Shown here: positions 1-64,000 of the stretch, piece by piece | Numbering within the stretch: the stretch's first letter is position 1 | How the letters are laid out: the number at the start of each line of letters is the position of its first letter | NCBI RefSeq assembly: GCF_001304615.2 | Contig: NZ_CP032683.1 | Coordinates: 1,116,001 to 1,180,000 of the forward strand | Length of the DNA stretch: 64,000 nt | Reading direction: 5' to 3' | Origin: Methanosarcina flavescens | GTDB lineage: Archaea; Halobacteriota; Methanosarcinia; Methanosarcinales; Methanosarcinaceae | Made by a program: the position numbers and the translations under genes | Notes under the pieces: generated by a model | The model's input: only the letters and a program-made list of their open reading frames with translations | Databases searched by the model: none | What the model was told of the DNA's origin: nothing

Positions 1-974
1 GGTCGCTGACAGGAGAAACCCCTGATATGTACATATCTGACCTGACAAGTGTAGATAACTCAGAAATAGTCACGCTGAATGAGGCTTTCAGGACAGAGCT
101 GCGTTCAAGGTACCTCAATTCCAAATGGATTTCAGGCATGATGGAGTTCGACTACCAAGGTGCCAGAGAGATGATGAAATTCACGGAATATATGTGGGGC
201 TGGGATGCGACTACCCCTGAGCTTGTTAAGGATTCAGACTGGAACCAGATATATGATGTATATGTAAATGACAGGTATGATCTTGGCCTGGACGAATACT
301 TCAAGGAAACCCCATACCAGTATCAGTCCATGACCGGAAGGATGCTCGAAACCTCAAGAAAAGGCTACTGGGATGCTTCTGATGAGGTCATCCAGAATCT
401 GGTTAAAGAATATGCTGAATCTGTAGTCGAAAGTGGGGTCACCTGTTGTCACCACACCTGTGGAAATGCCCTGCTTGACGAATATGTTCAGGGGGTAATG
501 TCAGTTCCGGGGGTTGTCGACCAGGCAACTGCAGATGAATATAAGAGATTGATGCAGGATGCAACAACTGCTCCGCAGCAACCCAGCGATAGTAGTAGCA
601 ATAGCAGCAATAGCAACAGTAGCAGCAGTAGCAGCAGTCATGGCAGTCACAGTATTGGGAAAGCTACTGTAGTTTCAAAAGATAGTACAGTCAACAAACA
701 GACAGCAAGTGCCAGGGAATCGACTCATAATCAGACAGTTAAGGATTCAGATGCAGGGTATGGTATGGATTCTCCTGAGCCTGCTCCTGAAGCCCGGCAG
801 ACTTCTCAGACATCTGATTCCAACTATGTTGAAGGTTATGAGATGCAGAAAAATCCTGTCGAAGAAAAAGAAAGTGGAGGTACTTCCTTCTCGGGAGCTG
901 ATATCATAGGAATTCTCTTCGTGGTAGCAGCAGTGGGAGGAATTTATATGGGATTCAGGAAAAAGAAGTTTTAA
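1..974 (+). CDS. CobN-like surface protein, 3' end only (gene begins before the window)
   Basis: The reading frame is open from position 3, so this is the C-terminal third of a giant CobN-like protein; the Met at 27 aligns with an internal residue of the complete copy at 4541 (after LTGETPEM) and is not the start. Visible parts are the end of the CobN fold, a CCHHTCGN motif near 442-465, a Ser/Asn-rich stalk encoded by an AGC/AGT microsatellite (about 583-640), a conserved GYGMDSPEPAPE...YVEGYEMQK segment, and a C-terminal membrane helix ending in FRKKKF. Predicted topology is extracellular with a basic cytoplasmic tail. Its last 270 bp are almost identical to those of the 4541 gene. Function is inferred: binding or remodelling of a tetrapyrrole or corrinoid. 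Confidence 0.85.
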   Translation, partial: SLTGETPDMYISDLTSVDNSEIVTLNEAFRTELRSRYLNSKWISGMMEFDYQGAREMMKFTEYMWGWDATTPELVKDSDWNQIYDVYVNDRYDLGLDEYFKETPYQYQSMTGRMLETSRKGYWDASDEVIQNLVKEYAESVVESGVTCCHHTCGNALLDEYVQGVMSVPGVVDQATADEYKRLMQDATTAPQQPSDSSSNSSNSNSSSSSSSHGSHSIGKATVVSKDSTVNKQTASARESTHNQTVKDSDAGYGMDSPEPAPEARQTSQTSDSNYVEGYEMQKNPVEEKESGGTSFSGADIIGILFVVAAVGGIYMGFRKKKF

Positions 975-983
975 ATTAGACTC

Positions 984-1005
984 GAAAAGGGGTAAGCCCC
1001 TTTTC
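984..1005 (+). terminator. Hairpin behind the first CobN-like gene
   Basis: A perfect 9-bp inverted repeat (GAAAAGGGG / CCCCTTTTC, 4-nt loop) begins 10 nt after the stop codon. The same hairpin type follows the 17535 gene at 22099, and the flanking sequence (the TTTGAAAAAAGG-CTTTATTTTT type) is shared as well, so the 3' flanks of these two copies are related. Confidence 0.6.
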
Positions 1006-1268
1006 AAATTTCATCTGAAAAAAGGACTTTATTTTTGATCTATCAACTTGATGTATTAATTTTTTGTTCATGTTCTGTCCTTTGCTTCTTCATCCTTTTC
1101 TTCATTTTTTTTCATTTAGAGCTTCAGGGCGCCAGTGCAACTTTGGCAATAGTAGGAGCTTACAGGGCGGGGTAACGAATGTTACCCAAATAATCAGATC
1201 TAAATAATAATATTTTAATTCTTTTTTTAATCCTCTAATTGATCCATTAAAGATCACCTTTTGAGATT

Positions 1269-1371
1269 AGCTGGGTGTAGACTGTGAGAAATTGCTCGGC
1301 CAATAGACTTTTACTGTTTACCCTTGGAGTTTGCAGCCTCACACGCGCCGAGTAGAAAGCCTCTCCCAGCT
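1269..1371 (+). ncRNA. Candidate pseudoknotted leader RNA upstream of the beta-helix/corrinoid operon
   Basis: Three helices can be read by eye: AGCTGGG 1269-1275 with CCCAGCT 1365-1371; TGTGAG 1283-1288 with CTCACA 1338-1343; GCTCGGC 1294-1300 with GCCGAGT 1347-1353 (one G-U). The second and third interleave, which makes an H-type pseudoknot closed by the first. The block ends 59 nt before the TTG start at 1431 and is more GC-rich than its surroundings. No known riboswitch consensus (in particular no B12 box) was recognised. A 44-codon open frame exists on the opposite strand, so a coding relic is an alternative. Confidence 0.35.
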
Positions 1372-1430
1372 TCCTTCTAGAACTCATGAGCGAAGACTAA
1401 ACCTGGATTCATCTATAGGAAGATGATAAC

Positions 1431-3347
1431 TTGAAATGGAAGAGAATACTCGTATTAACTGTCGTTTTTGCACTGTTAATCCTGATCTCAAGCTCCGCAT
1501 CCGCAGCTACTCTTTATGTAAAGGAAGGAGGAGGTACAGGAGAATATGTAAACCTGCAGGAAGCCATAAATGCCGCTTCTGAAGGGGATGTTATCCTTGT
1601 CAAGGAAGGAAGATATAGTGAAAATGTACTTGTAAATAAATCACTGGATATAATCGCCAAAAACCCATGCCCTAATAAAACCGTCATCACTGCTCTGAAC
1701 CCCGAGCACCCTGTGTTCCATGTGATTTCTGATTCCGTAAATATCAGTGGATTTACTTTGAAAGGAACAAATTTGACACATGGAATTTATCTCGACGGTG
1801 TTTCAGAAAATAATATCCGTAACAACTATTTTTCAGGAAACTGGAGAAGTATCATGCTAAAAAATTCGCATGAGAATTCTCTGGAAAACAATTATTTATC
1901 TAACAGTGACGATGGAATCTGGCTTGAAAGTTCTGGACACAATTTAATAAAAGATAATAAGGCTAACTTTAATCGGCATTATGGTTTCTATCTGAACGCG
2001 TCCGAAAACAATACCCTTCAAAATAATTGCGCGTTTAAAGGAGCAATTGGCATCTACATAACAAATTCTTCTGGCTGTCGTGTTATTGACTCGGAAACAT
2101 CAAACAACTTTTATGGGATCTATCTTATAGGCTCTGGAGAAAGCCTGCTCGAAAACAACACCGCAAACTCAAATGAGATGTATGGTATATATTTAGGAAA
2201 CTCGAATGGAAGTACTCTGGAAGGAAATCTTGCAAATTCAAACAAATGGGGGATTTATCTCGACTCAAGCTTCTGTGTGCTTAAAAACAACACAATGCCT
2301 TGCAACAGCAGGAATTTCGGAGCCTACACCTATCACTATACTGGAGAGATGAATAATACAATCGATACCAGCAACACCGTGGATGGAAAATCGATATACT
2401 ATCTTGTAGGGGTTTCGAACCAGACTCTTGATTCGGGCTCAAATGCGGGAGTTATCTATTGCATTAATTGTGAAAATATTACTCTAAAAGACCTGGTCCT
2501 TGAAAATAGCAGTTTCGGAATTTACCTGTACAATACTCAAAACTCATTGCTTGAAGGAAACAATATTTCAAACAACGAACATGGGATTTACCTTGGAAAT
2601 TGTTCGGTAGTAACTCTCAGGGGCAATGAGGTCAATTCGAATGAAGGTGATGCCTTCATCTTAAGCAGCTGCAACAATTGCCTTGTAGTGGAGAACAATG
2701 CTTCGAACAATATGGCTGGTATATGGCTCTGTGATTCCAGCAAAAACAATGTCCTTAAAGAAAATACAGTTACTTCGAGTAGCTGGTGCTGCATAGACCT
2801 TGGGGACACAAGCTGTAACAATACTCTTGAAGGAAATGTTCTTTCCGGGGCGTATGAAGGAATCTACCTTTACGGAGCCAGTGAAGAAAACATTTTGAAC
2901 AACAACACTATCACAGCCAGTTCCTATGGATTATTTACAGAGGGCTGCGGCAACAATACTATCTCAGGGAATAGAATTTCAGAAAATGATGTTGGAATAT
3001 CTCTTAACTTGAACTGGAAAGATGAGACAAATTCGAATTACAACACCATCTACAACAATTATCTGAATAACAGCAAAAACGTCGAAGACTACGGAACAAA
3101 CACCTGGAACATTTTGAAAACCGAAGGTAGGAACATCGTTGGAGGACTTTACCTGGGTGGAAATTTCTGGGCTTCTCCGAAAGGAGATGGTTTTTCAGAG
3201 ACTGCTTCGGATGAAGATGGAGATATGATTGCAGACCTGCCGTACAATGTAACGGAAACGAACTATGACTATCTTCCCCTTGTGTTCGAGAAGCCGGTAG
3301 AAAAAACCGAAACTGCGGACGGAAATAAGTGTAATAAGACAGAGTAA
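1431..3347 (+). CDS. Secreted right-handed parallel beta-helix (NosD-like) protein
   Basis: The 638-residue product has a signal peptide (about residues 5-25, ending SSASA) followed by an opening typical of NosD/CASH domains (TLYV..GGTGEYVNLQEAINAASEGDVI). From about residue 85 to 520 there are many 22-24-residue coils with the pattern 'N.I..N....N..GIYL..S..N.L..N', i.e. PbH1 repeats. Such proteins bind carbohydrates or metal clusters or serve as surface scaffolds; the substrate here is unknown. There is no C-terminal membrane anchor. The start is TTG with AGGA about 9 nt upstream; the nearby ATGs at 1423 and 1436 are out of frame. The next gene follows after 26 nt in the same direction, so the two are probably cotranscribed. 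Confidence 0.85.
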   Translation: MKWKRILVLTVVFALLILISSSASAATLYVKEGGGTGEYVNLQEAINAASEGDVILVKEGRYSENVLVNKSLDIIAKNPCPNKTVITALNPEHPVFHVISDSVNISGFTLKGTNLTHGIYLDGVSENNIRNNYFSGNWRSIMLKNSHENSLENNYLSNSDDGIWLESSGHNLIKDNKANFNRHYGFYLNASENNTLQNNCAFKGAIGIYITNSSGCRVIDSETSNNFYGIYLIGSGESLLENNTANSNEMYGIYLGNSNGSTLEGNLANSNKWGIYLDSSFCVLKNNTMPCNSRNFGAYTYHYTGEMNNTIDTSNTVDGKSIYYLVGVSNQTLDSGSNAGVIYCINCENITLKDLVLENSSFGIYLYNTQNSLLEGNNISNNEHGIYLGNCSVVTLRGNEVNSNEGDAFILSSCNNCLVVENNASNNMAGIWLCDSSKNNVLKENTVTSSSWCCIDLGDTSCNNTLEGNVLSGAYEGIYLYGASEENILNNNTITASSYGLFTEGCGNNTISGNRISENDVGISLNLNWKDETNSNYNTIYNNYLNNSKNVEDYGTNTWNILKTEGRNIVGGLYLGGNFWASPKGDGFSETASDEDGDMIADLPYNVTETNYDYLPLVFEKPVEKTETADGNKCNKTE

Positions 3348-3373
3348 GCCTGGAGAAGAAAGGAGAGAAAAAT

Positions 3374-3928
3374 ATGTACGGAAAAAGTTTGAATTTATTT
3401 GTTCTGTTAATCCTGGGCATAGTTATTTCACAATTAGTCTTTTCGATGCCAGTAGGAGCTTGTTGCGGGCAGGAAAATAAGAGTGTGGGAACAGTAATAA
3501 TCGCTACTGTTGAAGGAGATTCTCACACTTTTGGGAAGGATAGCATTGCGTCTGCACTTGAGGAGGAAGGTTTTGAAGTAATTAATCTTGGGAATGGTAT
3601 TTCGGCTGAAAGTTTAGCTGCAAACGCAAAAGAAAAGAAAGCCGATTTTGTATTCAGTTCCGCCTCCATGAGTACTACCATGGTCCACCAGATCCAGATT
3701 GAAGAGCAACTCAAAGCTGCTGGTATCAGGGATAAAGTTATAACAGGTGTAGGAGGATCGCTGGTAACTCAGGCCTGGGCTGACCAGATAGGAGCTGACA
3801 TTTATACTGCAGGCTCTGCAGACGCGGTGTCCAAAGCAAAATCGTCTCTACTGAAAAGTAACAATAATGTTCTAAAAAATCATATTAAAGTCAATGAAAG
3901 TACCAGTTGCAAAAGCTATCAAAGATAA
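3374..3928 (+). CDS. Exported corrinoid (B12)-binding Rossmann-domain protein, probable lipoprotein
   Basis: Of 184 residues, the first about 29 form a signal peptide with a lipobox-like VGAC ending at Cys30. Residues 38-165 align by eye with the cobalamin-binding half of MtaC encoded at 50552: TVEGDSHTFGKD matches AEGDVHDIGKN, so Asp49, His51 and Gly54 restore the DxHxxG motif whose His is the lower cobalt ligand. GFEVINLG, SASMSTTM and TGVGGSLV match the remaining cofactor-contact segments. MtaC's N-terminal helical cap domain is absent. Corrinoid proteins of this family normally work in the cytoplasm; an exported one is unusual. It may bind extracellular cobamides and cooperate with the neighbouring surface CobN-like proteins (inference). 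A GAAAGGAG ribosome site precedes the ATG. Confidence 0.8.
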   Translation: MYGKSLNLFVLLILGIVISQLVFSMPVGACCGQENKSVGTVIIATVEGDSHTFGKDSIASALEEEGFEVINLGNGISAESLAANAKEKKADFVFSSASMSTTMVHQIQIEEQLKAAGIRDKVITGVGGSLVTQAWADQIGADIYTAGSADAVSKAKSSLLKSNNNVLKNHIKVNESTSCKSYQR

Positions 3929-3955
3929 ATTCCTGTTTTAAATCCCTATTTGAAA

Positions 3956-3984
3956 TGCGGCGCAATTAAATCGCCGTATTTTTT
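3956..3984 (+). terminator. Rho-independent-type terminator after the exported corrinoid protein
   Basis: Stem TGCGGCG 3956-3962 / CGCCGTA 3972-3978 (one G-U pair) followed by six T. The stretch from TTTTAAATCCCTATTTGAAA onward is also found immediately after the stop of the 4541 CobN gene, including the TTTTAA that contains that gene's stop codon, so this flank probably derives from a lost CobN copy. Confidence 0.65.
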
Positions 3985-4109
3985 CATTTTATCTGAATCT
4001 GAATCTATTTTTTCATAAACTCTGCATATTTTTAGTTTTTTTTAATTAAGGCCTATTTACTGTTTTAATTTCGTAAATATGCTCTAAAATTCTCTTATTA
4101 CCTTGAAAG

Positions 4110-4200
4110 CTAATAATTGTGAGCCAAAAACCTCTATTTATGTATTTTCTTCCCTAATGCTCCAACGTTGAATATTCCAAAACAGAATCGGCTGCTCATT
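4110..4200 (+). promoter_or_regulatory. Conserved CobN upstream element, copy A
   Basis: It starts with a near-palindrome (GCTAATAATTGTGAGC, 4109-4124) followed by CCAAAAACC, a TATA-like TTTATGTATTTT and TTCCCTAATGCT, then CAGAATCGGCTGCTCATT. The same order of blocks occurs at 11854 and 12380. The distance to the relic start codon at 4395 is 285 nt, identical to the spacing of copy C before the 12666 gene, so this element originally drove a CobN gene starting at the relic. Confidence 0.65.
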
Positions 4201-4394
4201 TTTTTAAAAGGTTCTGGAGTGAATTAAAGTCAGAACCGAAAGCTTCCACTCGATCTTTTAAAATTTGAAGGCTGTTTCTGTGCAAGTTCCGACATTAGAA
4301 TAATTTCAAATCAACCTTGTATTGTGGAGTGACATTCTGGTTTTTTTTCACCAGGTGGTCAGGATTCATAATACATTGGTGGGATAAGATACGT

Positions 4395-4532
4395 ATGGCA
4401 CAAAGTAGGTTACTGGTTTTATGTGCAGTAGTTCTTTTACTGCTAACACAGAATGTATTGGCTACTAAAAACAAGGTAAATAACTATAATTTTTCTTCTG
4501 TAAGGCCCCAAGACTCCTTGCAAATTATCTGA
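4395..4532 (+). pseudogene. Relic of a CobN-like gene: signal peptide and a few residues
   Basis: A 45-codon frame encodes MAQSRLLVLCAVVLLLLTQN, nearly identical to the signal peptide of the 12666 copy, then stops after a few more residues. The ATG homologous to that copy's start is ATA here (4389), and the ATG used two codons later replaces ACG. The complete gene at 4541 begins 8 nt after the relic's stop with its own ribosome site (GAGGGAT). Most likely the leftover of a deletion that removed the body of a CobN gene; production of a small secreted peptide cannot be excluded. Confidence 0.6.
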
Positions 4533-4540
4533 GGGATAAT

Positions 4541-7500
4541 ATGCATAAAAAAGCTTACTTGTTGTTCTTAGGTGCATTACTTTTCCTGATGTTTATACCA
4601 GGTGTACTGGCAGACGAAAATAAGATAAACATAACTTATATTGCATATTCTCCAAGTGATGCTCTGGAGTTAGCCAGCAAGACAAATCAATATAGCAAAT
4701 CCATAGAGTACACCTATATCCCTGCATATAATTCCACCACAAATGGGGCAAGCGACGAGCTGCTTGCAGCAGGGAAGAGTGGATTCCTCAAGACACAGGA
4801 TGTAGTCTTCTGCCAGATGCTCGGTAAATCTGTATATGAACCAATGGATGAAAGTTTCAAAGCGGCTTCCGACAATGGGGCTTCACTTCTGGCAATTCAA
4901 TCCGCAGATACCCCTTCTTATTTTGCTTATGATTCTAATGGTTCTGTTAGCGATTCCATAAGCAACTATTACAATAACATGGGCACTGAAGGAAACGGGC
5001 TCAAGAATGCGGAAGATCTATTGATCTATCTTGCAACAGAATACGGAGGGCTCTCGGAGACCAGTGCGGATTCAAATAACACTAATGAAAGCTCAGGCAA
5101 TGAGTCTTCTCTGGAGAATACCACTGATTCAACCACTGGTTCTACTACTGATTCAACCACTGGTTCTACTACTAATTCTACTACTGATTCAACCAATGAT
5201 TCAACCAATGACTCTAATCGCACAAATATGAACCTGGGCAATGAGTTCCTATTTATTCTCGGTTCGGAAGTCAATGAGCCTGCACTTAGAAATGCTGCAT
5301 CAAATTCCGACATTTCATCTGAATTGAATGTAACTATTTTCTCAATGAACGATGCCGTTCCGGAAGGTTTTGATTTCTCTAAATATTCAATGGTCTTTAT
5401 CGAATCGCAGGATGAATCTGCAGTAAATGCCTGGGCAACGGGCATAAATTCTACCAAAGAAAGCGGCTCCATGGTTATAGGTTACAACCTTTCGTCTAAC
5501 ATTACCTTCCCTAACGTTGACCTGTATTCTGATAACTACACTGACATCGAAAGATACTGGGTGCAGGGCGGCGAAACAAATATGGAGAACATGCTTAAAT
5601 TAATGGGGCAGAAGTTCTCAGGTGTTTGGGAAGGAGAAACTATTGCACAACCAGAAATCCTGCGGCTTAAAACCAATATAACGTACATCACGAATTCACA
5701 TACCAACATCTTTTATCTAAATAATGTCCTTTCGGAGAGAAGCATTATCACTGATTTGTTTAATGTCAATGTGATTTACGGCATGGGCGGCAAAGAAATA
5801 GCTGCAAACCTATCCAGTCTTCCCCAGCAGGATGTTATCATACTGTACATGATCGGCTACAACGATCTGCCGGAGTTCAAGGATTTACTTCTCAGTGCCA
5901 GGGCAAATGGAACCCAGATAGGACTTGTTGCGACCAGCGATGTTTATGGATTAGCCACAGTAAACATGGATGATCTGCCATACAGTCCGATCAAGAGTTA
6001 CATCTACAGAGATGGTTATATCAATATGGAGAATTTTGTCCGCTCGATTGGAGCAGTATTCAAAAACATATACATAGAGCATTCCCCTGCTGTAGCTCCT
6101 TCGATTCCTAACCATGGGATCTACCATCCGGATGCTTTCCCAAGGATTTTTGAAAACAGCACCGGATATCTCGAATGGTATGCAGATAATGGTTATAATG
6201 CCTCTGCACCCACAATAGGCTTAATCATAACTCATAATATTCCAAAAGAACGTATCTCCCTCTCTGCAGAGGATGCCATAATAAGGAACCTTGAGTCCAA
6301 AGGTTACAATGTAATCTGTTCGACTTATAAGGTCGCTGCAGAAGATGTGGATTATTTCACCAATAATGGGACAGTGCTTGTCGATTGTATAATTTCCTTA
6401 AAAGGCTTCACGCTGAATTATGAAGACCAGGAAAAGGGCGTGGAATACCTGAAGAAGTACAATGTTCCGGTACTTAAAGCAGTTGAAGATGCATCCCAAT
6501 CACCAGACCAGTTCAATGAAAGTGAACGCGGCCTGGGACTCATCATGGCCCCATCTTCAGTGATCCAGCCTGAGATTGATGGATGTACAGATTATATCTG
6601 GGTGGCTGGATACGTTCAGGATCCTGAAACACAACAGTACTATTATTCACCACATCTGGACCAGGTGGACTGGCTGTGCAACAGGGCCATTGCCTGGGCG
6701 GAGCTTGGAAGGACCAATAACGCCGACAAGAAGGTCAGTATTCTGTACTGGAATCATGAAGGAGGCAAAAACGACATCGGGGCCAGCTACCTTGATATCG
6801 GGTCAAGTTTCACGCTACTACTTGAACAGATGCGTGCAGAGGGCTATTATGTAGGAAATGAGACTATCCCCAATGGCAGTGAGTTCATGGACCTGTTCAT
6901 CGAAAGCAGGAACGTTGGCGCATGGTCACCTGGAGAACTAGAGAAAGTTGTAAATTCAGGAAATGTTACTCTCTTGCCGGTGAATGAGTATCTTGAGTGG
7001 TATAATACCCTGCCTGAAAGTGTGCGCACGGGTATTGAAGGAACATGGGGAGAAGCACCCGGCAATATCATGATTAATGAGAACGAAAGTGGAAAATACT
7101 TCGTTATCCCAACGGTGCAGCTTGGGAATGTCAATTTCATTCCACAGCCATCCAAAGCTGGACTTTCCGACGATTCTCTGATATACCATAACACTTCGAT
7201 CCCACCCACACACCAGTACCTTGCAACATATTTCTGGATAAACAAAGTGTATGATGCCGATGCAATTATCCACTTCGGTACACACGGATCTCAGGAATGG
7301 TTAGCAGGAAAGGAACTTGGCATTTCCAGATATGACTACCCGGCGCTGATGGTAGATGACACTCCTGTTATCTATCCATACATAATGGATAACGTGGGAG
7401 AGGGCACTCAGGCCAAACGTCGCGGTAATGCGGTGATCATAGACCACCTTACACCGCCTATAGTAACGGCTGGAATTTATGGCGACCTTGCCACAATGGA

Positions 7501-9850
7501 TGAAAAAATTAACAACTACCAGACATCTGTAAGTGAAAATGACACTGCTATGATGGCATTCTATCGCAACAGTACCATAGAGCTTTACACAAATCTTTCA
7601 ATGGAAAATGACCTTGGAGTAACTCCAGATGAACTCAGAACGATGTCAGAAGACGAGTTTGGAGGTTTCGTAAGTAATACTGTCCATGATTATCTGGATC
7701 AACTAAAGTCTACATTGATGCCCTATGGAGTTCATACCCTTGGTGTTGCGCCAGAAAATGAAAAATTGGTGTGGATGGTCAAATCACTGCTTCGCAGCCA
7801 TTTTGTAGACCATATCTATAATATCATGCCAAAGAACAGCAGTATTGAGGAAGACTGGGAAAGTGTGGCTGATGCCCTTGCAATGGATCTTCTGAATGCC
7901 ACCTTGCTCAACGAAACAAACGTGTCCACTGCCCAGCTTGAGGTTCTTAGCCTGACAAATGATACCATTGCAGAGGATCTTAATCTGGGCATGGAGTATG
8001 CTGACAAACTGAACCAGTCAACACTTGAGATTAACCAGACACTGCGTGCACTTGATGCAGAGTATATCGAGCCAGGTCCAGGCAACGATCCTATACGTAA
8101 TCCGGAAGCACTACCAACCGGCAGGAACTTCTATAGTTTTGATCAAAGAAAGTTCCCTGATGAGGAAACCACCGCAATGGGTACAATACTCGCAGACCAG
8201 CTGGTAAAGGATTATTACGACAGCCATAATGGCACATATCCGGAAAAAGTTTCGTATACCCTCTGGGCCATGGAAACAATGCGCCATCATGGACTTATGG
8301 AAGCCCAGATCTATGCCTTGCTTGGTGTAAGTCCTGTAAGAAACAATGGAGTGCTCACCGGGTTTACTGTAATTCCACTTGAAGAAATGAACCATCCAAG
8401 GATTGATGTGCTCATCCAGTCTTCCGGAATGTACAGGGATACTTTCCCATATCAACTTGAACTGATCGACACCGCACTCCGAACAGTTGCAGAACTGAAT
8501 GAAACCAACGAGACTAACTATGTAAGATGGAATTCTCTGAAGATGGAGGATGAACTTCTTGCAAGCGGTTACAATAACACCACTGCAGAATACCTCTCAA
8601 GGTGCAGGATATTCAGTGAGGCAATAGGAGATTATGGAAACGGGATGCCCGATGCAATAGCTGCAAGTGATACGTGGGAAAATGAAACAAAACTTGCTGA
8701 TCTGTTCATCTCAAAGACATCCTATGTATATGGGCAGGACCTCAGCGGAAATGGTCTCTGGGGTGAGAATCATGAAGACCTGCTTACAATGAACCTTCTG
8801 GATATAGATGCAGCTATACACAGTGACTCTACAAACCTGTTTGGTATCATTGATGGAGATGACTATTACGGCTATCTTGGAGGCATCGGGCTTACAGTAA
8901 GGGCATTAACAGGAGAAACTCCTGAAATGTACATAGCCAGTCTGGAAAATGTGGATAATCTACAGATCATCTCATTGAAAGAGGCTTTGAGGACAGAGCT
9001 GCGTGCACGTTACTACAATCCAAAATGGATAAACGGAATGATGGAAGCTGACTATGCAGGTGCCCGTCAGATGATGAAATTTACAGAATATATCTGGGGA
9101 TGGGATGTTACGAACCCGGATCTGGTTACTGATTCTGACTGGAATGAGATCTATGACATCTACGTCAACGACAAATATGATCTTGGTCTTGACGAGTTCC
9201 TGAAAACGGATAACCCATACCAGTATCAGGCTATGACTGCCAGGATGCTCGAAACCTCAAGAAAAGGATACTGGGATGCTTCTGACGAGGTCATCCAGAA
9301 TCTGGTTAAAGAATATGCGGAGTCTGTGGTTAAAGATGGCGTTACATGCTGTCACCACACCTGTGGAAATGCCCTGCTTGATGAATATGTCCAGGGGGTA
9401 ATGTCCGTTCCTGATGTTGTTAACCAGGCAACTGCAGACGAATATAAGAGATTGATGCAGGAAGCAACGACTGCCCCACAGCAACCCAGCGAGAGCAGTA
9501 GTAGCAGTAGTAGTCACAGAAGCCACAGTACTGGAAGTGCTACTGTGGTTTCAAAAGATAGTGCCCCCAGAAATCAGACTTCAAGTGCCAGGGAATCGAC
9601 TCATAATCAGACAGTTAAGGATTCGGATGCAGGGTATGGTATGGATTCTCCTGAGCCTGCTCCTGAAGCCCGGCAGACTTCTCAGACATCTGATTCCAAC
9701 TATGTTGAAGGCTATGAGATGCAGAAAAGTCCTGTTGAAGAAAAAGAAAGTGGAGGTACTTCCTTCTCTGGGGCTGATATCATAGGAATTCTCTTCGTGG
9801 TAGCAGCAGTGGGTGGAATTTATATGGGATTCAGGAAAAAGAAGTTTTAA
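4541..9850 (+). CDS. Giant surface CobN-like protein with triplicated N-terminal domain
   Basis: The product has 1769 residues: signal peptide 1-24; three N-terminal modules at about 25-165, 235-365 and 378-510, each ending in an 'N-M-x-N' helix block; a Thr/Ser/Asn-rich linker at about 170-229 between the first two; then the CobN/ChlH core. Core signatures are HFGTHGSQEWLAGKE near 910 and GEGTQAKRRGNAVIIDHLTPP near 952-972. CCHHTCGN lies at about 1603-1610, followed by a Ser-rich stalk, a conserved YVEGYEMQK patch and a C-terminal membrane helix with FRKKKF. CobN normally inserts cobalt into hydrogenobyrinate in the cytoplasm with ATP-driven CobS/CobT. Export makes that reaction unlikely here; binding, demetallation or metal exchange of tetrapyrroles outside the cell, as proposed for bacterial HmuS-type CobN relatives, is a better guess. 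Confidence 0.88.
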   Translation: MHKKAYLLFLGALLFLMFIPGVLADENKINITYIAYSPSDALELASKTNQYSKSIEYTYIPAYNSTTNGASDELLAAGKSGFLKTQDVVFCQMLGKSVYEPMDESFKAASDNGASLLAIQSADTPSYFAYDSNGSVSDSISNYYNNMGTEGNGLKNAEDLLIYLATEYGGLSETSADSNNTNESSGNESSLENTTDSTTGSTTDSTTGSTTNSTTDSTNDSTNDSNRTNMNLGNEFLFILGSEVNEPALRNAASNSDISSELNVTIFSMNDAVPEGFDFSKYSMVFIESQDESAVNAWATGINSTKESGSMVIGYNLSSNITFPNVDLYSDNYTDIERYWVQGGETNMENMLKLMGQKFSGVWEGETIAQPEILRLKTNITYITNSHTNIFYLNNVLSERSIITDLFNVNVIYGMGGKEIAANLSSLPQQDVIILYMIGYNDLPEFKDLLLSARANGTQIGLVATSDVYGLATVNMDDLPYSPIKSYIYRDGYINMENFVRSIGAVFKNIYIEHSPAVAPSIPNHGIYHPDAFPRIFENSTGYLEWYADNGYNASAPTIGLIITHNIPKERISLSAEDAIIRNLESKGYNVICSTYKVAAEDVDYFTNNGTVLVDCIISLKGFTLNYEDQEKGVEYLKKYNVPVLKAVEDASQSPDQFNESERGLGLIMAPSSVIQPEIDGCTDYIWVAGYVQDPETQQYYYSPHLDQVDWLCNRAIAWAELGRTNNADKKVSILYWNHEGGKNDIGASYLDIGSSFTLLLEQMRAEGYYVGNETIPNGSEFMDLFIESRNVGAWSPGELEKVVNSGNVTLLPVNEYLEWYNTLPESVRTGIEGTWGEAPGNIMINENESGKYFVIPTVQLGNVNFIPQPSKAGLSDDSLIYHNTSIPPTHQYLATYFWINKVYDADAIIHFGTHGSQEWLAGKELGISRYDYPALMVDDTPVIYPYIMDNVGEGTQAKRRGNAVIIDHLTPPIVTAGIYGDLATMDEKINNYQTSVSENDTAMMAFYRNSTIELYTNLSMENDLGVTPDELRTMSEDEFGGFVSNTVHDYLDQLKSTLMPYGVHTLGVAPENEKLVWMVKSLLRSHFVDHIYNIMPKNSSIEEDWESVADALAMDLLNATLLNETNVSTAQLEVLSLTNDTIAEDLNLGMEYADKLNQSTLEINQTLRALDAEYIEPGPGNDPIRNPEALPTGRNFYSFDQRKFPDEETTAMGTILADQLVKDYYDSHNGTYPEKVSYTLWAMETMRHHGLMEAQIYALLGVSPVRNNGVLTGFTVIPLEEMNHPRIDVLIQSSGMYRDTFPYQLELIDTALRTVAELNETNETNYVRWNSLKMEDELLASGYNNTTAEYLSRCRIFSEAIGDYGNGMPDAIAASDTWENETKLADLFISKTSYVYGQDLSGNGLWGENHEDLLTMNLLDIDAAIHSDSTNLFGIIDGDDYYGYLGGIGLTVRALTGETPEMYIASLENVDNLQIISLKEALRTELRARYYNPKWINGMMEADYAGARQMMKFTEYIWGWDVTNPDLVTDSDWNEIYDIYVNDKYDLGLDEFLKTDNPYQYQAMTARMLETSRKGYWDASDEVIQNLVKEYAESVVKDGVTCCHHTCGNALLDEYVQGVMSVPDVVNQATADEYKRLMQEATTAPQQPSESSSSSSSHRSHSTGSATVVSKDSAPRNQTSSARESTHNQTVKDSDAGYGMDSPEPAPEARQTSQTSDSNYVEGYEMQKSPVEEKESGGTSFSGADIIGILFVVAAVGGIYMGFRKKKF
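5120..5215 (+). repeat. Tandem Thr/Ser-coding repeat in the CobN linker
   Basis: Imperfect units around GATTCAACCACTGGTTCTAC repeat through this stretch and encode D-S-T-T/N-G-S-T-T-type residues that form a flexible, potentially O-glycosylated linker between the first and second N-terminal modules. Units are multiples of 3 bp, so slippage would alter linker length without a frameshift. Confidence 0.75.
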
Positions 9851-9866
9851 ATCCCTATTTGAAAAT

Positions 9867-9897
9867 CGGCGCAAAACAATGAGTGCCGTATTTTTTT
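9867..9897 (+). terminator. Terminator of the 4541 CobN gene
   Basis: Stem CGGCGC 9867-9872 with GTGCCG 9883-9888 (one G-U), followed by a seven-T run. Sequence and position relative to TTTTAAATCCCTATTTGAAA match the terminator at 3956. Confidence 0.6.
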
Positions 9898-10042
9898 CTT
9901 TTTACTCATTGTCAGAATATTGCCTTTGGCATTAAAGTGATTTCAAGTACTTTCATTTATTTGCTCCTGTTATGCGAAGAATTACATGTTCGTTTTTTAA
10001 AAAGTCGGCTTATTTGTGGACAAGAAAACATTGTAAGGAATG

Positions 10043-10060
10043 GTATATATAGATATATTT
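10043..10060 (+). promoter_or_regulatory. TATA-rich promoter of the DUF1638 gene
   Basis: GTATATATAGATATATTT lies about 75-90 nt before the ATG at 10134, a plausible archaeal TATA box giving a leader of roughly 50-60 nt. No copy of the CobN palindrome is present here. Confidence 0.4.
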
Positions 10061-10133
10061 TTGCTTTCTGCTAAGAGTTATTAGCTCTCCCGTTAAGGAT
10101 ATTCTTTAATAGCTGAGGATCAAACTTATAGCC

Positions 10134-10928
10134 ATGACAGTTCTGGGCATAGTTGGCTGCAGAGTTTTTGAGGACGAAATTGCCCACGTGCTCGCAAGCG
10201 ACCCTGATATAGATTGGGTCTGCATTATAGAGGATGAAGAAAACAGCGGTCTTCTGCACAAGCTTGAAGCTGAAGGGATTGAACCAGTAGTCCTGCCTTT
10301 TTACAAAATCAAAAAAAACCTGAGATGTAGTAATGAATTCAGCGTTATTGTCCAGCTTCAGGGAATGGGACTCCATATAGACCCTGCCCAACTTAAAAGT
10401 AAGACGTACACAAACGTTAACCTCATGTCCCGGCTTGCGGATGGAATTCTACTTTTTTACGGCTCCTGTGGGCAGGCGTTTTCCAGAATACAAAGAGATT
10501 TTGCTCATACAGGATGCCTTCTAAAGCTGCTGCAGGATAGGAGCACAGGCCAATCAACCGAACCCCTTGATGACTGCATTGCAGCAGCCCTCGGGGGCAA
10601 CTCTCGTTACCGGGAAATCCTGAAAAGCCACAGTGATACCTTCTTCTTAACTCCTATGTGGGCTGTAAACTGGAAAACTGCATTCAGAGTTGGCAATGAG
10701 TCACTTTCGGGTTTTGAATTTTCTCCTGAACGTCTGAGAAAACTCGGTTACCGAAAAGTTGCCAGGATTAACACAAAACTGTCTTATGAATCGGTTTTTG
10801 AGAAAAAAATTGAAGAATTTGCATGTAACTTCGGTTTCGAGGTAATAGAACTGGAAGGAAGCACTGAAATAGTGCAACAATCGTATAATCAGATGCGAAA
10901 TATGCTTCTCAGGCCGCTTGATGTCTGA
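10134..10928 (+). CDS. DUF1638-type protein
   Basis: A 264-residue soluble protein without signal peptide. DILLFYG-type and DCI...LGG-type family signatures are visible as GILLFYGSCGQAF (about residues 103-115) and DDCIAAALGG (about 145-154), followed by FFLTPMWAVNW, all features I associate with DUF1638. Members often sit beside corrinoid-dependent methyltransferase genes in methanogens and clostridia, but no biochemical function is established to my knowledge. Here it lies between two CobN-like genes with its own promoter, which suggests a cytoplasmic accessory role in corrinoid or metal handling (inference). Confidence 0.65.
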   Translation: MTVLGIVGCRVFEDEIAHVLASDPDIDWVCIIEDEENSGLLHKLEAEGIEPVVLPFYKIKKNLRCSNEFSVIVQLQGMGLHIDPAQLKSKTYTNVNLMSRLADGILLFYGSCGQAFSRIQRDFAHTGCLLKLLQDRSTGQSTEPLDDCIAAALGGNSRYREILKSHSDTFFLTPMWAVNWKTAFRVGNESLSGFEFSPERLRKLGYRKVARINTKLSYESVFEKKIEEFACNFGFEVIELEGSTEIVQQSYNQMRNMLLRPLDV

Positions 10929-11304
10929 TTTTTTAATTTAAAAGTTCTTAAAGAGCTTTAGATCTAATACTTTCCTTAAAAAATTATCTTTTTTGAAATT
11001 CAAACTTTCCTCTCTTTCTTGGTTCCTGCGCTTTCAATGATTTATGTTTTCATTTGATTTTTTCCAGGGATATTACTTAAGGTTATAGTTTTTGTTTGTG
11101 TAAATCTTTCCTGCATTGACTAGGCTTTCTCTAAAAAAGGATACTCTCTTATTTTTCGTATTTATATTATCTCTGAAGCTAAAATCCATTATTCAAATCC
11201 ATATCCTTACTTAGTTCTCGAGTTTATTAGATGATGGTTAAAAATTCAATCCTCTATGTAAAAGTAAACAGACATAGTAAACAGACATGCAATAAGCTGG
11301 TGTT

Positions 11305-11332
11305 TATCCCGGGAGTGTGCAATCCCGGGATA
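11305..11332. repeat. Perfect 10-bp hairpin
   Basis: TATCCCGGGA 11305-11314 pairs with TCCCGGGATA 11323-11332 over an 8-nt loop. It lies about 380 nt after the DUF1638 stop and is not followed by a T-run, so it is not an ordinary terminator; it may be an end of a mobile element or part of a small RNA. Confidence 0.5.
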
Positions 11333-11594
11333 CATCGAGATAGAAAAAGAACAAATTCTTAAATGATATGAAATTCGGAGGAATAAGATGATTTGAGCAA
11401 AAACAATAGCAAGAGCCCTAAAGTCGTATGGAATTGATATCAGTGAAAATGGGATATCTTATCAGGAGAATTAAATGCTCCTATTTCCAGGTACTTCGGT
11501 GCGATAGATGAAGAATGAAATTTAGAAGCCTTAATGATAAAACCTAAAAAACAACCCAGTTTTCAAATACCTACCAAATATCTATCAAATATCG

Positions 11595-11717
11595 CTCGAG
11601 GGTAAATACTCTCGAGCAAACCTCCAAAAAAATATGTGATGGGTAATCCTCCAAAAAACCCTATAAAAAACCATGTAATACCTTGTCAAACATTGTTCGA
11701 GGGTATATACCCTCGAG
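11595..11717. repeat. Two palindromic repeats about 100 bp apart
   Basis: Copy 1 (11595-11616) and copy 2 (11696-11717) have CTCGAG-type arms around a TA-rich centre; in copy 2 the central 18 bp are a perfect palindrome. Both are followed by the same GCAAACCTCCAAAAA. Origin unknown; no coding capacity. Confidence 0.6.
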
Positions 11718-11853
11718 CAAACCTCCAAAAACTTCATGTAGTTTATTATCAGAAATAGACATCTTTAGTTCTTTGTTTACACATTTGTTCTGGAGTATTA
11801 TATAAATATATATTATGTCAAAACACTATCTATTAACCATTTCATCTGAATAA

Positions 11854-11950
11854 CTAATAATCGTGAGCCAAAAATCTTGTTTTATGTATTTTATTCCCTA
11901 ATGCTCCGAATGTTGAAGATATAATCCAGAATCAGCTATTCATTAGTTTT
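11854..11950 (+). promoter_or_regulatory. Conserved CobN upstream element, copy B
   Basis: CTAATAATCGTGAGCC, then CAAAAATCTTG, TTTTATGTATTTTATTCCCTA and CAGAATCAGCT follow the same order as in copies A (4110) and C (12380); the preceding AACACTAT-TATTAACCATTT is also shared with copy C. It sits 233 nt upstream of the truncated relic at 12088. Confidence 0.6.
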
Positions 11951-12087
11951 TTGAAAAATTGAAGTTTATCTCGTTGTAGTTTTCAAAAATTAGAGATGTT
12001 TTAGAACAAAATCGCCTAGCAGATCAGATATCCTGGTTATTTTTGCTAGGGTGCTCTAGGATTCGTAACACATTATCTGGAGATAAC

Positions 12088-12192
12088 ATGCAAGAAAAAT
12101 CTATAACGATATCAGTTTTAGTCCTATTGTTGTTTACATCATTATCAATTATTCTGTATTGGCGGAGCCTACTTCGGATTCAAAAAGGTTAA
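12088..12192 (+). pseudogene. Minimal relic of a CobN-like gene (signal peptide fused to the last codons)
   Basis: A 34-codon frame starts with a GGAG ribosome site and a hydrophobic signal-peptide-like N-terminus, then stops. In another frame, the bases at about 12159-12195 read IGGAYFGFKKVK, matching the C-terminal anchor IYLGFRKKK of the intact copies. An internal deletion has thus removed essentially the whole protein and left both ends joined out of frame. Confidence 0.55.
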
Positions 12193-12379
12193 ATTAGCAT
12201 TAAAATCTCAGTATGAAATAATAAATGTCATATTTTTCTTTTTCGGGGAAAAGAGTCTCAATTATTTAGAAATTCTTTTTCCAGACTTTATATAATTTGA
12301 ACATACTCTGAACATATTCTGAAAATATTCTGAACATACTTGTCTAAAAACACTATTTATTAACCATTTTACCTAAACA
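12193..12379. other. Spacer between relic and promoter copy C
   Basis: Contains a decayed 3' flank (ATTTTTCTTTTTCGGGG) after the relic and repeated ACATACTCTGAACATATTCTGA-type triplicates near 12301-12340. No gene seen. Confidence 0.4.
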
Positions 12380-12474
12380 GCTAATAATTATTAGCCAAAA
12401 ACCTTGTTTTATGTATTTTATTCCCTAATGCTGAGTGTTAAAGATATAATACAGAATCGGCTGCTCATTAGTTT
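12380..12474 (+). promoter_or_regulatory. Conserved CobN upstream element, copy C, with perfect palindrome
   Basis: GCTAATAATTATTAGC (12380-12395) is a perfect 16-bp palindrome and lies directly upstream of a TATA-like TTTTATGTATTTTA (12407-12420), the place expected for an operator that overlaps the BRE. Transcription would start near 12445, giving a leader of about 220 nt before the ATG at 12666. Repressor or activator identity is unknown; a metal- or cobamide-sensing regulator would fit the genes controlled. Confidence 0.6.
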
Positions 12475-12665
12475 CAGGATGTTCTAGATTTTTGTTGCAT
12501 GTTATATCGAGAGCTTCCAACTCCACTTTTGATATTTAGTAGCTGTTTATGTGTAAATATCTAAAATTCACAATCTTTTAAAATAAAATCGTTCTGTGTA
12601 CCGGGCATTCTGGTTATTTTTCTCCCGGGTGCCCAAGGTTTCATTATGCAATGTTTGGGGATAAA

Positions 12666-15600
12666 ATGCGTACGGCACAAAGCAGATTATTGGTTTTATG
12701 TGCAGTGGTACTTTTACTGCTAGCACAGAATGTAGCGGCTGGTGAAAATCAGGTAAATCTTACTTTTATCTGTTATGATGGAAGTGCTCTTGCTGCGGCA
12801 GAGGAGTCCAATCCATACAATGTGAGTATAAATGTAACGTACATCTCAGGTTATTCCAATTTTTCTAATATTGATCTGGGAAACCCTGACGTAATATTTA
12901 CCTACATGCTCTGGAATCAGTTCGAGTATATAGGTGACGGCCTTGAAAGGGCCCATGAAAAAGGAGCTGCACTCATAGACATTACCTCTATGATGGACCC
13001 GACATATATCAACGCTTCAACTTATGATAAGATCTTTGCCGGGACTAAACCATACAATTCTACTGAAGAGAAATTCTTTTACAATATGGGTTCAAGAGGA
13101 GTCCTGAAGAAAAACGCTGAAAACTTCCTTATCTATCTAGCAAAAACTTATGGAGATAAACCTGAGCTTACGGATAGCTGGATTTATCAGGACCCAATAG
13201 ATTTCCCTGAAGCCGGACTCTACCATCCGGATGCACGCTCTTCTACAAATGAATCTCAGCCCGACTGGTTTGAAAACACAACTGATTACCTTGAATGGTA
13301 CTCTAACTCGGCTAACTTAACTAACTCAAACGAATCAAGACATATTTATGATAAGAGCAAGCCAACTATTGGAATATGGTTCCACGCTTCCGATTATACG
13401 GGTGATAACCTTGAAGTCATAGATGCGCTCATCCGTGACCTGGAAGGAAAGGGCTGCAATGTAGTTGCAGGTTTTGAGACCTTCAATGATATCCACAAGT
13501 TTTACTTTGATGAGAACGGAGAGCCTCTCGTTCAGTGTGTAATTTCTCTTAAGAGTTTCCGCTTGAATTACGAAGATCCTGATAAAGGTGTACAGGAGCT
13601 AGAAGACCTTGATGTTCCTGTTCTCACGGGATTGGTTGTTACAAACCCCTCTAATTCTATTGATGTGGCTGACAGCAACAGGGGTATTCCTAGCAGCGAA
13701 ATTGTATACAAGACCCTGCTTCCAAGCATTGACGGGATTTTCGAGTACATTGTGATAGGATTTGATAATTACGATACCGAAACCGGTGAAAGCAACTACG
13801 AACCTCTGCCCTCTCAGATTGACTGGATGTCAAACAGGTCAATTAACTGGGCAGAACTAAAGTTAAAAGAAAATCAAGACAAGAAAGTAGCTGTCATCTA
13901 TTACAACTACCCTTCGGGAAAAGACAATATAGCGGCAAATTACCTCAACACCACCCAGAGCATGTTTGATCTTCTCAAAGCAATGAATGAAAGCGGGTAT
14001 GAGGTCTCCGGAATTCCGGATAACAGCAGCGAACTCCTGGAGATGCTTCAGGCGCAGGGTATCAATGTCGGTTCCTGGGCTCCGGGGGCCCTGAATAAAA
14101 TGGTAGAAAATAGGGCTGAATGGGGACTGCACCTCATACCCATGGAGACTTACAGAGGATGGTTTGAGTCTGAAATTCCGGAAAACCTGAGGGCCAATGT
14201 AACTGCTGAATGGGGAGAACCCTGGTCTGAAGACCTGCCTCAAGACAAGAGTGTCATGATCTATGAGAACGAGACCGGAAAATACATTGTAATTCCCACA
14301 GTGCGTTTCGGGAATGTCTGGCTCATGCCTCAGCCTGCCAGGGGTACAGGGCAAAACAATGATACTCTTTACCATAGCAGTGTTGTGCCTCCCACACATC
14401 AGTACATAGCTTTTTATCTCTGGCTGAACCACGATTGGCAGCCAGATGCAGTTATTCACATGGGCACCCACGGTACGCATGAGTGGCTTCCTGGTTCAAC
14501 TTACGGTATGAACCGGACTTCAGAGTGGTCTCCACTGCTGCTTCAGGACATTCCGAATATCTACCCTTATATTGTTGCTAATGTTGGAGAAGGGATAACT
14601 GCGGAGTATAGGGGAAATGCCCTTATTATCGACCACCTTACTCCGACTCTTGAACGCAGTGGGCTTTATGGAGGCTTACTGAACCTCTCAATTGGTGTCC
14701 AGCAGTACTACGACCCTAGCATTACTTCCCAGACCAGGGCAGGATATAGGCAAGCCATAATAAACGAGATCACAGCGCTCAACCTCAGTGTCGATCTGGG
14801 AATTGAAAACGTAACCTCTCTCCAGGATTACAGTGAAGAAGAATTTGAGACTTTCATCAAAAATGTCCTTCATGAATATCTTGAAGATGTAGGGAATGAA
14901 AATATCCCATACGGAATGCATATCCTCAGCCGTGTTCCCGGAACGAATATGACAGACCCTGAGAAAGACGAGCTCTCTGCAATGGTAAGGGCTATGCTTG
15001 GAGGAAGTTTTGAGAAGAATGTTACTGCTGCCTTTTACTCTGAATCTGCTTATCCTCTTGGAATTCCATTAAACGATACAAAAGTTACAAGACTTGTCTG
15101 GGAGGTTGTAACGAATAATACCAATGTTTCCAGTGCACAGCTTGCAGTTTATGGAAAAACCAATAGCACAGTTACACTTGATCTTGAACAGGGGCTGGAT
15201 TATAGGAACCGGCTTCTTGACTGCGATGTAGAAATTGACAGGATTCTTTCAGCCCTGAATGGAGGATTTGTACCACCGGCTTCTGGGCTTGATCCCATAA
15301 TGAATCCTGATGCCGTACCGACAGGCCGAAACTATTACAGTGTAAACTCAAAGCTCTATCCTTCGGAGGCGACCTGGGAAATTGGAAAATCCCTTGCAAT
15401 CCAGTTACTTGAGGACTATTATAGTGAGCACGGGGAATACCCTGAAAAGGTTTCATTCTCAAGGTTCGGTGTTGAATTTATCGGCGACCACGGGACCCTG
15501 GAAGCCGAAATTCTTTACCTGCTTGGGATCCAGCCCGTATGGGACGAATACGGGTATGTGACAGGAGTCGAAGTTATTCCCGAAGAAGAACTGCTGCCGA

Positions 15601-17012
15601 ATTACGACAGCTCAAAGCCAGGGAGGCCGCGTATTGATATTGTCTATAGTACGGCAGGGATAAGGGATGCTTTCCCGGATAAGATCAAAATGGTGGACAG
15701 CGCTGTAAAACTTGCAAGCTCTCTCCCCCCCGTAAACTATCCCAACTACGTCAACCAGAGTTCACTTGCACTCTACGGTTCCCTTGTTGAGACAGGATAT
15801 GACAACGATACTGCAACAAAACTCTCAACAATGCGCTGCTTTGCGGTAATGGACGGCACCTACGATATAGGGGTCTCGGACGCTGTCAGTGCAAGCGGGA
15901 CATGGGAAAACGAAGAAGCCATTGCAAACGTATACCTGGACAAGATGGGATACGCCTACGGAGAGGATTTCTGGGGAATACAGTCCAGAGGCCTCCTTGA
16001 AGGGAACCTGAAAAATGTTGAAGCATCGGTACATTCAGCCTCTTCAAACCTTTACGATTCTCTTGACAACGACGACTTTTTCCAGTATTTCGGAGGCATG
16101 AACCTTGCAACAAGGTATGTAAAAGGTGACGGGACAACTCCTGAAATGTATGTTTCTGATACAAGCAACCCCGACGGGGCTCAGATGCTTGGAATGCGGG
16201 AATACCTCAGCAAGGACCTGAGAGCCAGATATTTCAATGACAGGTGGATTGAAGGCATGCAGAACTCAGGGTATTCAGGCGGCAGTATGATGTCCGAATT
16301 TGTGGACAACCTCTTTGGCTGGGAAGTAAGTTCCCCTGAGCTTGTGGATGACACTGTCTGGCAGCAGGTGTATGAGACCTACTCCAATGACCCTGCCATG
16401 AGAGAATGGTTCAAACAGAATAACCCGGCCGCTTACCAGTCAATCACTGCCAGGATGCTTGAAGCTGTCAGGCACGATTACTGGGCACCTTCGGAAGACG
16501 TTATTGAAAGCCTTGCAACGGAATATGAACAGTCTGTGGCTGAGAACGGGGCTTCATGCTGCCACCATACCTGCGGAAACCCCCTGCTTCACGAGTTCGT
16601 AAGCGGGATGGTATCTGTTCCTGGCTATGCTGAGCAGATCGAATCAGCGACCAGAGTCGAGACCAAGGAAATAACAGAATCTCAGAGCAGCAGTAGCAGT
16701 AAAGGGCATCAGACAAGTGTTGCTGAAAAACTTAACCAGACATCCAGATCAGGTTCGGAATCACAGGAAAGCAACCAGACTGTTCAGGACTCCGGCACAG
16801 GCTATGGAATGGATTCTCCAGAACCTGCTCCTGAAGTCCGCCAGAATTCGGAATCCGATTACGTGGAAGGCTATGAGATGCAGAAAGAAACTCCTGTAAC
16901 GGAAGAAGAAAGTGGAGGTCCGTCTTTCTCCGGCTCTGACATATTCGGAATTCTTTTCGTCCTGGCAGCAGTTGGAGGAATTTATCTGGGATTCCGTAAA
17001 AAGAAGGTTTAA
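12666..17012 (+). CDS. Surface CobN-like protein, diverged core
   Basis: I start this at the ATG with TTTGGGGAT upstream, not at the ATG 15 nt earlier, because the relic at 4395 aligns from here. The protein of about 1448 residues has a signal peptide (1-25, VVLLLLAQNVAA), one N-terminal module, the CobN core and the usual CCHHTCGN (about 1298-1305), Ser-rich stalk, YVEGYEMQK patch and anchor (FRKKKV). The core has changed at otherwise conserved places: PGKE is PGST, and the AKRR following GEG is AEYR. These basic residues are probably substrate or fold contacts in CobN, so this copy may bind a different ligand or lack activity. Promoter copy C lies 285 nt upstream. Confidence 0.88.
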   Translation: MRTAQSRLLVLCAVVLLLLAQNVAAGENQVNLTFICYDGSALAAAEESNPYNVSINVTYISGYSNFSNIDLGNPDVIFTYMLWNQFEYIGDGLERAHEKGAALIDITSMMDPTYINASTYDKIFAGTKPYNSTEEKFFYNMGSRGVLKKNAENFLIYLAKTYGDKPELTDSWIYQDPIDFPEAGLYHPDARSSTNESQPDWFENTTDYLEWYSNSANLTNSNESRHIYDKSKPTIGIWFHASDYTGDNLEVIDALIRDLEGKGCNVVAGFETFNDIHKFYFDENGEPLVQCVISLKSFRLNYEDPDKGVQELEDLDVPVLTGLVVTNPSNSIDVADSNRGIPSSEIVYKTLLPSIDGIFEYIVIGFDNYDTETGESNYEPLPSQIDWMSNRSINWAELKLKENQDKKVAVIYYNYPSGKDNIAANYLNTTQSMFDLLKAMNESGYEVSGIPDNSSELLEMLQAQGINVGSWAPGALNKMVENRAEWGLHLIPMETYRGWFESEIPENLRANVTAEWGEPWSEDLPQDKSVMIYENETGKYIVIPTVRFGNVWLMPQPARGTGQNNDTLYHSSVVPPTHQYIAFYLWLNHDWQPDAVIHMGTHGTHEWLPGSTYGMNRTSEWSPLLLQDIPNIYPYIVANVGEGITAEYRGNALIIDHLTPTLERSGLYGGLLNLSIGVQQYYDPSITSQTRAGYRQAIINEITALNLSVDLGIENVTSLQDYSEEEFETFIKNVLHEYLEDVGNENIPYGMHILSRVPGTNMTDPEKDELSAMVRAMLGGSFEKNVTAAFYSESAYPLGIPLNDTKVTRLVWEVVTNNTNVSSAQLAVYGKTNSTVTLDLEQGLDYRNRLLDCDVEIDRILSALNGGFVPPASGLDPIMNPDAVPTGRNYYSVNSKLYPSEATWEIGKSLAIQLLEDYYSEHGEYPEKVSFSRFGVEFIGDHGTLEAEILYLLGIQPVWDEYGYVTGVEVIPEEELLPNYDSSKPGRPRIDIVYSTAGIRDAFPDKIKMVDSAVKLASSLPPVNYPNYVNQSSLALYGSLVETGYDNDTATKLSTMRCFAVMDGTYDIGVSDAVSASGTWENEEAIANVYLDKMGYAYGEDFWGIQSRGLLEGNLKNVEASVHSASSNLYDSLDNDDFFQYFGGMNLATRYVKGDGTTPEMYVSDTSNPDGAQMLGMREYLSKDLRARYFNDRWIEGMQNSGYSGGSMMSEFVDNLFGWEVSSPELVDDTVWQQVYETYSNDPAMREWFKQNNPAAYQSITARMLEAVRHDYWAPSEDVIESLATEYEQSVAENGASCCHHTCGNPLLHEFVSGMVSVPGYAEQIESATRVETKEITESQSSSSSKGHQTSVAEKLNQTSRSGSESQESNQTVQDSGTGYGMDSPEPAPEVRQNSESDYVEGYEMQKETPVTEEESGGPSFSGSDIFGILFVLAAVGGIYLGFRKKKV

Positions 17013-17014
17013 AT

Positions 17015-17040
17015 GCTTTTTGGAAGAAAAGGGCTTTTTT
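17015..17040 (+). terminator. Weak terminator after the 12666 gene
   Basis: GCTTTTT 17015-17021 can pair (with two G-U) with AAAGGGC 17028-17034, followed by six T. Confidence 0.45.
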
Positions 17041-17179
17041 ATGCTCTTTTCTCTTCATTTTCCTCTCTCTAATTCTCTCCTTTTTTTAGCCCTGACTTAA
17101 ATTTTTCCTGATATTTTTTTCTTATCTTCCGTATCCTTTTCTGTTCTTTTTATCGCTTTTCCGTTCTTGTTATCTCCAA

Positions 17180-17196
17180 GGCTAATAATTGTTACC
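17180..17196 (+). promoter_or_regulatory. CobN-type palindrome, copy D
   Basis: GGCTAATAATTGTTACC resembles the palindromes of copies A-C and is followed 14 nt later by TTTTTATGCAAATA, a TATA-like stretch, about 320 nt before the CobN gene at 17535. The rest of the leader is not conserved with copies A-C. Confidence 0.5.
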
Positions 17197-17534
17197 AATA
17201 ATCGCAGGTTTTTATGCAAATAAAGTAAAATTGCGTTCAAATTATCCGGTATTATTTATGTTTTGAGGTGAGGTACTGATATTTTATTGGGCTATATCTA
17301 TCAAAAACAGCTTTTGACAACCAATATTTGAGTGATGTTTTTCCCTGAATGACAGGTAAAGTTTACTTTTGTTATTTCTTTGCTGTGTAGTCCGGGTTTT
17401 CTACCAGAATGTACTGGTATCTCTGGCGGCGATATCCTGTAAATAAAATTATAAAGTATTTTGCAGGCATCCGAACAATTCCGCGATAAGTGGCTCTCAC
17501 AGCAATAAGCTTAATCATATTCTGGAGCAGGATT

Positions 17535-20500
17535 ATGAAAGAACAGGTTAATGTTGATAAAAATTCTTTTAACAAAAAAATTAAGGCTTCCGGATTGACA
17601 ATTTTAATCCTTTTAATGCTATTTTCTTCTTCTCCGGCGGCGGGCAGTACAGGCACGGAATACGAACTTGTTGCTAACACTACAAGTGACGCTGAGGGAA
17701 ACTATCTGCTTTCCGGTATTCCCAATGGAAACTATACTCTTGTTGCTATTTCCAGTGAGGACAAATGGCGTCGTGCCGATGAACAGATCCAGGTTCAGGG
17801 GGCAGATCTTTCTGTAAACCTCGATACTTCAAGCAGGGATATTGATGAAACCGAATCCCAGGCAATTCTTGACCTGAAGGGCAGTGGAGTTCCCCTGGAA
17901 GGAGCCTCTTCAATCCGCGGGCTCACCCGACAAAAACAGATGGGAGGAGACCCTATTTCTCTGGGGTTCACAGAAGTTCTTCTGCTGAGAGAGCAGGTAA
18001 AGGAAACTCCTGTAGACTCAAGCCCCGGTCAGCAACTTGATATTGCTATTGTTACCGGGTACCGGAGCCATGAACTTCCCCTCAAAAACCTGATGGAGGA
18101 GATCAACGGCAACAGCAGCCTGAACCTTTCCCTTAGCTGTTTTATGGCTGATTATGTTATGGAAAACGATGTTGACCTGAGCGGTATGGATATCATCTAC
18201 ATCAACATGCTCAGCCCTTCAACTGCCCGGAAGCTTACACCCACAGTAGACAGCGCAATTTCTAACGGGTGTGTGGTTATCGACGACGATACCCTGCTGA
18301 ACGAGAGCATCCCTCTTCCTGCAGACCTGATAGAGAGCTACAGGGAAAAACTCAACAATTACTGGCTCAACGGGGCTTACGACCAGAGTAACCTGAAAAA
18401 TCTTTTATTCTGCATAGCCAGTGACTGCTGCGGCAGAACTGACCTCCTGTACGAGGACCCACACACACTTCCTGAAAGGGCTATCTACCATACAAACATG
18501 ACAGGTTACTTCACCGATTCCCTTGATACATACCTCACCTGGTACTCTAACAGGAGTGACGGAGGACATGTTTACGATCCGGCAAAGCCCACGGTTGCTA
18601 TTACCATGTACCAGAGTTATTTCCCCTTCCAGATTGAGCCCATTGACGCTCTGATTTCGGAACTGGAAGCCAGAGAATACAATGTTATTGCTACTTACGG
18701 GTCTGATAACCTTTCCTCGGGAGATTTCTTCAAGCAGGGTGACGAGGTACTTGTAGACGCTATCATCTCTTTTACGTACTTTGGAAACAAGTTTGATGCC
18801 GAGGGGCTTGATGTGCCTGTAATCAACGGCATAGTTAACAATTACATGAACAGGACCGGGTATGAAGCTAGCAGCAGGCCGCTTCCCGCGGATAAAATGA
18901 TGAAACTCGATTTGCAGGAACTTTGGGGAGCTATTGACCCGGTAATAATGGCTGCCACTGAAATAGATCCCGAAACCGGGACCGAGACTTCGGTTTCTAT
19001 AGACTACCAGGTAGACTGGCTCATTGACCGGGTTGAAAGCTGGGTAAACCTTGGGGAAATTCCTGACTCCGACAAGAAAGTTGCTATCATTTATTATAAC
19101 CACGGAGGAGGAAAGGACAACATAGGGGCTTCTTACCTCGATGTCGTCCCAAGTTTGTCAAGCCTGCTTGATGCTATGGCTGCCGGAGGATATGCCATTA
19201 ATGAAAACCAGTCCCTGAATGAAACCGAGCTACTTAATCTGATGCTTACCCAGGGCATCAATATAGGTACCTGGGCTCCCGGAGAACTCGAGAAGATGGT
19301 TGCTACAGGCAAGGTAGTTCTCGTCCCTGAAAGCACATATGAAGTATGGTTCTCTGAACTTCCTGAAGAGAAACAGCAGGAGGTTATTGAACAGTGGGGC
19401 CCTGCTCCTGGAGAGATCATGGTCTGGGAAAACGAGAGTGGAAGATATCTTGTAATCCCCAGAATTGAGGTAGGGGATAACGTGCTTCTGGCTCCTCAGC
19501 CTTCGAGAGGCTGGCTTGATGACAGTGAAGCCCTTTATCACGATTCTGAACTTCCTCCTCACCACCAGTACATTGCGTTCTATCTCTGGCTCCAGCACTC
19601 CGAAGAAGAAGGCGGATTTGGTAGTGATGCCCTTGTGCATTTCGGCAGGCACGGGACTCAGGAATGGCTTCCCGGAAAAGAGTTCGGGCTTTCGAGATAT
19701 GACTGGCCTTCCCTGATGATCGGGGACTTACCTGTTATTTATCCTTACGTTATGGACGGGCTTGGGGAAGGAAATGAGGCAAAACGCAGAGGAGGAGCAG
19801 TAATAGTCGACCATCTTGTCCCTCCGATTGTTTCTGCGGGAAGCTATGGGGATTATGCAAACCTGAGCGAAGCTATCCACAACTATGGGCAGGCAGAGGC
19901 AGATGCTTCCCTTAAAGCTGCTCACAGGTCTGAAGTTTTAAACCTAACCTTATCCCTCTCCCTGGATGAAGAATTCAATATGACAGAGGCGGAAAATAAC
20001 GAGACTTACTTTAATGCCGTTTTCCTTGAAGGGCTTGAAGAGCTGCTGGATGAATACAAGGGCCAATCAATGCCTTACGGGCTGCATATCCTGGGTACAA
20101 GCCCGAAAGGGGAACAGCTTGTGGGTATGGTGAATTCCATGCTAGGGACTGACTTTGCCGATTCTGTTAGTGAATTCAATGAAACCGAAGGTTCCCAGCT
20201 CTATCTGCTTGATCTTGTCCTTAACCAGGGAGTCAATTCCACGGAGGCTCAGGTGCAGGTCCTCGGGACAGGCAATGAGACTGTCAGTACCTTCCTCGTC
20301 AGTGCAGAAGAATACGCTGCAAACCTGGCTCTCGGGGAAGAGGAAATCCAGCAGGTCCTAAATGCCCTTGAAGGCAGGTTCATCCCCGGAAACCAGGGAG
20401 GAGACCCTGTTAGAAACCCTGAAGCACTGCCTTCGGGGAGAAACTTTTATGCTTTTGACCAGAGGATAGTTCCGACGGAAGCCGCCTGGACTCTCGGGCA

Positions 20501-22088
20501 GGAGATGGCTGACCAGATGCTTGAAGCATATCTCGCCGAGCACGGGAATTACCCGAGAAAAGTGGCTTATGTCCTATGGGCAGGAGAGACTACCAGGCAT
20601 GAAGGGGTTATGGAAGCAGAGATCCTCTCTCTACTCGGGGTAAAGCCTGTATGGAACAGCGGCAGGGTGGTTGATGTGGAAGCTATCCCTATGGAGACTC
20701 TGGGGAGACCCAGGATTGATGTGGTAATCCAGATCTCCGGGCTTTACAGGGATATGTATCCTGACAAGGTGCGCCTGCTGGATAAAGCTGTAAAACTTGC
20801 TTATGCCCAGGAGGATTCCCCTAACTATATCCGGGAAAATGCTGATGCTCTGAAGACCTCTTTGATGAGTGAGGGTTCCCTTAATGAAAGTGAGGCACTG
20901 GACCTTTCCTTGCTCAGGATTTTCGGGTCTGAGGACGGCGCCTACGGCACAGGGCTTCCGAACGCTGTTTCAGCAAGTGATACCTGGGAGAGCAATGATG
21001 CTCTTGCAGATCTTTACATCAACAGGATGTGCAATGCTTACGGAGAAAACGTCTGGGGCGAAAACCTTAAGGACCTTTTCAAAAAGAACCTTGAAGGGGT
21101 TGAAGCCACAGTTCACAGCCGGAGCACAAACCTTTACGGGACCCTTGACAACGATGACTTTTTCCAGTATCTGGGAGGGCTGAATCTTGCTGTCAGTTCC
21201 GTTTCCGGAGGGGAGTATCCTGATTCATTTATTACGAATATGCTGGCCGGAGGGGATGAGAAAACCGAAACCCTGGAAGAATTCCTCAAAAGGGAAACTT
21301 ATTCCCGATATTTCAATCCCAGATGGATTGACGGCATGCAGGGAAACGGCTATGCAGGAGCAAGGGAAATGTCGGATTTCGTTGAAAACCTCTGGGGCTG
21401 GGAAGCCACAAACCCGGATTTGATCAGCGATGATATGTGGAATAAGGTATACCAGACCTATATGGCAGACCAGGAACTCAGCGACTGGGTAAAGCAGAAC
21501 AACCCCTACGCATACCAGTCCATGACTGCCCGGATGCTGGAGACCGCCCGCAAGGGGAGCTGGGATGCATCGGATGATGTCCTCAAAAGCCTGGCTGAGG
21601 AATATGCAGAGTCCGTGGTTGAAGACGGGGTTACCTGCTGCCACCACACCTGTGGGAATTCTCTCCTCAACAACTACGTATCGGGCCTTGTATCAGTACC
21701 CGGTTTTGTCGAAGCGATTGAAGAGGCTACGCAGGAATCTCTTAAGCAGGAAAGGACTGAAGAGCATAGGAGCAGCAATGGGCACCAGACGAGTGTTGCC
21801 GAAAAACTTAACCAGACTGCCAAATCAAACACCGAAGAACCGGTCAGCAACCAGACCGTTCAGAATTCTGATGCAGGATATGGTGTGGATTCCCCTGAAC
21901 CTGCCCCTGAGGTCAGACAATCTGCAGATCCTGACTACGTGGAAGGTTATGAGATGCAGAAAGAAGAATCGTCTGAAGGAGCGGAAAGTGGTGGTATGTC
22001 CTTCTCAGGAGCTGATATCATTGGAACTCTCTTTGTGGTAGCAGTGGTGGGTGGAATTTATCTGGGATTCCGGAAAAAGAAAATGTAA
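17535..22088 (+). CDS. Surface CobN-like protein with N-terminal carboxypeptidase-regulatory-like domain
   Basis: Start chosen at 17535 (GGAGCAGG upstream); an ATG 45 nt earlier is in frame. About 1517 residues: membrane signal at about 13-33 ending SPAAGS, then a short beta-sandwich fragment with the CarboxypepD_reg pattern (SDAEGNYLLSGIPNGNYTLVA), not present in the other copies. Core motifs are the most CobN-like of the array: HFGRHGTQEWLPGKEFGLS from about 702, GEGNEAKRRGGAVIVDHL near 744-761. CCHHTCGN is at about 1368-1375, then stalk, YVEGYEMQK, and anchor ending FRKKKM. No CobS/CobT/ChlI/ChlD gene is near. Anchored outside the membrane, it probably binds or processes tetrapyrroles or corrinoids without ATP (inference). 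Confidence 0.88.
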   Translation: MKEQVNVDKNSFNKKIKASGLTILILLMLFSSSPAAGSTGTEYELVANTTSDAEGNYLLSGIPNGNYTLVAISSEDKWRRADEQIQVQGADLSVNLDTSSRDIDETESQAILDLKGSGVPLEGASSIRGLTRQKQMGGDPISLGFTEVLLLREQVKETPVDSSPGQQLDIAIVTGYRSHELPLKNLMEEINGNSSLNLSLSCFMADYVMENDVDLSGMDIIYINMLSPSTARKLTPTVDSAISNGCVVIDDDTLLNESIPLPADLIESYREKLNNYWLNGAYDQSNLKNLLFCIASDCCGRTDLLYEDPHTLPERAIYHTNMTGYFTDSLDTYLTWYSNRSDGGHVYDPAKPTVAITMYQSYFPFQIEPIDALISELEAREYNVIATYGSDNLSSGDFFKQGDEVLVDAIISFTYFGNKFDAEGLDVPVINGIVNNYMNRTGYEASSRPLPADKMMKLDLQELWGAIDPVIMAATEIDPETGTETSVSIDYQVDWLIDRVESWVNLGEIPDSDKKVAIIYYNHGGGKDNIGASYLDVVPSLSSLLDAMAAGGYAINENQSLNETELLNLMLTQGINIGTWAPGELEKMVATGKVVLVPESTYEVWFSELPEEKQQEVIEQWGPAPGEIMVWENESGRYLVIPRIEVGDNVLLAPQPSRGWLDDSEALYHDSELPPHHQYIAFYLWLQHSEEEGGFGSDALVHFGRHGTQEWLPGKEFGLSRYDWPSLMIGDLPVIYPYVMDGLGEGNEAKRRGGAVIVDHLVPPIVSAGSYGDYANLSEAIHNYGQAEADASLKAAHRSEVLNLTLSLSLDEEFNMTEAENNETYFNAVFLEGLEELLDEYKGQSMPYGLHILGTSPKGEQLVGMVNSMLGTDFADSVSEFNETEGSQLYLLDLVLNQGVNSTEAQVQVLGTGNETVSTFLVSAEEYAANLALGEEEIQQVLNALEGRFIPGNQGGDPVRNPEALPSGRNFYAFDQRIVPTEAAWTLGQEMADQMLEAYLAEHGNYPRKVAYVLWAGETTRHEGVMEAEILSLLGVKPVWNSGRVVDVEAIPMETLGRPRIDVVIQISGLYRDMYPDKVRLLDKAVKLAYAQEDSPNYIRENADALKTSLMSEGSLNESEALDLSLLRIFGSEDGAYGTGLPNAVSASDTWESNDALADLYINRMCNAYGENVWGENLKDLFKKNLEGVEATVHSRSTNLYGTLDNDDFFQYLGGLNLAVSSVSGGEYPDSFITNMLAGGDEKTETLEEFLKRETYSRYFNPRWIDGMQGNGYAGAREMSDFVENLWGWEATNPDLISDDMWNKVYQTYMADQELSDWVKQNNPYAYQSMTARMLETARKGSWDASDDVLKSLAEEYAESVVEDGVTCCHHTCGNSLLNNYVSGLVSVPGFVEAIEEATQESLKQERTEEHRSSNGHQTSVAEKLNQTAKSNTEEPVSNQTVQNSDAGYGVDSPEPAPEVRQSADPDYVEGYEMQKEESSEGAESGGMSFSGADIIGTLFVVAVVGGIYLGFRKKKM

Positions 22089-22098
22089 ATGAAACTTA

Positions 22099-22126
22099 GA
22101 AAAGGGTAATTCCCCTTTTCTTTTTT
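22099..22126 (+). terminator. Terminator of the 17535 gene
   Basis: GAAAAGGG 22099-22106 pairs perfectly with CCCTTTTC 22113-22120, followed by six T. Same design as the hairpin at 984. Confidence 0.7.
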
Positions 22127-22187
22127 ATTTGAAAAAAGGCTTTATTTTTTGATTTATCGGTTTTAGATACTGTTTTTTTGCGATTTT

Positions 22188-22625
22188 TCACTTCGTATTT
22201 TCTTTCTCTTTTTCTTCAAGGTCTTTCATGTATGGCTTAATGTCCAGTACAGGCGTCCCATTGATGGCATCAAGGCCTTTTACATAGAGCACGTTGCCCT
22301 CTACTTTCAAGAGCTCCACAAGGGTAAGACCTATCCCATTGGGCCGGTATGGGCTTCTGCTTGCGAAGACCCCTGACATCTCTCCGTCATAACGGCGGCG
22401 GTGTATCAGCTTATAACCTTCCGATTTGCTGAAATAAAAGAGGATATAGAGTTTTTCAAGCTCTTCTACCCTGTAAAGGCCGTCTACCAGATCTTCTCTC
22501 AGGACAATTTTTGAAACCTTCTCATAGACCTCTTCTTTATACTCCGGTTTAAAGTAGTCATTTTCCACGTAGCCTATGGGGGTAAACTCAACTTTTTCGG
22601 GAGCATTTTCTGAATTTTCACTCAT
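22188..22625 (-). CDS. tRNA (N6-threonylcarbamoyladenosine-A37) methyltransferase TrmO-like (UPF0066)
   Basis: A 145-residue protein of the TsaA/UPF0066 family: TPIGYVENDY near the N-terminus, ASRSPYRPNGIGLTLV in the middle and DAINGTPVLDIKPYM near the end are the family signatures. TrmO uses S-adenosylmethionine to methylate t6A37 in tRNA. I start at the ATG at 22625; a further 13 upstream codons are open but belong to the overlapping end of the next gene. The start overlaps the stop of the FmdE-like gene by 8 nt, so the two are translationally coupled. Confidence 0.8.
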   Translation of the reverse strand: MSENSENAPEKVEFTPIGYVENDYFKPEYKEEVYEKVSKIVLREDLVDGLYRVEELEKLYILFYFSKSEGYKLIHRRRYDGEMSGVFASRSPYRPNGIGLTLVELLKVEGNVLYVKGLDAINGTPVLDIKPYMKDLEEKEKENTK

Positions 22626-23202
22626 TTTTTGCCTCAAAACAGGAGATGCAGACAATTTCTCCATTTTTAACTCTTCCCAGGGGTTCCATAAATCCTTCTC
22701 CGCATTTGCTGCATATGACTGTGGGGTAGATTATGGCTTTCTCCGGGGGCTCAATATTCACTTCACTGACACGGAAAAGTTCCTCTTCCGGCATTTCCAG
22801 GATTCTCTGGCTTTTTGCGTTGTGAGATTCTCTAAACTCTTTTTCCTCCTCAGAGCTGGCAGTACCAGCTCTAAGCTTTGCAAAGAGTGCAATATGCTTT
22901 TCGTCCTGAGGGAGAGCATCGGGTTTCAGAGAAATCCTCAGGGCTTTGTTATCGCCCCTTTTGAAGTACGTGTAAACATGTTTCCCGTGATCCTTGAAAA
23001 TAAGGTTCCCTTTCCCACAGGTGCAGCCGTTAATTGCCTGAATCGCATCCACGGCACAGGACCGGTTTTCTACAATTGCGACAAGCTCTTCATCTTTGCT
23101 TCGATCTTTGAAGCGTTCAGCAGCAAGTACTGCTACCCTGTAGCCAATGGAGAGCCCAGGGCAAACATGTCCATGAAATTGTACTGCGGTATCGAAATTC
23201 AA
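22618..23202 (-). CDS. FmdE/FwdE-family zinc-ribbon protein
   Basis: The 194-residue product carries the FmdE N-terminal block (FHGHVCPGLSIGYR, residues 9-22; GCTCGKGNLIF near 59-69) and a C-terminal zinc ribbon with two Cys pairs (CSKCG and CISC). FmdE is found with formylmethanofuran dehydrogenase, the first enzyme of methanogenesis from CO2, but stand-alone members such as this one are common and their role is unknown; metal or pterin-cofactor handling is possible. It is the first gene of a two-gene unit with trmO. Confidence 0.8.
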   Translation of the reverse strand: MNFDTAVQFHGHVCPGLSIGYRVAVLAAERFKDRSKDEELVAIVENRSCAVDAIQAINGCTCGKGNLIFKDHGKHVYTYFKRGDNKALRISLKPDALPQDEKHIALFAKLRAGTASSEEEKEFRESHNAKSQRILEMPEEELFRVSEVNIEPPEKAIIYPTVICSKCGEGFMEPLGRVKNGEIVCISCFEAKNE

Positions 23203-23383
23203 CTTTTTGACTCCTGATTCTTTGTTCCTATTCCATTAAATTTTCATTTAGACTCATACGGAAGTGATTAACTTTGGTTAAATAATTTCATATAATCCAG
23301 ATACTATTTATAGATTTTTTATTCAATTAATGTTACAAAAATAATTTCTCGTAATAAGAACAGGCTTGTCTTCGAAGCTCAGT

Positions 23384-23467
23384 TTTAATGAACCTCAACT
23401 CAGATTTAGTGAACATCAACTCAGATTTAATGAACCTCAACTCAGATTTAATGAACCTTAACTCAGA
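23384..23467. repeat. 21-bp tandem repeat, four copies
   Basis: Four nearly identical units of the form TTTAATGAACCTCAACTCAG+A, differing at one or two bases. Non-coding. Confidence 0.8.
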
Positions 23468-23663
23468 ATTTTCCAATGTGCCTGGATACTTATGGAAAAA
23501 TGCAGGTAGAATTTAACCTTTTCCGTTATTAGTGAAGGACGTGATTCAGTTTACTTTATATAGTATAAATAATCAATAATCTGTCCTGTCCAGTATATAA
23601 GTGAAAAAAGCCTTAAGAGTAATATCTTACTGTACATACGACTCTTCAAAAATAGTTGTTATA

Positions 23664-23700
23664 ATTGGGAGCCTTTTGCCACCTCTGATAGGCTCCCAAT
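23664..23700. repeat. Long perfect hairpin
   Basis: ATTGGGAGCC 23664-23673 pairs with GGCTCCCAAT 23691-23700 over a 17-nt loop. It lies about 95 nt downstream of a TATA-like box and has no T-run, so a structured small RNA or mRNA leader is more likely than a terminator. Confidence 0.5.
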
Positions 23701-24062
23701 CGCGTGATTCAACCCCTACGACTAAGAGAAAAACCCCTTAACTCTTAATCGTTGACTTCCTCTTTATGTTATAGACGTATATAACCTATACGACTTTGAA
23801 ATTTGCCTCGCATTAAATTATTTAGCCGTCTCAAAACTCAATTTATTGGACTGAGAGTATGATCTGTACATTCTGTATTTTCTATACTTCAACGTTTTTA
23901 ATGATCTCTAATATTTGATTCTGCACAAAAAATATATAATTTGGCATTAGTCAGACATTTATTTTAAGCCTTTAGCAGGTTGTTAATAGTTCGGTTCTCA
24001 GTATAATTGCATCTACATAATGAGGAAGATATTTATTAAGTAGCTGCATATATAACAAAAAC

Positions 24063-24851
24063 ATGAACAGCCAGCTTCTGGAATTGATTTTTCTCTCCGA
24101 AAAAAGGAAAAATCTTATTTTATTTTTGAAGGATGGGCCAAAATCAATCTCAGAGATCAAAGAAAGCTTGAACGTAGGTCTGGTGGCAATTCTTCCTCAG
24201 TTGAAAAAACTGAGAGAAAGCTCTCTGGTTTTAAAGGCAGGCGACGTTTACAACCTGTCTCCTCTCGGGATAGCGGTAGCTGGCAAAATGCAGCCAATGA
24301 TTGATGTCCTGAACGTTTTCGGAAGTAAATACGAATATTGGGCGAATCATGCAGTCGAGTCCATACCCGATCCTTTGCGGAAACGGATAGGAGAACTGGC
24401 TAACTGCACGTTTTCCGAACCTCCTGACAGGACACGTTTGTTTGAGCCTCACAGGGAATTTGTAGAAAACCTTATGAAATCAAAAAAAATAAATGGCATT
24501 GCATCTATTTTTCATCCTCTTTATCCATCTCTTTTCCTTACTTTCGCAAAGGAGGGAGCTGAAATTTCCATCCTTGTAACCCGTCCGGTTTATGAAAGAA
24601 CAAAAACGGAGTACGGGACCGAGTTAGGTGAGTTCCTTAAACTCGAAAATGCGAGTTTTTACGTCTGTGATGGCAGAATAGAACTCTCCCATGTAGTTAC
24701 TGACAGGTTTCTGTCTCTTACCCTGCCTTTTTCTGACGGCACTTTTGACCATAAAGAAGATGTCCTGTGCTTCGATCCGGTTGCCCTCCAGTGGGGAGAA
24801 GACCTTTTTGCTTACTACAGAAATATCTCTCACAGAATAACCGAAATCTGA
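24063..24851 (+). CDS. Msr-type (methanol methyltransferase regulator family) transcription factor
   Basis: A 262-residue protein with an N-terminal winged helix (KDGPKSISEIKESLNVGLVAILPQLKKL, about 22-50) and a C-terminal DUF1724-type domain (VFGSKYEYW, IPDPLRKRIGEL, FYVCDGRIELSHVVTDRF). It is clearly paralogous to the two regulators at 52239 and 53247 next to mtaCB. In M. acetivorans members of this family (MsrA-MsrE) activate specific methanol methyltransferase operons. Here no methyltransferase gene is adjacent, so its target is unknown. A long upstream region suggests complex control. Confidence 0.8.
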   Translation: MNSQLLELIFLSEKRKNLILFLKDGPKSISEIKESLNVGLVAILPQLKKLRESSLVLKAGDVYNLSPLGIAVAGKMQPMIDVLNVFGSKYEYWANHAVESIPDPLRKRIGELANCTFSEPPDRTRLFEPHREFVENLMKSKKINGIASIFHPLYPSLFLTFAKEGAEISILVTRPVYERTKTEYGTELGEFLKLENASFYVCDGRIELSHVVTDRFLSLTLPFSDGTFDHKEDVLCFDPVALQWGEDLFAYYRNISHRITEI

Positions 24852-24922
24852 ACTTCTGTCAGGGCAGGTTACAGAACAGGTGGAAGATAGTTATAAATTG
24901 CACTCTCACTATCCTTTATACT

Positions 24923-25846
24923 ATGCAAAAAGTTCAGGAAACCGCAGAAAAAATCCGGACAATGGAAATCCGGGGCGCAGGCAGGATTGCAAAAGCTGCT
25001 GCTGAGGCTATAAGGGACTATGCCGCAGGGCTGGACGTAACCTCAATGGAAGAATTCAGTGCCAAAATAAGGGAAGTTTCGGATTTTCTCATAAGTACCC
25101 GCCCGACCGCTGTCTCCCTTCCAAATGCCGTAAAACTCGCTTCAAAGTACTCTTCGGGAAATGTGGAGGACGCAAGGCAGGAAATCATTACAAACGCAAA
25201 CCTCTTTATTGAAAGAGCTGACAGGGCTCTTGGAAAAATTGGGAAAATCGGGTCAAGAAGAATCCGGGACGGGGACGTTATCATGACCCATTGCAACTCC
25301 CACGCTGCTCTTTCTATTATCACGACAGCCTTTGAGGACGGAAAAAACATCTCGGTATATTCCACTGAAAGCCGTCCCAGGTGCCAGGGTTTACTGACAA
25401 TCCAACATCTTAACGATTTCGGAATTCCTACAACCCTGATTGTAGATTCCGCAGTGCGTTACTACATGAAAGACGTGGATAAAGTTATTGTCGGGGCTGA
25501 CGCCATTGCAGCTAACGGCGCCCTGGTAAATAAGATTGGAACTTCCCAGCTTGCCCTTGCCGCCCATGAAGCCCGGAAAAGTTTCATGGTCGCTGCCGAG
25601 ACCTTCAAGTTTAGCCCGAGCACTATTGTCGGAAACCCCATAGAGATCGAAGAAAGGGATGCAGAAGAGGTCATAGATCCAGCAGTCCTGAAAGAGCTTT
25701 CTCACGTGCAGGTAAAAAATCCGGCTTTTGACTTCACACCTGCCGAATATATCGATATGATCGTAACCGATATAGGAATCATCCCGCCTGCAATGGCATA
25801 TACTGTTATAAAAGAGCATCTTGGCTGGGAGCTTGGAGAAATTTGA
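24923..25846 (+). CDS. Ribose-1,5-bisphosphate isomerase
   Basis: The 307-residue protein belongs to the eIF2B-alpha-like isomerases. Signatures: MTHCNSHAAL (Cys124, the expected catalytic Cys), YSTESRPRCQG, VDKVIVGADAIAANGALVNKIGT with the catalytic Asp. It converts ribose-1,5-bisphosphate to ribulose-1,5-bisphosphate, which type III RuBisCO then carboxylates in the archaeal AMP/nucleoside degradation route. The frame is open further upstream but the ATG at 24923 fits the family's usual N-terminus and a length of about 310-325 residues. No RuBisCO gene lies in the window. The gap from the Msr-like gene is about 70 bp. Confidence 0.88.
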   Translation: MQKVQETAEKIRTMEIRGAGRIAKAAAEAIRDYAAGLDVTSMEEFSAKIREVSDFLISTRPTAVSLPNAVKLASKYSSGNVEDARQEIITNANLFIERADRALGKIGKIGSRRIRDGDVIMTHCNSHAALSIITTAFEDGKNISVYSTESRPRCQGLLTIQHLNDFGIPTTLIVDSAVRYYMKDVDKVIVGADAIAANGALVNKIGTSQLALAAHEARKSFMVAAETFKFSPSTIVGNPIEIEERDAEEVIDPAVLKELSHVQVKNPAFDFTPAEYIDMIVTDIGIIPPAMAYTVIKEHLGWELGEI

Positions 25847-25936
25847 GAAAAGATAAATTTTGGTTTTTATATATTTCTTTTATTTTTATTCCATTTTCCG
25901 ACACTTCTCCAGTTTCCAGCCACTCTTTCAATGATT

Positions 25937-26701
25937 TTAATTATCTTTAATAATCCCATCCGTAATCTTTAGCACCCTCGAACATTCTTTTGCTACCTCT
26001 GGGTCGTGTGTCACAACAAGAATTGTCTGCCCTTTTTCGCTCAATTCTTTAAAAATCCGCACAATCGAGTCCCTGGTCTTGCTATCCACTTCACCTGTAG
26101 GTTCATCAGCCAGGATAACGGCAGGTTTATTCGCAAGTGCCCTGGCAATAGAAACTCTCTGCTGTTCCCCTCCAGATAATTCCGAAGGCTTATGGGAAAG
26201 GCGGTCTCCAAGGCCAAGCTCTTCAAGCAGTACCTTTGCTCTTTCTTCCCTTTCTTTCTTCGGCACTCTGGAAAAGCGCAGGGAAAGCTCAACATTTTCA
26301 AGCGCAGAAAGGGTTGGGATAAGGTTATAGTGCTGGAAGATAAAACCTATTTTTTCCCTTCTCACGCGAGGAAGCAGTTTTTCAGGCACAGCTGTGAGGT
26401 CTATGCCATCAAGAATAACTCTGCCGTCAGTAGCTTTTTCAAGTGTGCCTATAAGGGCGAGAAAAGTGGATTTCCCTGAACCTGAAGGCCCCATTATAGC
26501 AAGTAATTCCCCTTTTCTCACGGTTATGCAGGCGCAGCGAAGGGCATGAACAGAAATTTTCCCCTGGGAATAGGTTTTGGAAAGGTTTTCAACCTGCAGT
26601 ATGATTTTCTGACCTTTATTTTTCCAATCTTGCTTATCAACCTCTTTCCCCGGCTCTTTCAGAAATTTAAACCTTTTTACTTCAGTTACCACTTCAAGCA
26701 T
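25937..26701 (-). CDS. ABC transporter ATP-binding protein (LolD/MacB type)
   Basis: Walker A GPSGSGKST, Q-loop FQHYN, signature LSGGEQQRV and Walker B VILADEPTGEVD are all intact in this 254-residue protein, which matches the LolD/MacB subfamily that powers FtsX-like mechanotransmission exporters. The first about 30 residues precede the usual fold start (IILQVENLSKTY), so an internal start is possible. The beginning overlaps the end of the permease gene by 8 nt, typical of a coupled operon. Confidence 0.9.
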   Translation of the reverse strand: MLEVVTEVKRFKFLKEPGKEVDKQDWKNKGQKIILQVENLSKTYSQGKISVHALRCACITVRKGELLAIMGPSGSGKSTFLALIGTLEKATDGRVILDGIDLTAVPEKLLPRVRREKIGFIFQHYNLIPTLSALENVELSLRFSRVPKKEREERAKVLLEELGLGDRLSHKPSELSGGEQQRVSIARALANKPAVILADEPTGEVDSKTRDSIVRIFKELSEKGQTILVVTHDPEVAKECSRVLKITDGIIKDN

Positions 26702-27809
26702 GCTTCAAAGCCTCCATAGGACTCATTTTTGAAGCCCTGTATGCAGGATAAAGCCCTGAGAGAGCCCCTATTAGCAAGGCAAACAGCATGGCAATTATAA
26801 GAAGCCTGGGCGTTATCAGGAAGAGTACAATCCTTGTATTTGCAAGCCAAGCATTCATGATATAAACAGCCCCTGTGCCTACAAGAATTCCAAGGATTCC
26901 CCCGAGGAAACCCATAACAGAGGCTTCTCCGAGAGTAAGAAGCAAAATATCCCTGGTCTCGGCTCCAATGGCTTTCAAAATCCCGAATTCCCTTGTCCTT
27001 TCGGCAACAGACATGAGCATTGTATTCATCACACAAAGCCCGCCTATGATTGCTGCAAGGAGACCTGAACTGATAGTGATTACGCTAAAAATCATAAAAG
27101 ATTGCCTTGCCTGCACTTCAAGCTCACCTGGAGAAAGGGTGCTTGTGCCTTTAACGCTGAATTCTATGCGTTTGGAGAGCATTTCAGCATCTACCCGCTC
27201 ATCAGGCACTGCGAAGATATAGGAAATTGAATCGCCTACACTATAGAGGTCCTGCGCAGTCTCGAGAGGTATAATTACCGCATTGTCAAAAATCGAGCCA
27301 GTGTAATCCAGGATTCCTACAACCGTAAAATATTTGTCATGGATCTCAAACTTGCTCCCTATCTGGAGTTTATATTCCCTCTGTATGTTGCTCCCGACAA
27401 CAACATTGTATGAATCCCCGGGATTGAGGAAACGGCCTGCCTTCAATTCTACGGGATAAAGGGCAACACTGGATTTCTCTGGGGGAACACCCAGGATCTG
27501 TTTTCCGGTCATTCCCATTTTGTCCTCATCGAAAGTGGTCATTAAAAGCCCATAAGCGTCTTTTACACCTGCCACCCGGAGTACATCGCTTACTTTATCA
27601 TCCGTGAGTCCGCCTCCGAAGACTCCGCTTTCGGCAAAAACCCGGATTTTATCGCTTGTCACACTCATGGAACGTTCAAAGGTCTGGTGGAAATTTTCAG
27701 ACATTGCCCCCATAACGATAACTGCAAATATCCCGAGGGCAATCCCACAAACTGTCAGCCCGCTCCTGACCTTCCTGTTCATTATATTTCGAATAATGAG
27801 GTCAAACAT
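26694..27809 (-). CDS. FtsX/MacB-type ABC permease
   Basis: The 371-residue protein has one N-terminal membrane helix (about 15-38), a large extracytoplasmic MacB-PCD domain (about 40-220, with VVVGSNIQREYKLQIGSKFEI) and three C-terminal helices of the FtsX domain (TMLMSVAERTREFGILKAIGA motif before the second; GLYPAYRASKMSPMEALKH at the end). It pairs with the overlapping ATPase gene. Such systems export lipids or peptides or move surface proteins; substrate unknown. Confidence 0.88.
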   Translation of the reverse strand: MFDLIIRNIMNRKVRSGLTVCGIALGIFAVIVMGAMSENFHQTFERSMSVTSDKIRVFAESGVFGGGLTDDKVSDVLRVAGVKDAYGLLMTTFDEDKMGMTGKQILGVPPEKSSVALYPVELKAGRFLNPGDSYNVVVGSNIQREYKLQIGSKFEIHDKYFTVVGILDYTGSIFDNAVIIPLETAQDLYSVGDSISYIFAVPDERVDAEMLSKRIEFSVKGTSTLSPGELEVQARQSFMIFSVITISSGLLAAIIGGLCVMNTMLMSVAERTREFGILKAIGAETRDILLLTLGEASVMGFLGGILGILVGTGAVYIMNAWLANTRIVLFLITPRLLIIAMLFALLIGALSGLYPAYRASKMSPMEALKHA

Positions 27810-27968
27810 GATGATCCTGTGTTTGAATTCTACAGCTTTAAACTTTCATAGCTTTTAAAGTTCTTAAATTCTTAAAATTCTAAGAATTTCCAGAGTTTCT
27901 GAGATTTTAAGGGCCCTAAAAATTTCTAAAACTCTCAAGCCTTTTCTCTCTTTTTTAGAGCTTCTTGC

Positions 27969-29144
27969 TTACTTTTTCCTACTAGAAAGAACTCCAGCAC
28001 AGAGGATAATTCCCATAGCTGCGAGAAAGCCAGTGCCTGGGGACTCCTCGATAGGGTTTGCTTCGGTGACGGGCTCAAAGACCCTGAGAACCGTTTCATG
28101 GCTGTCCAGAATTTCTCCTTCGAGGTTCAGCACATAAATCTTTACATTATAGTCCCCCTTCGGGACTCCCTGCCAGATTATTCCTACAGTATCTTCCTTT
28201 CCCGCAGTCAGGATATCTGGAGTCTCTTCAAAAACCTGCACTTCTCCATTCTCAGACGTCAGCACAACCCTTATAAAGCCATCAAAAGGTACCTGGGATC
28301 TTCCGATAATAGTGATACTTGCTCCGTATTCATCCACATCGATATCAAGATCAAGAATCTCTACCTTTTCCTGGGCTATGAAATCTGATCTATAGGCTGT
28401 GGTAATGTCAGGAGAGTGGGAATGAACTTTCAAAAAAGCAGTATAGTTTTTACCTTTCTCCAGAAGGAAAGGCCAATAACTTGCGTTATAATAGGTGTTT
28501 GTAACAGGGATATTTTTCTGTTTTTCAGAGTATATCACATCCGTTCCCGAAAGCAGTTTCAGATCAAGATCTACCACACCGGGTTCAGGTAGCTGTACAC
28601 TTCCAAAACCTGCAGGATTGGTAAGACTCATCAAAACGGAAGCCTTCTCGGAATCTGCCGAAAAATCCACAAGCTTAAGCTTTGAGAGCGCTGGATTCCG
28701 GTAGGAAAATGAGAGTTCTTTTAAGCCCACGCTTTCACTACCATTTTTCACAAAAACCTGTGCCGTATAAGAATCTCTGTCTTCTCTAAAATCCTTCTCA
28801 ACTCCCCAGAACAGGACTTTCGTAAATTTCCGACCTTTTTCCACGGAACCCAGGAAGAAAGTTTCCGATTTAAGCAGTTTCTTTCCCGAATTCAAAGTAA
28901 AAATAAGAGAGGCATTTTCAAGAGGTTTTTCAAACTGGACTGTGACATCCGCAAATTCATTATCTGAGAAAAAATCTGTAATAACGGCATCCATTTGCCT
29001 TTTCTCTCCAATGGCTTTCTCACCTGCCGCTGCAAAAGCAGGATTGATCCAGGAGCAGACCATAATCAGAAGTAGAAGCGCGGAAAAAAAGCGGAAAGTA
29101 GTTTCTTTTTGTTTAAAAGAACTATTTTTTTCAAGCCGGTTCAA
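27969..29144 (-). CDS. Secreted, membrane-anchored protein linked to the MacB-type transporter
   Basis: I choose a TTG start at 29144 because GGAGG lies 9 nt upstream; the ATG at 29225 has no ribosome site. The product (about 391 residues) has a signal peptide (FFSALLLLIMVCSWINPAFA), several beta-sandwich segments (VLTSENGEVQVFEETPDIL; GDYNVKIYVLN), and a C-terminal helix with SSRKK, preceded by PGTG. The gene order secreted protein-permease-ATPase in one direction suggests a three-gene operon in which this protein works with the exporter on the cell surface. I do not recognise a named family. Confidence 0.7.
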   Translation of the reverse strand: MNRLEKNSSFKQKETTFRFFSALLLLIMVCSWINPAFAAAGEKAIGEKRQMDAVITDFFSDNEFADVTVQFEKPLENASLIFTLNSGKKLLKSETFFLGSVEKGRKFTKVLFWGVEKDFREDRDSYTAQVFVKNGSESVGLKELSFSYRNPALSKLKLVDFSADSEKASVLMSLTNPAGFGSVQLPEPGVVDLDLKLLSGTDVIYSEKQKNIPVTNTYYNASYWPFLLEKGKNYTAFLKVHSHSPDITTAYRSDFIAQEKVEILDLDIDVDEYGASITIIGRSQVPFDGFIRVVLTSENGEVQVFEETPDILTAGKEDTVGIIWQGVPKGDYNVKIYVLNLEGEILDSHETVLRVFEPVTEANPIEESPGTGFLAAMGIILCAGVLSSRKK

Positions 29145-29519
29145 GACCCCAATCCTCCTTCTTTTTAGGAACTTCAGGATAGAAACCTCAGGAAACAGAA
29201 ACCAGCATTCTGGTCTGTTTTCCATACATGGAACATATCAGAACTTAATTGAGATGTATATCTGAATCTAATTGGAGTGTACGTTAGAAGCTAATTGAAA
29301 TGTATGTCGGAACCCCTATGTTTAACTTTTCATCTTCCGCAAGCCTTTTCAAAAAAGAGCTTGACCACAAACTTTTTGGAAAAAAGTTTGATCAAAAACA
29401 GCGTTTTCGGTCAAGCCTTTTCTTAAAAAGCTTGCAGCTCAACGATTTTGGTCAAGCGACGCCATGTTTGTGCTTGAACCAAAAACTGGGCTGAGCTTTG
29501 TCTGAGTCCTGTTTAACCC
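29145..29519. other. Intergenic region with a strong hairpin
   Basis: Between the end of pyrH and the start of the secreted-protein gene. CAAACTTTTT 29368-29377 and AAAAAGTTTG 29381-29390 form a perfect 10-bp hairpin with a 3-nt loop and A/T runs on both strands, a possible terminator for pyrH. Several GTCAAGC-type repeats surround it. Confidence 0.5.
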
Positions 29520-30221
29520 TTACAATTTTGCTGTGATCCAGGTTCCGCAGGATATGGGAGATTTTTTGGCGGTTTCTCTGTCGAGAATTTGGCCGAGCGT
29601 GGCAGGGTTCCGGGCATCCATAACAAGGGCATCGAGTTTACAGCGTTCGATAATTTTTGCGGCTACAGGGTCAACAGGAGATTTGGAGCCTGCCTTCATT
29701 TCGATTGACATGACTATGTTTATGAGTTTCTCAGGGGAGATCCGATCATATTTTACTGCCGAAGGATCACAATTGGGGTCTGCGGAATAAACTCCATCAA
29801 TCGATGTTGCGATTATCAACAAGTCTGCCCGCAGGAACTCCGCAAGAATTGCAGCAACAGCGTCTGTAGTTTGGCCAGGAGTAACCCCGCCCATTACAAC
29901 TACTTTCCCGGGACGAATAGCCTTTGCAGTTTCAAGATAATTCGTCGGGATTTCCGGAGAGGCATCGGGCCCGAGGGCTGCGGCAAGCAATCGTGCGTTC
30001 AGGCGAGTGATTTCAATGCCTATATAGTCGCAGGTTACTTCATCAGCACCAACTGCCCTTGCAGTATCGATATAACTCCGTGCCACTTCTCCTCCCCCGG
30101 CTACCACAAGCAGAGTATGTTTTTTGGAGATTTTCCGAAGGACTTCCGCATATTCTAAAAAACTATCAGGATCAAGATTTTTTGCGAGAATTGAACCGCC
30201 TAATGAGAGTACTATGAGCAT
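29520..30221 (-). CDS. pyrH: Archaeal UMP kinase
   Basis: The 233-residue amino-acid-kinase-fold protein shows LSLGGSIL at the N-terminus, VVAGGGEVARSYI, GGVTPGQTTDAVAA and IIATSIDGVYSADP, the pattern of archaeal UMP kinase. It phosphorylates UMP to UDP in pyrimidine nucleotide synthesis. It is monocistronic here; larB is divergent 190 bp away. Confidence 0.92.
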   Translation of the reverse strand: MLIVLSLGGSILAKNLDPDSFLEYAEVLRKISKKHTLLVVAGGGEVARSYIDTARAVGADEVTCDYIGIEITRLNARLLAAALGPDASPEIPTNYLETAKAIRPGKVVVMGGVTPGQTTDAVAAILAEFLRADLLIIATSIDGVYSADPNCDPSAVKYDRISPEKLINIVMSIEMKAGSKSPVDPVAAKIIERCKLDALVMDARNPATLGQILDRETAKKSPISCGTWITAKL

Positions 30222-30408
30222 GATGATCTCTACACATTAACAATTCGGATTTTTAAATATATCGCTGTGTATTTTTTCGCTAAGTTACCAAAAATCCCAT
30301 ATAACGAGAAGCCCTAAAAACCCCTAAACCATAAATTCTTGCTTGACCACTTATTGTTTAAGCTCATGGTTCTTTAAAGCAGGTAAATTTTTTTAGTGCA
30401 GGTGTTAC

Positions 30409-31215
30409 ATGGATCTTACTGATATACTTAGGGCTGTCAAGGAAGGAAAAATGGATCTTGAAACTGCAAAGCAGCAAGCACGCGGTCTTGGTTTTGTTTC
30501 CTATACCGATATAGCAAAGCTTGACTCTCACAGGAAAAGCCGGACAGGAGTGATCGAAGCCATCCTGGCTGATTGTAAGAGCCCTGACGATGTTGTGGAG
30601 ATTGCCAGGGTCATGGTTGCAGAGAGCAAAAGAGCCCTTATTACGCGGGTTTCGCCGCAACATGTTGAAGTCCTAAAGCAAGCTTTTGGCGAGGATAAAC
30701 TTGAATGGAACAGCAGGGCTCGCACAGTTGTTATCCATGACGGTACGCCTGCCCCCAGAACAGGTGGGATTGTAGGGATTGTTTCAGCAGGCACAGCCGA
30801 TATCCCGGCTGCGGAAGAAGCCAGGGTTGTAGCCTCGGAAATGGGCTGTGAGACCGTTACGGTTTATGATGTGGGAGTCGCAGGAATCCACAGACTGATC
30901 CCGGCACTGCATAAATTGAAAGCTACGAAGCCGGGAGCAATCGTGGTTGCAGCCGGAAGGGAAGGGACGCTTCCCACCATAGTCTCGGGATTGGTTGACG
31001 CACCTGTAATCGGGCTTCCGGTTTCGACAGGTTATGGAGCGGGTGGCGGAGGAAAAGCTGCCCTGCTTGCCATGCTCCAGTCCTGTTCCACACTTGCAGT
31101 TGTAAATATTGATGCAGGATTTGTTGCGGGAGCGTACGCTGCCAGGATCGCAAATATGATCGCGGCTGCCTACACCCGCGGCAGGGAAGACAGAGTTGAG
31201 CAAGAAGGAAAGTAA
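30409..31215 (+). CDS. larB: LarB-type pyridinium-3,5-biscarboxylate mononucleotide synthase
   Basis: The 268-residue protein has the PurE/AIR-carboxylase-like C-terminal fold: GIVSAGTADIPAAEEA, AAGREGTLPTIVSGL, PVSTGYGAGGGGKAALLAML. LarB carboxylates and hydrolyses nicotinate adenine dinucleotide to start synthesis of the nickel-pincer nucleotide cofactor of lactate racemase and related LarA enzymes. larC follows 34 bp downstream; larE and larA are not in the window. SD GCAGGTG precedes the ATG. Confidence 0.88.
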   Translation: MDLTDILRAVKEGKMDLETAKQQARGLGFVSYTDIAKLDSHRKSRTGVIEAILADCKSPDDVVEIARVMVAESKRALITRVSPQHVEVLKQAFGEDKLEWNSRARTVVIHDGTPAPRTGGIVGIVSAGTADIPAAEEARVVASEMGCETVTVYDVGVAGIHRLIPALHKLKATKPGAIVVAAGREGTLPTIVSGLVDAPVIGLPVSTGYGAGGGGKAALLAMLQSCSTLAVVNIDAGFVAGAYAARIANMIAAAYTRGREDRVEQEGK

Positions 31216-31249
31216 CAGCGGAGTGGACTGAAATGCAGGAAGGAGTCTT

Positions 31250-32440
31250 ATGAAAGCTCTTGTATTCAACCCTTTTTCTGGAGCAGCAGGAGATATGATC
31301 CTCGGATGCACTCTTGACCTTGGGGCTGATCGAAATATGGTTAAAGAACTGATAGAAGCTTCTGCCAATGTATCCGTGGATATAAAAGAAGTTGTGAAAA
31401 AAGGAATAAAAGCCCTGGATGTCCGGATAAACGTGCCTGAAAAAGAGCATGTCCGCACATATCCTGAACTTGTGGACGCGGTAAAAGCTGCAGGACTGCC
31501 CCCCAGAGTGGAAGCAAGTGCTCTTGATATCTTCATGAGGCTGGCTGAAGCCGAAGCTTCTGTTCATGGACAGCCTGACCTTGAAAACCTCCATTTCCAT
31601 GAGGTTGGTCAGAGTGATGCCCTTGCCGATATAATTGGCTCGTCTGCAGCTATCCATTCCCTTAAATGTGATTCCATCTACTGTACTCCTATAAACGTGG
31701 GCAGTGGAACAATAACAAGCGCACATGGTATTCTGCCTGTGCCGGCTCCTGCAACCCTTGAGATTCTCAGAAAAGGAAAATTCTATTTCAGGGGAGAAAC
31801 TGAACAAAAAGAGCTTCTTACTCCTACAGGAGCTGCTATTCTCGCCCATTTCGCAAGATCCATTGAAGCTTTTCCTCAGGGCAGGGTGATTTCAATAGGT
31901 TACGGCGCTGGTGATTCCGAACTTGCAGGACCCAATGTGCTTCAGGGGGTGCTGTCTGAACTTGACTCCTGTCTGATCCCTGACATTATTGAAGTGCTTG
32001 AAACGAATGCTGACGATGTGAGCGGAGAAATCCTGGGCAACCTGTTTGAAGAATTGCTTGCTATGGGGGCAAAGGATGTCGCAATTCTCCCGGCAACAAT
32101 GAAGAAAGGCCGTCCGGCTCATGTTATCAAAGTTATTGCAAAACCAGAGGACACTGCAAAGCTTGCCCGGAAGATAATTATCGAGACAGGGTCACTGGGA
32201 GTAAGGGTTATCCCTACCCGGCACAGATTGATGGCTGCGAGGTGGATAGAATCGGTTAAATTTGAGGTTGGCGGGCAGATATATGAAGCTGCGGTCAAGG
32301 TCGCCAGGGATTCTGAGGGCGTCCTGCTGAATATCTCTGCTGAGTTTGAGGATTGCAAAAAGATCGCAAAAGCGAGTGGAGTTCCTGTTAAAGAGGTTAT
32401 GAGAAAGTCAGAGGAGGCTGCAAGAAAGCTTTTCTCCTGA
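31250..32440 (+). CDS. larC: LarC-type nickel insertion protein
   Basis: The 396-residue product begins with FNPFSGAAGDMILG and contains HFHEVG, VGSGTITSAHGILPVPAPAT and a C-terminal ETNADDVSGEILG segment, all LarC signatures. LarC is a CTP-dependent nickel chelatase that completes the nickel-pincer cofactor. It is a single uninterrupted frame, unlike bacterial larC genes that need a frameshift. SD AAGGAGT precedes the ATG. Nickel use is high in this organism, but this cofactor serves LarA-family racemases/epimerases, not methyl-CoM reductase. Confidence 0.88.
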   Translation: MKALVFNPFSGAAGDMILGCTLDLGADRNMVKELIEASANVSVDIKEVVKKGIKALDVRINVPEKEHVRTYPELVDAVKAAGLPPRVEASALDIFMRLAEAEASVHGQPDLENLHFHEVGQSDALADIIGSSAAIHSLKCDSIYCTPINVGSGTITSAHGILPVPAPATLEILRKGKFYFRGETEQKELLTPTGAAILAHFARSIEAFPQGRVISIGYGAGDSELAGPNVLQGVLSELDSCLIPDIIEVLETNADDVSGEILGNLFEELLAMGAKDVAILPATMKKGRPAHVIKVIAKPEDTAKLARKIIIETGSLGVRVIPTRHRLMAARWIESVKFEVGGQIYEAAVKVARDSEGVLLNISAEFEDCKKIAKASGVPVKEVMRKSEEAARKLFS

Positions 32441-32546
32441 GATTCACGAAAGGGTGCTGATATATAGAAATAAGAATATAATTCTAAAGCAAAAGCCTGA
32501 AACTTCAAGGCTTTCACTTCAATTTTCATTATTCTCTCTATCCAAG

Positions 32547-33575
32547 TCAGAGTTTGCCCATGGAATGCAAGAGTTCTGCGTTCAGTACACTTGCTCCGGC
32601 TGCGCCTCGGACGGTATTATGTCCCATTGCGATATAACGGATTCCTTCTCTTATACGGCCTACTGAGACGCTCATGCCTTTCCCCATGTTGCGGTCAAGG
32701 CGCGGTTGAGGTCTGTCGATTTCGTCCCTTACTATCAGGGCTCTCTCAGGTTCGGAAGGAAGTTCTCCAAGCTTTGGATCGAATCTTAGAAAAGCTTCTC
32801 TTACTTCTTCAGGCGTTGGTTTATCTCTCATTCCAGCCCAGATAGCTTCGGTATGCCCGTCGACAACAGGAACTCTGTGACAGGAAGCACTGACACTTAT
32901 ATCTGCAGGCACGATTTCAGAGCCGTTGAACTCTCCAAGGAGCTTTAAAGTTTCGGTCTCCATCTTTTTTTCTTCGCTTCCTATGTACGGAATTACATTG
33001 TCATAGATTGCCATTGCGGCAACTCCGGAAAAACCTGCGCCTGAGATAGCCTGCATTGTAGCCACCTGTATGGTTTCGAGCCCGAACTGCATAAGAGGCT
33101 TTAAGGTAAGGGCCATGACAATTGTGGAGCAATTGGGGTTTGTAATGATATATCCGTCCCATCCCCTTGTGTCCTGCTGGATTTCGAGAAGCTCGAGGTG
33201 CTCTGAATTTATTTCGGGAATTACGAGAGGAATATCCTTTTCCATCCTGTGGGAGGAGGCATTACTTGCGACTGCAAAACCGGCTTTTGCAAATTCGGGT
33301 TCTACTGTCAGGGCAAGGTCTGCAGGAAGTGCCGAGAAAACAACATCTGCATCTACGGTTTTTGGGTCTACCGGGACAACTTCGATGTTTTCGACGCTTT
33401 CCGGCATAGCAGTGTCTAACCTCCAGCCTGCGGCTTCTTTATACGTTTTGCCAGCGCTTCTCTCGGATGCTGCAAGGGCTGTAATCTCAAACCAGGGGTG
33501 GTTTGCAAGTGCTTCTACAAATCTTTGCCCTACAGCGCCCGTGGCGCCTAAAATACCCGCTTTAATTGCTACCAT
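32547..33575 (-). CDS. asd: Aspartate-semialdehyde dehydrogenase
   Basis: A 342-residue enzyme of the archaeal/fungal type: [10 protein letters not shown] nucleotide-binding start, catalytic Cys in [16 protein letters not shown], and [13 protein letters not shown] with the active-site His. It reduces aspartyl phosphate to aspartate semialdehyde, the branch point to lysine, threonine and methionine; in archaea the product also feeds the ADH synthase step of aromatic synthesis, whose gene lies at 38641. The ferredoxin gene lies 90 bp downstream, outside its 3' end relationship (it is upstream in transcription order). Confidence 0.92.
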
Positions 33576-33664
33576 CTAAAAAGCTACCTCCGAAAAAGAA
33601 AAAATGATTGATAAAAAGGAAAAAGAAAAGTGGAATAAAGAGCTTATTCCAACTAATTGCCGTT

Positions 33665-33847
33665 TTATTCTTCTACTTTAATTGCCTGGTTCGGGCATGC
33701 CTCTTCACATGCGCCGCACTCTACGCATTCGTCCTGGTCGACCACTGCGACTCCTTTTTCTTCATCAAGGGTGATTGCTTCAGAGGGGCATTCATCGACG
33801 CAGCTTCCGCATCCTGAACATTCATCTGCATTAACTACTGTTGGCAT
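33665..33847 (-). CDS. 2[4Fe-4S] ferredoxin
   Basis: The 60-residue protein has two CxxCxxCxxxCP cluster motifs ([24 protein letters not shown]) and the pseudo-twofold layout of clostridial-type ferredoxins. It carries low-potential electrons in the cytoplasm. It is transcribed toward nothing and reads away from asd's 5' side at 33575, with asd 90 bp downstream in the same direction, so cotranscription is possible. A second ferredoxin of the same type is at 54772. Confidence 0.93.
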
Positions 33848-34078
33848 ATTTTTTTCACACTCCTTTTGGTTGCTCGATATATACCTGGAAATTGTACATC
33901 ACGTTTTTGAAACTTCCATAGGTTATCGAAAAGTTTGGTCATAACGCCATTGACAAGATAAACATAAAAACTTATCGCTTTTTAACAAAATGCAGCCTTC
34001 AAAATCAGGATGGAGTTAACTAGCCGGGGATTAAAATATACTATTTAATTTATAAATAAAAAAAGTAAAAAAACGAAT

Positions 34079-34387
34079 TCAACATACTGAATCATGCATA
34101 GCAATTCCGGCATCAGTCAGGCGATACATTCCTTCTTCATATTTAAGAAAGCCTTCTTTTAGCAGGAAGTCCATATTGAACTTAAAGAGGAAATCGTTTA
34201 ATCCTGATTCTTCCTTTAATTGTTTTTCAGTCTTTCCGAAGATTCCAACTATCCGGAGAAGCTTTCTTCTTGCAGGATTTATGGCAACTTTTTCCATCAT
34301 TATATGTTCCAGTTTGACAGCTTCGCCTTCAGTAGGCTCACCTATTTTATCGAAATACGCATCAAGTTCATCGACTTCTTCACTCAT
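34079..34387 (-). CDS. Small winged-helix-like protein
   Basis: A 102-residue acidic protein. The C-terminal 65 residues read as a winged helix: RRKLLRIVGIFGKTEKQLKEESG, DFLLKEGFLKYEEGMYRLTDAGIAM. There is no obvious effector domain. It lies between the ferredoxin and the CobW-type GTPase and has the same direction as both. Possible small regulator; family not recognised. Confidence 0.65.
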   Translation of the reverse strand: MSEEVDELDAYFDKIGEPTEGEAVKLEHIMMEKVAINPARRKLLRIVGIFGKTEKQLKEESGLNDFLFKFNMDFLLKEGFLKYEEGMYRLTDAGIAMHDSVC

Positions 34388-34478
34388 GCAGAAACACCAT
34401 TATTTTTCTATTAAAGCCATTTCTTTTAAAAAGTTCCGAAAAGGATAAGTGTGTAATTGCAACTTTCTTAGTTAAGCC

Positions 34479-35576
34479 TCAAGTTTTCATATCTTTCAAT
34501 ATATTAACCCTGCATATTTGCTCCTTTTCATGTTCGATATGATTTCCAGTATTATACTCATGCTCCTGAATTTCTTTCTCAAAAACTATTCCTGATTTCC
34601 CAAGATTCTCTTCAAGAGTACTCTCCACAATCTCTATAAGCTTATTTTTCGGGACCTTTGTAACAGCGGAAAGAAGCCTGAGTTCTGCTTTCTCACTTTC
34701 CCCGGTCTGAATAAGTTCTATCTGAGGTACTTCTGTAGGAGAGGTTACACTGCCCTTGGCCGTAGATTCATAGAGTTTCATGGAAAGCTTCACATGCCCT
34801 ACAAACTCAGAATTAATTTCCCGGATTTCATTCTGAATTTTCCGGAGATTTTCTTCTATAAATTGTTTGCTTCCTTCAGGACTTAGATACTGTGGTCCAA
34901 GGGTATAGAGAACTGAATAAGCCGAAACTTCGGAGAGTTCAACAGAGTTTTTCTTTTCTTCGGAAGGTTTTTTAAACCCAGGTACAGCAAGCTGCAGAAA
35001 CAGCTTTTCGAAATTCTCATCTTCATGTTTTGCCGAGAATTTCAGGATTCTGGCTGCAGAATTTATCTCACAGAGCATTTTCTCAACTGCAAGGATAGTT
35101 TCGGTAGGGGTTATATCAATCTTGTTTATGCAGAGAATCTCAGCTTCCCTTATCTGATTTTCGATAAACTTTGGGATCTCTTTTGCTTCTGTCCCGAAAC
35201 GACCGGGATCTACAAGAGTCACTACCGGGGCAAAAGAAAGCTCGGAGAGTTCCATCGTTTCTATTTCCTCCCTAATCTGCCCCGGGAAGGCAATCCCTGT
35301 CGGTTCGATGATAACAATGTCAGGCTCATATTCTTCTTCAAGGGTCTGAAGGGTATACTGCATGCTTATTCTGAGTGTGCAGCAGATGCAGCCGCTTGTG
35401 AGCTCTTCGGTTACAATTCCAGGGCTTGTAAGGATATCTCCATCAAGTCCGATCTCCCCAATCTCGTTTACAATGATTGCAGTCTTCTTTCCTGCATTGC
35501 TGAGCTGCCTGCTGATTCTCAGTATAGTGGTTGTTTTCCCGCTTCCGAGAAAACCTCCTATGATCATGACTTTCAT
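34479..35576 (-). CDS. CobW/COG0523-type G3E GTPase (metallochaperone)
   Basis: In 365 residues: Walker A GGFLGSGKTTT (7-17), the zinc/metal-binding GCICC motif (62-66), EPTGIAFPG, and NKIDIT for guanine specificity. The C-terminal about 150 residues form the CobW C domain region and end in a His-containing tail (HEYNTGNHIEHE). Family members deliver zinc, cobalt or other metals using GTP hydrolysis. The name CobW is tied to cobalamin loci, but a direct functional link to the distant CobN array is not shown. SD AAAAAGGC precedes the ATG. Confidence 0.85.
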   Translation of the reverse strand: MKVMIIGGFLGSGKTTTILRISRQLSNAGKKTAIIVNEIGEIGLDGDILTSPGIVTEELTSGCICCTLRISMQYTLQTLEEEYEPDIVIIEPTGIAFPGQIREEIETMELSELSFAPVVTLVDPGRFGTEAKEIPKFIENQIREAEILCINKIDITPTETILAVEKMLCEINSAARILKFSAKHEDENFEKLFLQLAVPGFKKPSEEKKNSVELSEVSAYSVLYTLGPQYLSPEGSKQFIEENLRKIQNEIREINSEFVGHVKLSMKLYESTAKGSVTSPTEVPQIELIQTGESEKAELRLLSAVTKVPKNKLIEIVESTLEENLGKSGIVFEKEIQEHEYNTGNHIEHEKEQICRVNILKDMKT

Positions 35577-35663
35577 GCCTTTTTCCTCTTTTTCGTGCAG
35601 TAATTTTGTTTTTAGGCGGTATGAGAAATATAATCTGTTTAATATATAAAATTGGCAGTCTCA

Positions 35664-35752
35664 CCCGAGTTCCGCTTCGGGATCACAGAAAATCTTCGAT
35701 TTTCTGGCAAGATAGCCGGTCCGAGAAATAAGGTACTTCGAAGGGAGGACCG
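35664..35752. other. Cluster of three strong hairpins (candidate structured RNA)
   Basis: CCCGA 35664-35668 / TCGGG 35677-35681; CAGAAAATC 35686-35694 / GATTTTCTG 35698-35706 (perfect, 3-nt loop); CGGTCC 35717-35722 / GGACCG 35747-35752 around a CTTCGAAG palindrome. They lie upstream of the CobW-type gene (reading left) and immediately next to the MITE-like element. Could be a small RNA, or the left part of a larger mobile element. Confidence 0.4.
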
Positions 35753-35781
35753 ACGATATAATTTAATTTTGTTGAAAATAG

Positions 35782-35964
35782 ATTGCGTTCTCATCCAAGA
35801 ACCTGGAAGTTCCGAACGACTTTAAGGGATTTATTCTCAGAGAAGAGATACTGAGGTATAGGGTTCATGGGTTGCGAGTTTTGATTGATTCTCTTTCCGA
35901 TTTATCCACTTTCTTGCGGAGTAGATATTTAAATAGTGGGGTGTTAAAGGGATGAGAACGCAAT
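35782..35964. mobile_element. MITE-like element with perfect 15-bp terminal inverted repeats
   Basis: ATTGCGTTCTCATCC at 35782-35796 is the exact reverse complement of GGATGAGAACGCAAT at 35950-35964. The 183-bp unit has no coding capacity. A target-site duplication is not obvious. This size and layout fit a miniature inverted-repeat transposable element, but a search for the parent transposase was not possible. Confidence 0.5.
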
Positions 35965-36498
35965 TTATACTATGCATTAACTATATTTAAAATTTTTAAC
36001 ATATATCGTTATTTTATTTTCTATAAATTATTGCATAACTATAACATTAGCATGTTATTCTAACATCATACTACTGTTATAACATAGTTAGCCTGTGTTA
36101 GCTGAACTCTTGCTCTTCTTTTTATCCCGTTAAACTCGAGATTTGATTGATAGTTTAATGAGAATAGGATTTTCTTTAGAGCTATCTATGAAATAAGGTT
36201 AGTCTTACTAAGGAAATTTAGATACCTCTCAAGCTCGAATTTCAGGTTTGAGAGGATGAATTCAAAGCAAAACAGGAAATTTTCTCGGGTCCGGTCTGGC
36301 CGGAAACAATATAAATTGTGTCAAAAGAATAATTTATATATCTCCTGGTAAAGATGAGGGAAGATCGGAACTACAAAAATAATCAACTTGAATTCCTTTG
36401 TGTTAACATTACGATCGTTTGTAGCTGTTTATTATCACTTTACAATCGCTCTATAATTATATTAATTACATTTTGTAATTACTTTAAGGAGCATTTGC
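35965..36498. other. Upstream region of the radical SAM gene
   Basis: AT-rich. A TATA-like AATTTATATATC is at 36331-36342. TAATTAC 36463-36469 and GTAATTA 36475-36481 form a 7-bp inverted repeat ending just before the AAGGAG ribosome site (36485-36490). Overlapping short ATG frames here have no coding character. Confidence 0.5.
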
Positions 36499-37494
36499 AT
36501 GCAAAGCAGGTCAATTACACCGGAAATGAAAGCTTTCCTTATTTCAATAGGTTCAGTTTCCGTAGATCCCTCACTTATTCCACGAGCTCGGGGATCAACT
36601 GCGGGTCCCGGAGCGGGTACAGGCTCAGTATTCTTCAGATCGGGAAAAACGCGAGTAAGGCTGAGCGTAAGAGAAAACTCTCCACTTTCTATTCTGAAAG
36701 ATGAGAACGAAGGTAGTGTTGCGCTTTTCTATATGGGAAAAAAACTTGTGGAGGGGAAACTTGAACCTGCGCTTGCCCACTGTCCTGATCAGGCTTTTAT
36801 AACTCTTTGTGAGAGGTGCATATTTGACTGCAAATACTGCCCTGTGCCCAAATTGAAGGGACATATTAAAAGTGAGGAGGAAGTTCTGAGCATAATTGAT
36901 GAGGTTTTACAGGCTGGAGATCTTAAAGCCATTTCCCTCACCTCTGGTGTTGAAACCTCTCTCGAAGGAGAGGTGGAGCGTGTGCTCAAATTGCTTCCTG
37001 CTCTCAAAAAGTACAACGTTCCTATTGGAGTTTCGGTGTATCCTACGGAAGGCTGTTCCAGAAAATTCTATGAGGCAGGGGTTTCTGAAGTCAAATATAA
37101 TGTTGAGACTATGGATAGGGATATCTTCAAAAAAGTTTGCGAAGATCTCTCTATTGACTATATTCTGGATAGACTGAAGGAAGCTGTGAACATTTTCGGA
37201 AAAAACCGGGTTTTCAGTAACTTTATAATCGGGCTTGGAGAAAGTGACGATTCTGTAAGGGAGGGAGTCAATACACTTGCAAAAATGGGAGTAATCCCTA
37301 TTCTGCGGCCGGTAAACCCGCATCCTCTGAGGGCTGGAGACTGTTTTACTGAGCGTCCGTCCCCTGAACGCCTGTTAAAACTCGCAAAACTTGAAGCCGA
37401 AATCCTCAAGAAGTATGGGCTCAATCCGGGGCTTGCAAAGACCATGTGCTTGAAATGTACAGGCTGTGATCTTGTTCCCTTTGTTGATCTCTAA
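36499..37494 (+). CDS. Radical SAM protein of unknown substrate
   Basis: The 331-residue protein holds the cluster motif CIFDCKYC (CxxxCxxC, about residues 113-120) in LCERCIFDCKYCPVP, then a TIM-barrel with SLTSGVETSLEGEVERV and FIIGLGESDDSVREG. The C-terminus has a second Cys group, CLKCTGC, which may bind an auxiliary cluster. The N-terminal about 60 residues (SITPEMKAFLISIGSVSVD) resemble those of methanogen-specific radical SAM proteins related to biotin-synthase-like enzymes. I cannot name the reaction. ATG at 36499 has AAGGAG 8 nt upstream. Confidence 0.82.
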   Translation: MQSRSITPEMKAFLISIGSVSVDPSLIPRARGSTAGPGAGTGSVFFRSGKTRVRLSVRENSPLSILKDENEGSVALFYMGKKLVEGKLEPALAHCPDQAFITLCERCIFDCKYCPVPKLKGHIKSEEEVLSIIDEVLQAGDLKAISLTSGVETSLEGEVERVLKLLPALKKYNVPIGVSVYPTEGCSRKFYEAGVSEVKYNVETMDRDIFKKVCEDLSIDYILDRLKEAVNIFGKNRVFSNFIIGLGESDDSVREGVNTLAKMGVIPILRPVNPHPLRAGDCFTERPSPERLLKLAKLEAEILKKYGLNPGLAKTMCLKCTGCDLVPFVDL

Positions 37495-37992
37495 TTCCTA
37501 ACTTTTCTCCAATTTTTCTTATCTACTTGTAATTTTCCAGATTTTTTTATTTTTTACTTCAATTCTCCGCTATCTATGCTCTGTTTTTTGAGATTCTTAC
37601 CTCATTTTATCTCTGTAAAGAGGGACCCCTTCATTTCCACTGGAAACTTCTGCGGATTAATTTTCTTTACTATCTGTGTTTCTTTCGTTTATCTCTTTTT
37701 TGCTTCTTTTCTATATACTCCTCAATTTATCTCTAATATTTTCATTTTCATATTAGAAAGTCTCTCTTTTCCGTTTTGGTTTGATTGTTTAGGACTCACA
37801 GGCACTTTGTCTGCAATTTTATCTCTTAAAGTTCGCTTGAGGGCCTGTAAATATTTATTCACTTAAGCGCATTCATTCTTATCTTTTTATCTACTTTCCT
37901 GGGAGCTTCAGCATCCCCTTATTTCCACTGGAATCTACAGGTTAACAACCTGTTTTCAATGAAATATATACATGAGTTCCGGCTTAATTCTC

Positions 37993-38055
37993 CTCAGTTG
38001 TTTTCTTTCACTCTTCTCAGTTGATCTCTTTCACTCTTCTCAGTTGTTCTCCCTA
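37993..38055. repeat. 23-bp tandem repeat
   Basis: Units starting CTCAGTTG at 37993, 38016 and 38039 (the last partial) with CTTTCACTCTT tails. Confidence 0.7.
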
Positions 38056-38245
38056 TTCTGAATACCATGCTTGAGTGATTTATTCTGGGGAATCTTTCCT
38101 GAGAAATATCTGTTAAAATTACAACTTTAAGGGTAATAAATTCAAAAAAAGAGTCCAAAAGATTGACTCATATAAAATTTTAAATGTTTCCTGTTTAGAA
38201 AAAAATAAACCGGAGAGATTCAAAGGTAAAAATCTGAAAAGAAGG

Positions 38246-38342
38246 GATAAAGAAGATAAAGAGGACAAAGAAAATAACGAAGATAAAAAGGATAAAGAAA
38301 GCAATGAAGATAAAGAAGATTAAGAAGATAAAGAAAATAACG
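38246..38342. repeat. GATAAAGAA low-complexity array
   Basis: Purine-only degenerate repeats of 9 or 12 bp. One frame would read as a Lys/Asp/Glu-rich peptide, but it has no start codon after the upstream stop and ends without family resemblance. Confidence 0.6.
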
Positions 38343-38640
38343 ATAATAATAAAATAAACAAAAGTAGAAAATAGTATTTTGGGGATCGCAACCGATTAAA
38401 GGATTTTCAGGTGGATAGGGCTATGAGAATTAAGTTTTTAGTTTGAGGGTGTTTCATCTCAGGTTCTAAAAAAATTAAAACCCTTTCATTTCCACTGGAA
38501 AGATTTAACATCGTTTTTTCTAACACTATATTTTCTGTCTAAATTAAATTCCGTTCGTTTTTGTCAAATTAAATTCCGCCCGTTTTTGTCTTTTTTAATT
38601 TCAAATTATAATTTCTAAATCAGGCTTTTAATCTTCAGAT

Positions 38641-39438
38641 TTACCTGCCTAATTTCGATAACTCTTCCACACTCACGCCTTCATGAACGATTTTTGCAAT
38701 TTTGCGGACAAGACCTGTGGGGTTCTGAGCCTGGAAAACATTTCTTCCAATAGCTACACCCCTTCCTCCTGCTTCAAGAGAATCTTCAATCATTTCCAGC
38801 AGTTCCTTTTCAGAATTCATTTTCGGGCCGCCTGCGATGATTACAGGTACAGGGCATCCTTCAACGACTTCTTTAAAGGTTTCAGGGCTTCCGGTATAGT
38901 TTGTCTTAATGATATCAGCCCCAAGCTCGGCTCCAATCCGGGCTGCATGTTTTACAACATCCACATCATATTCAGAATGAACCTTTTTTCCGCGTGGATA
39001 CATCATGGCAAGGAGAGGCATTCCCCATTCATCGCACTTTCCTGCCACATAGCCCAGTCCCTGCAGCATCTCGTACTCGTCTTCAGCCCCTACGTTTATA
39101 TGAACCGATACCGCATCGGCTCCAATTTTTATAGCTTCTTCTACTTTTGTTACCAGAACTTTATGGTTCGGATCAGCGGAAAGAGAAGTTGAAGCTGATA
39201 GGTGGATTATAAGACCGACATCATGCCCGTATCCCCTGTGTCCATGTTTGGCAAGACCCATGTGCCCGAGTACGGCGTTTGCCCCGCCTTCTGCGACTTT
39301 GTTTACAGCTTCCTGAAGGTTTCTAAGCCCTTCAATCGGACCTGCACTAACTCCATGGTCCATAGGAATAATAATCGCGTTACCCGTATTTCGATTGAAG
39401 ATACGTTCCATCCTTATGGATTTACCTATAGTGCTCAT
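38641..39438 (-). CDS. 2-amino-3,7-dideoxy-D-threo-hept-6-ulosonate (ADH) synthase
   Basis: The 265-residue class I aldolase-type protein begins [15 protein letters not shown], the usual family N-terminus, so I reject the 21 extra codons upstream. [35 protein letters not shown] and IIKTNYTGS (Schiff-base Lys) match the archaeal ADH synthase (AroA') family. It condenses aspartate semialdehyde with a 6-deoxy-5-ketofructose phosphate in the DKFP route to 3-dehydroquinate. asd at 32547 makes one substrate; the partner 3-dehydroquinate synthase is not in the window. Confidence 0.88.
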
Positions 39439-39514
39439 GCTGTTATATTGCAGATCAGATAATAAATACTTATCGATATATTTTCTAAAGATCTCTATCA
39501 TCGTTTTTAAGAGT

Positions 39515-40030
39515 TCATTTTGTATTTTCGTTCTGGTATATCCCTGAATATCCTTTTTCTACCTCGGTGTCCAGCGTATAGAATAAAAGCTGCATAATTC
39601 GTGCGTCTTTTTTCAGCCTGAAGCCTGAAGCATTATAAACTACCAACAATGACTCGCTGCGCCCCCTGTATCCCGCGTCCCATACTGCAGTCTCAAGGGT
39701 AGCCCCGCAGCGAATAAGTGTTGATCGTGGCTTTGCAATTGCAGCCAGGTTCATGGGAATATTTACAACCTCATTAAAAAGTATCTTATAGATTCCCTCA
39801 GGCAGGTGAATCCAGCCATCACTGCCGAATTCAAGGGATTTTCCATCTGGCAGCTTTCTTTCAGAATTATCAAAATCCACAGCTCCAGGACCTTCTATTG
39901 TTTTTATTTCCTTCAGGGTAAGTTCAATCCCATTAGGCTGGATCTGGGTCTCGATGTCAACAGCGTTTTCAAGCAAAGGAGGATTTGCCTGTATAAGTTT
40001 TCTCAATTCGGTACTGGATAAAAGCGTCAT
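39515..40030 (-). CDS. dCTP deaminase/dUTPase-family protein (probable dUTP diphosphatase)
   Basis: At 171 residues it is shorter than typical Dcd (about 190-205). Trimeric dUTPase-fold motifs are present: [13 protein letters not shown] (motif 2), [16 protein letters not shown] (motif 3 with the Asp), and RIMQLLFY. The Methanosarcina proteins of this type are usually annotated as dUTP nucleotidohydrolase; deamination cannot be excluded. It removes dUTP and supplies dUMP for thymidylate synthesis. It precedes the ADH synthase gene in the same direction with a 76-bp gap. Confidence 0.8.
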
Positions 40031-40173
40031 CTGAATTGTAATTGCGAAGATTCTTTATTACAGTTTCGGATTCCTTTCCCTAAACATCGTCATTTTTCAG
40101 ATTTTTTATCAGAATCACTAATATCATTATCTTTATTATTTTAGACATTATTTATGAAAAGGTTTATTGTTTT

Positions 40174-40194
40174 CAGGTAAGTAACCATTACCTG
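40174..40194. promoter_or_regulatory. 21-bp inverted repeat, possible operator
   Basis: CAGGTAA 40174-40180 and TTACCTG 40188-40194 with 7-nt spacer, about 60-80 nt before the ATG at 40256 and 145 nt from the divergent dUTPase start. Symmetry and position fit a dimeric repressor site. Confidence 0.4.
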
Positions 40195-40255
40195 TCAAAA
40201 TTCTCATATTAATCTCAATCTGGTTTAATAAAGGGTTTACGAGAGGCTTCTAAAG

Positions 40256-42424
40256 ATGGCAAAAAGATCTACTGTATTCGGGATTACTTCATTGTTTCTC
40301 ATATTTTTGTTAACAGGCTGCGCCCTGGGCGCTATAAACAATACGTGGAACCTATCCACAAGTGAAAATTCATGGAATTTTTCCCAGGAAATTGTAGTTA
40401 CTGAGAACGCCGGCAAAACTCTGCAAGGATATCCTGTCCCTGTTAGTTTGAACTCATCCAATTTCAATTTCTCAGAAGCAAAAAATGATGGTTCAGATAT
40501 TCGATTTTTGTCAGGAGATAGAACGCTCAATTACTGGATTGAAACTTGGGACCCTGAAAATAAAGAAGCTCTTATCTGGGTCAGGCTTCCGTCTCTTCCT
40601 GCAAACAAGACCGGCAAAATCCTCATGAGATATGGGAACCCAGATGCTGAAGCCATGAGCAATGGAGAGAAAACATTCGACTTTTTTGATAACTTCGAGG
40701 GCAATAACCTCAACGAGCTTAAATGGAATACTGAAAGTGCAGGGGGAGGCCTAGTTGAGGTTAAAGATGGGATTTGTAATGTTGCAGCCCCGAAGGTCCA
40801 TGCTTACGACTCCTCAATGATTTACAGCAAAAAGAGTTTTGAAATTAATTCTATGTTTGTGGTCAAAAGAATGAAAGTCACTACAGGCACGGATACTAGA
40901 GGGCCTGTACTACGGCAGGGTTTCATAGATCAGATAGACAGCAGAAAAAACGAAATAAAACATGAAACCGAACTTGCCAATGAAAGCCGTGTTAACCTTG
41001 GAACAACCTACAGGAAGCAAAAGAATACTCTCCATGACGTAACTGATGTCAATGTTCCTGAAGGAGAATGGTATGTCTCAGGAATCGCCTGGTATGAAGA
41101 AAACAGTACTCGCAAGGTGTCATGGTTTAAAAACGGCGTCCGGGACTCTAAAATGGATTTTGCTTCAAATGATTATATCACCAATTTCCCAATGCGTGTT
41201 TATCTGTATGCCGCTTCCTACCAAGATGCATCGAAGAATACAGGCTATATGGCAGTCGATTACGTTTTTGTCCGGAAATTTGTCGAAGCCGAGCCTACGG
41301 TCAAGGTTATTTCAGTTCATGGTGAAGACGAAGTTTCTTCAGAAAGTACCTTTGAGGAGAATTCTGTAAACCTTCCTAAAAATAATTATGGCGATAATTT
41401 CGAAAATAATTCCGGAAACAACTCTGAAAACGCCTTTGAGAATAGTTCTCAGTCGGGAACTCTTTCTGAGCCTCAGGCAGCTCAAGGGTCCGAGTTAAAC
41501 TCCGAAACCTCGGCTCCTGAGAGAGTTGCCCAGGCGCAGGAAAACCTGAGTCAAAATGAGATCGGCTCTCCCGATCCTCTATTCCCTGAGTACGATGTGC
41601 ATATCTCCGGAATCAGGCTTTCTTCCCCTTACAGGTTCGATTTCCCAGCCCTTGTAGAGGAACTCAACTCCTCAGGCATAGATACGATTTTCCTCAGTGT
41701 GGACAGCAAGGACGTATGGCAATACGAGCGCTTTGTAAAGATGGCTCATGAAGAAGGAATTTCGGTGCACGCAGTGCTCCTGGAAAACATAAATTGCACA
41801 GAAAACGGAGCCGACGACACCTGCCAGGGTTTACTGGATACGATACTGGGTTACAATGAAAAATCCCTCGCCCCCTTTGACGGGATAGATATCTACGTAA
41901 ACTCCTCTGCTGGGGAAGGCTATAAAGAAAGCTCAATAGACTACAGGACACTGTTTGAAACAGCCAATAAAGAGGCTGAAGAAAATGTATCCATCTCAGC
42001 AAGCCTCCCGTTAAATTATAACGCATCCAGAATCGAAGAAACAGCTCCTTTTGTCGATTTCTTCATCATCAGGGCTTATCCTTCGGAAATTGAAGGGCTT
42101 AACTCAGTGCCAGGAATTGTTGATACCGTTGCACTTGAGATGGGAGAGATAAGAGGCGCTGGTTCAAGAGGAATAATCGAAGTCTCTGTGGAAGAAGGTT
42201 TTAAGGATAAATTTTCTATACAGGAACTCTTTGCCGGACTTTCAGATTATTATTCAAGTGATCCGGCTTTCCTGGGAGTCTCGGTTTTCAATTACGATAC
42301 CTATACAGCATTACCTCGCACAGAACCAGATGAGAAAAGTTTTCCGATTCCTGGATTCAAAGCTCTCCCGGTACTTCTTGCAGGTCTTGGAGCTTTCGCC
42401 CTTTTAAAGATAAAGAGAGATTAA
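40256..42424 (+). CDS. Secreted DUF2341 surface protein with PGF-CTERM-like tail
   Basis: The 722-residue protein has a signal peptide (about 8-28, LFLIFLLTGCALGA, with a possible lipobox LTGC). A DUF2341 domain (about 45-130; YPVPVSLNSSNFNF, GSDIRFLSGDRTLNYWIETW, LMRYGNP) and a concanavalin-like region (about 135-365; FDNFEGNNLNELKW) follow. An Asn/Ser-rich linker spans about 375-440. A TIM-barrel-like domain (about 445-690) resembles glycoside-hydrolase-type folds (FFIIRAYPSE). The C-terminus IPGFKALPVLLAGLGAF + KIKRD matches the PGF-CTERM archaeosortase signal. Probably a processed surface glycoprotein that binds or cuts polysaccharide; catalytic residues not identified. Confidence 0.75.
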   Translation: MAKRSTVFGITSLFLIFLLTGCALGAINNTWNLSTSENSWNFSQEIVVTENAGKTLQGYPVPVSLNSSNFNFSEAKNDGSDIRFLSGDRTLNYWIETWDPENKEALIWVRLPSLPANKTGKILMRYGNPDAEAMSNGEKTFDFFDNFEGNNLNELKWNTESAGGGLVEVKDGICNVAAPKVHAYDSSMIYSKKSFEINSMFVVKRMKVTTGTDTRGPVLRQGFIDQIDSRKNEIKHETELANESRVNLGTTYRKQKNTLHDVTDVNVPEGEWYVSGIAWYEENSTRKVSWFKNGVRDSKMDFASNDYITNFPMRVYLYAASYQDASKNTGYMAVDYVFVRKFVEAEPTVKVISVHGEDEVSSESTFEENSVNLPKNNYGDNFENNSGNNSENAFENSSQSGTLSEPQAAQGSELNSETSAPERVAQAQENLSQNEIGSPDPLFPEYDVHISGIRLSSPYRFDFPALVEELNSSGIDTIFLSVDSKDVWQYERFVKMAHEEGISVHAVLLENINCTENGADDTCQGLLDTILGYNEKSLAPFDGIDIYVNSSAGEGYKESSIDYRTLFETANKEAEENVSISASLPLNYNASRIEETAPFVDFFIIRAYPSEIEGLNSVPGIVDTVALEMGEIRGAGSRGIIEVSVEEGFKDKFSIQELFAGLSDYYSSDPAFLGVSVFNYDTYTALPRTEPDEKSFPIPGFKALPVLLAGLGAFALLKIKRD

Positions 42425-42804
42425 AAAGAAATTAGATAAAAACAAGAGAAATCAAAGAGTAGTCAGATGAAATTAAAGAAAGTTTAATCAAGCAGAAAAA
42501 AGACAGGGAAAAGCTAATAGAGAATTATTCTCTCTTTTCCTATCTTTTTTGATCTCACTCTTCTTTTCTCTTTTTCTTTTCCCTTTAATTTTCCATTTTT
42601 CCTTTCTTACCAGTCTATTCGTTTTTTAATTCACTTTCTAATTCCTTTTTTCTCTTCCATTCACTTTCTAATTCCTTTTCCCTCTTTTCTGTCGTGCTTT
42701 CTGAGCCAAATTATTTTCCTTATTCAACAGGAGAAACATTTTTATGCTGATTGTTCGTTTATACTCTTGTTTACTTCTGTTTAAAGTTCTAAATTATTAA
42801 ACGT

Positions 42805-43428
42805 TTGAACGGGGGTTCTAGCATTAAAGTTCTTGGATTGGTGGGTAGTCCTAATATAAATGGAAACACTGCAAAGCTTATAAACGCAATTCTCGACGGA
42901 GCTGCCGAAAACGGTGCAGAAAAAGTAATTTACAATCTGGGCTCACTAAACATTAAAGGTTGTGATGCTTGCTGCAAATGCCAGGAATCAGGCTGCTGTC
43001 TCATAGATGACGATATGCAGGAAATTTATCAACAAATCCAGACTGCAGACATGGTTGTACTCGGTTCTCCAGTTTACATGTGGCAGATGACTGCCCAGAC
43101 TAAACTCCTGATTGACCGCATGACAGCCTTCTTAAAACCTAATCTTTCGAGCAGACTTGATAATAAAAAACTGATTCTTGTCTTCTCCCAGGGCAGTCCG
43201 GACAGGGACGCCTTCAAACCATATTTTGAATACACAGCCGGCCTTCTTTACTATCTCGGTTTTGATGTTCTGGATACCGTAATTGCTGCTGGCACGGATA
43301 AGCTTGAAGTGTCCTTCAGACCCAGGCTGCTTGAAAAAGCAAGGGAGCTCGGAAAACTGGTCTCGACTCCTAACCTTACTGGTCCTGAGTTTAGGAGAGC
43401 CGAGTCAAGCTTAACCCCGCTTCTCTGA
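42805..43428 (+). CDS. NADPH-dependent FMN reductase-like / iron-sulfur flavoprotein-type protein
   Basis: The flavodoxin-like fold is clear: KVLGLVGSPNINGNTAKL (FMN phosphate loop), CCKCQESGCCLIDDDMQEIY with a Cys-rich CDACCKC.. loop that may hold an iron-sulfur cluster, and GSPVYMWQMTAQTK. Product about 201-207 residues. TTG at 42805 is the only standard start, but it has no ribosome site; GGGGG at 42811-42815 points instead to ATT at 42823, where the family N-terminus M-K-V-L-G begins. Reaction: flavin-mediated electron transfer, partner unknown. Confidence 0.85.
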   Translation: MNGGSSIKVLGLVGSPNINGNTAKLINAILDGAAENGAEKVIYNLGSLNIKGCDACCKCQESGCCLIDDDMQEIYQQIQTADMVVLGSPVYMWQMTAQTKLLIDRMTAFLKPNLSSRLDNKKLILVFSQGSPDRDAFKPYFEYTAGLLYYLGFDVLDTVIAAGTDKLEVSFRPRLLEKARELGKLVSTPNLTGPEFRRAESSLTPLL

Positions 43429-43528
43429 TTTAATTCATTTTATTTTCCTTTTGTCTGCGGTTTTTGGTTCTCCGGACTTGTTTTTACTCATTTAAACCTA
43501 ATTTTATTTTTTAATCTATCTTCCTTTT

Positions 43529-44044
43529 TCAAACCTCAAGAAACTCGCCCGGATACTCTACGACCCCGCCTGCCCCTTCAAGTGCTTCTACCTTTAATTC
43601 CAGCGCCATAAACGCTTCATTCGGCACGCCAAAAGGATCAGTTATTCTCCACTTATTTGCCGGCTTAAACCCGAATTTAGGATAATATTCAGGATGCCCA
43701 AGAAATATAACAGAATCGTATCCCAGCCGCTGGCAGGCTTTGAGCCCTTCTCTTATAAGTTCGCCTTCTATGCCCTGCCTCTGAAACTCAGGTAAAACTG
43801 CAACAGGGGCAAGTGACATAATTTCTTTTTCTTCGCTGTTCTCCAGTTTGATAACTACAGGGAAAAAGAGAATGTGGCCAGCTATTTTCCAATCAATTTC
43901 AGCCACAAGCGAAAGTTCGGGAATAAACTTTGGATTTTTCCTGAGGTTCTCAACTAGTTTTCCTTTATTGGGCTGCCCGAAGGCAAGATTGTTTACTTCG
44001 GTTATTGCCGGGCAGTCTGAAAGAGTTTCGGGGCGGATTTTAAT
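43529..44044 (-). CDS. GNAT-family N-acetyltransferase, apparent AUU start
   Basis: The GTG at 43906 gives only 125 residues and lacks the first third of the GNAT fold. The frame stays open upstream and encodes a typical beginning (KIRPETLSDCPAITEVN, LAFGQPNKGKLVENLR) up to a TAA at 44072-44074. No ATG, GTG or TTG exists there; ATT at 44044 follows a GGAAGG-type ribosome site by about 10 nt and gives 171 residues, the usual size. The acetyl-CoA loop QRQGIEGELIREGL is intact, as is GHPEYYPKFGF. Substrate unknown. A pseudogene with a mutated start is the alternative. Confidence 0.75.
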   Translation of the reverse strand: MKIRPETLSDCPAITEVNNLAFGQPNKGKLVENLRKNPKFIPELSLVAEIDWKIAGHILFFPVVIKLENSEEKEIMSLAPVAVLPEFQRQGIEGELIREGLKACQRLGYDSVIFLGHPEYYPKFGFKPANKWRITDPFGVPNEAFMALELKVEALEGAGGVVEYPGEFLEV

Positions 44045-44132
44045 AGACTTCTTTCCTTCCTGTTTGTTTCCTTAAGCATGTTTCTCTTTTTCCTAAACAA
44101 GTGTTTTTTTCTTCTTATAATCTCATATAATA

Positions 44133-44182
44133 ACAATTTATTGTCATAACAACAATTTATTGTCATAATAACAATTTATTAT
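44133..44182. promoter_or_regulatory. Three 19-bp-spaced iterons upstream of the permease gene
   Basis: ACAATTTATTGT occurs at 44133-44144, 44152-44163 and (last bases changed) 44171-44182. Each has ACAAT/ATTGT symmetry. The exact 19-bp period puts the sites on slightly offset helix faces. They lie between the GNAT gene (reading left) and the permease (reading right), 135-185 nt before the latter. Confidence 0.55.
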
Positions 44183-44316
44183 CCCTATTTTTTCTCTCTG
44201 TAGAGTTTATATGTCTAATGTATTCATTTAAAGAATGCTTAAGGAAGATCAGTTCTATTTTAGTTCTTAATCACCCCAGTTTTTCCCTATAAAAATCTAT
44301 AAAATGGAGCCCAGTT

Positions 44317-45528
44317 ATGATCCCCCTTTTCAGTGCAGGAAAAATCGCGCTTGGAAGCATTAGAAGTGCAAAGTTGCGTTCAACCCTTACCATACTTGGA
44401 ATTGTCATAGGAGTTGCAGCCGTAATTGCAAATGTATCCCTCGGGGCAAGTTTCAACCAGCATTTTACAAATGAAGTGACCAACCTGGGGTCGAACTTTA
44501 TCTATATCCAGGGAATGCAGCCCAAGCTTTTTTACGATAATGAGCTCAAGATTGTTGAAAATACGCCCGGAATTTCGGGAGTTTCGCCTTTGAAGTCACA
44601 GACCGCAGAAGTCACGTACATGTCCGAAACCAAAAATATCATGGTTAGCGGTGTCGGGGAATCTTATGATGAGGTAGCGAATACAAAGCTTCAGAAAGGG
44701 GACTTTATCGCCGACAATGACGGGTACGTGGCTGTCATCGGGCACAAGGTTGCAAACGAAAAGTTTGATCGTAACATTTCTGCCCGGAGTTCCATAAACA
44801 TAACCTTCACGGTAGGAGAAAATGAAAAAGTTTCAAAGACCTTTAAAGTCAAGGCAATAATCCAGAACCCGGAAAATACTGTTGTCCAGGCATATGACGA
44901 CAATGAGGCTGTTATTATCCCGATCGATGTCATGAACAAGATTCTTGGCGAAAAAGATTATGGCGGGATTTTTGCAATGGCTGAGGATCCTGCGACGATT
45001 CAGGAGACTTCGGATGAAGTAGATGAACGTCTTGCCCGAAATTTTGGGATCTCCGAGAGGGCACTTGAAGATAAAGAGGCTCGTCCTTATTTCATCATCA
45101 ATCAGGCTGAGATCTTAAAACAAACAGATATGATGGCAGCAGCCCTCAGTTCTTTCCTGACGACCGTTGCGCTGATCTCTCTGCTGGTCGGCTCTATAGG
45201 GATAATGAACATTATGCTCGTAAGCGTGACTGAAAGAACAAGGGAGATAGGAGTGCTCAAATCCCTGGGATTCACAAGCTTTGATATCCTTTTCCTTTTC
45301 ATGGTTGAGTCAGTCTTACTTGGAGTTTTCGGAGGCATTCTCGGTAGTATAGTAGGAATTGCAGGCGCATACAGCGTTGAGACCTTTCTCAAGCTTCCTG
45401 TCATATTTCCTTTCAACCTCATAGCAGCCGGATTTTTTGTGGCTGTGTTCGTGGGCTTCGTCTCGGGAGTCTACCCTGCAAGGAAAGCTGCAAAAATGAA
45501 ACCTGTAGACTCACTCAGGCACGAGTGA
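44317..45528 (+). CDS. Orphan FtsX/MacB-type ABC permease
   Basis: A 403-residue permease: N-terminal helix (about 17-40), MacB-PCD extracytoplasmic domain (about 45-255), then three FtsX helices around IMLVSVTERTREIGVLKSLGFTSFDIL, ending GVYPARKAAKMKPVDSLRHE. The overall plan equals the 26694 permease, but no ATPase gene is adjacent, so it must borrow one or work with a distant LolD-type protein. Start ATG at 44317 after AAATGGAGCCC. Substrate unknown. Confidence 0.87.
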   Translation: MIPLFSAGKIALGSIRSAKLRSTLTILGIVIGVAAVIANVSLGASFNQHFTNEVTNLGSNFIYIQGMQPKLFYDNELKIVENTPGISGVSPLKSQTAEVTYMSETKNIMVSGVGESYDEVANTKLQKGDFIADNDGYVAVIGHKVANEKFDRNISARSSINITFTVGENEKVSKTFKVKAIIQNPENTVVQAYDDNEAVIIPIDVMNKILGEKDYGGIFAMAEDPATIQETSDEVDERLARNFGISERALEDKEARPYFIINQAEILKQTDMMAAALSSFLTTVALISLLVGSIGIMNIMLVSVTERTREIGVLKSLGFTSFDILFLFMVESVLLGVFGGILGSIVGIAGAYSVETFLKLPVIFPFNLIAAGFFVAVFVGFVSGVYPARKAAKMKPVDSLRHE

Positions 45529-45732
45529 ACACCCGATTCCACATTCCGCCTCAGATAAACTTTTTAAATAGGCTTTATTCCTGAAACTTTATTTATATTA
45601 AATATTATATAATTCTTTATAATTTCCATTTTGCTTAATTATCCTGCTTTCGAATACGTAATTTATTGATCCGCTTCTTATTTCAAGAAAAAGCGATATT
45701 TCCACAAAAACTAACATAAATACACAGGGGGT

Positions 45733-46170
45733 TTGCAACTGGCACAGGAAACAATAGAAAAATCCGAAGAAGAATGGAAAAAGGTGCTCACGCCCGAGCA
45801 ATATCATGTCCTGAGGGAGAAAGGTACAGAAAAACCCTTTTCCGGCAATCTGTACTATAATAAGGAAAAAGGAATTTATACCTGTGCTGCCTGCGGGCAA
45901 GAACTATTTTCCTCGGATACAAAGTTTGAATCTGGCTCAGGTTGGCCAAGTTTCTATGATGTAATCTCGAGTGACAAGGTAAGGCTCAAAGAGGACACCA
46001 GCTATTTCATGAGCAGAATCGAGGTAGTGTGTTCCCGCTGCGGAAGTCATCTGGGTCATGTTTTTGACGATGGACCTGCGCCAACCGGGAAGCGTTACTG
46101 CATTAATTCCATCTCTCTTAATTTTAAGAAAGAAGGGGAAAAAGACAAGCAAGGAGAAGAAGGAAAGTAA
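45733..46170 (+). CDS. msrB: Peptide-methionine (R)-S-oxide reductase MsrB
   Basis: The 145-residue protein has the full MsrB fold: two zinc Cys pairs CAAC (51-54) and CSRC (100-103), [15 protein letters not shown] and the catalytic Cys in RYCINS (Cys123). It repairs oxidised methionine in proteins, relevant for an anaerobe exposed to oxygen. TTG at 45733 is used here; however, GGGGG (45727-45731) is only 1 nt away from it and 7 nt from an in-frame CTG at 45739, so the true start may be the latter. Not related to the Msr regulators of methanol genes. Confidence 0.9.
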
Positions 46171-46177
46171 GCTCAAA

Positions 46178-46276
46178 AAGAAAGTAGGAATATCAAACCA
46201 GGAAGAAAGTAGGAAGGTCAAACCAGGAAGAAAGTAGGAAGATTAAACCACAAAGAAAGTAGGAATATCAAAAACC
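46178..46276. repeat. 25-bp tandem repeat, four copies, behind msrB
   Basis: Units start at 46178, 46203, 46228 and 46253 (AAGAAAGTAGGAA core followed by TATCAAACCAGG variants). They begin within 10 nt of the msrB stop codon. Confidence 0.8.
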
Positions 46277-46297
46277 AGATCAGGTTAAGCCTGATCT
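46277..46297 (+). terminator. Hairpin behind msrB
   Basis: AGATCAGG 46277-46284 and CCTGATCT 46290-46297, 5-nt loop, followed by TTTG only. Possible terminator for msrB and its tandem-repeat tail. Confidence 0.5.
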
Positions 46298-46345
46298 TTG
46301 AGATTTACAGATTCTGCGGTTGGAGAAAGGGGGTTTGGGCGGAAC

Positions 46346-46534
46346 TTGAAATTGCAAAAAAAGTATTTCGAGATGTTTGGATTTTTAATCTTTCTAATCT
46401 TCTACCTTCTGTTTTTCAACCTTTTATTTCCTATTCAGGGCTCAGATGCACCTATCTATGCTCCGGGCACACTCATTTTTGCTTTATTTGGGTATTGGTT
46501 AGGAGGCATCCTGTATGAGAAGTATATAAAGTGA
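46346..46534 (+). CDS. Small membrane protein
   Basis: About 62 residues if the TTG at 46346 is used (GGGGG and GGGCGG upstream); an earlier TTG at 46298 lies inside the hairpin tail. Two predicted membrane helices: GFLIFLIFYLLFFNLLF and GTLIFALFGYWLGGIL, separated by a short loop, with a KYIK tail. No family recognised. Confidence 0.5.
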   Translation: MKLQKKYFEMFGFLIFLIFYLLFFNLLFPIQGSDAPIYAPGTLIFALFGYWLGGILYEKYIK

Positions 46535-46650
46535 AAAAGCCTGATCGAAAAATATTCTGGCTTCACAATCTAAGATATGTCTATATAGAGATTTTACTGA
46601 ACTTTGATCTTCATAATCTTTATCATAGATTACAACAATCTATTGAATAG

Positions 46651-47295
46651 ATGTTAAAAGCAATAATTTTTGATGTGGATGGAGTTCTTGTAGATTCCAT
46701 GTTTTACCAGGCCGATGCCTGGGTTAAAACCTTCAAGGAAGCTGGTATTAACATCACCAGGGAAGATATTTACGAGCTTGAAGGCTCAAATAACCAGAGG
46801 TTAATTAAATCGATCTTCGAAAAGGCTGGAAAAGAGCCTGATCCCTGGCATTTAGAGCAATTGCCTGAAAAGAAACGCGAGGTTCTTGAATTTGATAAAA
46901 TAAAACCCTTTGAAGGTATTCTGGATTGCCTTAAGGAATTAAAACAGCACTTTAAGCTCGCCATGGTTTCCGGGTCACATATCGACACGGTAACTGGGGT
47001 TGTAAATAAGTATTTTTCTAACTGCTTTGACGTCATAATTACCGGTAGCGACCTTGAGCGTGGGAAACCTGATCCCGATCCTTATCTCAAAGCCCTTGAG
47101 ATGCTCGACCTGACAAAGAATGAGTGCATAGTAATTGAAAATGCACCTCTGGGCATAACTGCTGCCAAGAGGGCGGGGCTTTACTGTGTCGCAGTTGCAA
47201 GTATGCTTGAACCTGAAAAAGTAGAGCATGCGGATCTTGTACTCGAAGACCATGCTGCCCTTCTCGAATATCTGAAGAGCCTTATCCCAAAGTGA
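46651..47295 (+). CDS. HAD-superfamily phosphatase (beta-phosphoglucomutase/GPH-like)
   Basis: The 214-residue protein shows HAD motif I DVDGVLVDS (nucleophile Asp8), motif II VSGSH, Lys in GKPDPDPY and motif IV IENAPLGITAAKRAG. The helical cap (about 20-85) puts it among subclass IA enzymes such as phosphoglycolate phosphatase and beta-phosphoglucomutase. Substrate cannot be told from sequence. Confidence 0.85.
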   Translation: MLKAIIFDVDGVLVDSMFYQADAWVKTFKEAGINITREDIYELEGSNNQRLIKSIFEKAGKEPDPWHLEQLPEKKREVLEFDKIKPFEGILDCLKELKQHFKLAMVSGSHIDTVTGVVNKYFSNCFDVIITGSDLERGKPDPDPYLKALEMLDLTKNECIVIENAPLGITAAKRAGLYCVAVASMLEPEKVEHADLVLEDHAALLEYLKSLIPK

Positions 47296-47372
47296 TCGCA
47301 GTTCTCTCCTGATCACTTCTTCACTCTGCCCGAGTTTCCAGAGATATTATGGACGGAAATTGAGGAGGCTTT

Positions 47373-48518
47373 TCAGAACGCTTTTTCTTTAAACTCTTTT
47401 TCAAGCATTTCTCTCACAGCACTGGGACCATTCAGTTCTCGGGCAAGCCTTCGCAACCTTTGAGTTTTATTTCTATACTTTTCTTCCTCAAGAACTTCCC
47501 GGATACATTCGAGAACGACCTCAGGAGGTGTGGAATAACTGAGCATCCTACCATAGCCCTCTTCTTCAATCACTTCAGCGTTATTTTCCTGCTCGCTATG
47601 CTCCCTGTCAGGAAAAGAAAGGATAGGAATTCCGAAGCTCAGGGCTTCTATAATGGTACTGTGCCCCCCAGGGGCTATTACTGCATCCGAGCCCTTCATG
47701 TATGGGTATGTATCTTCTATGAACTTAAGGAGTTCTACATTTTCCGGCAGGTCAGCAAGCTTTGAGGGGTCAAGGGAGGGACCTGAGATTAGAGTATAAT
47801 TGATAGAAGTATCGAGCTTTGCGGTCTCGATTACTTTTTCGAAAATAGGTCTCCTGTATCCGAAACCTCCAATAAGGGAAACAGTATGTGGCTTTTTAAG
47901 GGTAATTTGCTCCACTTCTTCATACTTTTCTTTTAAAAGGGGGCCACTGTAGAATACTTTTTCCTGAACTTTACCCCGGAAATTCAGATTTTTCCTGCAA
48001 ACGGTATAGGGGAGGGGATAATCAGGAATAATTATTTTGTTTACTTTCTCAAAAATTTGGTTGTAGAATCTTCTTGTCATTTCCCCAAGAAGCCTCAGAG
48101 AAACTCCTCGATTTTTAAAAAATTCCTCCATATTTGATTGGTTCAAAATAAGGTATACTGGAATTCTAAGTGTGAAGCCGGCAAGCGTTCCCAGATAATA
48201 GCTGTCCGAAAAGATGACATCGGGATCTATATCTTTTATCAGCTTCAGAAGCTTTGGCCCTCCTAAAATATCTGCGTTTTTAAGAGTTGCCTCAATTGAA
48301 CCCTTGAAATCCAGGGTTCCAGCCTTTCCGATCAGCTTTATTTCAGAGGGAATTTCATGTGCCGGATAACCTGTCTTCTCAACCATTTCCTTTGAGTATC
48401 CATAAGCTCCGAAATGTACTTCGTGCTCGCCCTCAAGAAATTCTTTTCCAAGTGCCAGGCATCGGCTGGTATGACCAAGTCCCTCTCCACAGATTAAAAT
48501 AATTATTCGCATTCCCAT
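47373..48518 (-). CDS. MurG-like (GT28-type) glycosyltransferase
   Basis: A 381-residue GT-B protein: GEGLGHTSRCLALGKEF at the N-terminus, VIFSDSYYLG, SLIGGFGYRRPIFEKV and a C-terminal nucleotide-sugar site APGGHSTIIEALSFGIPILSFPDREHSEQENNAEV. Archaeal relatives are annotated as UDP-N-acetylglucosamine-type transferases and act on lipid- or protein-linked glycans. Two ATGs two codons apart are possible starts. It is monocistronic and convergent with the HAD gene. Confidence 0.82.
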   Translation of the reverse strand: MGMRIIILICGEGLGHTSRCLALGKEFLEGEHEVHFGAYGYSKEMVEKTGYPAHEIPSEIKLIGKAGTLDFKGSIEATLKNADILGGPKLLKLIKDIDPDVIFSDSYYLGTLAGFTLRIPVYLILNQSNMEEFFKNRGVSLRLLGEMTRRFYNQIFEKVNKIIIPDYPLPYTVCRKNLNFRGKVQEKVFYSGPLLKEKYEEVEQITLKKPHTVSLIGGFGYRRPIFEKVIETAKLDTSINYTLISGPSLDPSKLADLPENVELLKFIEDTYPYMKGSDAVIAPGGHSTIIEALSFGIPILSFPDREHSEQENNAEVIEEEGYGRMLSYSTPPEVVLECIREVLEEEKYRNKTQRLRRLARELNGPSAVREMLEKEFKEKAF

Positions 48519-49155
48519 CCTTTCCTTTAAAGCTGCATTTATTTTCCCTTTATTCTCCCCTTAGTTTTCAACTTTTAATTCTATATTTCAGGTCTTCTTA
48601 AAAAAAATTGCGGACAACTTCCGGCTTGACATCCAATCTCTGAGAACTACTGGGAAAACGTTAGAACAGCGTCTAATCTATAGAGTGAGACTTACTAACC
48701 TTTAGAATTGGATAATTATGAAGATTCTAAAAATAAAAGGAAAGGAAGTAACATGGGAGAGCTATATAAAACTTCCTACTGATGGCACGGTTTTTGGTCT
48801 GTTCATGTATTTTTTTGTCCCACGCTACTATTTATCGATACACCTCTCAGGTATATATACTTTTCTTTTTTCTATGTAATTCCTTAATTAAGTATTGTTC
48901 TTACGCTCATGGAATATATTTATTTCTCAAATTTAATTTTATGTTTTGTTGTCCTGCCTTCTTCTATTTCTACCCTTTATATTTCTTTTTTATCAGTCTG
49001 TCAACTGAGTGAATAATCAAAGGGCAGAAAAGAAGGGTACAAATGATAACAACCATGTAAAATCATTGCAAAAAGCAGAGGTCAAAAGTAATAAGAAATG
49101 AGAAGAAATTCACGGATTCAAAGTGAATTTAAAAAAGAAAAAGAGAACAGAGGGC
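48519..49155. other. Intergenic region downstream of mtaB
   Basis: AT-rich. A TATA-like GCTATATAAAAC is at 48761-48772, reading right, but the open frame behind it (48782-49012) is T-rich with a membrane-like composition and no ribosome site. A small RNA is possible; I see no gene. Confidence 0.4.
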
Positions 49156-50541
49156 TTAGAAGCCGTAGTTCTCTGGCAGGAAGACCTTAACTTCACTCTG
49201 GTATTTTGTGAGGCAGTCGTCCATGAACTTGTCCATATCGTCTGGAAGAGCTTCGAGGGTTGCCTTTGCGTCTCCGAGAGCCTTGGTCTCGAACCTGGAG
49301 AGCTCGAGCTTGCCAGCTGCACCTTCGTTGACGATGTTGCAGCATTCTATTGCGGCGTTCTTTGCTCTGAGGTAGATGTTGTCTCCGTCCTTGACAATTG
49401 CTTCACCGACTCTGTATGCGTTGTCGTATGCAAGCACATAGGCCTGTGGGTCTCTGTACCTGTCGGAAAGCATGAGAAGGTCCCTGAGAACTTTGTCGTT
49501 CTTGGTTTCAAGAGCAGTGTTCATGAGGGCGCAGTCGTATGCGAGGGACTCAGCCCAGCACTGAACAGTTGTACCGCCGAATTCGCCGTGGTACTCAACA
49601 GACTCGTTGGACCAGCAGTCACAGCACTGCATAATGAGGTTACCCATAACATCAGAGTGGGCACAGGTGGAGGTCTTACCTTCCTGGGTCATCGGCATAC
49701 CAGTGATGGCTTTGATGATAACGTTTTCATATCCGCAGTCCTTACCAGGGCCCTCTGCTCCGCATTCGTATGCAACGAGGGATCTTGGGGCGGAAATTGC
49801 CCTTGCAATGATTGCGAGGGTGTGGGCAAGGTTCTTGTCAAGCAGCCCACCGCCAATGAACATTGCCGTGTTTGCCTGGGCGCAGTCAGTGTCACCAGCT
49901 GCAACAGTACCTGTCTTCTTTGCGATTGCGGCAATGTCGGACCAGATTAGTTCCATGTCAATGGAGCCGAGGCAACCGATTGAGTAGAGAATACCAGCAA
50001 TGTCGTTTCTGAGAACTGCGTAGTCGAAAACTTCCTTACCACCCATGCTCTCTACGGAAAGCAGGTCTGCGCCGGCCTTGGCGCATTCTTCAAAGGCTTC
50101 GAGGAAGACAGAGTACTTGTCGCCTCTGAGCTGGAGGAAGTCCCTGTTCTCACGGATGTCACCAATTGTGTGGCGAAGTGCACACTTTATGCCATATTCA
50201 TCGTGATATTCTTCCATGATGGTCTTCTGGGCATGTGCAACTTCTGCTCCCCAGGAGGGGTTGTTGGACATCTGCTGAACGTGTTCGGTTTCGAGGATAA
50301 CTGCCGGGAAACCAACCTGAACCATTCTTGACATAATGTCGGTGGTGATCCTCTCATATTCCCTTATGAGTTTTTCCTTGGATGCACCGGCTTCTGGCCT
50401 TGGAGCATAGTTAATTTCAGGAATTGTGTAGCCTGCACCGATCTCGAGATCGAGACCTGCCTTTACCGGATACTTGGACACGCCGAAGGTCATTTCGTCT
50501 GCGCTTGCATATGCCATTGAAGTGTATCTTTTTGCTGCCAT
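49156..50541 (-). CDS. mtaB: Methanol:corrinoid methyltransferase MtaB
   Basis: 461 residues, the usual length. The zinc ligands known from the M. barkeri enzyme are in place: Glu164 (SVESMGG), Cys220 (GDTDCAQ) and Cys269 (GKDCG). MtaB activates methanol on zinc and methylates the Co(I) corrinoid of MtaC; MtaA then moves the methyl group to coenzyme M. It acts in the cytoplasm as a complex with MtaC. It follows mtaC by 10 nt in the same operon (ribosome site GGTGAG before the ATG). Expression of mtaCB isoforms in M. acetivorans depends on Msr regulators; two such genes lie across the control region. Confidence 0.97.
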   Translation of the reverse strand: MAAKRYTSMAYASADEMTFGVSKYPVKAGLDLEIGAGYTIPEINYAPRPEAGASKEKLIREYERITTDIMSRMVQVGFPAVILETEHVQQMSNNPSWGAEVAHAQKTIMEEYHDEYGIKCALRHTIGDIRENRDFLQLRGDKYSVFLEAFEECAKAGADLLSVESMGGKEVFDYAVLRNDIAGILYSIGCLGSIDMELIWSDIAAIAKKTGTVAAGDTDCAQANTAMFIGGGLLDKNLAHTLAIIARAISAPRSLVAYECGAEGPGKDCGYENVIIKAITGMPMTQEGKTSTCAHSDVMGNLIMQCCDCWSNESVEYHGEFGGTTVQCWAESLAYDCALMNTALETKNDKVLRDLLMLSDRYRDPQAYVLAYDNAYRVGEAIVKDGDNIYLRAKNAAIECCNIVNEGAAGKLELSRFETKALGDAKATLEALPDDMDKFMDDCLTKYQSEVKVFLPENYGF

Positions 50542-50551
50542 TTAACTCACC

Positions 50552-51328
50552 TCAGTGCTTGTGGAATTTCTCTCTTAATGCTGCGATATCTGTAGTACCT
50601 GCAACGATTGCGTCAGCAATCTTGGGTGCATCAGCGGCTTCCTCACCATAAATGCCGAGTGCGTACTGGGATACGAAGTCCTGGTTAACTGCGCCACCAC
50701 CGCATGCAAATGGAATCTTATATCCTTTCTCGAGGAGTTTGTCGTTAACTTCCTTGAATGCATACATGGTGGTGGTCATGAGGGCAGTACCTGTGACCAT
50801 TATTGGGTTGTTCTCAGCAACTGCTGCAAGGACTTCGTCCACAGGAACGTCCCTTCCGAGGTCGACTACATTGTAACCGTTTGCCCTGAGGAGAGCGGTA
50901 ACGATGTTTTTCCCGATGTCGTGAACGTCACCCTCTGCAACATGGCAGACAACAGTTCCCTTTGTTACAGGAGCAGTTTGGGAATTTTCCTTGCAGAATT
51001 CGATACCTGCGAGCATGGCATCAGCGGACATCATGACATTTGGAAGGAAAATTACACCTTCATCATAGAGTCTTGTGACAACGCCCATACCGACCATGAG
51101 AGCGTCATCGATAAGTGCAATGGGGTCCTTGCCTGCATCGATTGCGGCCTGGAGACCCTCGATAACGTCATCTTCTTCTCCTTCAAAGATGGCCTTTGCG
51201 ATCGGGTAGATTAATTCGTCCTTAGGATAGATCTCTTCTGCGGCTTCTTCAGGTGTCATTGCCTTTTCCAGAGCCACATTGTATCTGGTTAATACTTTTT
51301 TCAGACTTGCTTCTGTAAAGTCCAACAT
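50552..51328 (-). CDS. mtaC: Methanol-specific corrinoid protein MtaC
   Basis: 258 residues with a helical cap domain (about 10-120) and a B12-binding Rossmann domain. GDVHDIGKN supplies the DxHxxG motif; the lower cobalt ligand is His136, the same number as in the M. barkeri protein. TGTALMTTTM and ACGGGAVN are the further cofactor contacts. It accepts the methyl group from methanol via MtaB and passes it to MtaA. First gene of the operon, with GGAGG 8-10 nt before the ATG. The exported protein at 3374 is a paralogue of its C-terminal half. Confidence 0.97.
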   Translation of the reverse strand: MLDFTEASLKKVLTRYNVALEKAMTPEEAAEEIYPKDELIYPIAKAIFEGEEDDVIEGLQAAIDAGKDPIALIDDALMVGMGVVTRLYDEGVIFLPNVMMSADAMLAGIEFCKENSQTAPVTKGTVVCHVAEGDVHDIGKNIVTALLRANGYNVVDLGRDVPVDEVLAAVAENNPIMVTGTALMTTTMYAFKEVNDKLLEKGYKIPFACGGGAVNQDFVSQYALGIYGEEAADAPKIADAIVAGTTDIAALREKFHKH

Positions 51329-52238
51329 ATTTCTAAACCTCCGTTTTGGTTTTTAGCAAAAAGGTCGTTACCGTTTCCGGGTCTGCAGTCCCGGAAATGT
51401 TCGGCACCTTGAGGTCCCGGCTTTTCCTCCGTGAAGTTTTCCTCTTCCGGGGGCATTAAGTTCTGAAAAATCTGCAATATATCCGTGCCACAGGATTTTA
51501 TCTTCAGATTATCCTCAGCAACCTTCCTGCGAAAAAATTTCTCCTTTTCACCGGAACTTTTCCTTTTTGAGTTAATTGCCTGTCTGTAATGCCAACAAGC
51601 GTATACAGCATAATTAGGGGAAATCATCACATATACCATAACCGACGGAAATTTTTTCCTGGTTTTTATAGTGCAAGATGAGGTCTAAAATTTTGAGCCG
51701 ACTATGCAGTTTTCTATCCTGAAATTTTTTGCTGGTTTTTTTCCTGATAAACAACCCTTAAATTTTTGAGGCAAATTTGTCAGATGTATACATTTTTGCG
51801 TCTCAATTCCTGTACGTGGGTTGAATACATAATAAAATCTTTTGAACAATGCGATTATTCAGATAAATCCTTTCAAAAATTTCAATGTTCATGCTGCACT
51901 CTTTTCAATTTTACATAATTCAATTAGTCAGTCTGTAAGGGTCCTATCGATTTTAAACTCTCGCCAATGATACCGTTTTTACGGGGATCTGAGATTTTTC
52001 TCAAACTCATATAATTATATTGTTTAGATTCCCTCGCGTCTAAAATTATTCATCCAAATTCTTTTATATAAATGGGTATATCGGATACCCCAAACATATG
52101 GCACAAACGCTTCTTCCTATTCAGGTCATACAGGATCAGACTGGAACTTAAATTTTCATCAGACCTTGCGCGGAGATTTTAGCGTCACTTGATACAGACA
52201 TTTTATATTTACATAAAAACGCGATAGAAGTGGTTTGA
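51329..52238. promoter_or_regulatory. Divergent control region between mtaCB and the Msr regulators
   Basis: About 0.9 kb without a convincing gene (the minus-strand frame 51301-51639 overlaps mtaC's start and has no family character). A hairpin TTTCCGGG 51374-51381 / CCCGGAAA 51390-51397 lies about 45-70 nt before mtaC, inside its leader. On the right a TATA-like TTTATATAAAT (52062-52072) and an inverted repeat GGGTAT/ATACCC (52074-52090) mark the promoter of the regulator gene at 52239. Long mRNA leaders are reported, as I recall, for mtaCB operons. Confidence 0.55.
52062..52090 (+). promoter_or_regulatory. TATA box and adjacent inverted repeat before the first Msr gene
   Basis: TTTATATAAAT is followed at once by GGGTAT-ATCGG-ATACCC. 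The inverted repeat occupies the space between TATA box and transcription start, where bound protein would block RNA polymerase. Leader about 140 nt. Confidence 0.5.
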
Positions 52239-53093
52239 ATGCAACATAAGTTAATAGATGTCGTATTTCGTTCCCAGAAAAGAATAGACCTCATTTTACT
52301 CTTGGGAGAGGAACCAAGAACAATGGAAGAAATTAAGACCCTTCTTGAAGTTTCTCCCACCGCTATCTTACCCCAGATCAAAAGGCTTACAGACAGCGAT
52401 ATTGTTATTCAAAAAAATAGCAGCTATGAGTTGACAGATATGGGTGAACAGGTATTTAAAAAAGTTCAATCCCTTGTCAATGTCCTCACATTGCTTGAGC
52501 GAGACAATTACTGGATCGAGCACGACCTCAGTGGAATTCCTCAGTACCTTCTCGATAGAATAGGTGACCTTAAGGACTGTAAACTGGTTGAAGCCGATCC
52601 GAGCCAGATTTTTGAGCCACGCACAGAACTTTTGAATTTCTTCTCTTCTTCACGTTTTCTTATGGTATTTTCGTCCTTCTACAGACCTGAATTCCTGCCC
52701 CTTTATACAAAACTTGGAAGGCTGGAGTCTGAGGTTACCCTTATTTTCACGGAGTCAGTACTCGAAAAATTCCTGTATAATTATGAGAGGAAAATAAGGA
52801 AACTTTCTACAATGAAAAACGCCGAACTTTTTGTCTGTAATGATGGGGTCAAGCTGGCTGAACTCATGGTCTCGGACCGTGGAATGATGATCTCTCTCTT
52901 TGATAGTAATGGAAGATTCTATCATAATTACATGTCCTGTTCCGAGCCTGAAGCTGTAAACTGGGCAAAGGAACTTTTTGAATTCTATAAATCAAGAGCA
53001 TGGCGGATCGATAGCGAGAAAAGTATTGATAACTTTGTCTGTACAGTTGAAAGTGAAACTTTCCCGGAATCCATGCTACTCAGCCCGCACTGA
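52239..53093 (+). CDS. Msr-type methanol methyltransferase regulator (MsrA-like)
   Basis: 284 residues: winged helix at about 8-60 (GEEPRTMEEIKTLLEVSPTAILPQIKRL) and DUF1724 domain (LLERDNYWIEHDLSGIP, YLLDRIGDLKDC, VCNDGVKLAELMVSDRGMMISLFDS). It carries about 20 extra C-terminal residues relative to its neighbours. In M. acetivorans pairs of such proteins activate single mtaCB operons (MsrA and MsrB for mtaCB1). Its place directly across from mtaC, next to a second paralogue, points to the same function. Confidence 0.85.
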   Translation: MQHKLIDVVFRSQKRIDLILLLGEEPRTMEEIKTLLEVSPTAILPQIKRLTDSDIVIQKNSSYELTDMGEQVFKKVQSLVNVLTLLERDNYWIEHDLSGIPQYLLDRIGDLKDCKLVEADPSQIFEPRTELLNFFSSSRFLMVFSSFYRPEFLPLYTKLGRLESEVTLIFTESVLEKFLYNYERKIRKLSTMKNAELFVCNDGVKLAELMVSDRGMMISLFDSNGRFYHNYMSCSEPEAVNWAKELFEFYKSRAWRIDSEKSIDNFVCTVESETFPESMLLSPH

Positions 53094-53104
53094 GATACAA
53101 AAGT

Positions 53105-53176
53105 AGTTTGAAAGGCAGCTTCAAAGGTAATCTGAAAGGCGATTTGAAAGGTAGTTTATAAGGTAGTTTATGCAGG
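53105..53176. repeat. 12-bp tandem repeat, six copies, between the two regulator genes
   Basis: Units around AGTTTGAAAGGT start at 53105, 53117, 53129, 53141, 53153 and 53165. They begin 12 nt behind the stop of the first regulator. Confidence 0.8.
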
Positions 53177-53246
53177 TTTAACTTTAGAGTCAGATTTTCA
53201 ACCAAATTCCTGATATTAACCAAGAATTTTTCCGGAGTTAACTTTA

Positions 53247-54047
53247 ATGAGCACGGAACTACAATTAATAGACACAATTTTTTTTTCGGACAAGAGGAAA
53301 AAATTGCTTCTACTCCTGAGGGAAGGGGCAAAGACAATTGAGGAAATCAAGACCGAGCTTGATGTCAGTTCCAGCCCTATAATGGCTCAGATTCGCATTC
53401 TGCTCAAGGAAGGGCTGCTGGTGCAAAAAGGAGATAGTTATGAGCTCTCTATAAAAGGAAAAATTATTGTCCCCAAAATGGAACCTCTTCTCTCTACCTT
53501 CCGGGTTTTTGATGAAAACCATGATTACTGGGCAAGGCAGGATTTGAGGACCCTTCCTTCCCATCTGCTTGACCGGATCGGAGAACTTGGCAGCTGTAAG
53601 GAGATCCTGCCCGAAAGAACCCACATTTTTGATTACCCTCCTGAAATTATGGACCCTCTTTACAGGTCAAAGACAGTTATGGAAATATCCTCATTTTTCC
53701 GCCCTGGATATCCGAGCCTCTATCTGGACCTTGCAAAAAGAGGTATTGAAGTCTCGCTTGTTCTGGAAAGGTCAATCTATGAAAAACTGATTTCTGACTA
53801 CAGGGCAGGTGCTGAAGAGTTCTTAAGTCTGGAGAATACGCGCCTTTTTGTCTGTGACGATAAAATTGAGCTTGCTTCCAGTATTGTTACAGATCGCTTT
53901 ATTTCCCTATCCATGATCTCTAAAGAAGGAAGATATTATAATCATGAAATGGTAAGCTTTGAGAAAAGTGCCCTTGCCTGGGGGCAGGAGCTTTTTAAAT
54001 ATTACAAAGATCTGTCCGAAGAGATAACTGAATTGGAATCCAGTTGA
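53247..54047 (+). CDS. Msr-type methanol methyltransferase regulator (MsrB-like)
   Basis: 266 residues with the same architecture: winged helix (REGAKTIEEIKTELDVSSSPIMAQIRIL) and DUF1724 domain (FDENHDYWARQDLRTLP, HLLDRIGELGSC, FVCDDKIELASSIVTDRFISLSM). It is closer in sequence to the regulator at 24063 than to the one beside it, judging from the C-terminal half. Separated from the first by about 150 bp that contain a tandem repeat, so separate transcription is possible. Symbol withheld to avoid confusion with the reductase msrB. Confidence 0.85.
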   Translation: MSTELQLIDTIFFSDKRKKLLLLLREGAKTIEEIKTELDVSSSPIMAQIRILLKEGLLVQKGDSYELSIKGKIIVPKMEPLLSTFRVFDENHDYWARQDLRTLPSHLLDRIGELGSCKEILPERTHIFDYPPEIMDPLYRSKTVMEISSFFRPGYPSLYLDLAKRGIEVSLVLERSIYEKLISDYRAGAEEFLSLENTRLFVCDDKIELASSIVTDRFISLSMISKEGRYYNHEMVSFEKSALAWGQELFKYYKDLSEEITELESS

Positions 54048-54181
54048 AGTTCAATTGGAATCCAGTTGAAGTTCAAATGAAATCAGTTTAAACTCAAATG
54101 AAATTTAACTGAGGTTTAACTGGAATTTAAATTTTTGCCTCCAAAGTTTGATATAGTGTTACATTGTAACTTCTTTAATCT

Positions 54182-54658
54182 ATGAAAAAGCAAGGTTTCC
54201 CAGAAGTTCTTGATGAAAATACCGAGATCCTTATTCTCGGATCCCTTCCAGGTGACGTTTCTATCAGAGAACATCAGTACTACGCGCATCCGGGCAATGA
54301 CTTCTGGAGGCTGGTCGGCAGTATTATTGGAGAAAACCTTCAGGACATGAGCTATCAAGATAGGCTTGATACTCTTAAACGTCACAAAATAGGGCTCTGG
54401 GATGTATTTAAAGCCGGAGAACGAGAAGGAAGTGGGGATGCAAAGATAAAGGACGAAGAAATAAACCAATTCTCAATGCTGAAAGATAAGGCTCCGAACT
54501 TGAAACTGGTTCTTTTTAATGGCAAAAAGTCAGGAGAATATGAGCCAATTCTAAGGGCAATGGGATATAAAACGAAAGTCCTTCCTTCGTCAAGCGGAGC
54601 TAACCGGCGGATCCTGAAAAGTAGAAAATCAGAATGGGAAGCAGCTTTAAAGCATTGA
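54182..54658 (+). CDS. Hypoxanthine-DNA glycosylase (UDG superfamily family 6)
   Basis: The 158-residue protein begins with the motif-1 block ILGSLPGDVSIREHQYYA and GNDFWRL, typical of the family-6 enzymes first described from Methanosarcina, and ends with motif-2 PSSSGANRR. These enzymes excise hypoxanthine (deaminated adenine) from DNA. ATG at 54182 without a clear ribosome site; TATA-like TTTGATATAGTG upstream suggests an almost leaderless transcript. Confidence 0.85.
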   Translation: MKKQGFPEVLDENTEILILGSLPGDVSIREHQYYAHPGNDFWRLVGSIIGENLQDMSYQDRLDTLKRHKIGLWDVFKAGEREGSGDAKIKDEEINQFSMLKDKAPNLKLVLFNGKKSGEYEPILRAMGYKTKVLPSSSGANRRILKSRKSEWEAALKH

Positions 54659-54771
54659 TAGGCTCTTCCTTGCTCCCACTCTCTTACAATTTCCAGATAA
54701 TTATGATTTCTGTTTATAAGAGCTACTCTAGCGTGCAGTTCTGTTCTTTTGACTATCTGATTTCTTTGAGG

Positions 54772-54951
54772 CTATCTGACCTCTATAGCCTGTATGGGGC
54801 AAACTTCTTCACATGCTTTGCATTCTACGCATTCTTCTTCATCCACAACTGCACAACCTTCGTCCTCATCAATAATGATTGCTTCTACAGGACACTCCTC
54901 CACACAGGTTCCACAGCCTGTACATTCTTCTTTGTTAACTTTTGCTGGCAT
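54772..54951 (-). CDS. 2[4Fe-4S] ferredoxin (59 residues)
   Basis: Reading left from ATG 54951 to TAG 54772: [16 protein letters not shown] start, two full cluster motifs ([12 protein letters not shown] and [12 protein letters not shown]) and an EVR end. It is a close relative of the ferredoxin at 33665. A ribosome site (GAAAGGAG) precedes the ATG. The gene is convergent with the DNA glycosylase gene and has its own promoter region to the right. Confidence 0.93.
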
Positions 54952-55173
54952 TTTTATGACTCCTTTCTTGCGTTTTTCTCCATACCTTTTTCTGTAATTT
55001 TCTGTTCAGATCAGCATTTTTAAAGCGTGTCAGGGATTTAAAAATCTATACTAGTCAGAAATCTAATTAGTCAGAAATTCAAATTAGTCTGACCCCATTT
55101 TTATCTATGCTATTTTATATTATATAAACTTGCTCTTACCTCTTACAAATTTGCTGATTCATTTTGCCGGTTG

Positions 55174-55570
55174 TCAGGATGCTTTTGAATCTTCTGCCTC
55201 TTTTTCTTCGGTAATATCGTAAACTGCTCCCTAGTATTATCTGGCTCTCCATACCTTCCCGGAATTTTCTGATACAGCTCCTTTATCCATCTTATTTTTT
55301 CATCCTTGCGTACTATTCTGAACTCAAATTCGGTATCGTGAGCACGAGCGGGATTTTTGATCCTCATCACCTGTTTAAGAACAGAAGGCCGGTCTTCTGG
55401 ATAGATATGTGCTATTCAGTCTTCCAGAGTAAAGTTTTTAACTTCCTCCAAGTTGTACTCGAAAACTTCTTCAACAGCACCTGCCAATAAAGCCTGTCAT
55501 TCTGAAGATCATTGTCGTATACGAGCTGCCCTGTCTGTTCTGATTTGAAATCCAGAGAATAACAACAGGG
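55174..55570 (-). pseudogene. PAS-domain (sensor kinase-type) pseudogene
   Basis: Pieces of one PAS domain can be joined from three frames: GQLVYDNDLQNDRLYW, then AVEEVFEYNLEEVKNFTLED, a TGA where Trp is expected, IAHIYPEDRPSVLKQVM, FEFRIVRKDEKIRWI, and finally GAVYDITEEKEAE before TGA at 55174. At least two frameshifts and one stop separate them. No kinase domain remains. A dead fragment of a sensory protein. Confidence 0.75.
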
Positions 55571-56001
55571 ATTACATGGTTTGAAACAAAGTGGAGCATT
55601 ATAAGAAACGCTGTTAACCAATTTATAAGAAAGCCAGTTTACACCTTAGAATAAAAAGAGAAAAATTCAAAAGTTGTCTGCAAAGCAGGCAACCGCGTAA
55701 GTCCTATTATATTCAAGTGCCAGAGTCTCGATCTGGTCACTGCTTTCGCATATGATTCATTCGCTAGCAGCCTGTGATGAACTTCCATATCTTCGCATTT
55801 ACGCTGAGTTGATACTTCCGAAGGCTCCTCCCAGCTCTCCTTATTTTCAATTTATTTCTGCCATGTGTTATACTTCCTACCGGTTGTTTGTTTGAGATTG
55901 CAAATCTCAAAAAATTGAACAAAATTTATCTATTCCAGCCATCTGCCGAATGTTCATGTCTGTCTTTTCTAAGTTATCATTTGTTTGTCTTCTCTAAACT
56001 G
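55571..56001. other. Intergenic stretch with weak coding relics
   Basis: On the minus strand about 55667-55736 reads SDQIETLALEYNRTYAVACF before a stop, with interrupted frames upstream to about 55860. It looks like the end of a decayed gene, which I cannot assign. Confidence 0.3.
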
Positions 56002-56319
56002 TTAGTCTTTTCTAAGTTGTTCCCATGCTAGCTCCTGCAAAAACTCTAATAACGGTTTCAATTGATCTGGCACCGTAGCATCATTAAAGGATAATGATTT
56101 TTTCTGACCGCCTTCGTAAAGCGTGAGATTATAATGGAACGCATCAGGAGGGCCAGCAATAGTGGAATCGATTTCACTTTGTTGAATTTCAAGTACTCTG
56201 GAGCTTTTTATAAGTCCCAGGAGCTTACTGGCAACATCAGGAGGAAGTTTCTCGGTATCTTCACGATATGCTAAATTAATGTTGACATATCCGCCTGAAA
56301 TCTCAAATTCTATGTGCAT
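56002..56319 (-). CDS. Emfourin-like protease inhibitor
   Basis: The 105-residue protein (MHIEFEISGGYVNINLAY start, LPPDVASKLLGLIKSS, DAFHYNLTLYEGG, FNDATVPDQLKPLLEFL) matches the pattern of emfourin, the inhibitor encoded beside protealysin-like M4 metalloproteases in bacteria. No signal peptide, as expected. It lies 66 bp downstream of an M4 protease gene in the same direction, so both are probably one operon. It would keep the protease inactive inside the cell. Confidence 0.75.
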   Translation of the reverse strand: MHIEFEISGGYVNINLAYREDTEKLPPDVASKLLGLIKSSRVLEIQQSEIDSTIAGPPDAFHYNLTLYEGGQKKSLSFNDATVPDQLKPLLEFLQELAWEQLRKD

Positions 56320-56385
56320 AATCAGCGATTCCTGTCTCGGTGAGAAGAGCTCCCTGCACTTTTAAATCACAGGGAGTATAAAAAA

Positions 56386-57513
56386 TTACAACTGTATTAA
56401 CTGAGCGGTAGGGCTGCCCAGGATATTGGCCTCGTCTTTGGCTGGAAGTCCAACTTCTTTGAATGCTGCCCTCACTTTTTGCGTGGACCCACTTTTTATT
56501 TTTCTATTTTTTATAAGAAGCTGGGTAGCTCTGACAATCTGTGCGACAGCATCATTAAAATTTGATGTAGGCCAGAGATTCTGTAATGCAGTATACCATA
56601 TTAATGCTGCGTTTTCGGTTTCGAGTTCCCTTGCTGCAAGGTAAAAAGCTTTGTTCATGATCCCGCTGTTAATATGCACGCCCCCGTTATCGCTAGGGCC
56701 TTTATAAATGTCTCTCATATGGTCAGGTTGCGGGTCCTTGCCCATAAGATCATTATCATATGCAGTCCCAGGTGAAGCCATGCACCGAAGAGCTTCTCCA
56801 TATAATTTTGGTCCCATAATTTCGTCACCGATTAGCCAATCGGCATCATCTGCTGTTATTTGTTCAGCATGCTGTGTAATCACGGTCCCGAACACATCAG
56901 AGAAATGTTCATTCAATGCCCCCGATTGATTACGATATTCCAGATTAGCCGTCCACTGTACAACGCCATGAGCCAGTTCATGGGCTATAACCTCACGTGA
57001 TCTGGAAAAATTGGTGAATATTATATCGTCCCCATCCCCAATGGTGATTTCTTTACCATTGAAAAAGGCATTATTGAACTTTACACCAAAATGAACATTG
57101 CATATTATGTCCATCCCATTGTTATCAATGGAATCTCTACCTAATTTTTCTCTAAAGTAGTCACAGAAATTCCCAATATGGTCATAAGCATAATTCACAG
57201 CATCATCTTCTACAACCGGGCCTCCTTCATCTCTTATTAATTTCACCTGATACTCCGCTTTATTCTGCGAATCAAACACCCGCCTGGCGGATCTCCCTCT
57301 CTCTGCTACCGGAGCAGTACCCAAAAACGCTCCTATCTCCGGAACTACAGATGCTATTTGTTTGAAGCTACTCCTTTCTTGATGAAGGGTTCGCGTTGCG
57401 TCCTCAATCCCGGCTTTTGCCAGGTTTTCGAGAATAAAAGGTGGTACAAACGTGCAGAAACATTTATGGCTAACCTTTAAATTTGTAATATGATCCAAAC
57501 TCCTATCCCCCAT
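56386..57513 (-). CDS. M4 metalloprotease, protealysin type
   Basis: The 375-residue enzyme has zinc motif HELAH (178-182), third ligand in GALNEHFSD (198-206), and the active-site His in GGVHINSG (about 275). A short propeptide of the protealysin kind is present (CTFVPPFILENLA, 20-32), and there is no signal peptide. Length and layout equal bacterial protealysin, which is known for intracellular accumulation and cleavage of actin-like proteins. In a methanogen it is probably acquired. The cognate inhibitor gene follows. Confidence 0.88.
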   Translation of the reverse strand: MGDRSLDHITNLKVSHKCFCTFVPPFILENLAKAGIEDATRTLHQERSSFKQIASVVPEIGAFLGTAPVAERGRSARRVFDSQNKAEYQVKLIRDEGGPVVEDDAVNYAYDHIGNFCDYFREKLGRDSIDNNGMDIICNVHFGVKFNNAFFNGKEITIGDGDDIIFTNFSRSREVIAHELAHGVVQWTANLEYRNQSGALNEHFSDVFGTVITQHAEQITADDADWLIGDEIMGPKLYGEALRCMASPGTAYDNDLMGKDPQPDHMRDIYKGPSDNGGVHINSGIMNKAFYLAARELETENAALIWYTALQNLWPTSNFNDAVAQIVRATQLLIKNRKIKSGSTQKVRAAFKEVGLPAKDEANILGSPTAQLIQL

Positions 57514-57864
57514 GATATTGTTTAATCCCCATCTTAGAGCATTATTTAAACACTTATAAAATATAGTTGTAGCAAAAAAGAAAAATTAACTATAATTCTA
57601 AAACATTTAAGATTAAATACGCTCTCTGTAACGTTATATTTTTAAAGGAATAAATAACTAACGCAATTATATTTTTAAGCATATTCTGTTACTCAAATAT
57701 ATTATTCTGGGTCGCTGGATAACTTCTTTTTTACTTTTCTTCTCAATGAAAGTTTTAAAAAATTCTAAATCTCTGGAGTTACATCAGGATTAAGAATTTT
57801 GTTCTGAATTTAAAACCAGGGTTATATCTAAATATTTTAAATGGTAATTCTAATTAGTGGGATT
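57514..57864. other. AT-rich spacer between protease and GMC relic
   Basis: Promoter region of the M4 gene on the minus strand (TTATAAAATATA near 57551-57562). No gene seen. Confidence 0.45.
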
Positions 57865-58017
57865 ATGACAGGGGAATATATAATTACTGGCAGGATCAGG
57901 GATAAGGATAATAATCCTGTTGAAGGCTACACCGTAGAAGCCTACGATAATGATCCAGACCTTTTTGGTTTTAACGATGACTTGCTTGGAAAGACAAAGT
58001 TCGATATAAAGCTCTAA
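57865..58017 (+). pseudogene. Truncated transthyretin-like domain
   Basis: ATG at 57865 with GTGGG upstream; TGRIRDKDNNPVEGYTVEAY and FGFNDDLLGK are typical of small TTR/carboxypeptidase-regulatory-type proteins, which would continue 'tDxxGxFxI'. After LLGK the frame runs into the GMC relic and stops at 58015. So the 3' half is lost. Confidence 0.6.
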
Positions 58018-58958
58018 ATGATCCTAAATCAAAACTAAGGGTGTTTTGCAATTGTGTGGCTGAGAAGATAACAGGTTCACATGGAATTATTGACGGGGTA
58101 GAAGGGCATTTCTTAAACAGGATAGGTAGTGCAATTCACAGCATAAGGGTTAACGCAAAGCTTGTAATCATATCTGCAGGCTCCATTGGTTCGACACAGG
58201 TACTGATGAAAAATTCCATCGCAAAAGATAAGACCGGAAAGGGCCTTGCTATGCACCCCGCACCTTTTATCCTTGGTGATTTCCCCTTTGAAATAAGGGC
58301 TAATCAGGGCATACCTATAAGTTATACCCTGCACGAATTTGGAGTGACGAATGGAGTGGAAGACGGAGGGTTTCTCATACAGGCTGTATATTTACCTCCT
58401 TTACAGTTCTCAATGGCTCTTCCAGCAACCGGCAGGCAGGGACAGGATCTTATGAGCCGATACAATTATTTTACAATGGCAGGAGTGGAAACAAGGGACG
58501 AGTCGAATGGTGTAATAACCTTATCGGATTTTGGTATTCCAAGAATGTCATATTCCTTTGGCGAAAAAGAACTGGATATTATGTCAAGGGGCGCTTCAAT
58601 AATCTCGAAGATGTGGTTCAGGCTCGGTGCAAAAAGGGTTATTACTTCTCACATGGTAAAGCGTGAACTAAAAAGCGAAAGTGAAATCCCTGAACTGATA
58701 AACGCCATAAAGAAGGATCCTAAAAATCTTCTGGTAGGTTCTGCCCATCCTCAGGGAGGCAACAGAATGGGCAGCGATCCGGACAGGTGCGTTGTAGACT
58801 CTAACTGTAAAGTATACGGGTTCAGAAACCTTTTTGTCTGTGATGCAAGTGTTTTTCCAACAGCAGTTGGAGTAAACCCTCAGATGAATATTATGGCTCT
58901 TGCCTCTATAATCTCTGATAGAATAAACAAAAATTGGGATGATTTCGTGTCTGAATAA
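57996..58958 (+). pseudogene. GMC oxidoreductase, N-terminal half deleted
   Basis: The open frame encodes about 305-320 residues that correspond to the second half of a glucose-methanol-choline-type flavoenzyme: LVIISAGSIGSTQVLMKN, the C-terminal AHPQGGNRMGSDP (catalytic His region) and FVCDASVFPTAVGVNPQMNIMALA. The FAD-binding GxGxxG N-terminus is absent; the frame begins at the junction with the TTR-like fragment near 57995. A single deletion most simply explains both truncated genes. The GTG at 58041 is not a real start. Confidence 0.75.
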
Positions 58959-59049
58959 TGAAAAGAAGGCCTGTAAAAAGGCTTTTTAGAAGTAAAAATT
59001 CCAGTTTAAGCCCTCAAAGCATTTTGCAGCTCTCTGGAATTTCAGATTC

Positions 59050-59475
59050 TTAAGGCAATTCCAGCTCGACAACTACTTGCGCATGGTCCGACTTCGGGAA
59101 TTCGGTATCAGTTGCAAAAGCTATAGTCTCATCATGCCGCAGTTTGTTGTGTACCTCAAAATGCTTAAAGTATTCAAACAGGTCTCTTAATCTGCAGATG
59201 ATCCAATCCTCCCTTTGCCTTGGTGGTAAAGCGAAAAACGGGAGGATTCAGGGATGCTTATTTTACAGGGCAGTATCACGCATCCTGGCAGTTTTTCGTT
59301 CTATGTTTTCAACTTTTTCCTGAATGGGATCAAGAGGCACCTCATCAAATTCCGCATTGAAACCTCCACAGATTACGATCCAGAGATTCTCGGTTTTATC
59401 GGATAAATCATCAGTTAATATCTTTACTTCAAAATCGGAATAAGCGTTGCTAGTTATCAAGCACCCGGTATCCAA
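59050..59475 (-). pseudogene. Endonuclease/exonuclease/phosphatase-family relic
   Basis: The first part reads TGCLITSNAYSDFEVKIL and IVICGGFNAEFDEVPLDPIQ (GDFNAE motif altered to GGFNAE); the second, in a shifted frame (59050-59240), reads FFALPPRQREDWIICRL and ends FPKSDHAQVVVELEL, the family's terminal SDH motif. The N-terminal half is missing. Confidence 0.65.
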
Positions 59476-59557
59476 GAATTAAAGCCCATTAACTTTAACA
59501 AAAAAGTATTAGATACACAATGTCTGGATTATCCCGACTATCAGGAGTCCTTGGAAA

Positions 59558-60895
59558 ATGAAAAAAAATCTATCTCTTCACAGAAATTCCGGCCCGGAGT
59601 ATACCATTCTAGACGACTGGATTTTACACGAAACGATTCCTTTCTCTATAGATTCACCCGAAATCTTCAACGTCGCCGTCGACAGGGTTATCACCTCACT
59701 TGATAACTCGGTGAAGTTGCTTGGCTTTGGAGAAGCACTTCATGGCGGCGAAGATATTCTTATACTTCGCAACCGGCTTTTCCAGCGCCTGGTAGAAGCA
59801 CACGGCTACAGTGCCATTGCCATCGAAAGCAGTTTCCCCAGAGCGCACCTTGTGAATGAGTACATAGCTGGCCACGGTCCGGCATCGTATGAGGATTTGC
59901 AGGATTCCGGATTTAGCCACGGTTTTGGCGGGCTCGACGCGAATCGAGAGCTGGTGGAGTGGATACGGCAATACAACGCTGATTCTTCCCATCCAGTCAA
60001 ACTTCGATTCTATGGCTTCGATAGCCCGACAGAAATGACCTTCAGCGATAGCCCAAGGCAAATTCTATACTTTATTCTCGATTACCTTGCCTCGATCGAT
60101 AGTGTCAGCAGCCAGAAACATCGGGAGCGTATAGACGCATTTCTTGGTCAGGACTCTGATTGGGAGAATCCTGATGCAATGATGGACCCATCTAAGTCAA
60201 TAGGCTTATCCCCGGCTGCAACCTCACTTCGGATTGAGGTGGAAGATCTCATTATGGAATTGCGCTTACGCCGTCCCGAATTGGTAGCTAAGAGTGATGA
60301 GAGCCGTTATCTGGAAGCTGTGCAATATGCAGTGCTCTCCAGGCAGTTACTTAACTATCATGCGGTGCTGGCGCGGACTTCTGCCAAACCAAAAGAAAGG
60401 CTTGTCGAAGGCCTCGGCATTCGTGACCTGATAATGGCAGATAATCTGACGTATATAGTGTTCCGTGAACGCGGCAGGGGAAAAGTTTTTGCCTTCGCTC
60501 ACAACAGCCACCTGCAGCGTGGAAAGGCGCAATGGCAACTGGGCACTGATTTACTCATCTGGTGGCCAGCAGGAGCCCAACTCAATGAGATATTCGGCTC
60601 ACATTATGCCGTAATCGGAACAGCCGTGGGCGTTTCAGAAGCCAATGGCATCAGTGAACCCGAAGCCGGTACTCTTGAGGCTCGATTGACCAGCTCACCA
60701 GGACCGGGGCGATTCATTCCAACCTATAAAGGTCAGGGACTTCCAGCTTCTGAAATTGAAGCTCTTCCAATTCGCTCGGGCAGTATGAAGAATTCGACTT
60801 ACTTCGCACTAACTCCGCAAAGCTTCACTGACTTTGACTGGCTTGCTGTCTTGGATTCAACGGAATACAGCCGCGGTGGCCCTCCATTGCAATAA
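59558..60895 (+). CDS. Erythromycin esterase-family protein
   Basis: The 445-residue protein has GFGEALHGGEDILILRNRL (His62), AIESSFPRAHLVNEYIAG (Glu90) and FAHNSHLQRG (about 312-321), the catalytic His/Glu landmarks of the EreA/EreB-like superfamily. EreA-type enzymes hydrolyse macrolide lactones, but most family members have unknown substrates. Codon use is more GC-rich and less Methanosarcina-like than its neighbours, and it lies in the relic-rich region, which suggests recent acquisition. SD TTGGAAA before ATG 59558. Confidence 0.85.
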   Translation: MKKNLSLHRNSGPEYTILDDWILHETIPFSIDSPEIFNVAVDRVITSLDNSVKLLGFGEALHGGEDILILRNRLFQRLVEAHGYSAIAIESSFPRAHLVNEYIAGHGPASYEDLQDSGFSHGFGGLDANRELVEWIRQYNADSSHPVKLRFYGFDSPTEMTFSDSPRQILYFILDYLASIDSVSSQKHRERIDAFLGQDSDWENPDAMMDPSKSIGLSPAATSLRIEVEDLIMELRLRRPELVAKSDESRYLEAVQYAVLSRQLLNYHAVLARTSAKPKERLVEGLGIRDLIMADNLTYIVFRERGRGKVFAFAHNSHLQRGKAQWQLGTDLLIWWPAGAQLNEIFGSHYAVIGTAVGVSEANGISEPEAGTLEARLTSSPGPGRFIPTYKGQGLPASEIEALPIRSGSMKNSTYFALTPQSFTDFDWLAVLDSTEYSRGGPPLQ

Positions 60896-61048
60896 AGGGA
60901 CGCTGACAATGAACACTAATTCAAGGCAGTAAAACCTGCGATATTCTGCCAGCCGCCAGTACAGTGAGATGTAAAGTCGGTTAAATATTCAAACAAGGTT
61001 GAAAAATAAAAAATACTCAAGCTATTAACGTTATTAAATGTAAACAAT

Positions 61049-61091
61049 AGCCGCCGGAGGGATTCGAACTCCCAGCCTGCTGATTACGAAT
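61049..61091 (-). tRNA. 3' half of tRNA-Thr(CGU), integration-site remnant
   Basis: Read on the minus strand it starts in the anticodon loop (A-TTCGTAA, anticodon CGT), continues with TCAGC, a variable region, GGGAG-TTCGAAT-CCCTC (T arm with one A-C mismatch) and CCGGCGGCT (acceptor 3' strand). The 5' half is replaced by unrelated AT-rich sequence. Such 3'-end copies are left when an element integrates into a tRNA gene with crossover in the anticodon loop. Confidence 0.75.
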
Positions 61092-61174
61092 GATAGTAAA
61101 TATAAAAATTTTTCGATCATGTGTAGTTCCAGTTAAAGTGAATTTCTTCCACTATCACATTGAACTTTTACAAT

Positions 61175-61459
61175 TCATAATGAAAAATCCTCGATTTTCT
61201 CAAAAAAGTGGATTTCAGGTTTTGTGATTACTCCTGCTTTTTTCATTATTTTTCTCAGTTCTTCAGATTCTACGAACCCGGTTGCGTTTTCTTTTGTATC
61301 CCATTCCAAAAGGATGAAGATCTCATTGGGGTCATCCAAACTGCGGAAAAGCTGCCAGCCTTTACAGCCTGCTTTTTCTCTCCTTGATCCATCTTCATCA
61401 AAAACAGGTTCCCACTTTGAATAATCTTCGACCCTGTGCTTTATAAAAAAATATACTAT
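61175..61459 (-). CDS. ABM/ferredoxin-like-fold small protein, apparent AUA start
   Basis: The frame encodes about 94 residues: IKHRVEDYSKWEPVFDEDG, GWQLFRSLDDPNEIFILLEW, VESEELRKIMKKAG and ITKPEIHFFEKI, a dimeric alpha-beta-barrel protein of the antibiotic-biosynthesis-monooxygenase/cyclase type common in Methanosarcina. No ATG, GTG or TTG occurs between the upstream in-frame TAA and the conserved part; ATA at 61459 lies 6 nt behind a GGGGGG ribosome site. Either it starts at AUA or it is a pseudogene with a lost start codon. Confidence 0.65.
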   Translation of the reverse strand: MVYFFIKHRVEDYSKWEPVFDEDGSRREKAGCKGWQLFRSLDDPNEIFILLEWDTKENATGFVESEELRKIMKKAGVITKPEIHFFEKIEDFSL

Positions 61460-61578
61460 AACTATCCCCCCGCTTTACCCAAAGGTTATTGTAAACAAGA
61501 CTACGTACTTGAGATAAAGTCAAGTATGAGTTAGATGAAGGATTATGCTACTGAGTTTGTAATTCAGCTGCTTCAATC

Positions 61579-61822
61579 CTAATTTTTATTCTTTTTCCAA
61601 ATCTCCCCATACTTCTTTCTCAATGTAAAATTACCAGCCTTATAATCTTTTGACCCCTCTTCTATTGATTTCATATCCTCTTCACTAAGAGGCTGCCAAT
61701 CATAAGCATAAGTAGCTAATCTTTTTATTATAGAATCAAGAGATTCTTGAGGATATATTTTTCAAGCCTATCAACAATTCTTCCGCTTCAGAGTCTATAC
61801 TGATAGCTGTTGATAATGCCAC
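61579..61822 (-). pseudogene. Frameshifted antitoxin-like gene
   Basis: GTG at 61822 begins ALSTAISIDSEAEELLIGL; after one frameshift near 61757-61770 the sequence continues YPQESLDSIIKRLATYAYDW, PLSEEDMKSIEEGSKDYKAG and ends KKNKN. The pattern (short N-terminal DNA-binding part, acidic tail) resembles archaeal VapB/RelB-like antitoxins. No toxin gene is next to it. Confidence 0.55.
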
Positions 61823-62135
61823 AATATCTCATAAGATGTTATCTTATTTAAGAGCCTATTCGAAAATGTGTGACTCACATTATCTGATGATTCCAATATC
61901 GAGCCTTTCTAACATAGAGTTTTATAGAAATCAAGAGGGTAATATTGTAGTAGATTTTAAATTGGGGATATGGTAGATTTTAAATTGGGAATGACGGTTT
62001 GTATTGCTATTGAAAACACTGATTTTAATACATATACCCTTTATAAATCTCTGAGTTTCTTACAGAAATATAAGTCAATAAATTAATAATAATAGTATAA
62101 CTGGCTTTACCGGTTATAGAAATTTTTTATTTGAC
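61823..62135. other. Spacer before the DUF1699 gene
   Basis: AT-rich with a duplicated TAGATTTTAAATTGGGnA at 61954-61990. No gene seen. Confidence 0.4.
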
Positions 62136-62549
62136 TCAAGCCCAGGCTTGAGCTTCTTTGCTCATAATGTAGGCAACCATATCAGGGTTAAGTCTGCTTT
62201 CCCTTAAGATTCTCTCCTCAATCACCTCATTGGATTTACCTGCAATCTTCATTTCCTTTATTTTCTCAAAGACCGAGGTGGGAATGATATAATACTCGTT
62301 TATATCCTTTCTGTGACCCCAAACATCGCCTTCAATAAGCTGGATTCTCTGCATTTCAAGGAACATTCCAATGGATTTTGAGACCGTACGTCTGTAAGAT
62401 TTTGGAATTTGTATAGCCTCAATTTTCGGGCAGGTTTCGACAAGTGTAAAAATATCCTTGTTCGACGGCCTGAAAGCCAGGTGAACAACACGTTCATTAG
62501 GATTTAATGTAAAGATTTCTTCTTTTGAGCTAACTACTCTAATCTTCAT
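62136..62549 (-). CDS. DUF1699-family protein
   Basis: The 137-residue protein (MKIRVVSSKEEIFTLNPNE start, HLAFRPSNKDIFTLVETCP, IQIPKSYRRTVSKSI, MQRIQLIEGDVWGHRKDI) matches the Methanosarcina-specific DUF1699 family, of which these genomes contain several copies. Function unknown; the C-terminal part, SRLNPDMVAYIMSKEAQAWA, is typical. A palindromic TATA-like CTTAAATATTTAAG lies at 62585-62598. Confidence 0.8.
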   Translation of the reverse strand: MKIRVVSSKEEIFTLNPNERVVHLAFRPSNKDIFTLVETCPKIEAIQIPKSYRRTVSKSIGMFLEMQRIQLIEGDVWGHRKDINEYYIIPTSVFEKIKEMKIAGKSNEVIEERILRESRLNPDMVAYIMSKEAQAWA

Positions 62550-63190
62550 ATCTTTCCCCTTGCAAAGTTTTTAATCTCATAGGACTTAAATATTTAAGGA
62601 TTAAAAATCACGATCACTGATAATTCCTTGTTTTATTCGATTTCTTTACATTTTTTACCCAATAGGCTGGGTTTAATAAAGAGCCATTTATAATCGAAAT
62701 TACTTGGAAATCTTCAAATATATACATACTTATTTTTATTATATTTTATAAAAACAGAAAATGAAATTTAAAACTTCATAATACTTTGTACTCAAAATTA
62801 AAACATTATAAAACCAAAAATATTTTTACTCTTAATGCATATCTCTTAAATAATAAATTTAACATATATGAAGAAGTAGTGGCTCTTTATATCTCTTTAT
62901 AGTTCTTCATATCTAAACACACCACATTTCTAAAGTTTTTTTCTGTATGCCTGGGTTATTAAGGCTTTTTATGGTATTACAGGACCGCATATGTAGTATT
63001 TTAAGGAAAAAAAGCTTATTATTTTCACAACAATGCTGCACTTACAAAGAACAGCCAATCAACTAATCATTCCTGTATATTTGTATATCAGCAGCCCTTC
63101 TCCAATTAAGGTACACTTATTTCTCTGGCATTGAAGGGGTTTGGGTGTGAGTGGGATTTGGTTTGTCTAGAGTTATAGAGAGAAAGGGAA
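62550..63190. other. Intergenic region before the histidine kinase end
   Basis: Very AT-rich. Contains the promoter of the DUF1699 gene (62585-62598). No other gene or clear structure seen. Confidence 0.45.
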
Positions 63191-64000
63191 TTAGGAACGA
63201 GCAATACGCTGTAATGGTTCAGGTTCATTTCTTATACCACTAAACCGGATAGTGAACTCTGTCCCATTGTTTCTTTTCAGTTCAAGTTCACCATCTAACT
63301 GGTCTACAAGGGAAGTTATAAGCTGAAGCCCCAAACTATCGAGTTCTTCAATATCAAGATCAAGATTTTCAGGCATGCCTATGCCGTCATCTGAAACAAT
63401 TAGAACAAAGTCGGCACACTTACAGCCATTGTTTTTGCATTTTCCTATCTCGTCCCTATGGAGTTTGATTTGGATCTCTCCTTTATCCCGGTCAGGAAAT
63501 GCATATTTAAGAGAGTTTGAAACCAGTTCGTTGATAATTATCCCTAGCGGAACAGCAGTATCCATATCTAAAAATAGGTCTTCTTCCAGATCGAGATTCA
63601 AGTTAACATCGGTTTCAAGCCTGTATGTAAGGAGCAGGTTATCAGCTAAGTCCTTGATGTATTTAGAAAAATTAAGCACATCGATATTTTCATCTTTGTA
63701 CAGTTCTTCATGTATAAGAGCAATAGAAAGAACTCTGTCTATGCTTATTGCGAAAGCGTTCAACACTTCTGAATCTCTAATGTTGTTTCTGCCTTTAAAC
63801 ATCTCAGCCTGAAGATCCAGGAGAGAGGAGATTACCTGAAGATTATTCTTGATTCTATGATGGATTTCCTTTTTACGGAAAGTCTCGAAATTCATTAGAG
63901 CTTCTTCAGCTTCTTTTCGCTTTGTAATGTCAGTATGGAGGTTCAGAACCCCGATAAACTTACCATCCTTATCAAAAAGAGATTTAGAATTTGTATGCAT
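63191..64000 (-). CDS. Sensor histidine kinase (HisKA_2 type), C-terminal part
   Basis: The gene enters from the right edge, so the N-terminus is missing. Visible are the end of a PAS domain (SLFDKDGKFIGVLNLHTDITKRKEAEE), the phosphoacceptor helix EIHHRIKNNLQVISSLLDL, and a HATPase domain with N-box INELVSNSLKYAFP, G1 SDDGIGMPE and GLQLITSLVDQLDGEL. This class is common in Methanosarcina, often without a paired response regulator. Signal unknown. Confidence 0.88.
   Translation of the reverse strand: MHTNSKSLFDKDGKFIGVLNLHTDITKRKEAEEALMNFETFRKKEIHHRIKNNLQVISSLLDLQAEMFKGRNNIRDSEVLNAFAISIDRVLSIALIHEELYKDENIDVLNFSKYIKDLADNLLLTYRLETDVNLNLDLEEDLFLDMDTAVPLGIIINELVSNSLKYAFPDRDKGEIQIKLHRDEIGKCKNNGCKCADFVLIVSDDGIGMPENLDLDIEELDSLGLQLITSLVDQLDGELELKRNNGTEFTIRFSGIRNEPEPLQRIARS

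Follow-up and report, generated by a model that had tools for sequence, protein, structure and literature searches.

What might a corrinoid-binding domain do on the outside of a methanogen? To our knowledge, the familiar corrinoid domains with a DxHxxG motif work in the cytoplasm, and our search of the literature found no exported one. We address this question at a locus within a 64,000-nucleotide stretch of DNA (the window) from a one-contig, 3.28-Mb Methanosarcina genome, where a gene encodes a protein, here called EXP, with a hydrophobic leader, a short linker carrying an N-glycosylation sequon, a lone B12-binding Rossmann domain and a 24-residue tail. A first-pass annotation of the sequence had described it as an exported, MtaC-like lipoprotein that may scavenge cobamides. 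Our own reading, which we hold tentatively and regard as nearly as likely to be right as wrong, is that EXP is an exported stand-alone cobamide-binding protein that works with a NosD-like partner and serves tetrapyrrole or cobalt salvage at the cell surface. The gene and its parts are listed here, with loci outside the window given by our handles (L numbers).

3374..3928, + strand: EXP, protein with a corrinoid-binding domain, derived from MttC, and an export signal; 184 aa, ATG start
3359..3365, + strand: ribosome-binding site AAAGGAG, assigned by sequence; within the 26 bp that separate EXP from the NosD stop, and kept in orthologues
3374..3460, + strand: predicted signal peptide, residues 1-29, from hydropathy; VGA/CC is a probable SPase I-type end, followed by Cys30; the orthologue end is of the VSA/G type
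3485..3853, + strand: B12-binding Rossmann domain, residues 38-160, from Pfam PF02310, the AlphaFold2 model and superposition on MttC 7xcn_M
3518..3535, + strand: DSHTFG, the DxHxxG motif (D49, H51, G54); all 11 members keep D49 and H51, and L049 and L050 have V at the place of G54
3659..3667, + strand: SAS (S96-A-S98) where SxL is classical; Ser at 98 in all 11 exported proteins, Leu in 24/24 cytosolic relatives
3752..3757, + strand: GG pair (G127-G128) belonging to the B12 signature; the next two residues are S-L and not A-P, from alignment with cytosolic relatives
3854..3925, + strand: C-terminal tail, low-confidence in the model, ending SCKSYQR; the homologous tail ends in CxxCH in five cytochrome-c-competent species

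Start, leader and corrinoid domain

The annotated start of EXP is right, since ten orthologues keep its ATG, its hydrophobic leader and a ribosome site of the AAAGGAG type, and M25, the only internal Met near the start, is not conserved; this rules out a wrongly assigned start codon, the error that the first-pass annotation had itself flagged as fatal to its signal peptide. The leader combines a positive N-terminus, a hydrophobic core (residues 8-23) and a small-residue cleavage site, the features of Sec export, which are conserved in the orthologues as judged from hydropathy and alignment. A 15-residue segment from residue 8 has a mean Kyte-Doolittle hydropathy of 2.9, with the rest of the protein at or below 1.1 and similar values in the orthologues, so the export signal noted earlier was upheld, and we infer that EXP is really exported. 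The lipobox did not survive comparison: Cys30 is present in two of the 11 exported proteins (the window copy and L047), and L051, L055 and L056 read VSAG in the cleavage region, with no Cys there, which makes ordinary cleavage or an uncleaved anchor likelier than lipidation and leaves EXP as a lipoprotein unsupported, its lipobox Cys not being conserved. All exported members have N-glycosylation sequons in the linker or tail, and these are missing from most MttCs. The linker of one orthologue (L056:9340-9960) is enlarged by repeats rich in N-x-S sequons, six of them ahead of the domain, which is consistent with a glycosylated surface protein.

The domain matches PF02310 (B12-binding) at 9e-24 over residues 40-150, with 84.1 bits against a curated cut-off of 32.1, and residues 41-160 of the AlphaFold2 model have pLDDT above 93; the best structural matches of this model in the PDB are the MttC chains of 7xcn, with an rmsd of 0.8 Å over 124 columns for 7xcn_M. 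Set against the reference signature DxHxxG-x41-SxL-x26-28-GG, EXP has an intact DxHxxG (D49-S-H51-T-F-G54), as first described, and canonical spacing, with 41 residues to S96-A-S98 and 28 more to G127-G128. D49, H51, G127 and G128 are invariant in the exported proteins and their cytosolic relatives, but SxL reads SxS in 11 of 11 members and GGAP has become GGSL in all of them. In total, eleven positions are fixed otherwise than in cytosolic relatives, several of them beside cofactor motifs (S98, S100, G125, S129, L130). The SxS, the GGSL and the Val for Gly in the DxHxxG of L049 and L050, two sister species, suggest that corrinoid affinity may be altered. The helical cap is missing, as the first reading had it: roughly 85-92 residues precede the domain in MttC homologues, where EXP has its signal peptide and linker. 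A corrinoid in the capless EXP would be more exposed than in MttC, which holds it with the cap.

Descent, distribution and selection

The nearest relative of EXP is MttC, with about 56% identity in the same genome, whereas the window's MtaC has 31%, and a PDB sequence search with EXP returned MttC at 2.8e-37 and MtaC at 5e-13. EXP scores 117.2 bits with TIGR02370, below the family cut-off of 215.3 and over profile positions 79-197 only. The 11 exported proteins form one clade (support 100/100) attached near MttC, within which the tree contains three groups with no settled root among them. Tree and scores both place EXP with MttC and rule out the MtaC parentage of the earlier description. EXP resembles MttC (PDB 7xcn; TIGR02370) in its Rossmann corrinoid domain, DxHxxG and GG, but differs in having no cap, a signal peptide, SxS and GGSL for SxL and GGAP, and a NosD-like gene alongside; MtaC (PDB 2i2x) has fold and motif in common with EXP at about 25-31% identity and is not the parent branch. 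Descent from MttC, with loss of the cap inside Methanosarcina, is well supported by these sequence comparisons.

The search for signal-peptide-bearing relatives that had been recommended yielded ten orthologues among 30 other Methanosarcina species, so that EXP is present in 11 of 31. A profile of the family gave 328-363 bits for true members and 165 for the best MttC, with nothing between in the order and phylum samples. Neither this profile, run on 120 genomes sampled from the order and 393 from the phylum, nor a GDSHT[FY] DNA pattern, run on 238 from the class, picked up a member beyond Methanosarcina. Median dN/dS is 0.125 for the domain and 0.26 for the leader. The corrinoid domain is under purifying selection, and its value rules out that the window copy is a pseudogene. 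Motif retention and this selection argue for a bound ligand, and EXP probably binds a corrinoid. A decayed NosD/EXP pair lies around 9700-10700 of L057 (genome G006): NosD is truncated, and the exported gene has lost its start and, by a deletion that stays in frame, most of its corrinoid domain. In L047 (1-679, same contig as L039), which comes from a metagenome-assembled genome, the reading frame of the exported gene shifts close to its 3' end, through decay or perhaps a fault of the assembly.

Neighbouring genes

1431..3347, + strand: NosD-like protein, parallel beta-helix, exported (signal peptide); start codon TTG; Pfam NosD 4e-72
3..974, + strand: CobN-like protein 1, C-terminal part; whole gene at L058:4738-9975
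4541..9850, + strand: CobN/HmuS-like protein 2, exported, with signal peptide, C-terminal membrane anchor and HFGTHG motif; PF02514 1106 bits, best PDB sequence match the HmuS heme dechelatase 9d26
12651..17012, + strand: CobN-like protein 3, exported; leader and C-terminal anchor
17490..22088, + strand: CobN-like protein 4, exported; leader and C-terminal anchor

The NosD-like gene is directly upstream of EXP in all 11 loci, across at least three chromosomal settings (26 bp away in the window), and the 11 of 31 genomes that have EXP are precisely those with an orthologue of this gene. The two genes are probably co-transcribed. This invariant partner was absent from the first-pass annotation. 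The protein has about ten invariant Cys, several of them about 23 residues apart, a spacing that would correspond to rungs of the beta-helix. NosD, which is encoded in nitrous oxide reductase loci, is a periplasmic protein with a beta-helix, and the partner of EXP is like it in its beta-helix repeats, but scores 146.7 bits against the cut-off of 300 for the NCBIfam NosD subfamily, and no nos genes were recognised in the EXP neighbourhoods.

In this genome, EXP has an exported CobN-like gene on either side, and CobN1 is itself preceded by DUF2162, MotA/ExbB and DUF2149 genes. A whole CobN-like gene also adjoins the locus in L047 and L048, and an N-terminal fragment of one does so in L049, L050, L052 and L053 (a broken CobN4-like gene is found downstream in L052 as well); none is adjacent in L051, L054, L055 or L056. 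The proximity to CobN-like surface proteins that first drew attention to EXP therefore holds for this genome and for only part of the orthologous loci. Genome-wide, CobN-like genes are present in 11 of 11 genomes with EXP versus 13 of 20 without it. Genes of the cbiM/Q/O type flank the EXP operon in L048, L049, L050 and L053, with CbiM and CbiQ confirmed by Pfam and CbiO called by ABC-ATPase similarity and position; here, no cbiM is adjacent to EXP, and the three copies of this genome are elsewhere. No Rfam RNA element matched near the operon (window 1-13000). BtuS/CobN-like proteins of M. barkeri respond to iron and sulfur source (PMC10846266). The neighbourhood of chelatases and cobalt transporters argues for tetrapyrrole and cobalt handling, and a beta-helix gene that always adjoins, with chelatase-like genes that often do, points to extracellular handling of B12 or cobalt.

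Proposed role and its alternatives

We suggest that, within Methanosarcina, a copy of MttC shed the helical cap at its N-terminus and acquired a signal peptide, and that its product most likely binds a corrinoid on the outer side of the membrane, base-off/His-on, by way of Asp49-His51. EXP would act with the Cys-rich beta-helix protein of the gene immediately upstream, and would hold a cobamide (or its cobalt) or pass it to a surface tetrapyrrole-handling apparatus: membrane-anchored HmuS/CobN-like chelatases with ExbB-like, DUF2149 and DUF2162 partners, joined in some species by CbiMQO cobalt uptake. MttC descent, the retained motif, cap loss, the hydrophobic leader, purifying selection and the NosD pairing are supported directly at the level of sequence; actual export, corrinoid binding, a hand-over to the chelatase and its net direction, be it cobamide salvage or cobalt extraction, are inferred. 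The cobamide scavenger first proposed, once freed of its lipoprotein part, is plausible and compatible with the cobalt and chelatase neighbourhood of some species.

The tail of EXP brings in a different possibility. It ends in CxxCH in L051, L054, L055, L056 and the remnant L057, and all five of these genomes have Ccm genes; the other seven with the gene lack both Ccm and the motif (12 genomes including the remnant), so the CxxCH genomes are exactly the Ccm-bearing ones. An exported protein, CxxCH and Ccm, which together would mark a mono-heme cytochrome c, are thus found in five species including the G006 remnant, and the window copy, with no CxxCH, falls outside this class. The CxxCH orthologues may carry covalent heme c. 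Ccm has been inferred in the Methanosarcina ancestor, with loss in M. barkeri-type lineages (PMC9084895), and the out-of-frame tail of L047 still carries the His; a heme-bearing ancestor whose heme site decayed upon Ccm loss fits these patterns, and gain in half of the genus is equally parsimonious. EXP could then be an extracellular redox protein, an electron-transfer or reductive (for example dehalogenating or Co(III)-reducing) surface module with heme c beside the corrinoid in species with c-type cytochromes, and the window copy would be derived from such a protein and lack the heme; we consider this unlikely. In a species tree built from one gene, the link between CxxCH and Ccm amounts to about one contrast between the halves of the genus and not to independent repeats, the tail is low-confidence and outside the folded domain, and the table of c-type cytochromes of M. 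acetivorans (PMC6703419) has no gene at the position that we deduce for EXP; we found no literature on this orthologue under its presumed locus tags. A surface polypeptide bearing both a corrinoid, held His-on in its Rossmann domain, and covalent heme c in the Ccm species, acting with the Cys-rich beta-helix partner and HmuS-like chelatases, seems improbable to us as well.

The fixed changes in SxL and GGAP, the V in the DxHxxG of one lineage and an exported form without a cap would also suit a domain that no longer binds corrinoid, with EXP a structural partner of the beta-helix protein in adhesion or assembly; this is rather improbable, as D49, H51, the GG and the motif spacing are invariant and selection on the domain is strong. 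Storage or sequestration of cobamide or cobalt at the surface, as a buffer or by capture of shared cobamides, would involve no delivery to a chelatase and would suit a protein that is small and soluble-looking outside its leader and that has CobN-like genes adjacent only in some loci, but in other species CobN-like and cobalt-transport genes are found at the EXP locus, and we think this decidedly improbable. Least credible, and very improbable, is a role as exported partner of a methyltransferase, in which EXP would carry on the outer side of the membrane the methyl groups that MttC carries in the cell: MttC descent and the retained QIQIEEQL helix, common to MttC, speak for it, yet EXP lacks the cap by which methyl-Co is shielded, and no cognate methyltransferase gene, such as an exported MttB- or MtbA-like one, was recognised around the 11 EXP genes (from a comparison of neighbours with the genes of the window and from selected Pfam scans, with part of the neighbours annotated).

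The salvage role that we favour has counterparts in the extracellular cobamide capture of BtuF and of Bacteroides BtuG, BtuH and BtuJ, which have other folds without the DxHxxG site. BtuF and BtuG differ in fold from the B12-binding Rossmann domain, and EXP, which has that domain and not a periplasmic-binding-protein fold, is distinct from BtuF, as had been proposed. BtuJ is a beta-jelly-roll (PMC12751083). Nearer to the neighbours of EXP is the hmu operon of Bacteroidota (HmuS), which resembles the set of CobN-like, MotA/ExbB, DUF2149 and DUF2162 genes. We take the last three families to correspond gene by gene to HmuT/U/V. In the available part of the HmuS paper (PMC12583661), HmuS is a membrane-anchored dechelatase, the role of its archaeal homologues is stated as unclear and their substrate is left open, and Hmu systems have the hemophore HmuY and a TonB-dependent receptor with no mention of a B12-binding domain. 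A genus-specific, selected and exported corrinoid domain offers a handle on the substrates of the many exported CobN/HmuS homologues of methanogens: it suggests cobamides as a substrate, and a possible cobalt or B12 salvage route for cobalt-hungry methylotrophic methanogens.

Four exported CobN-like genes with the same C-terminal anchor are found on one stretch of this genome (window 3-22088 plus L058:4738-9975). CobN1 and CobN2 have 83% DNA identity over their last 970 bases, which suggests duplication or conversion. A 71-aa open reading frame between EXP and CobN2 contains a relic CobN-like N-terminus (window 4389-4529), of which 33 aa match the beginning of CobN3 at 79% identity, and a DUF1638 gene downstream of CobN2 (window 10134-10928) is possibly part of the same theme.
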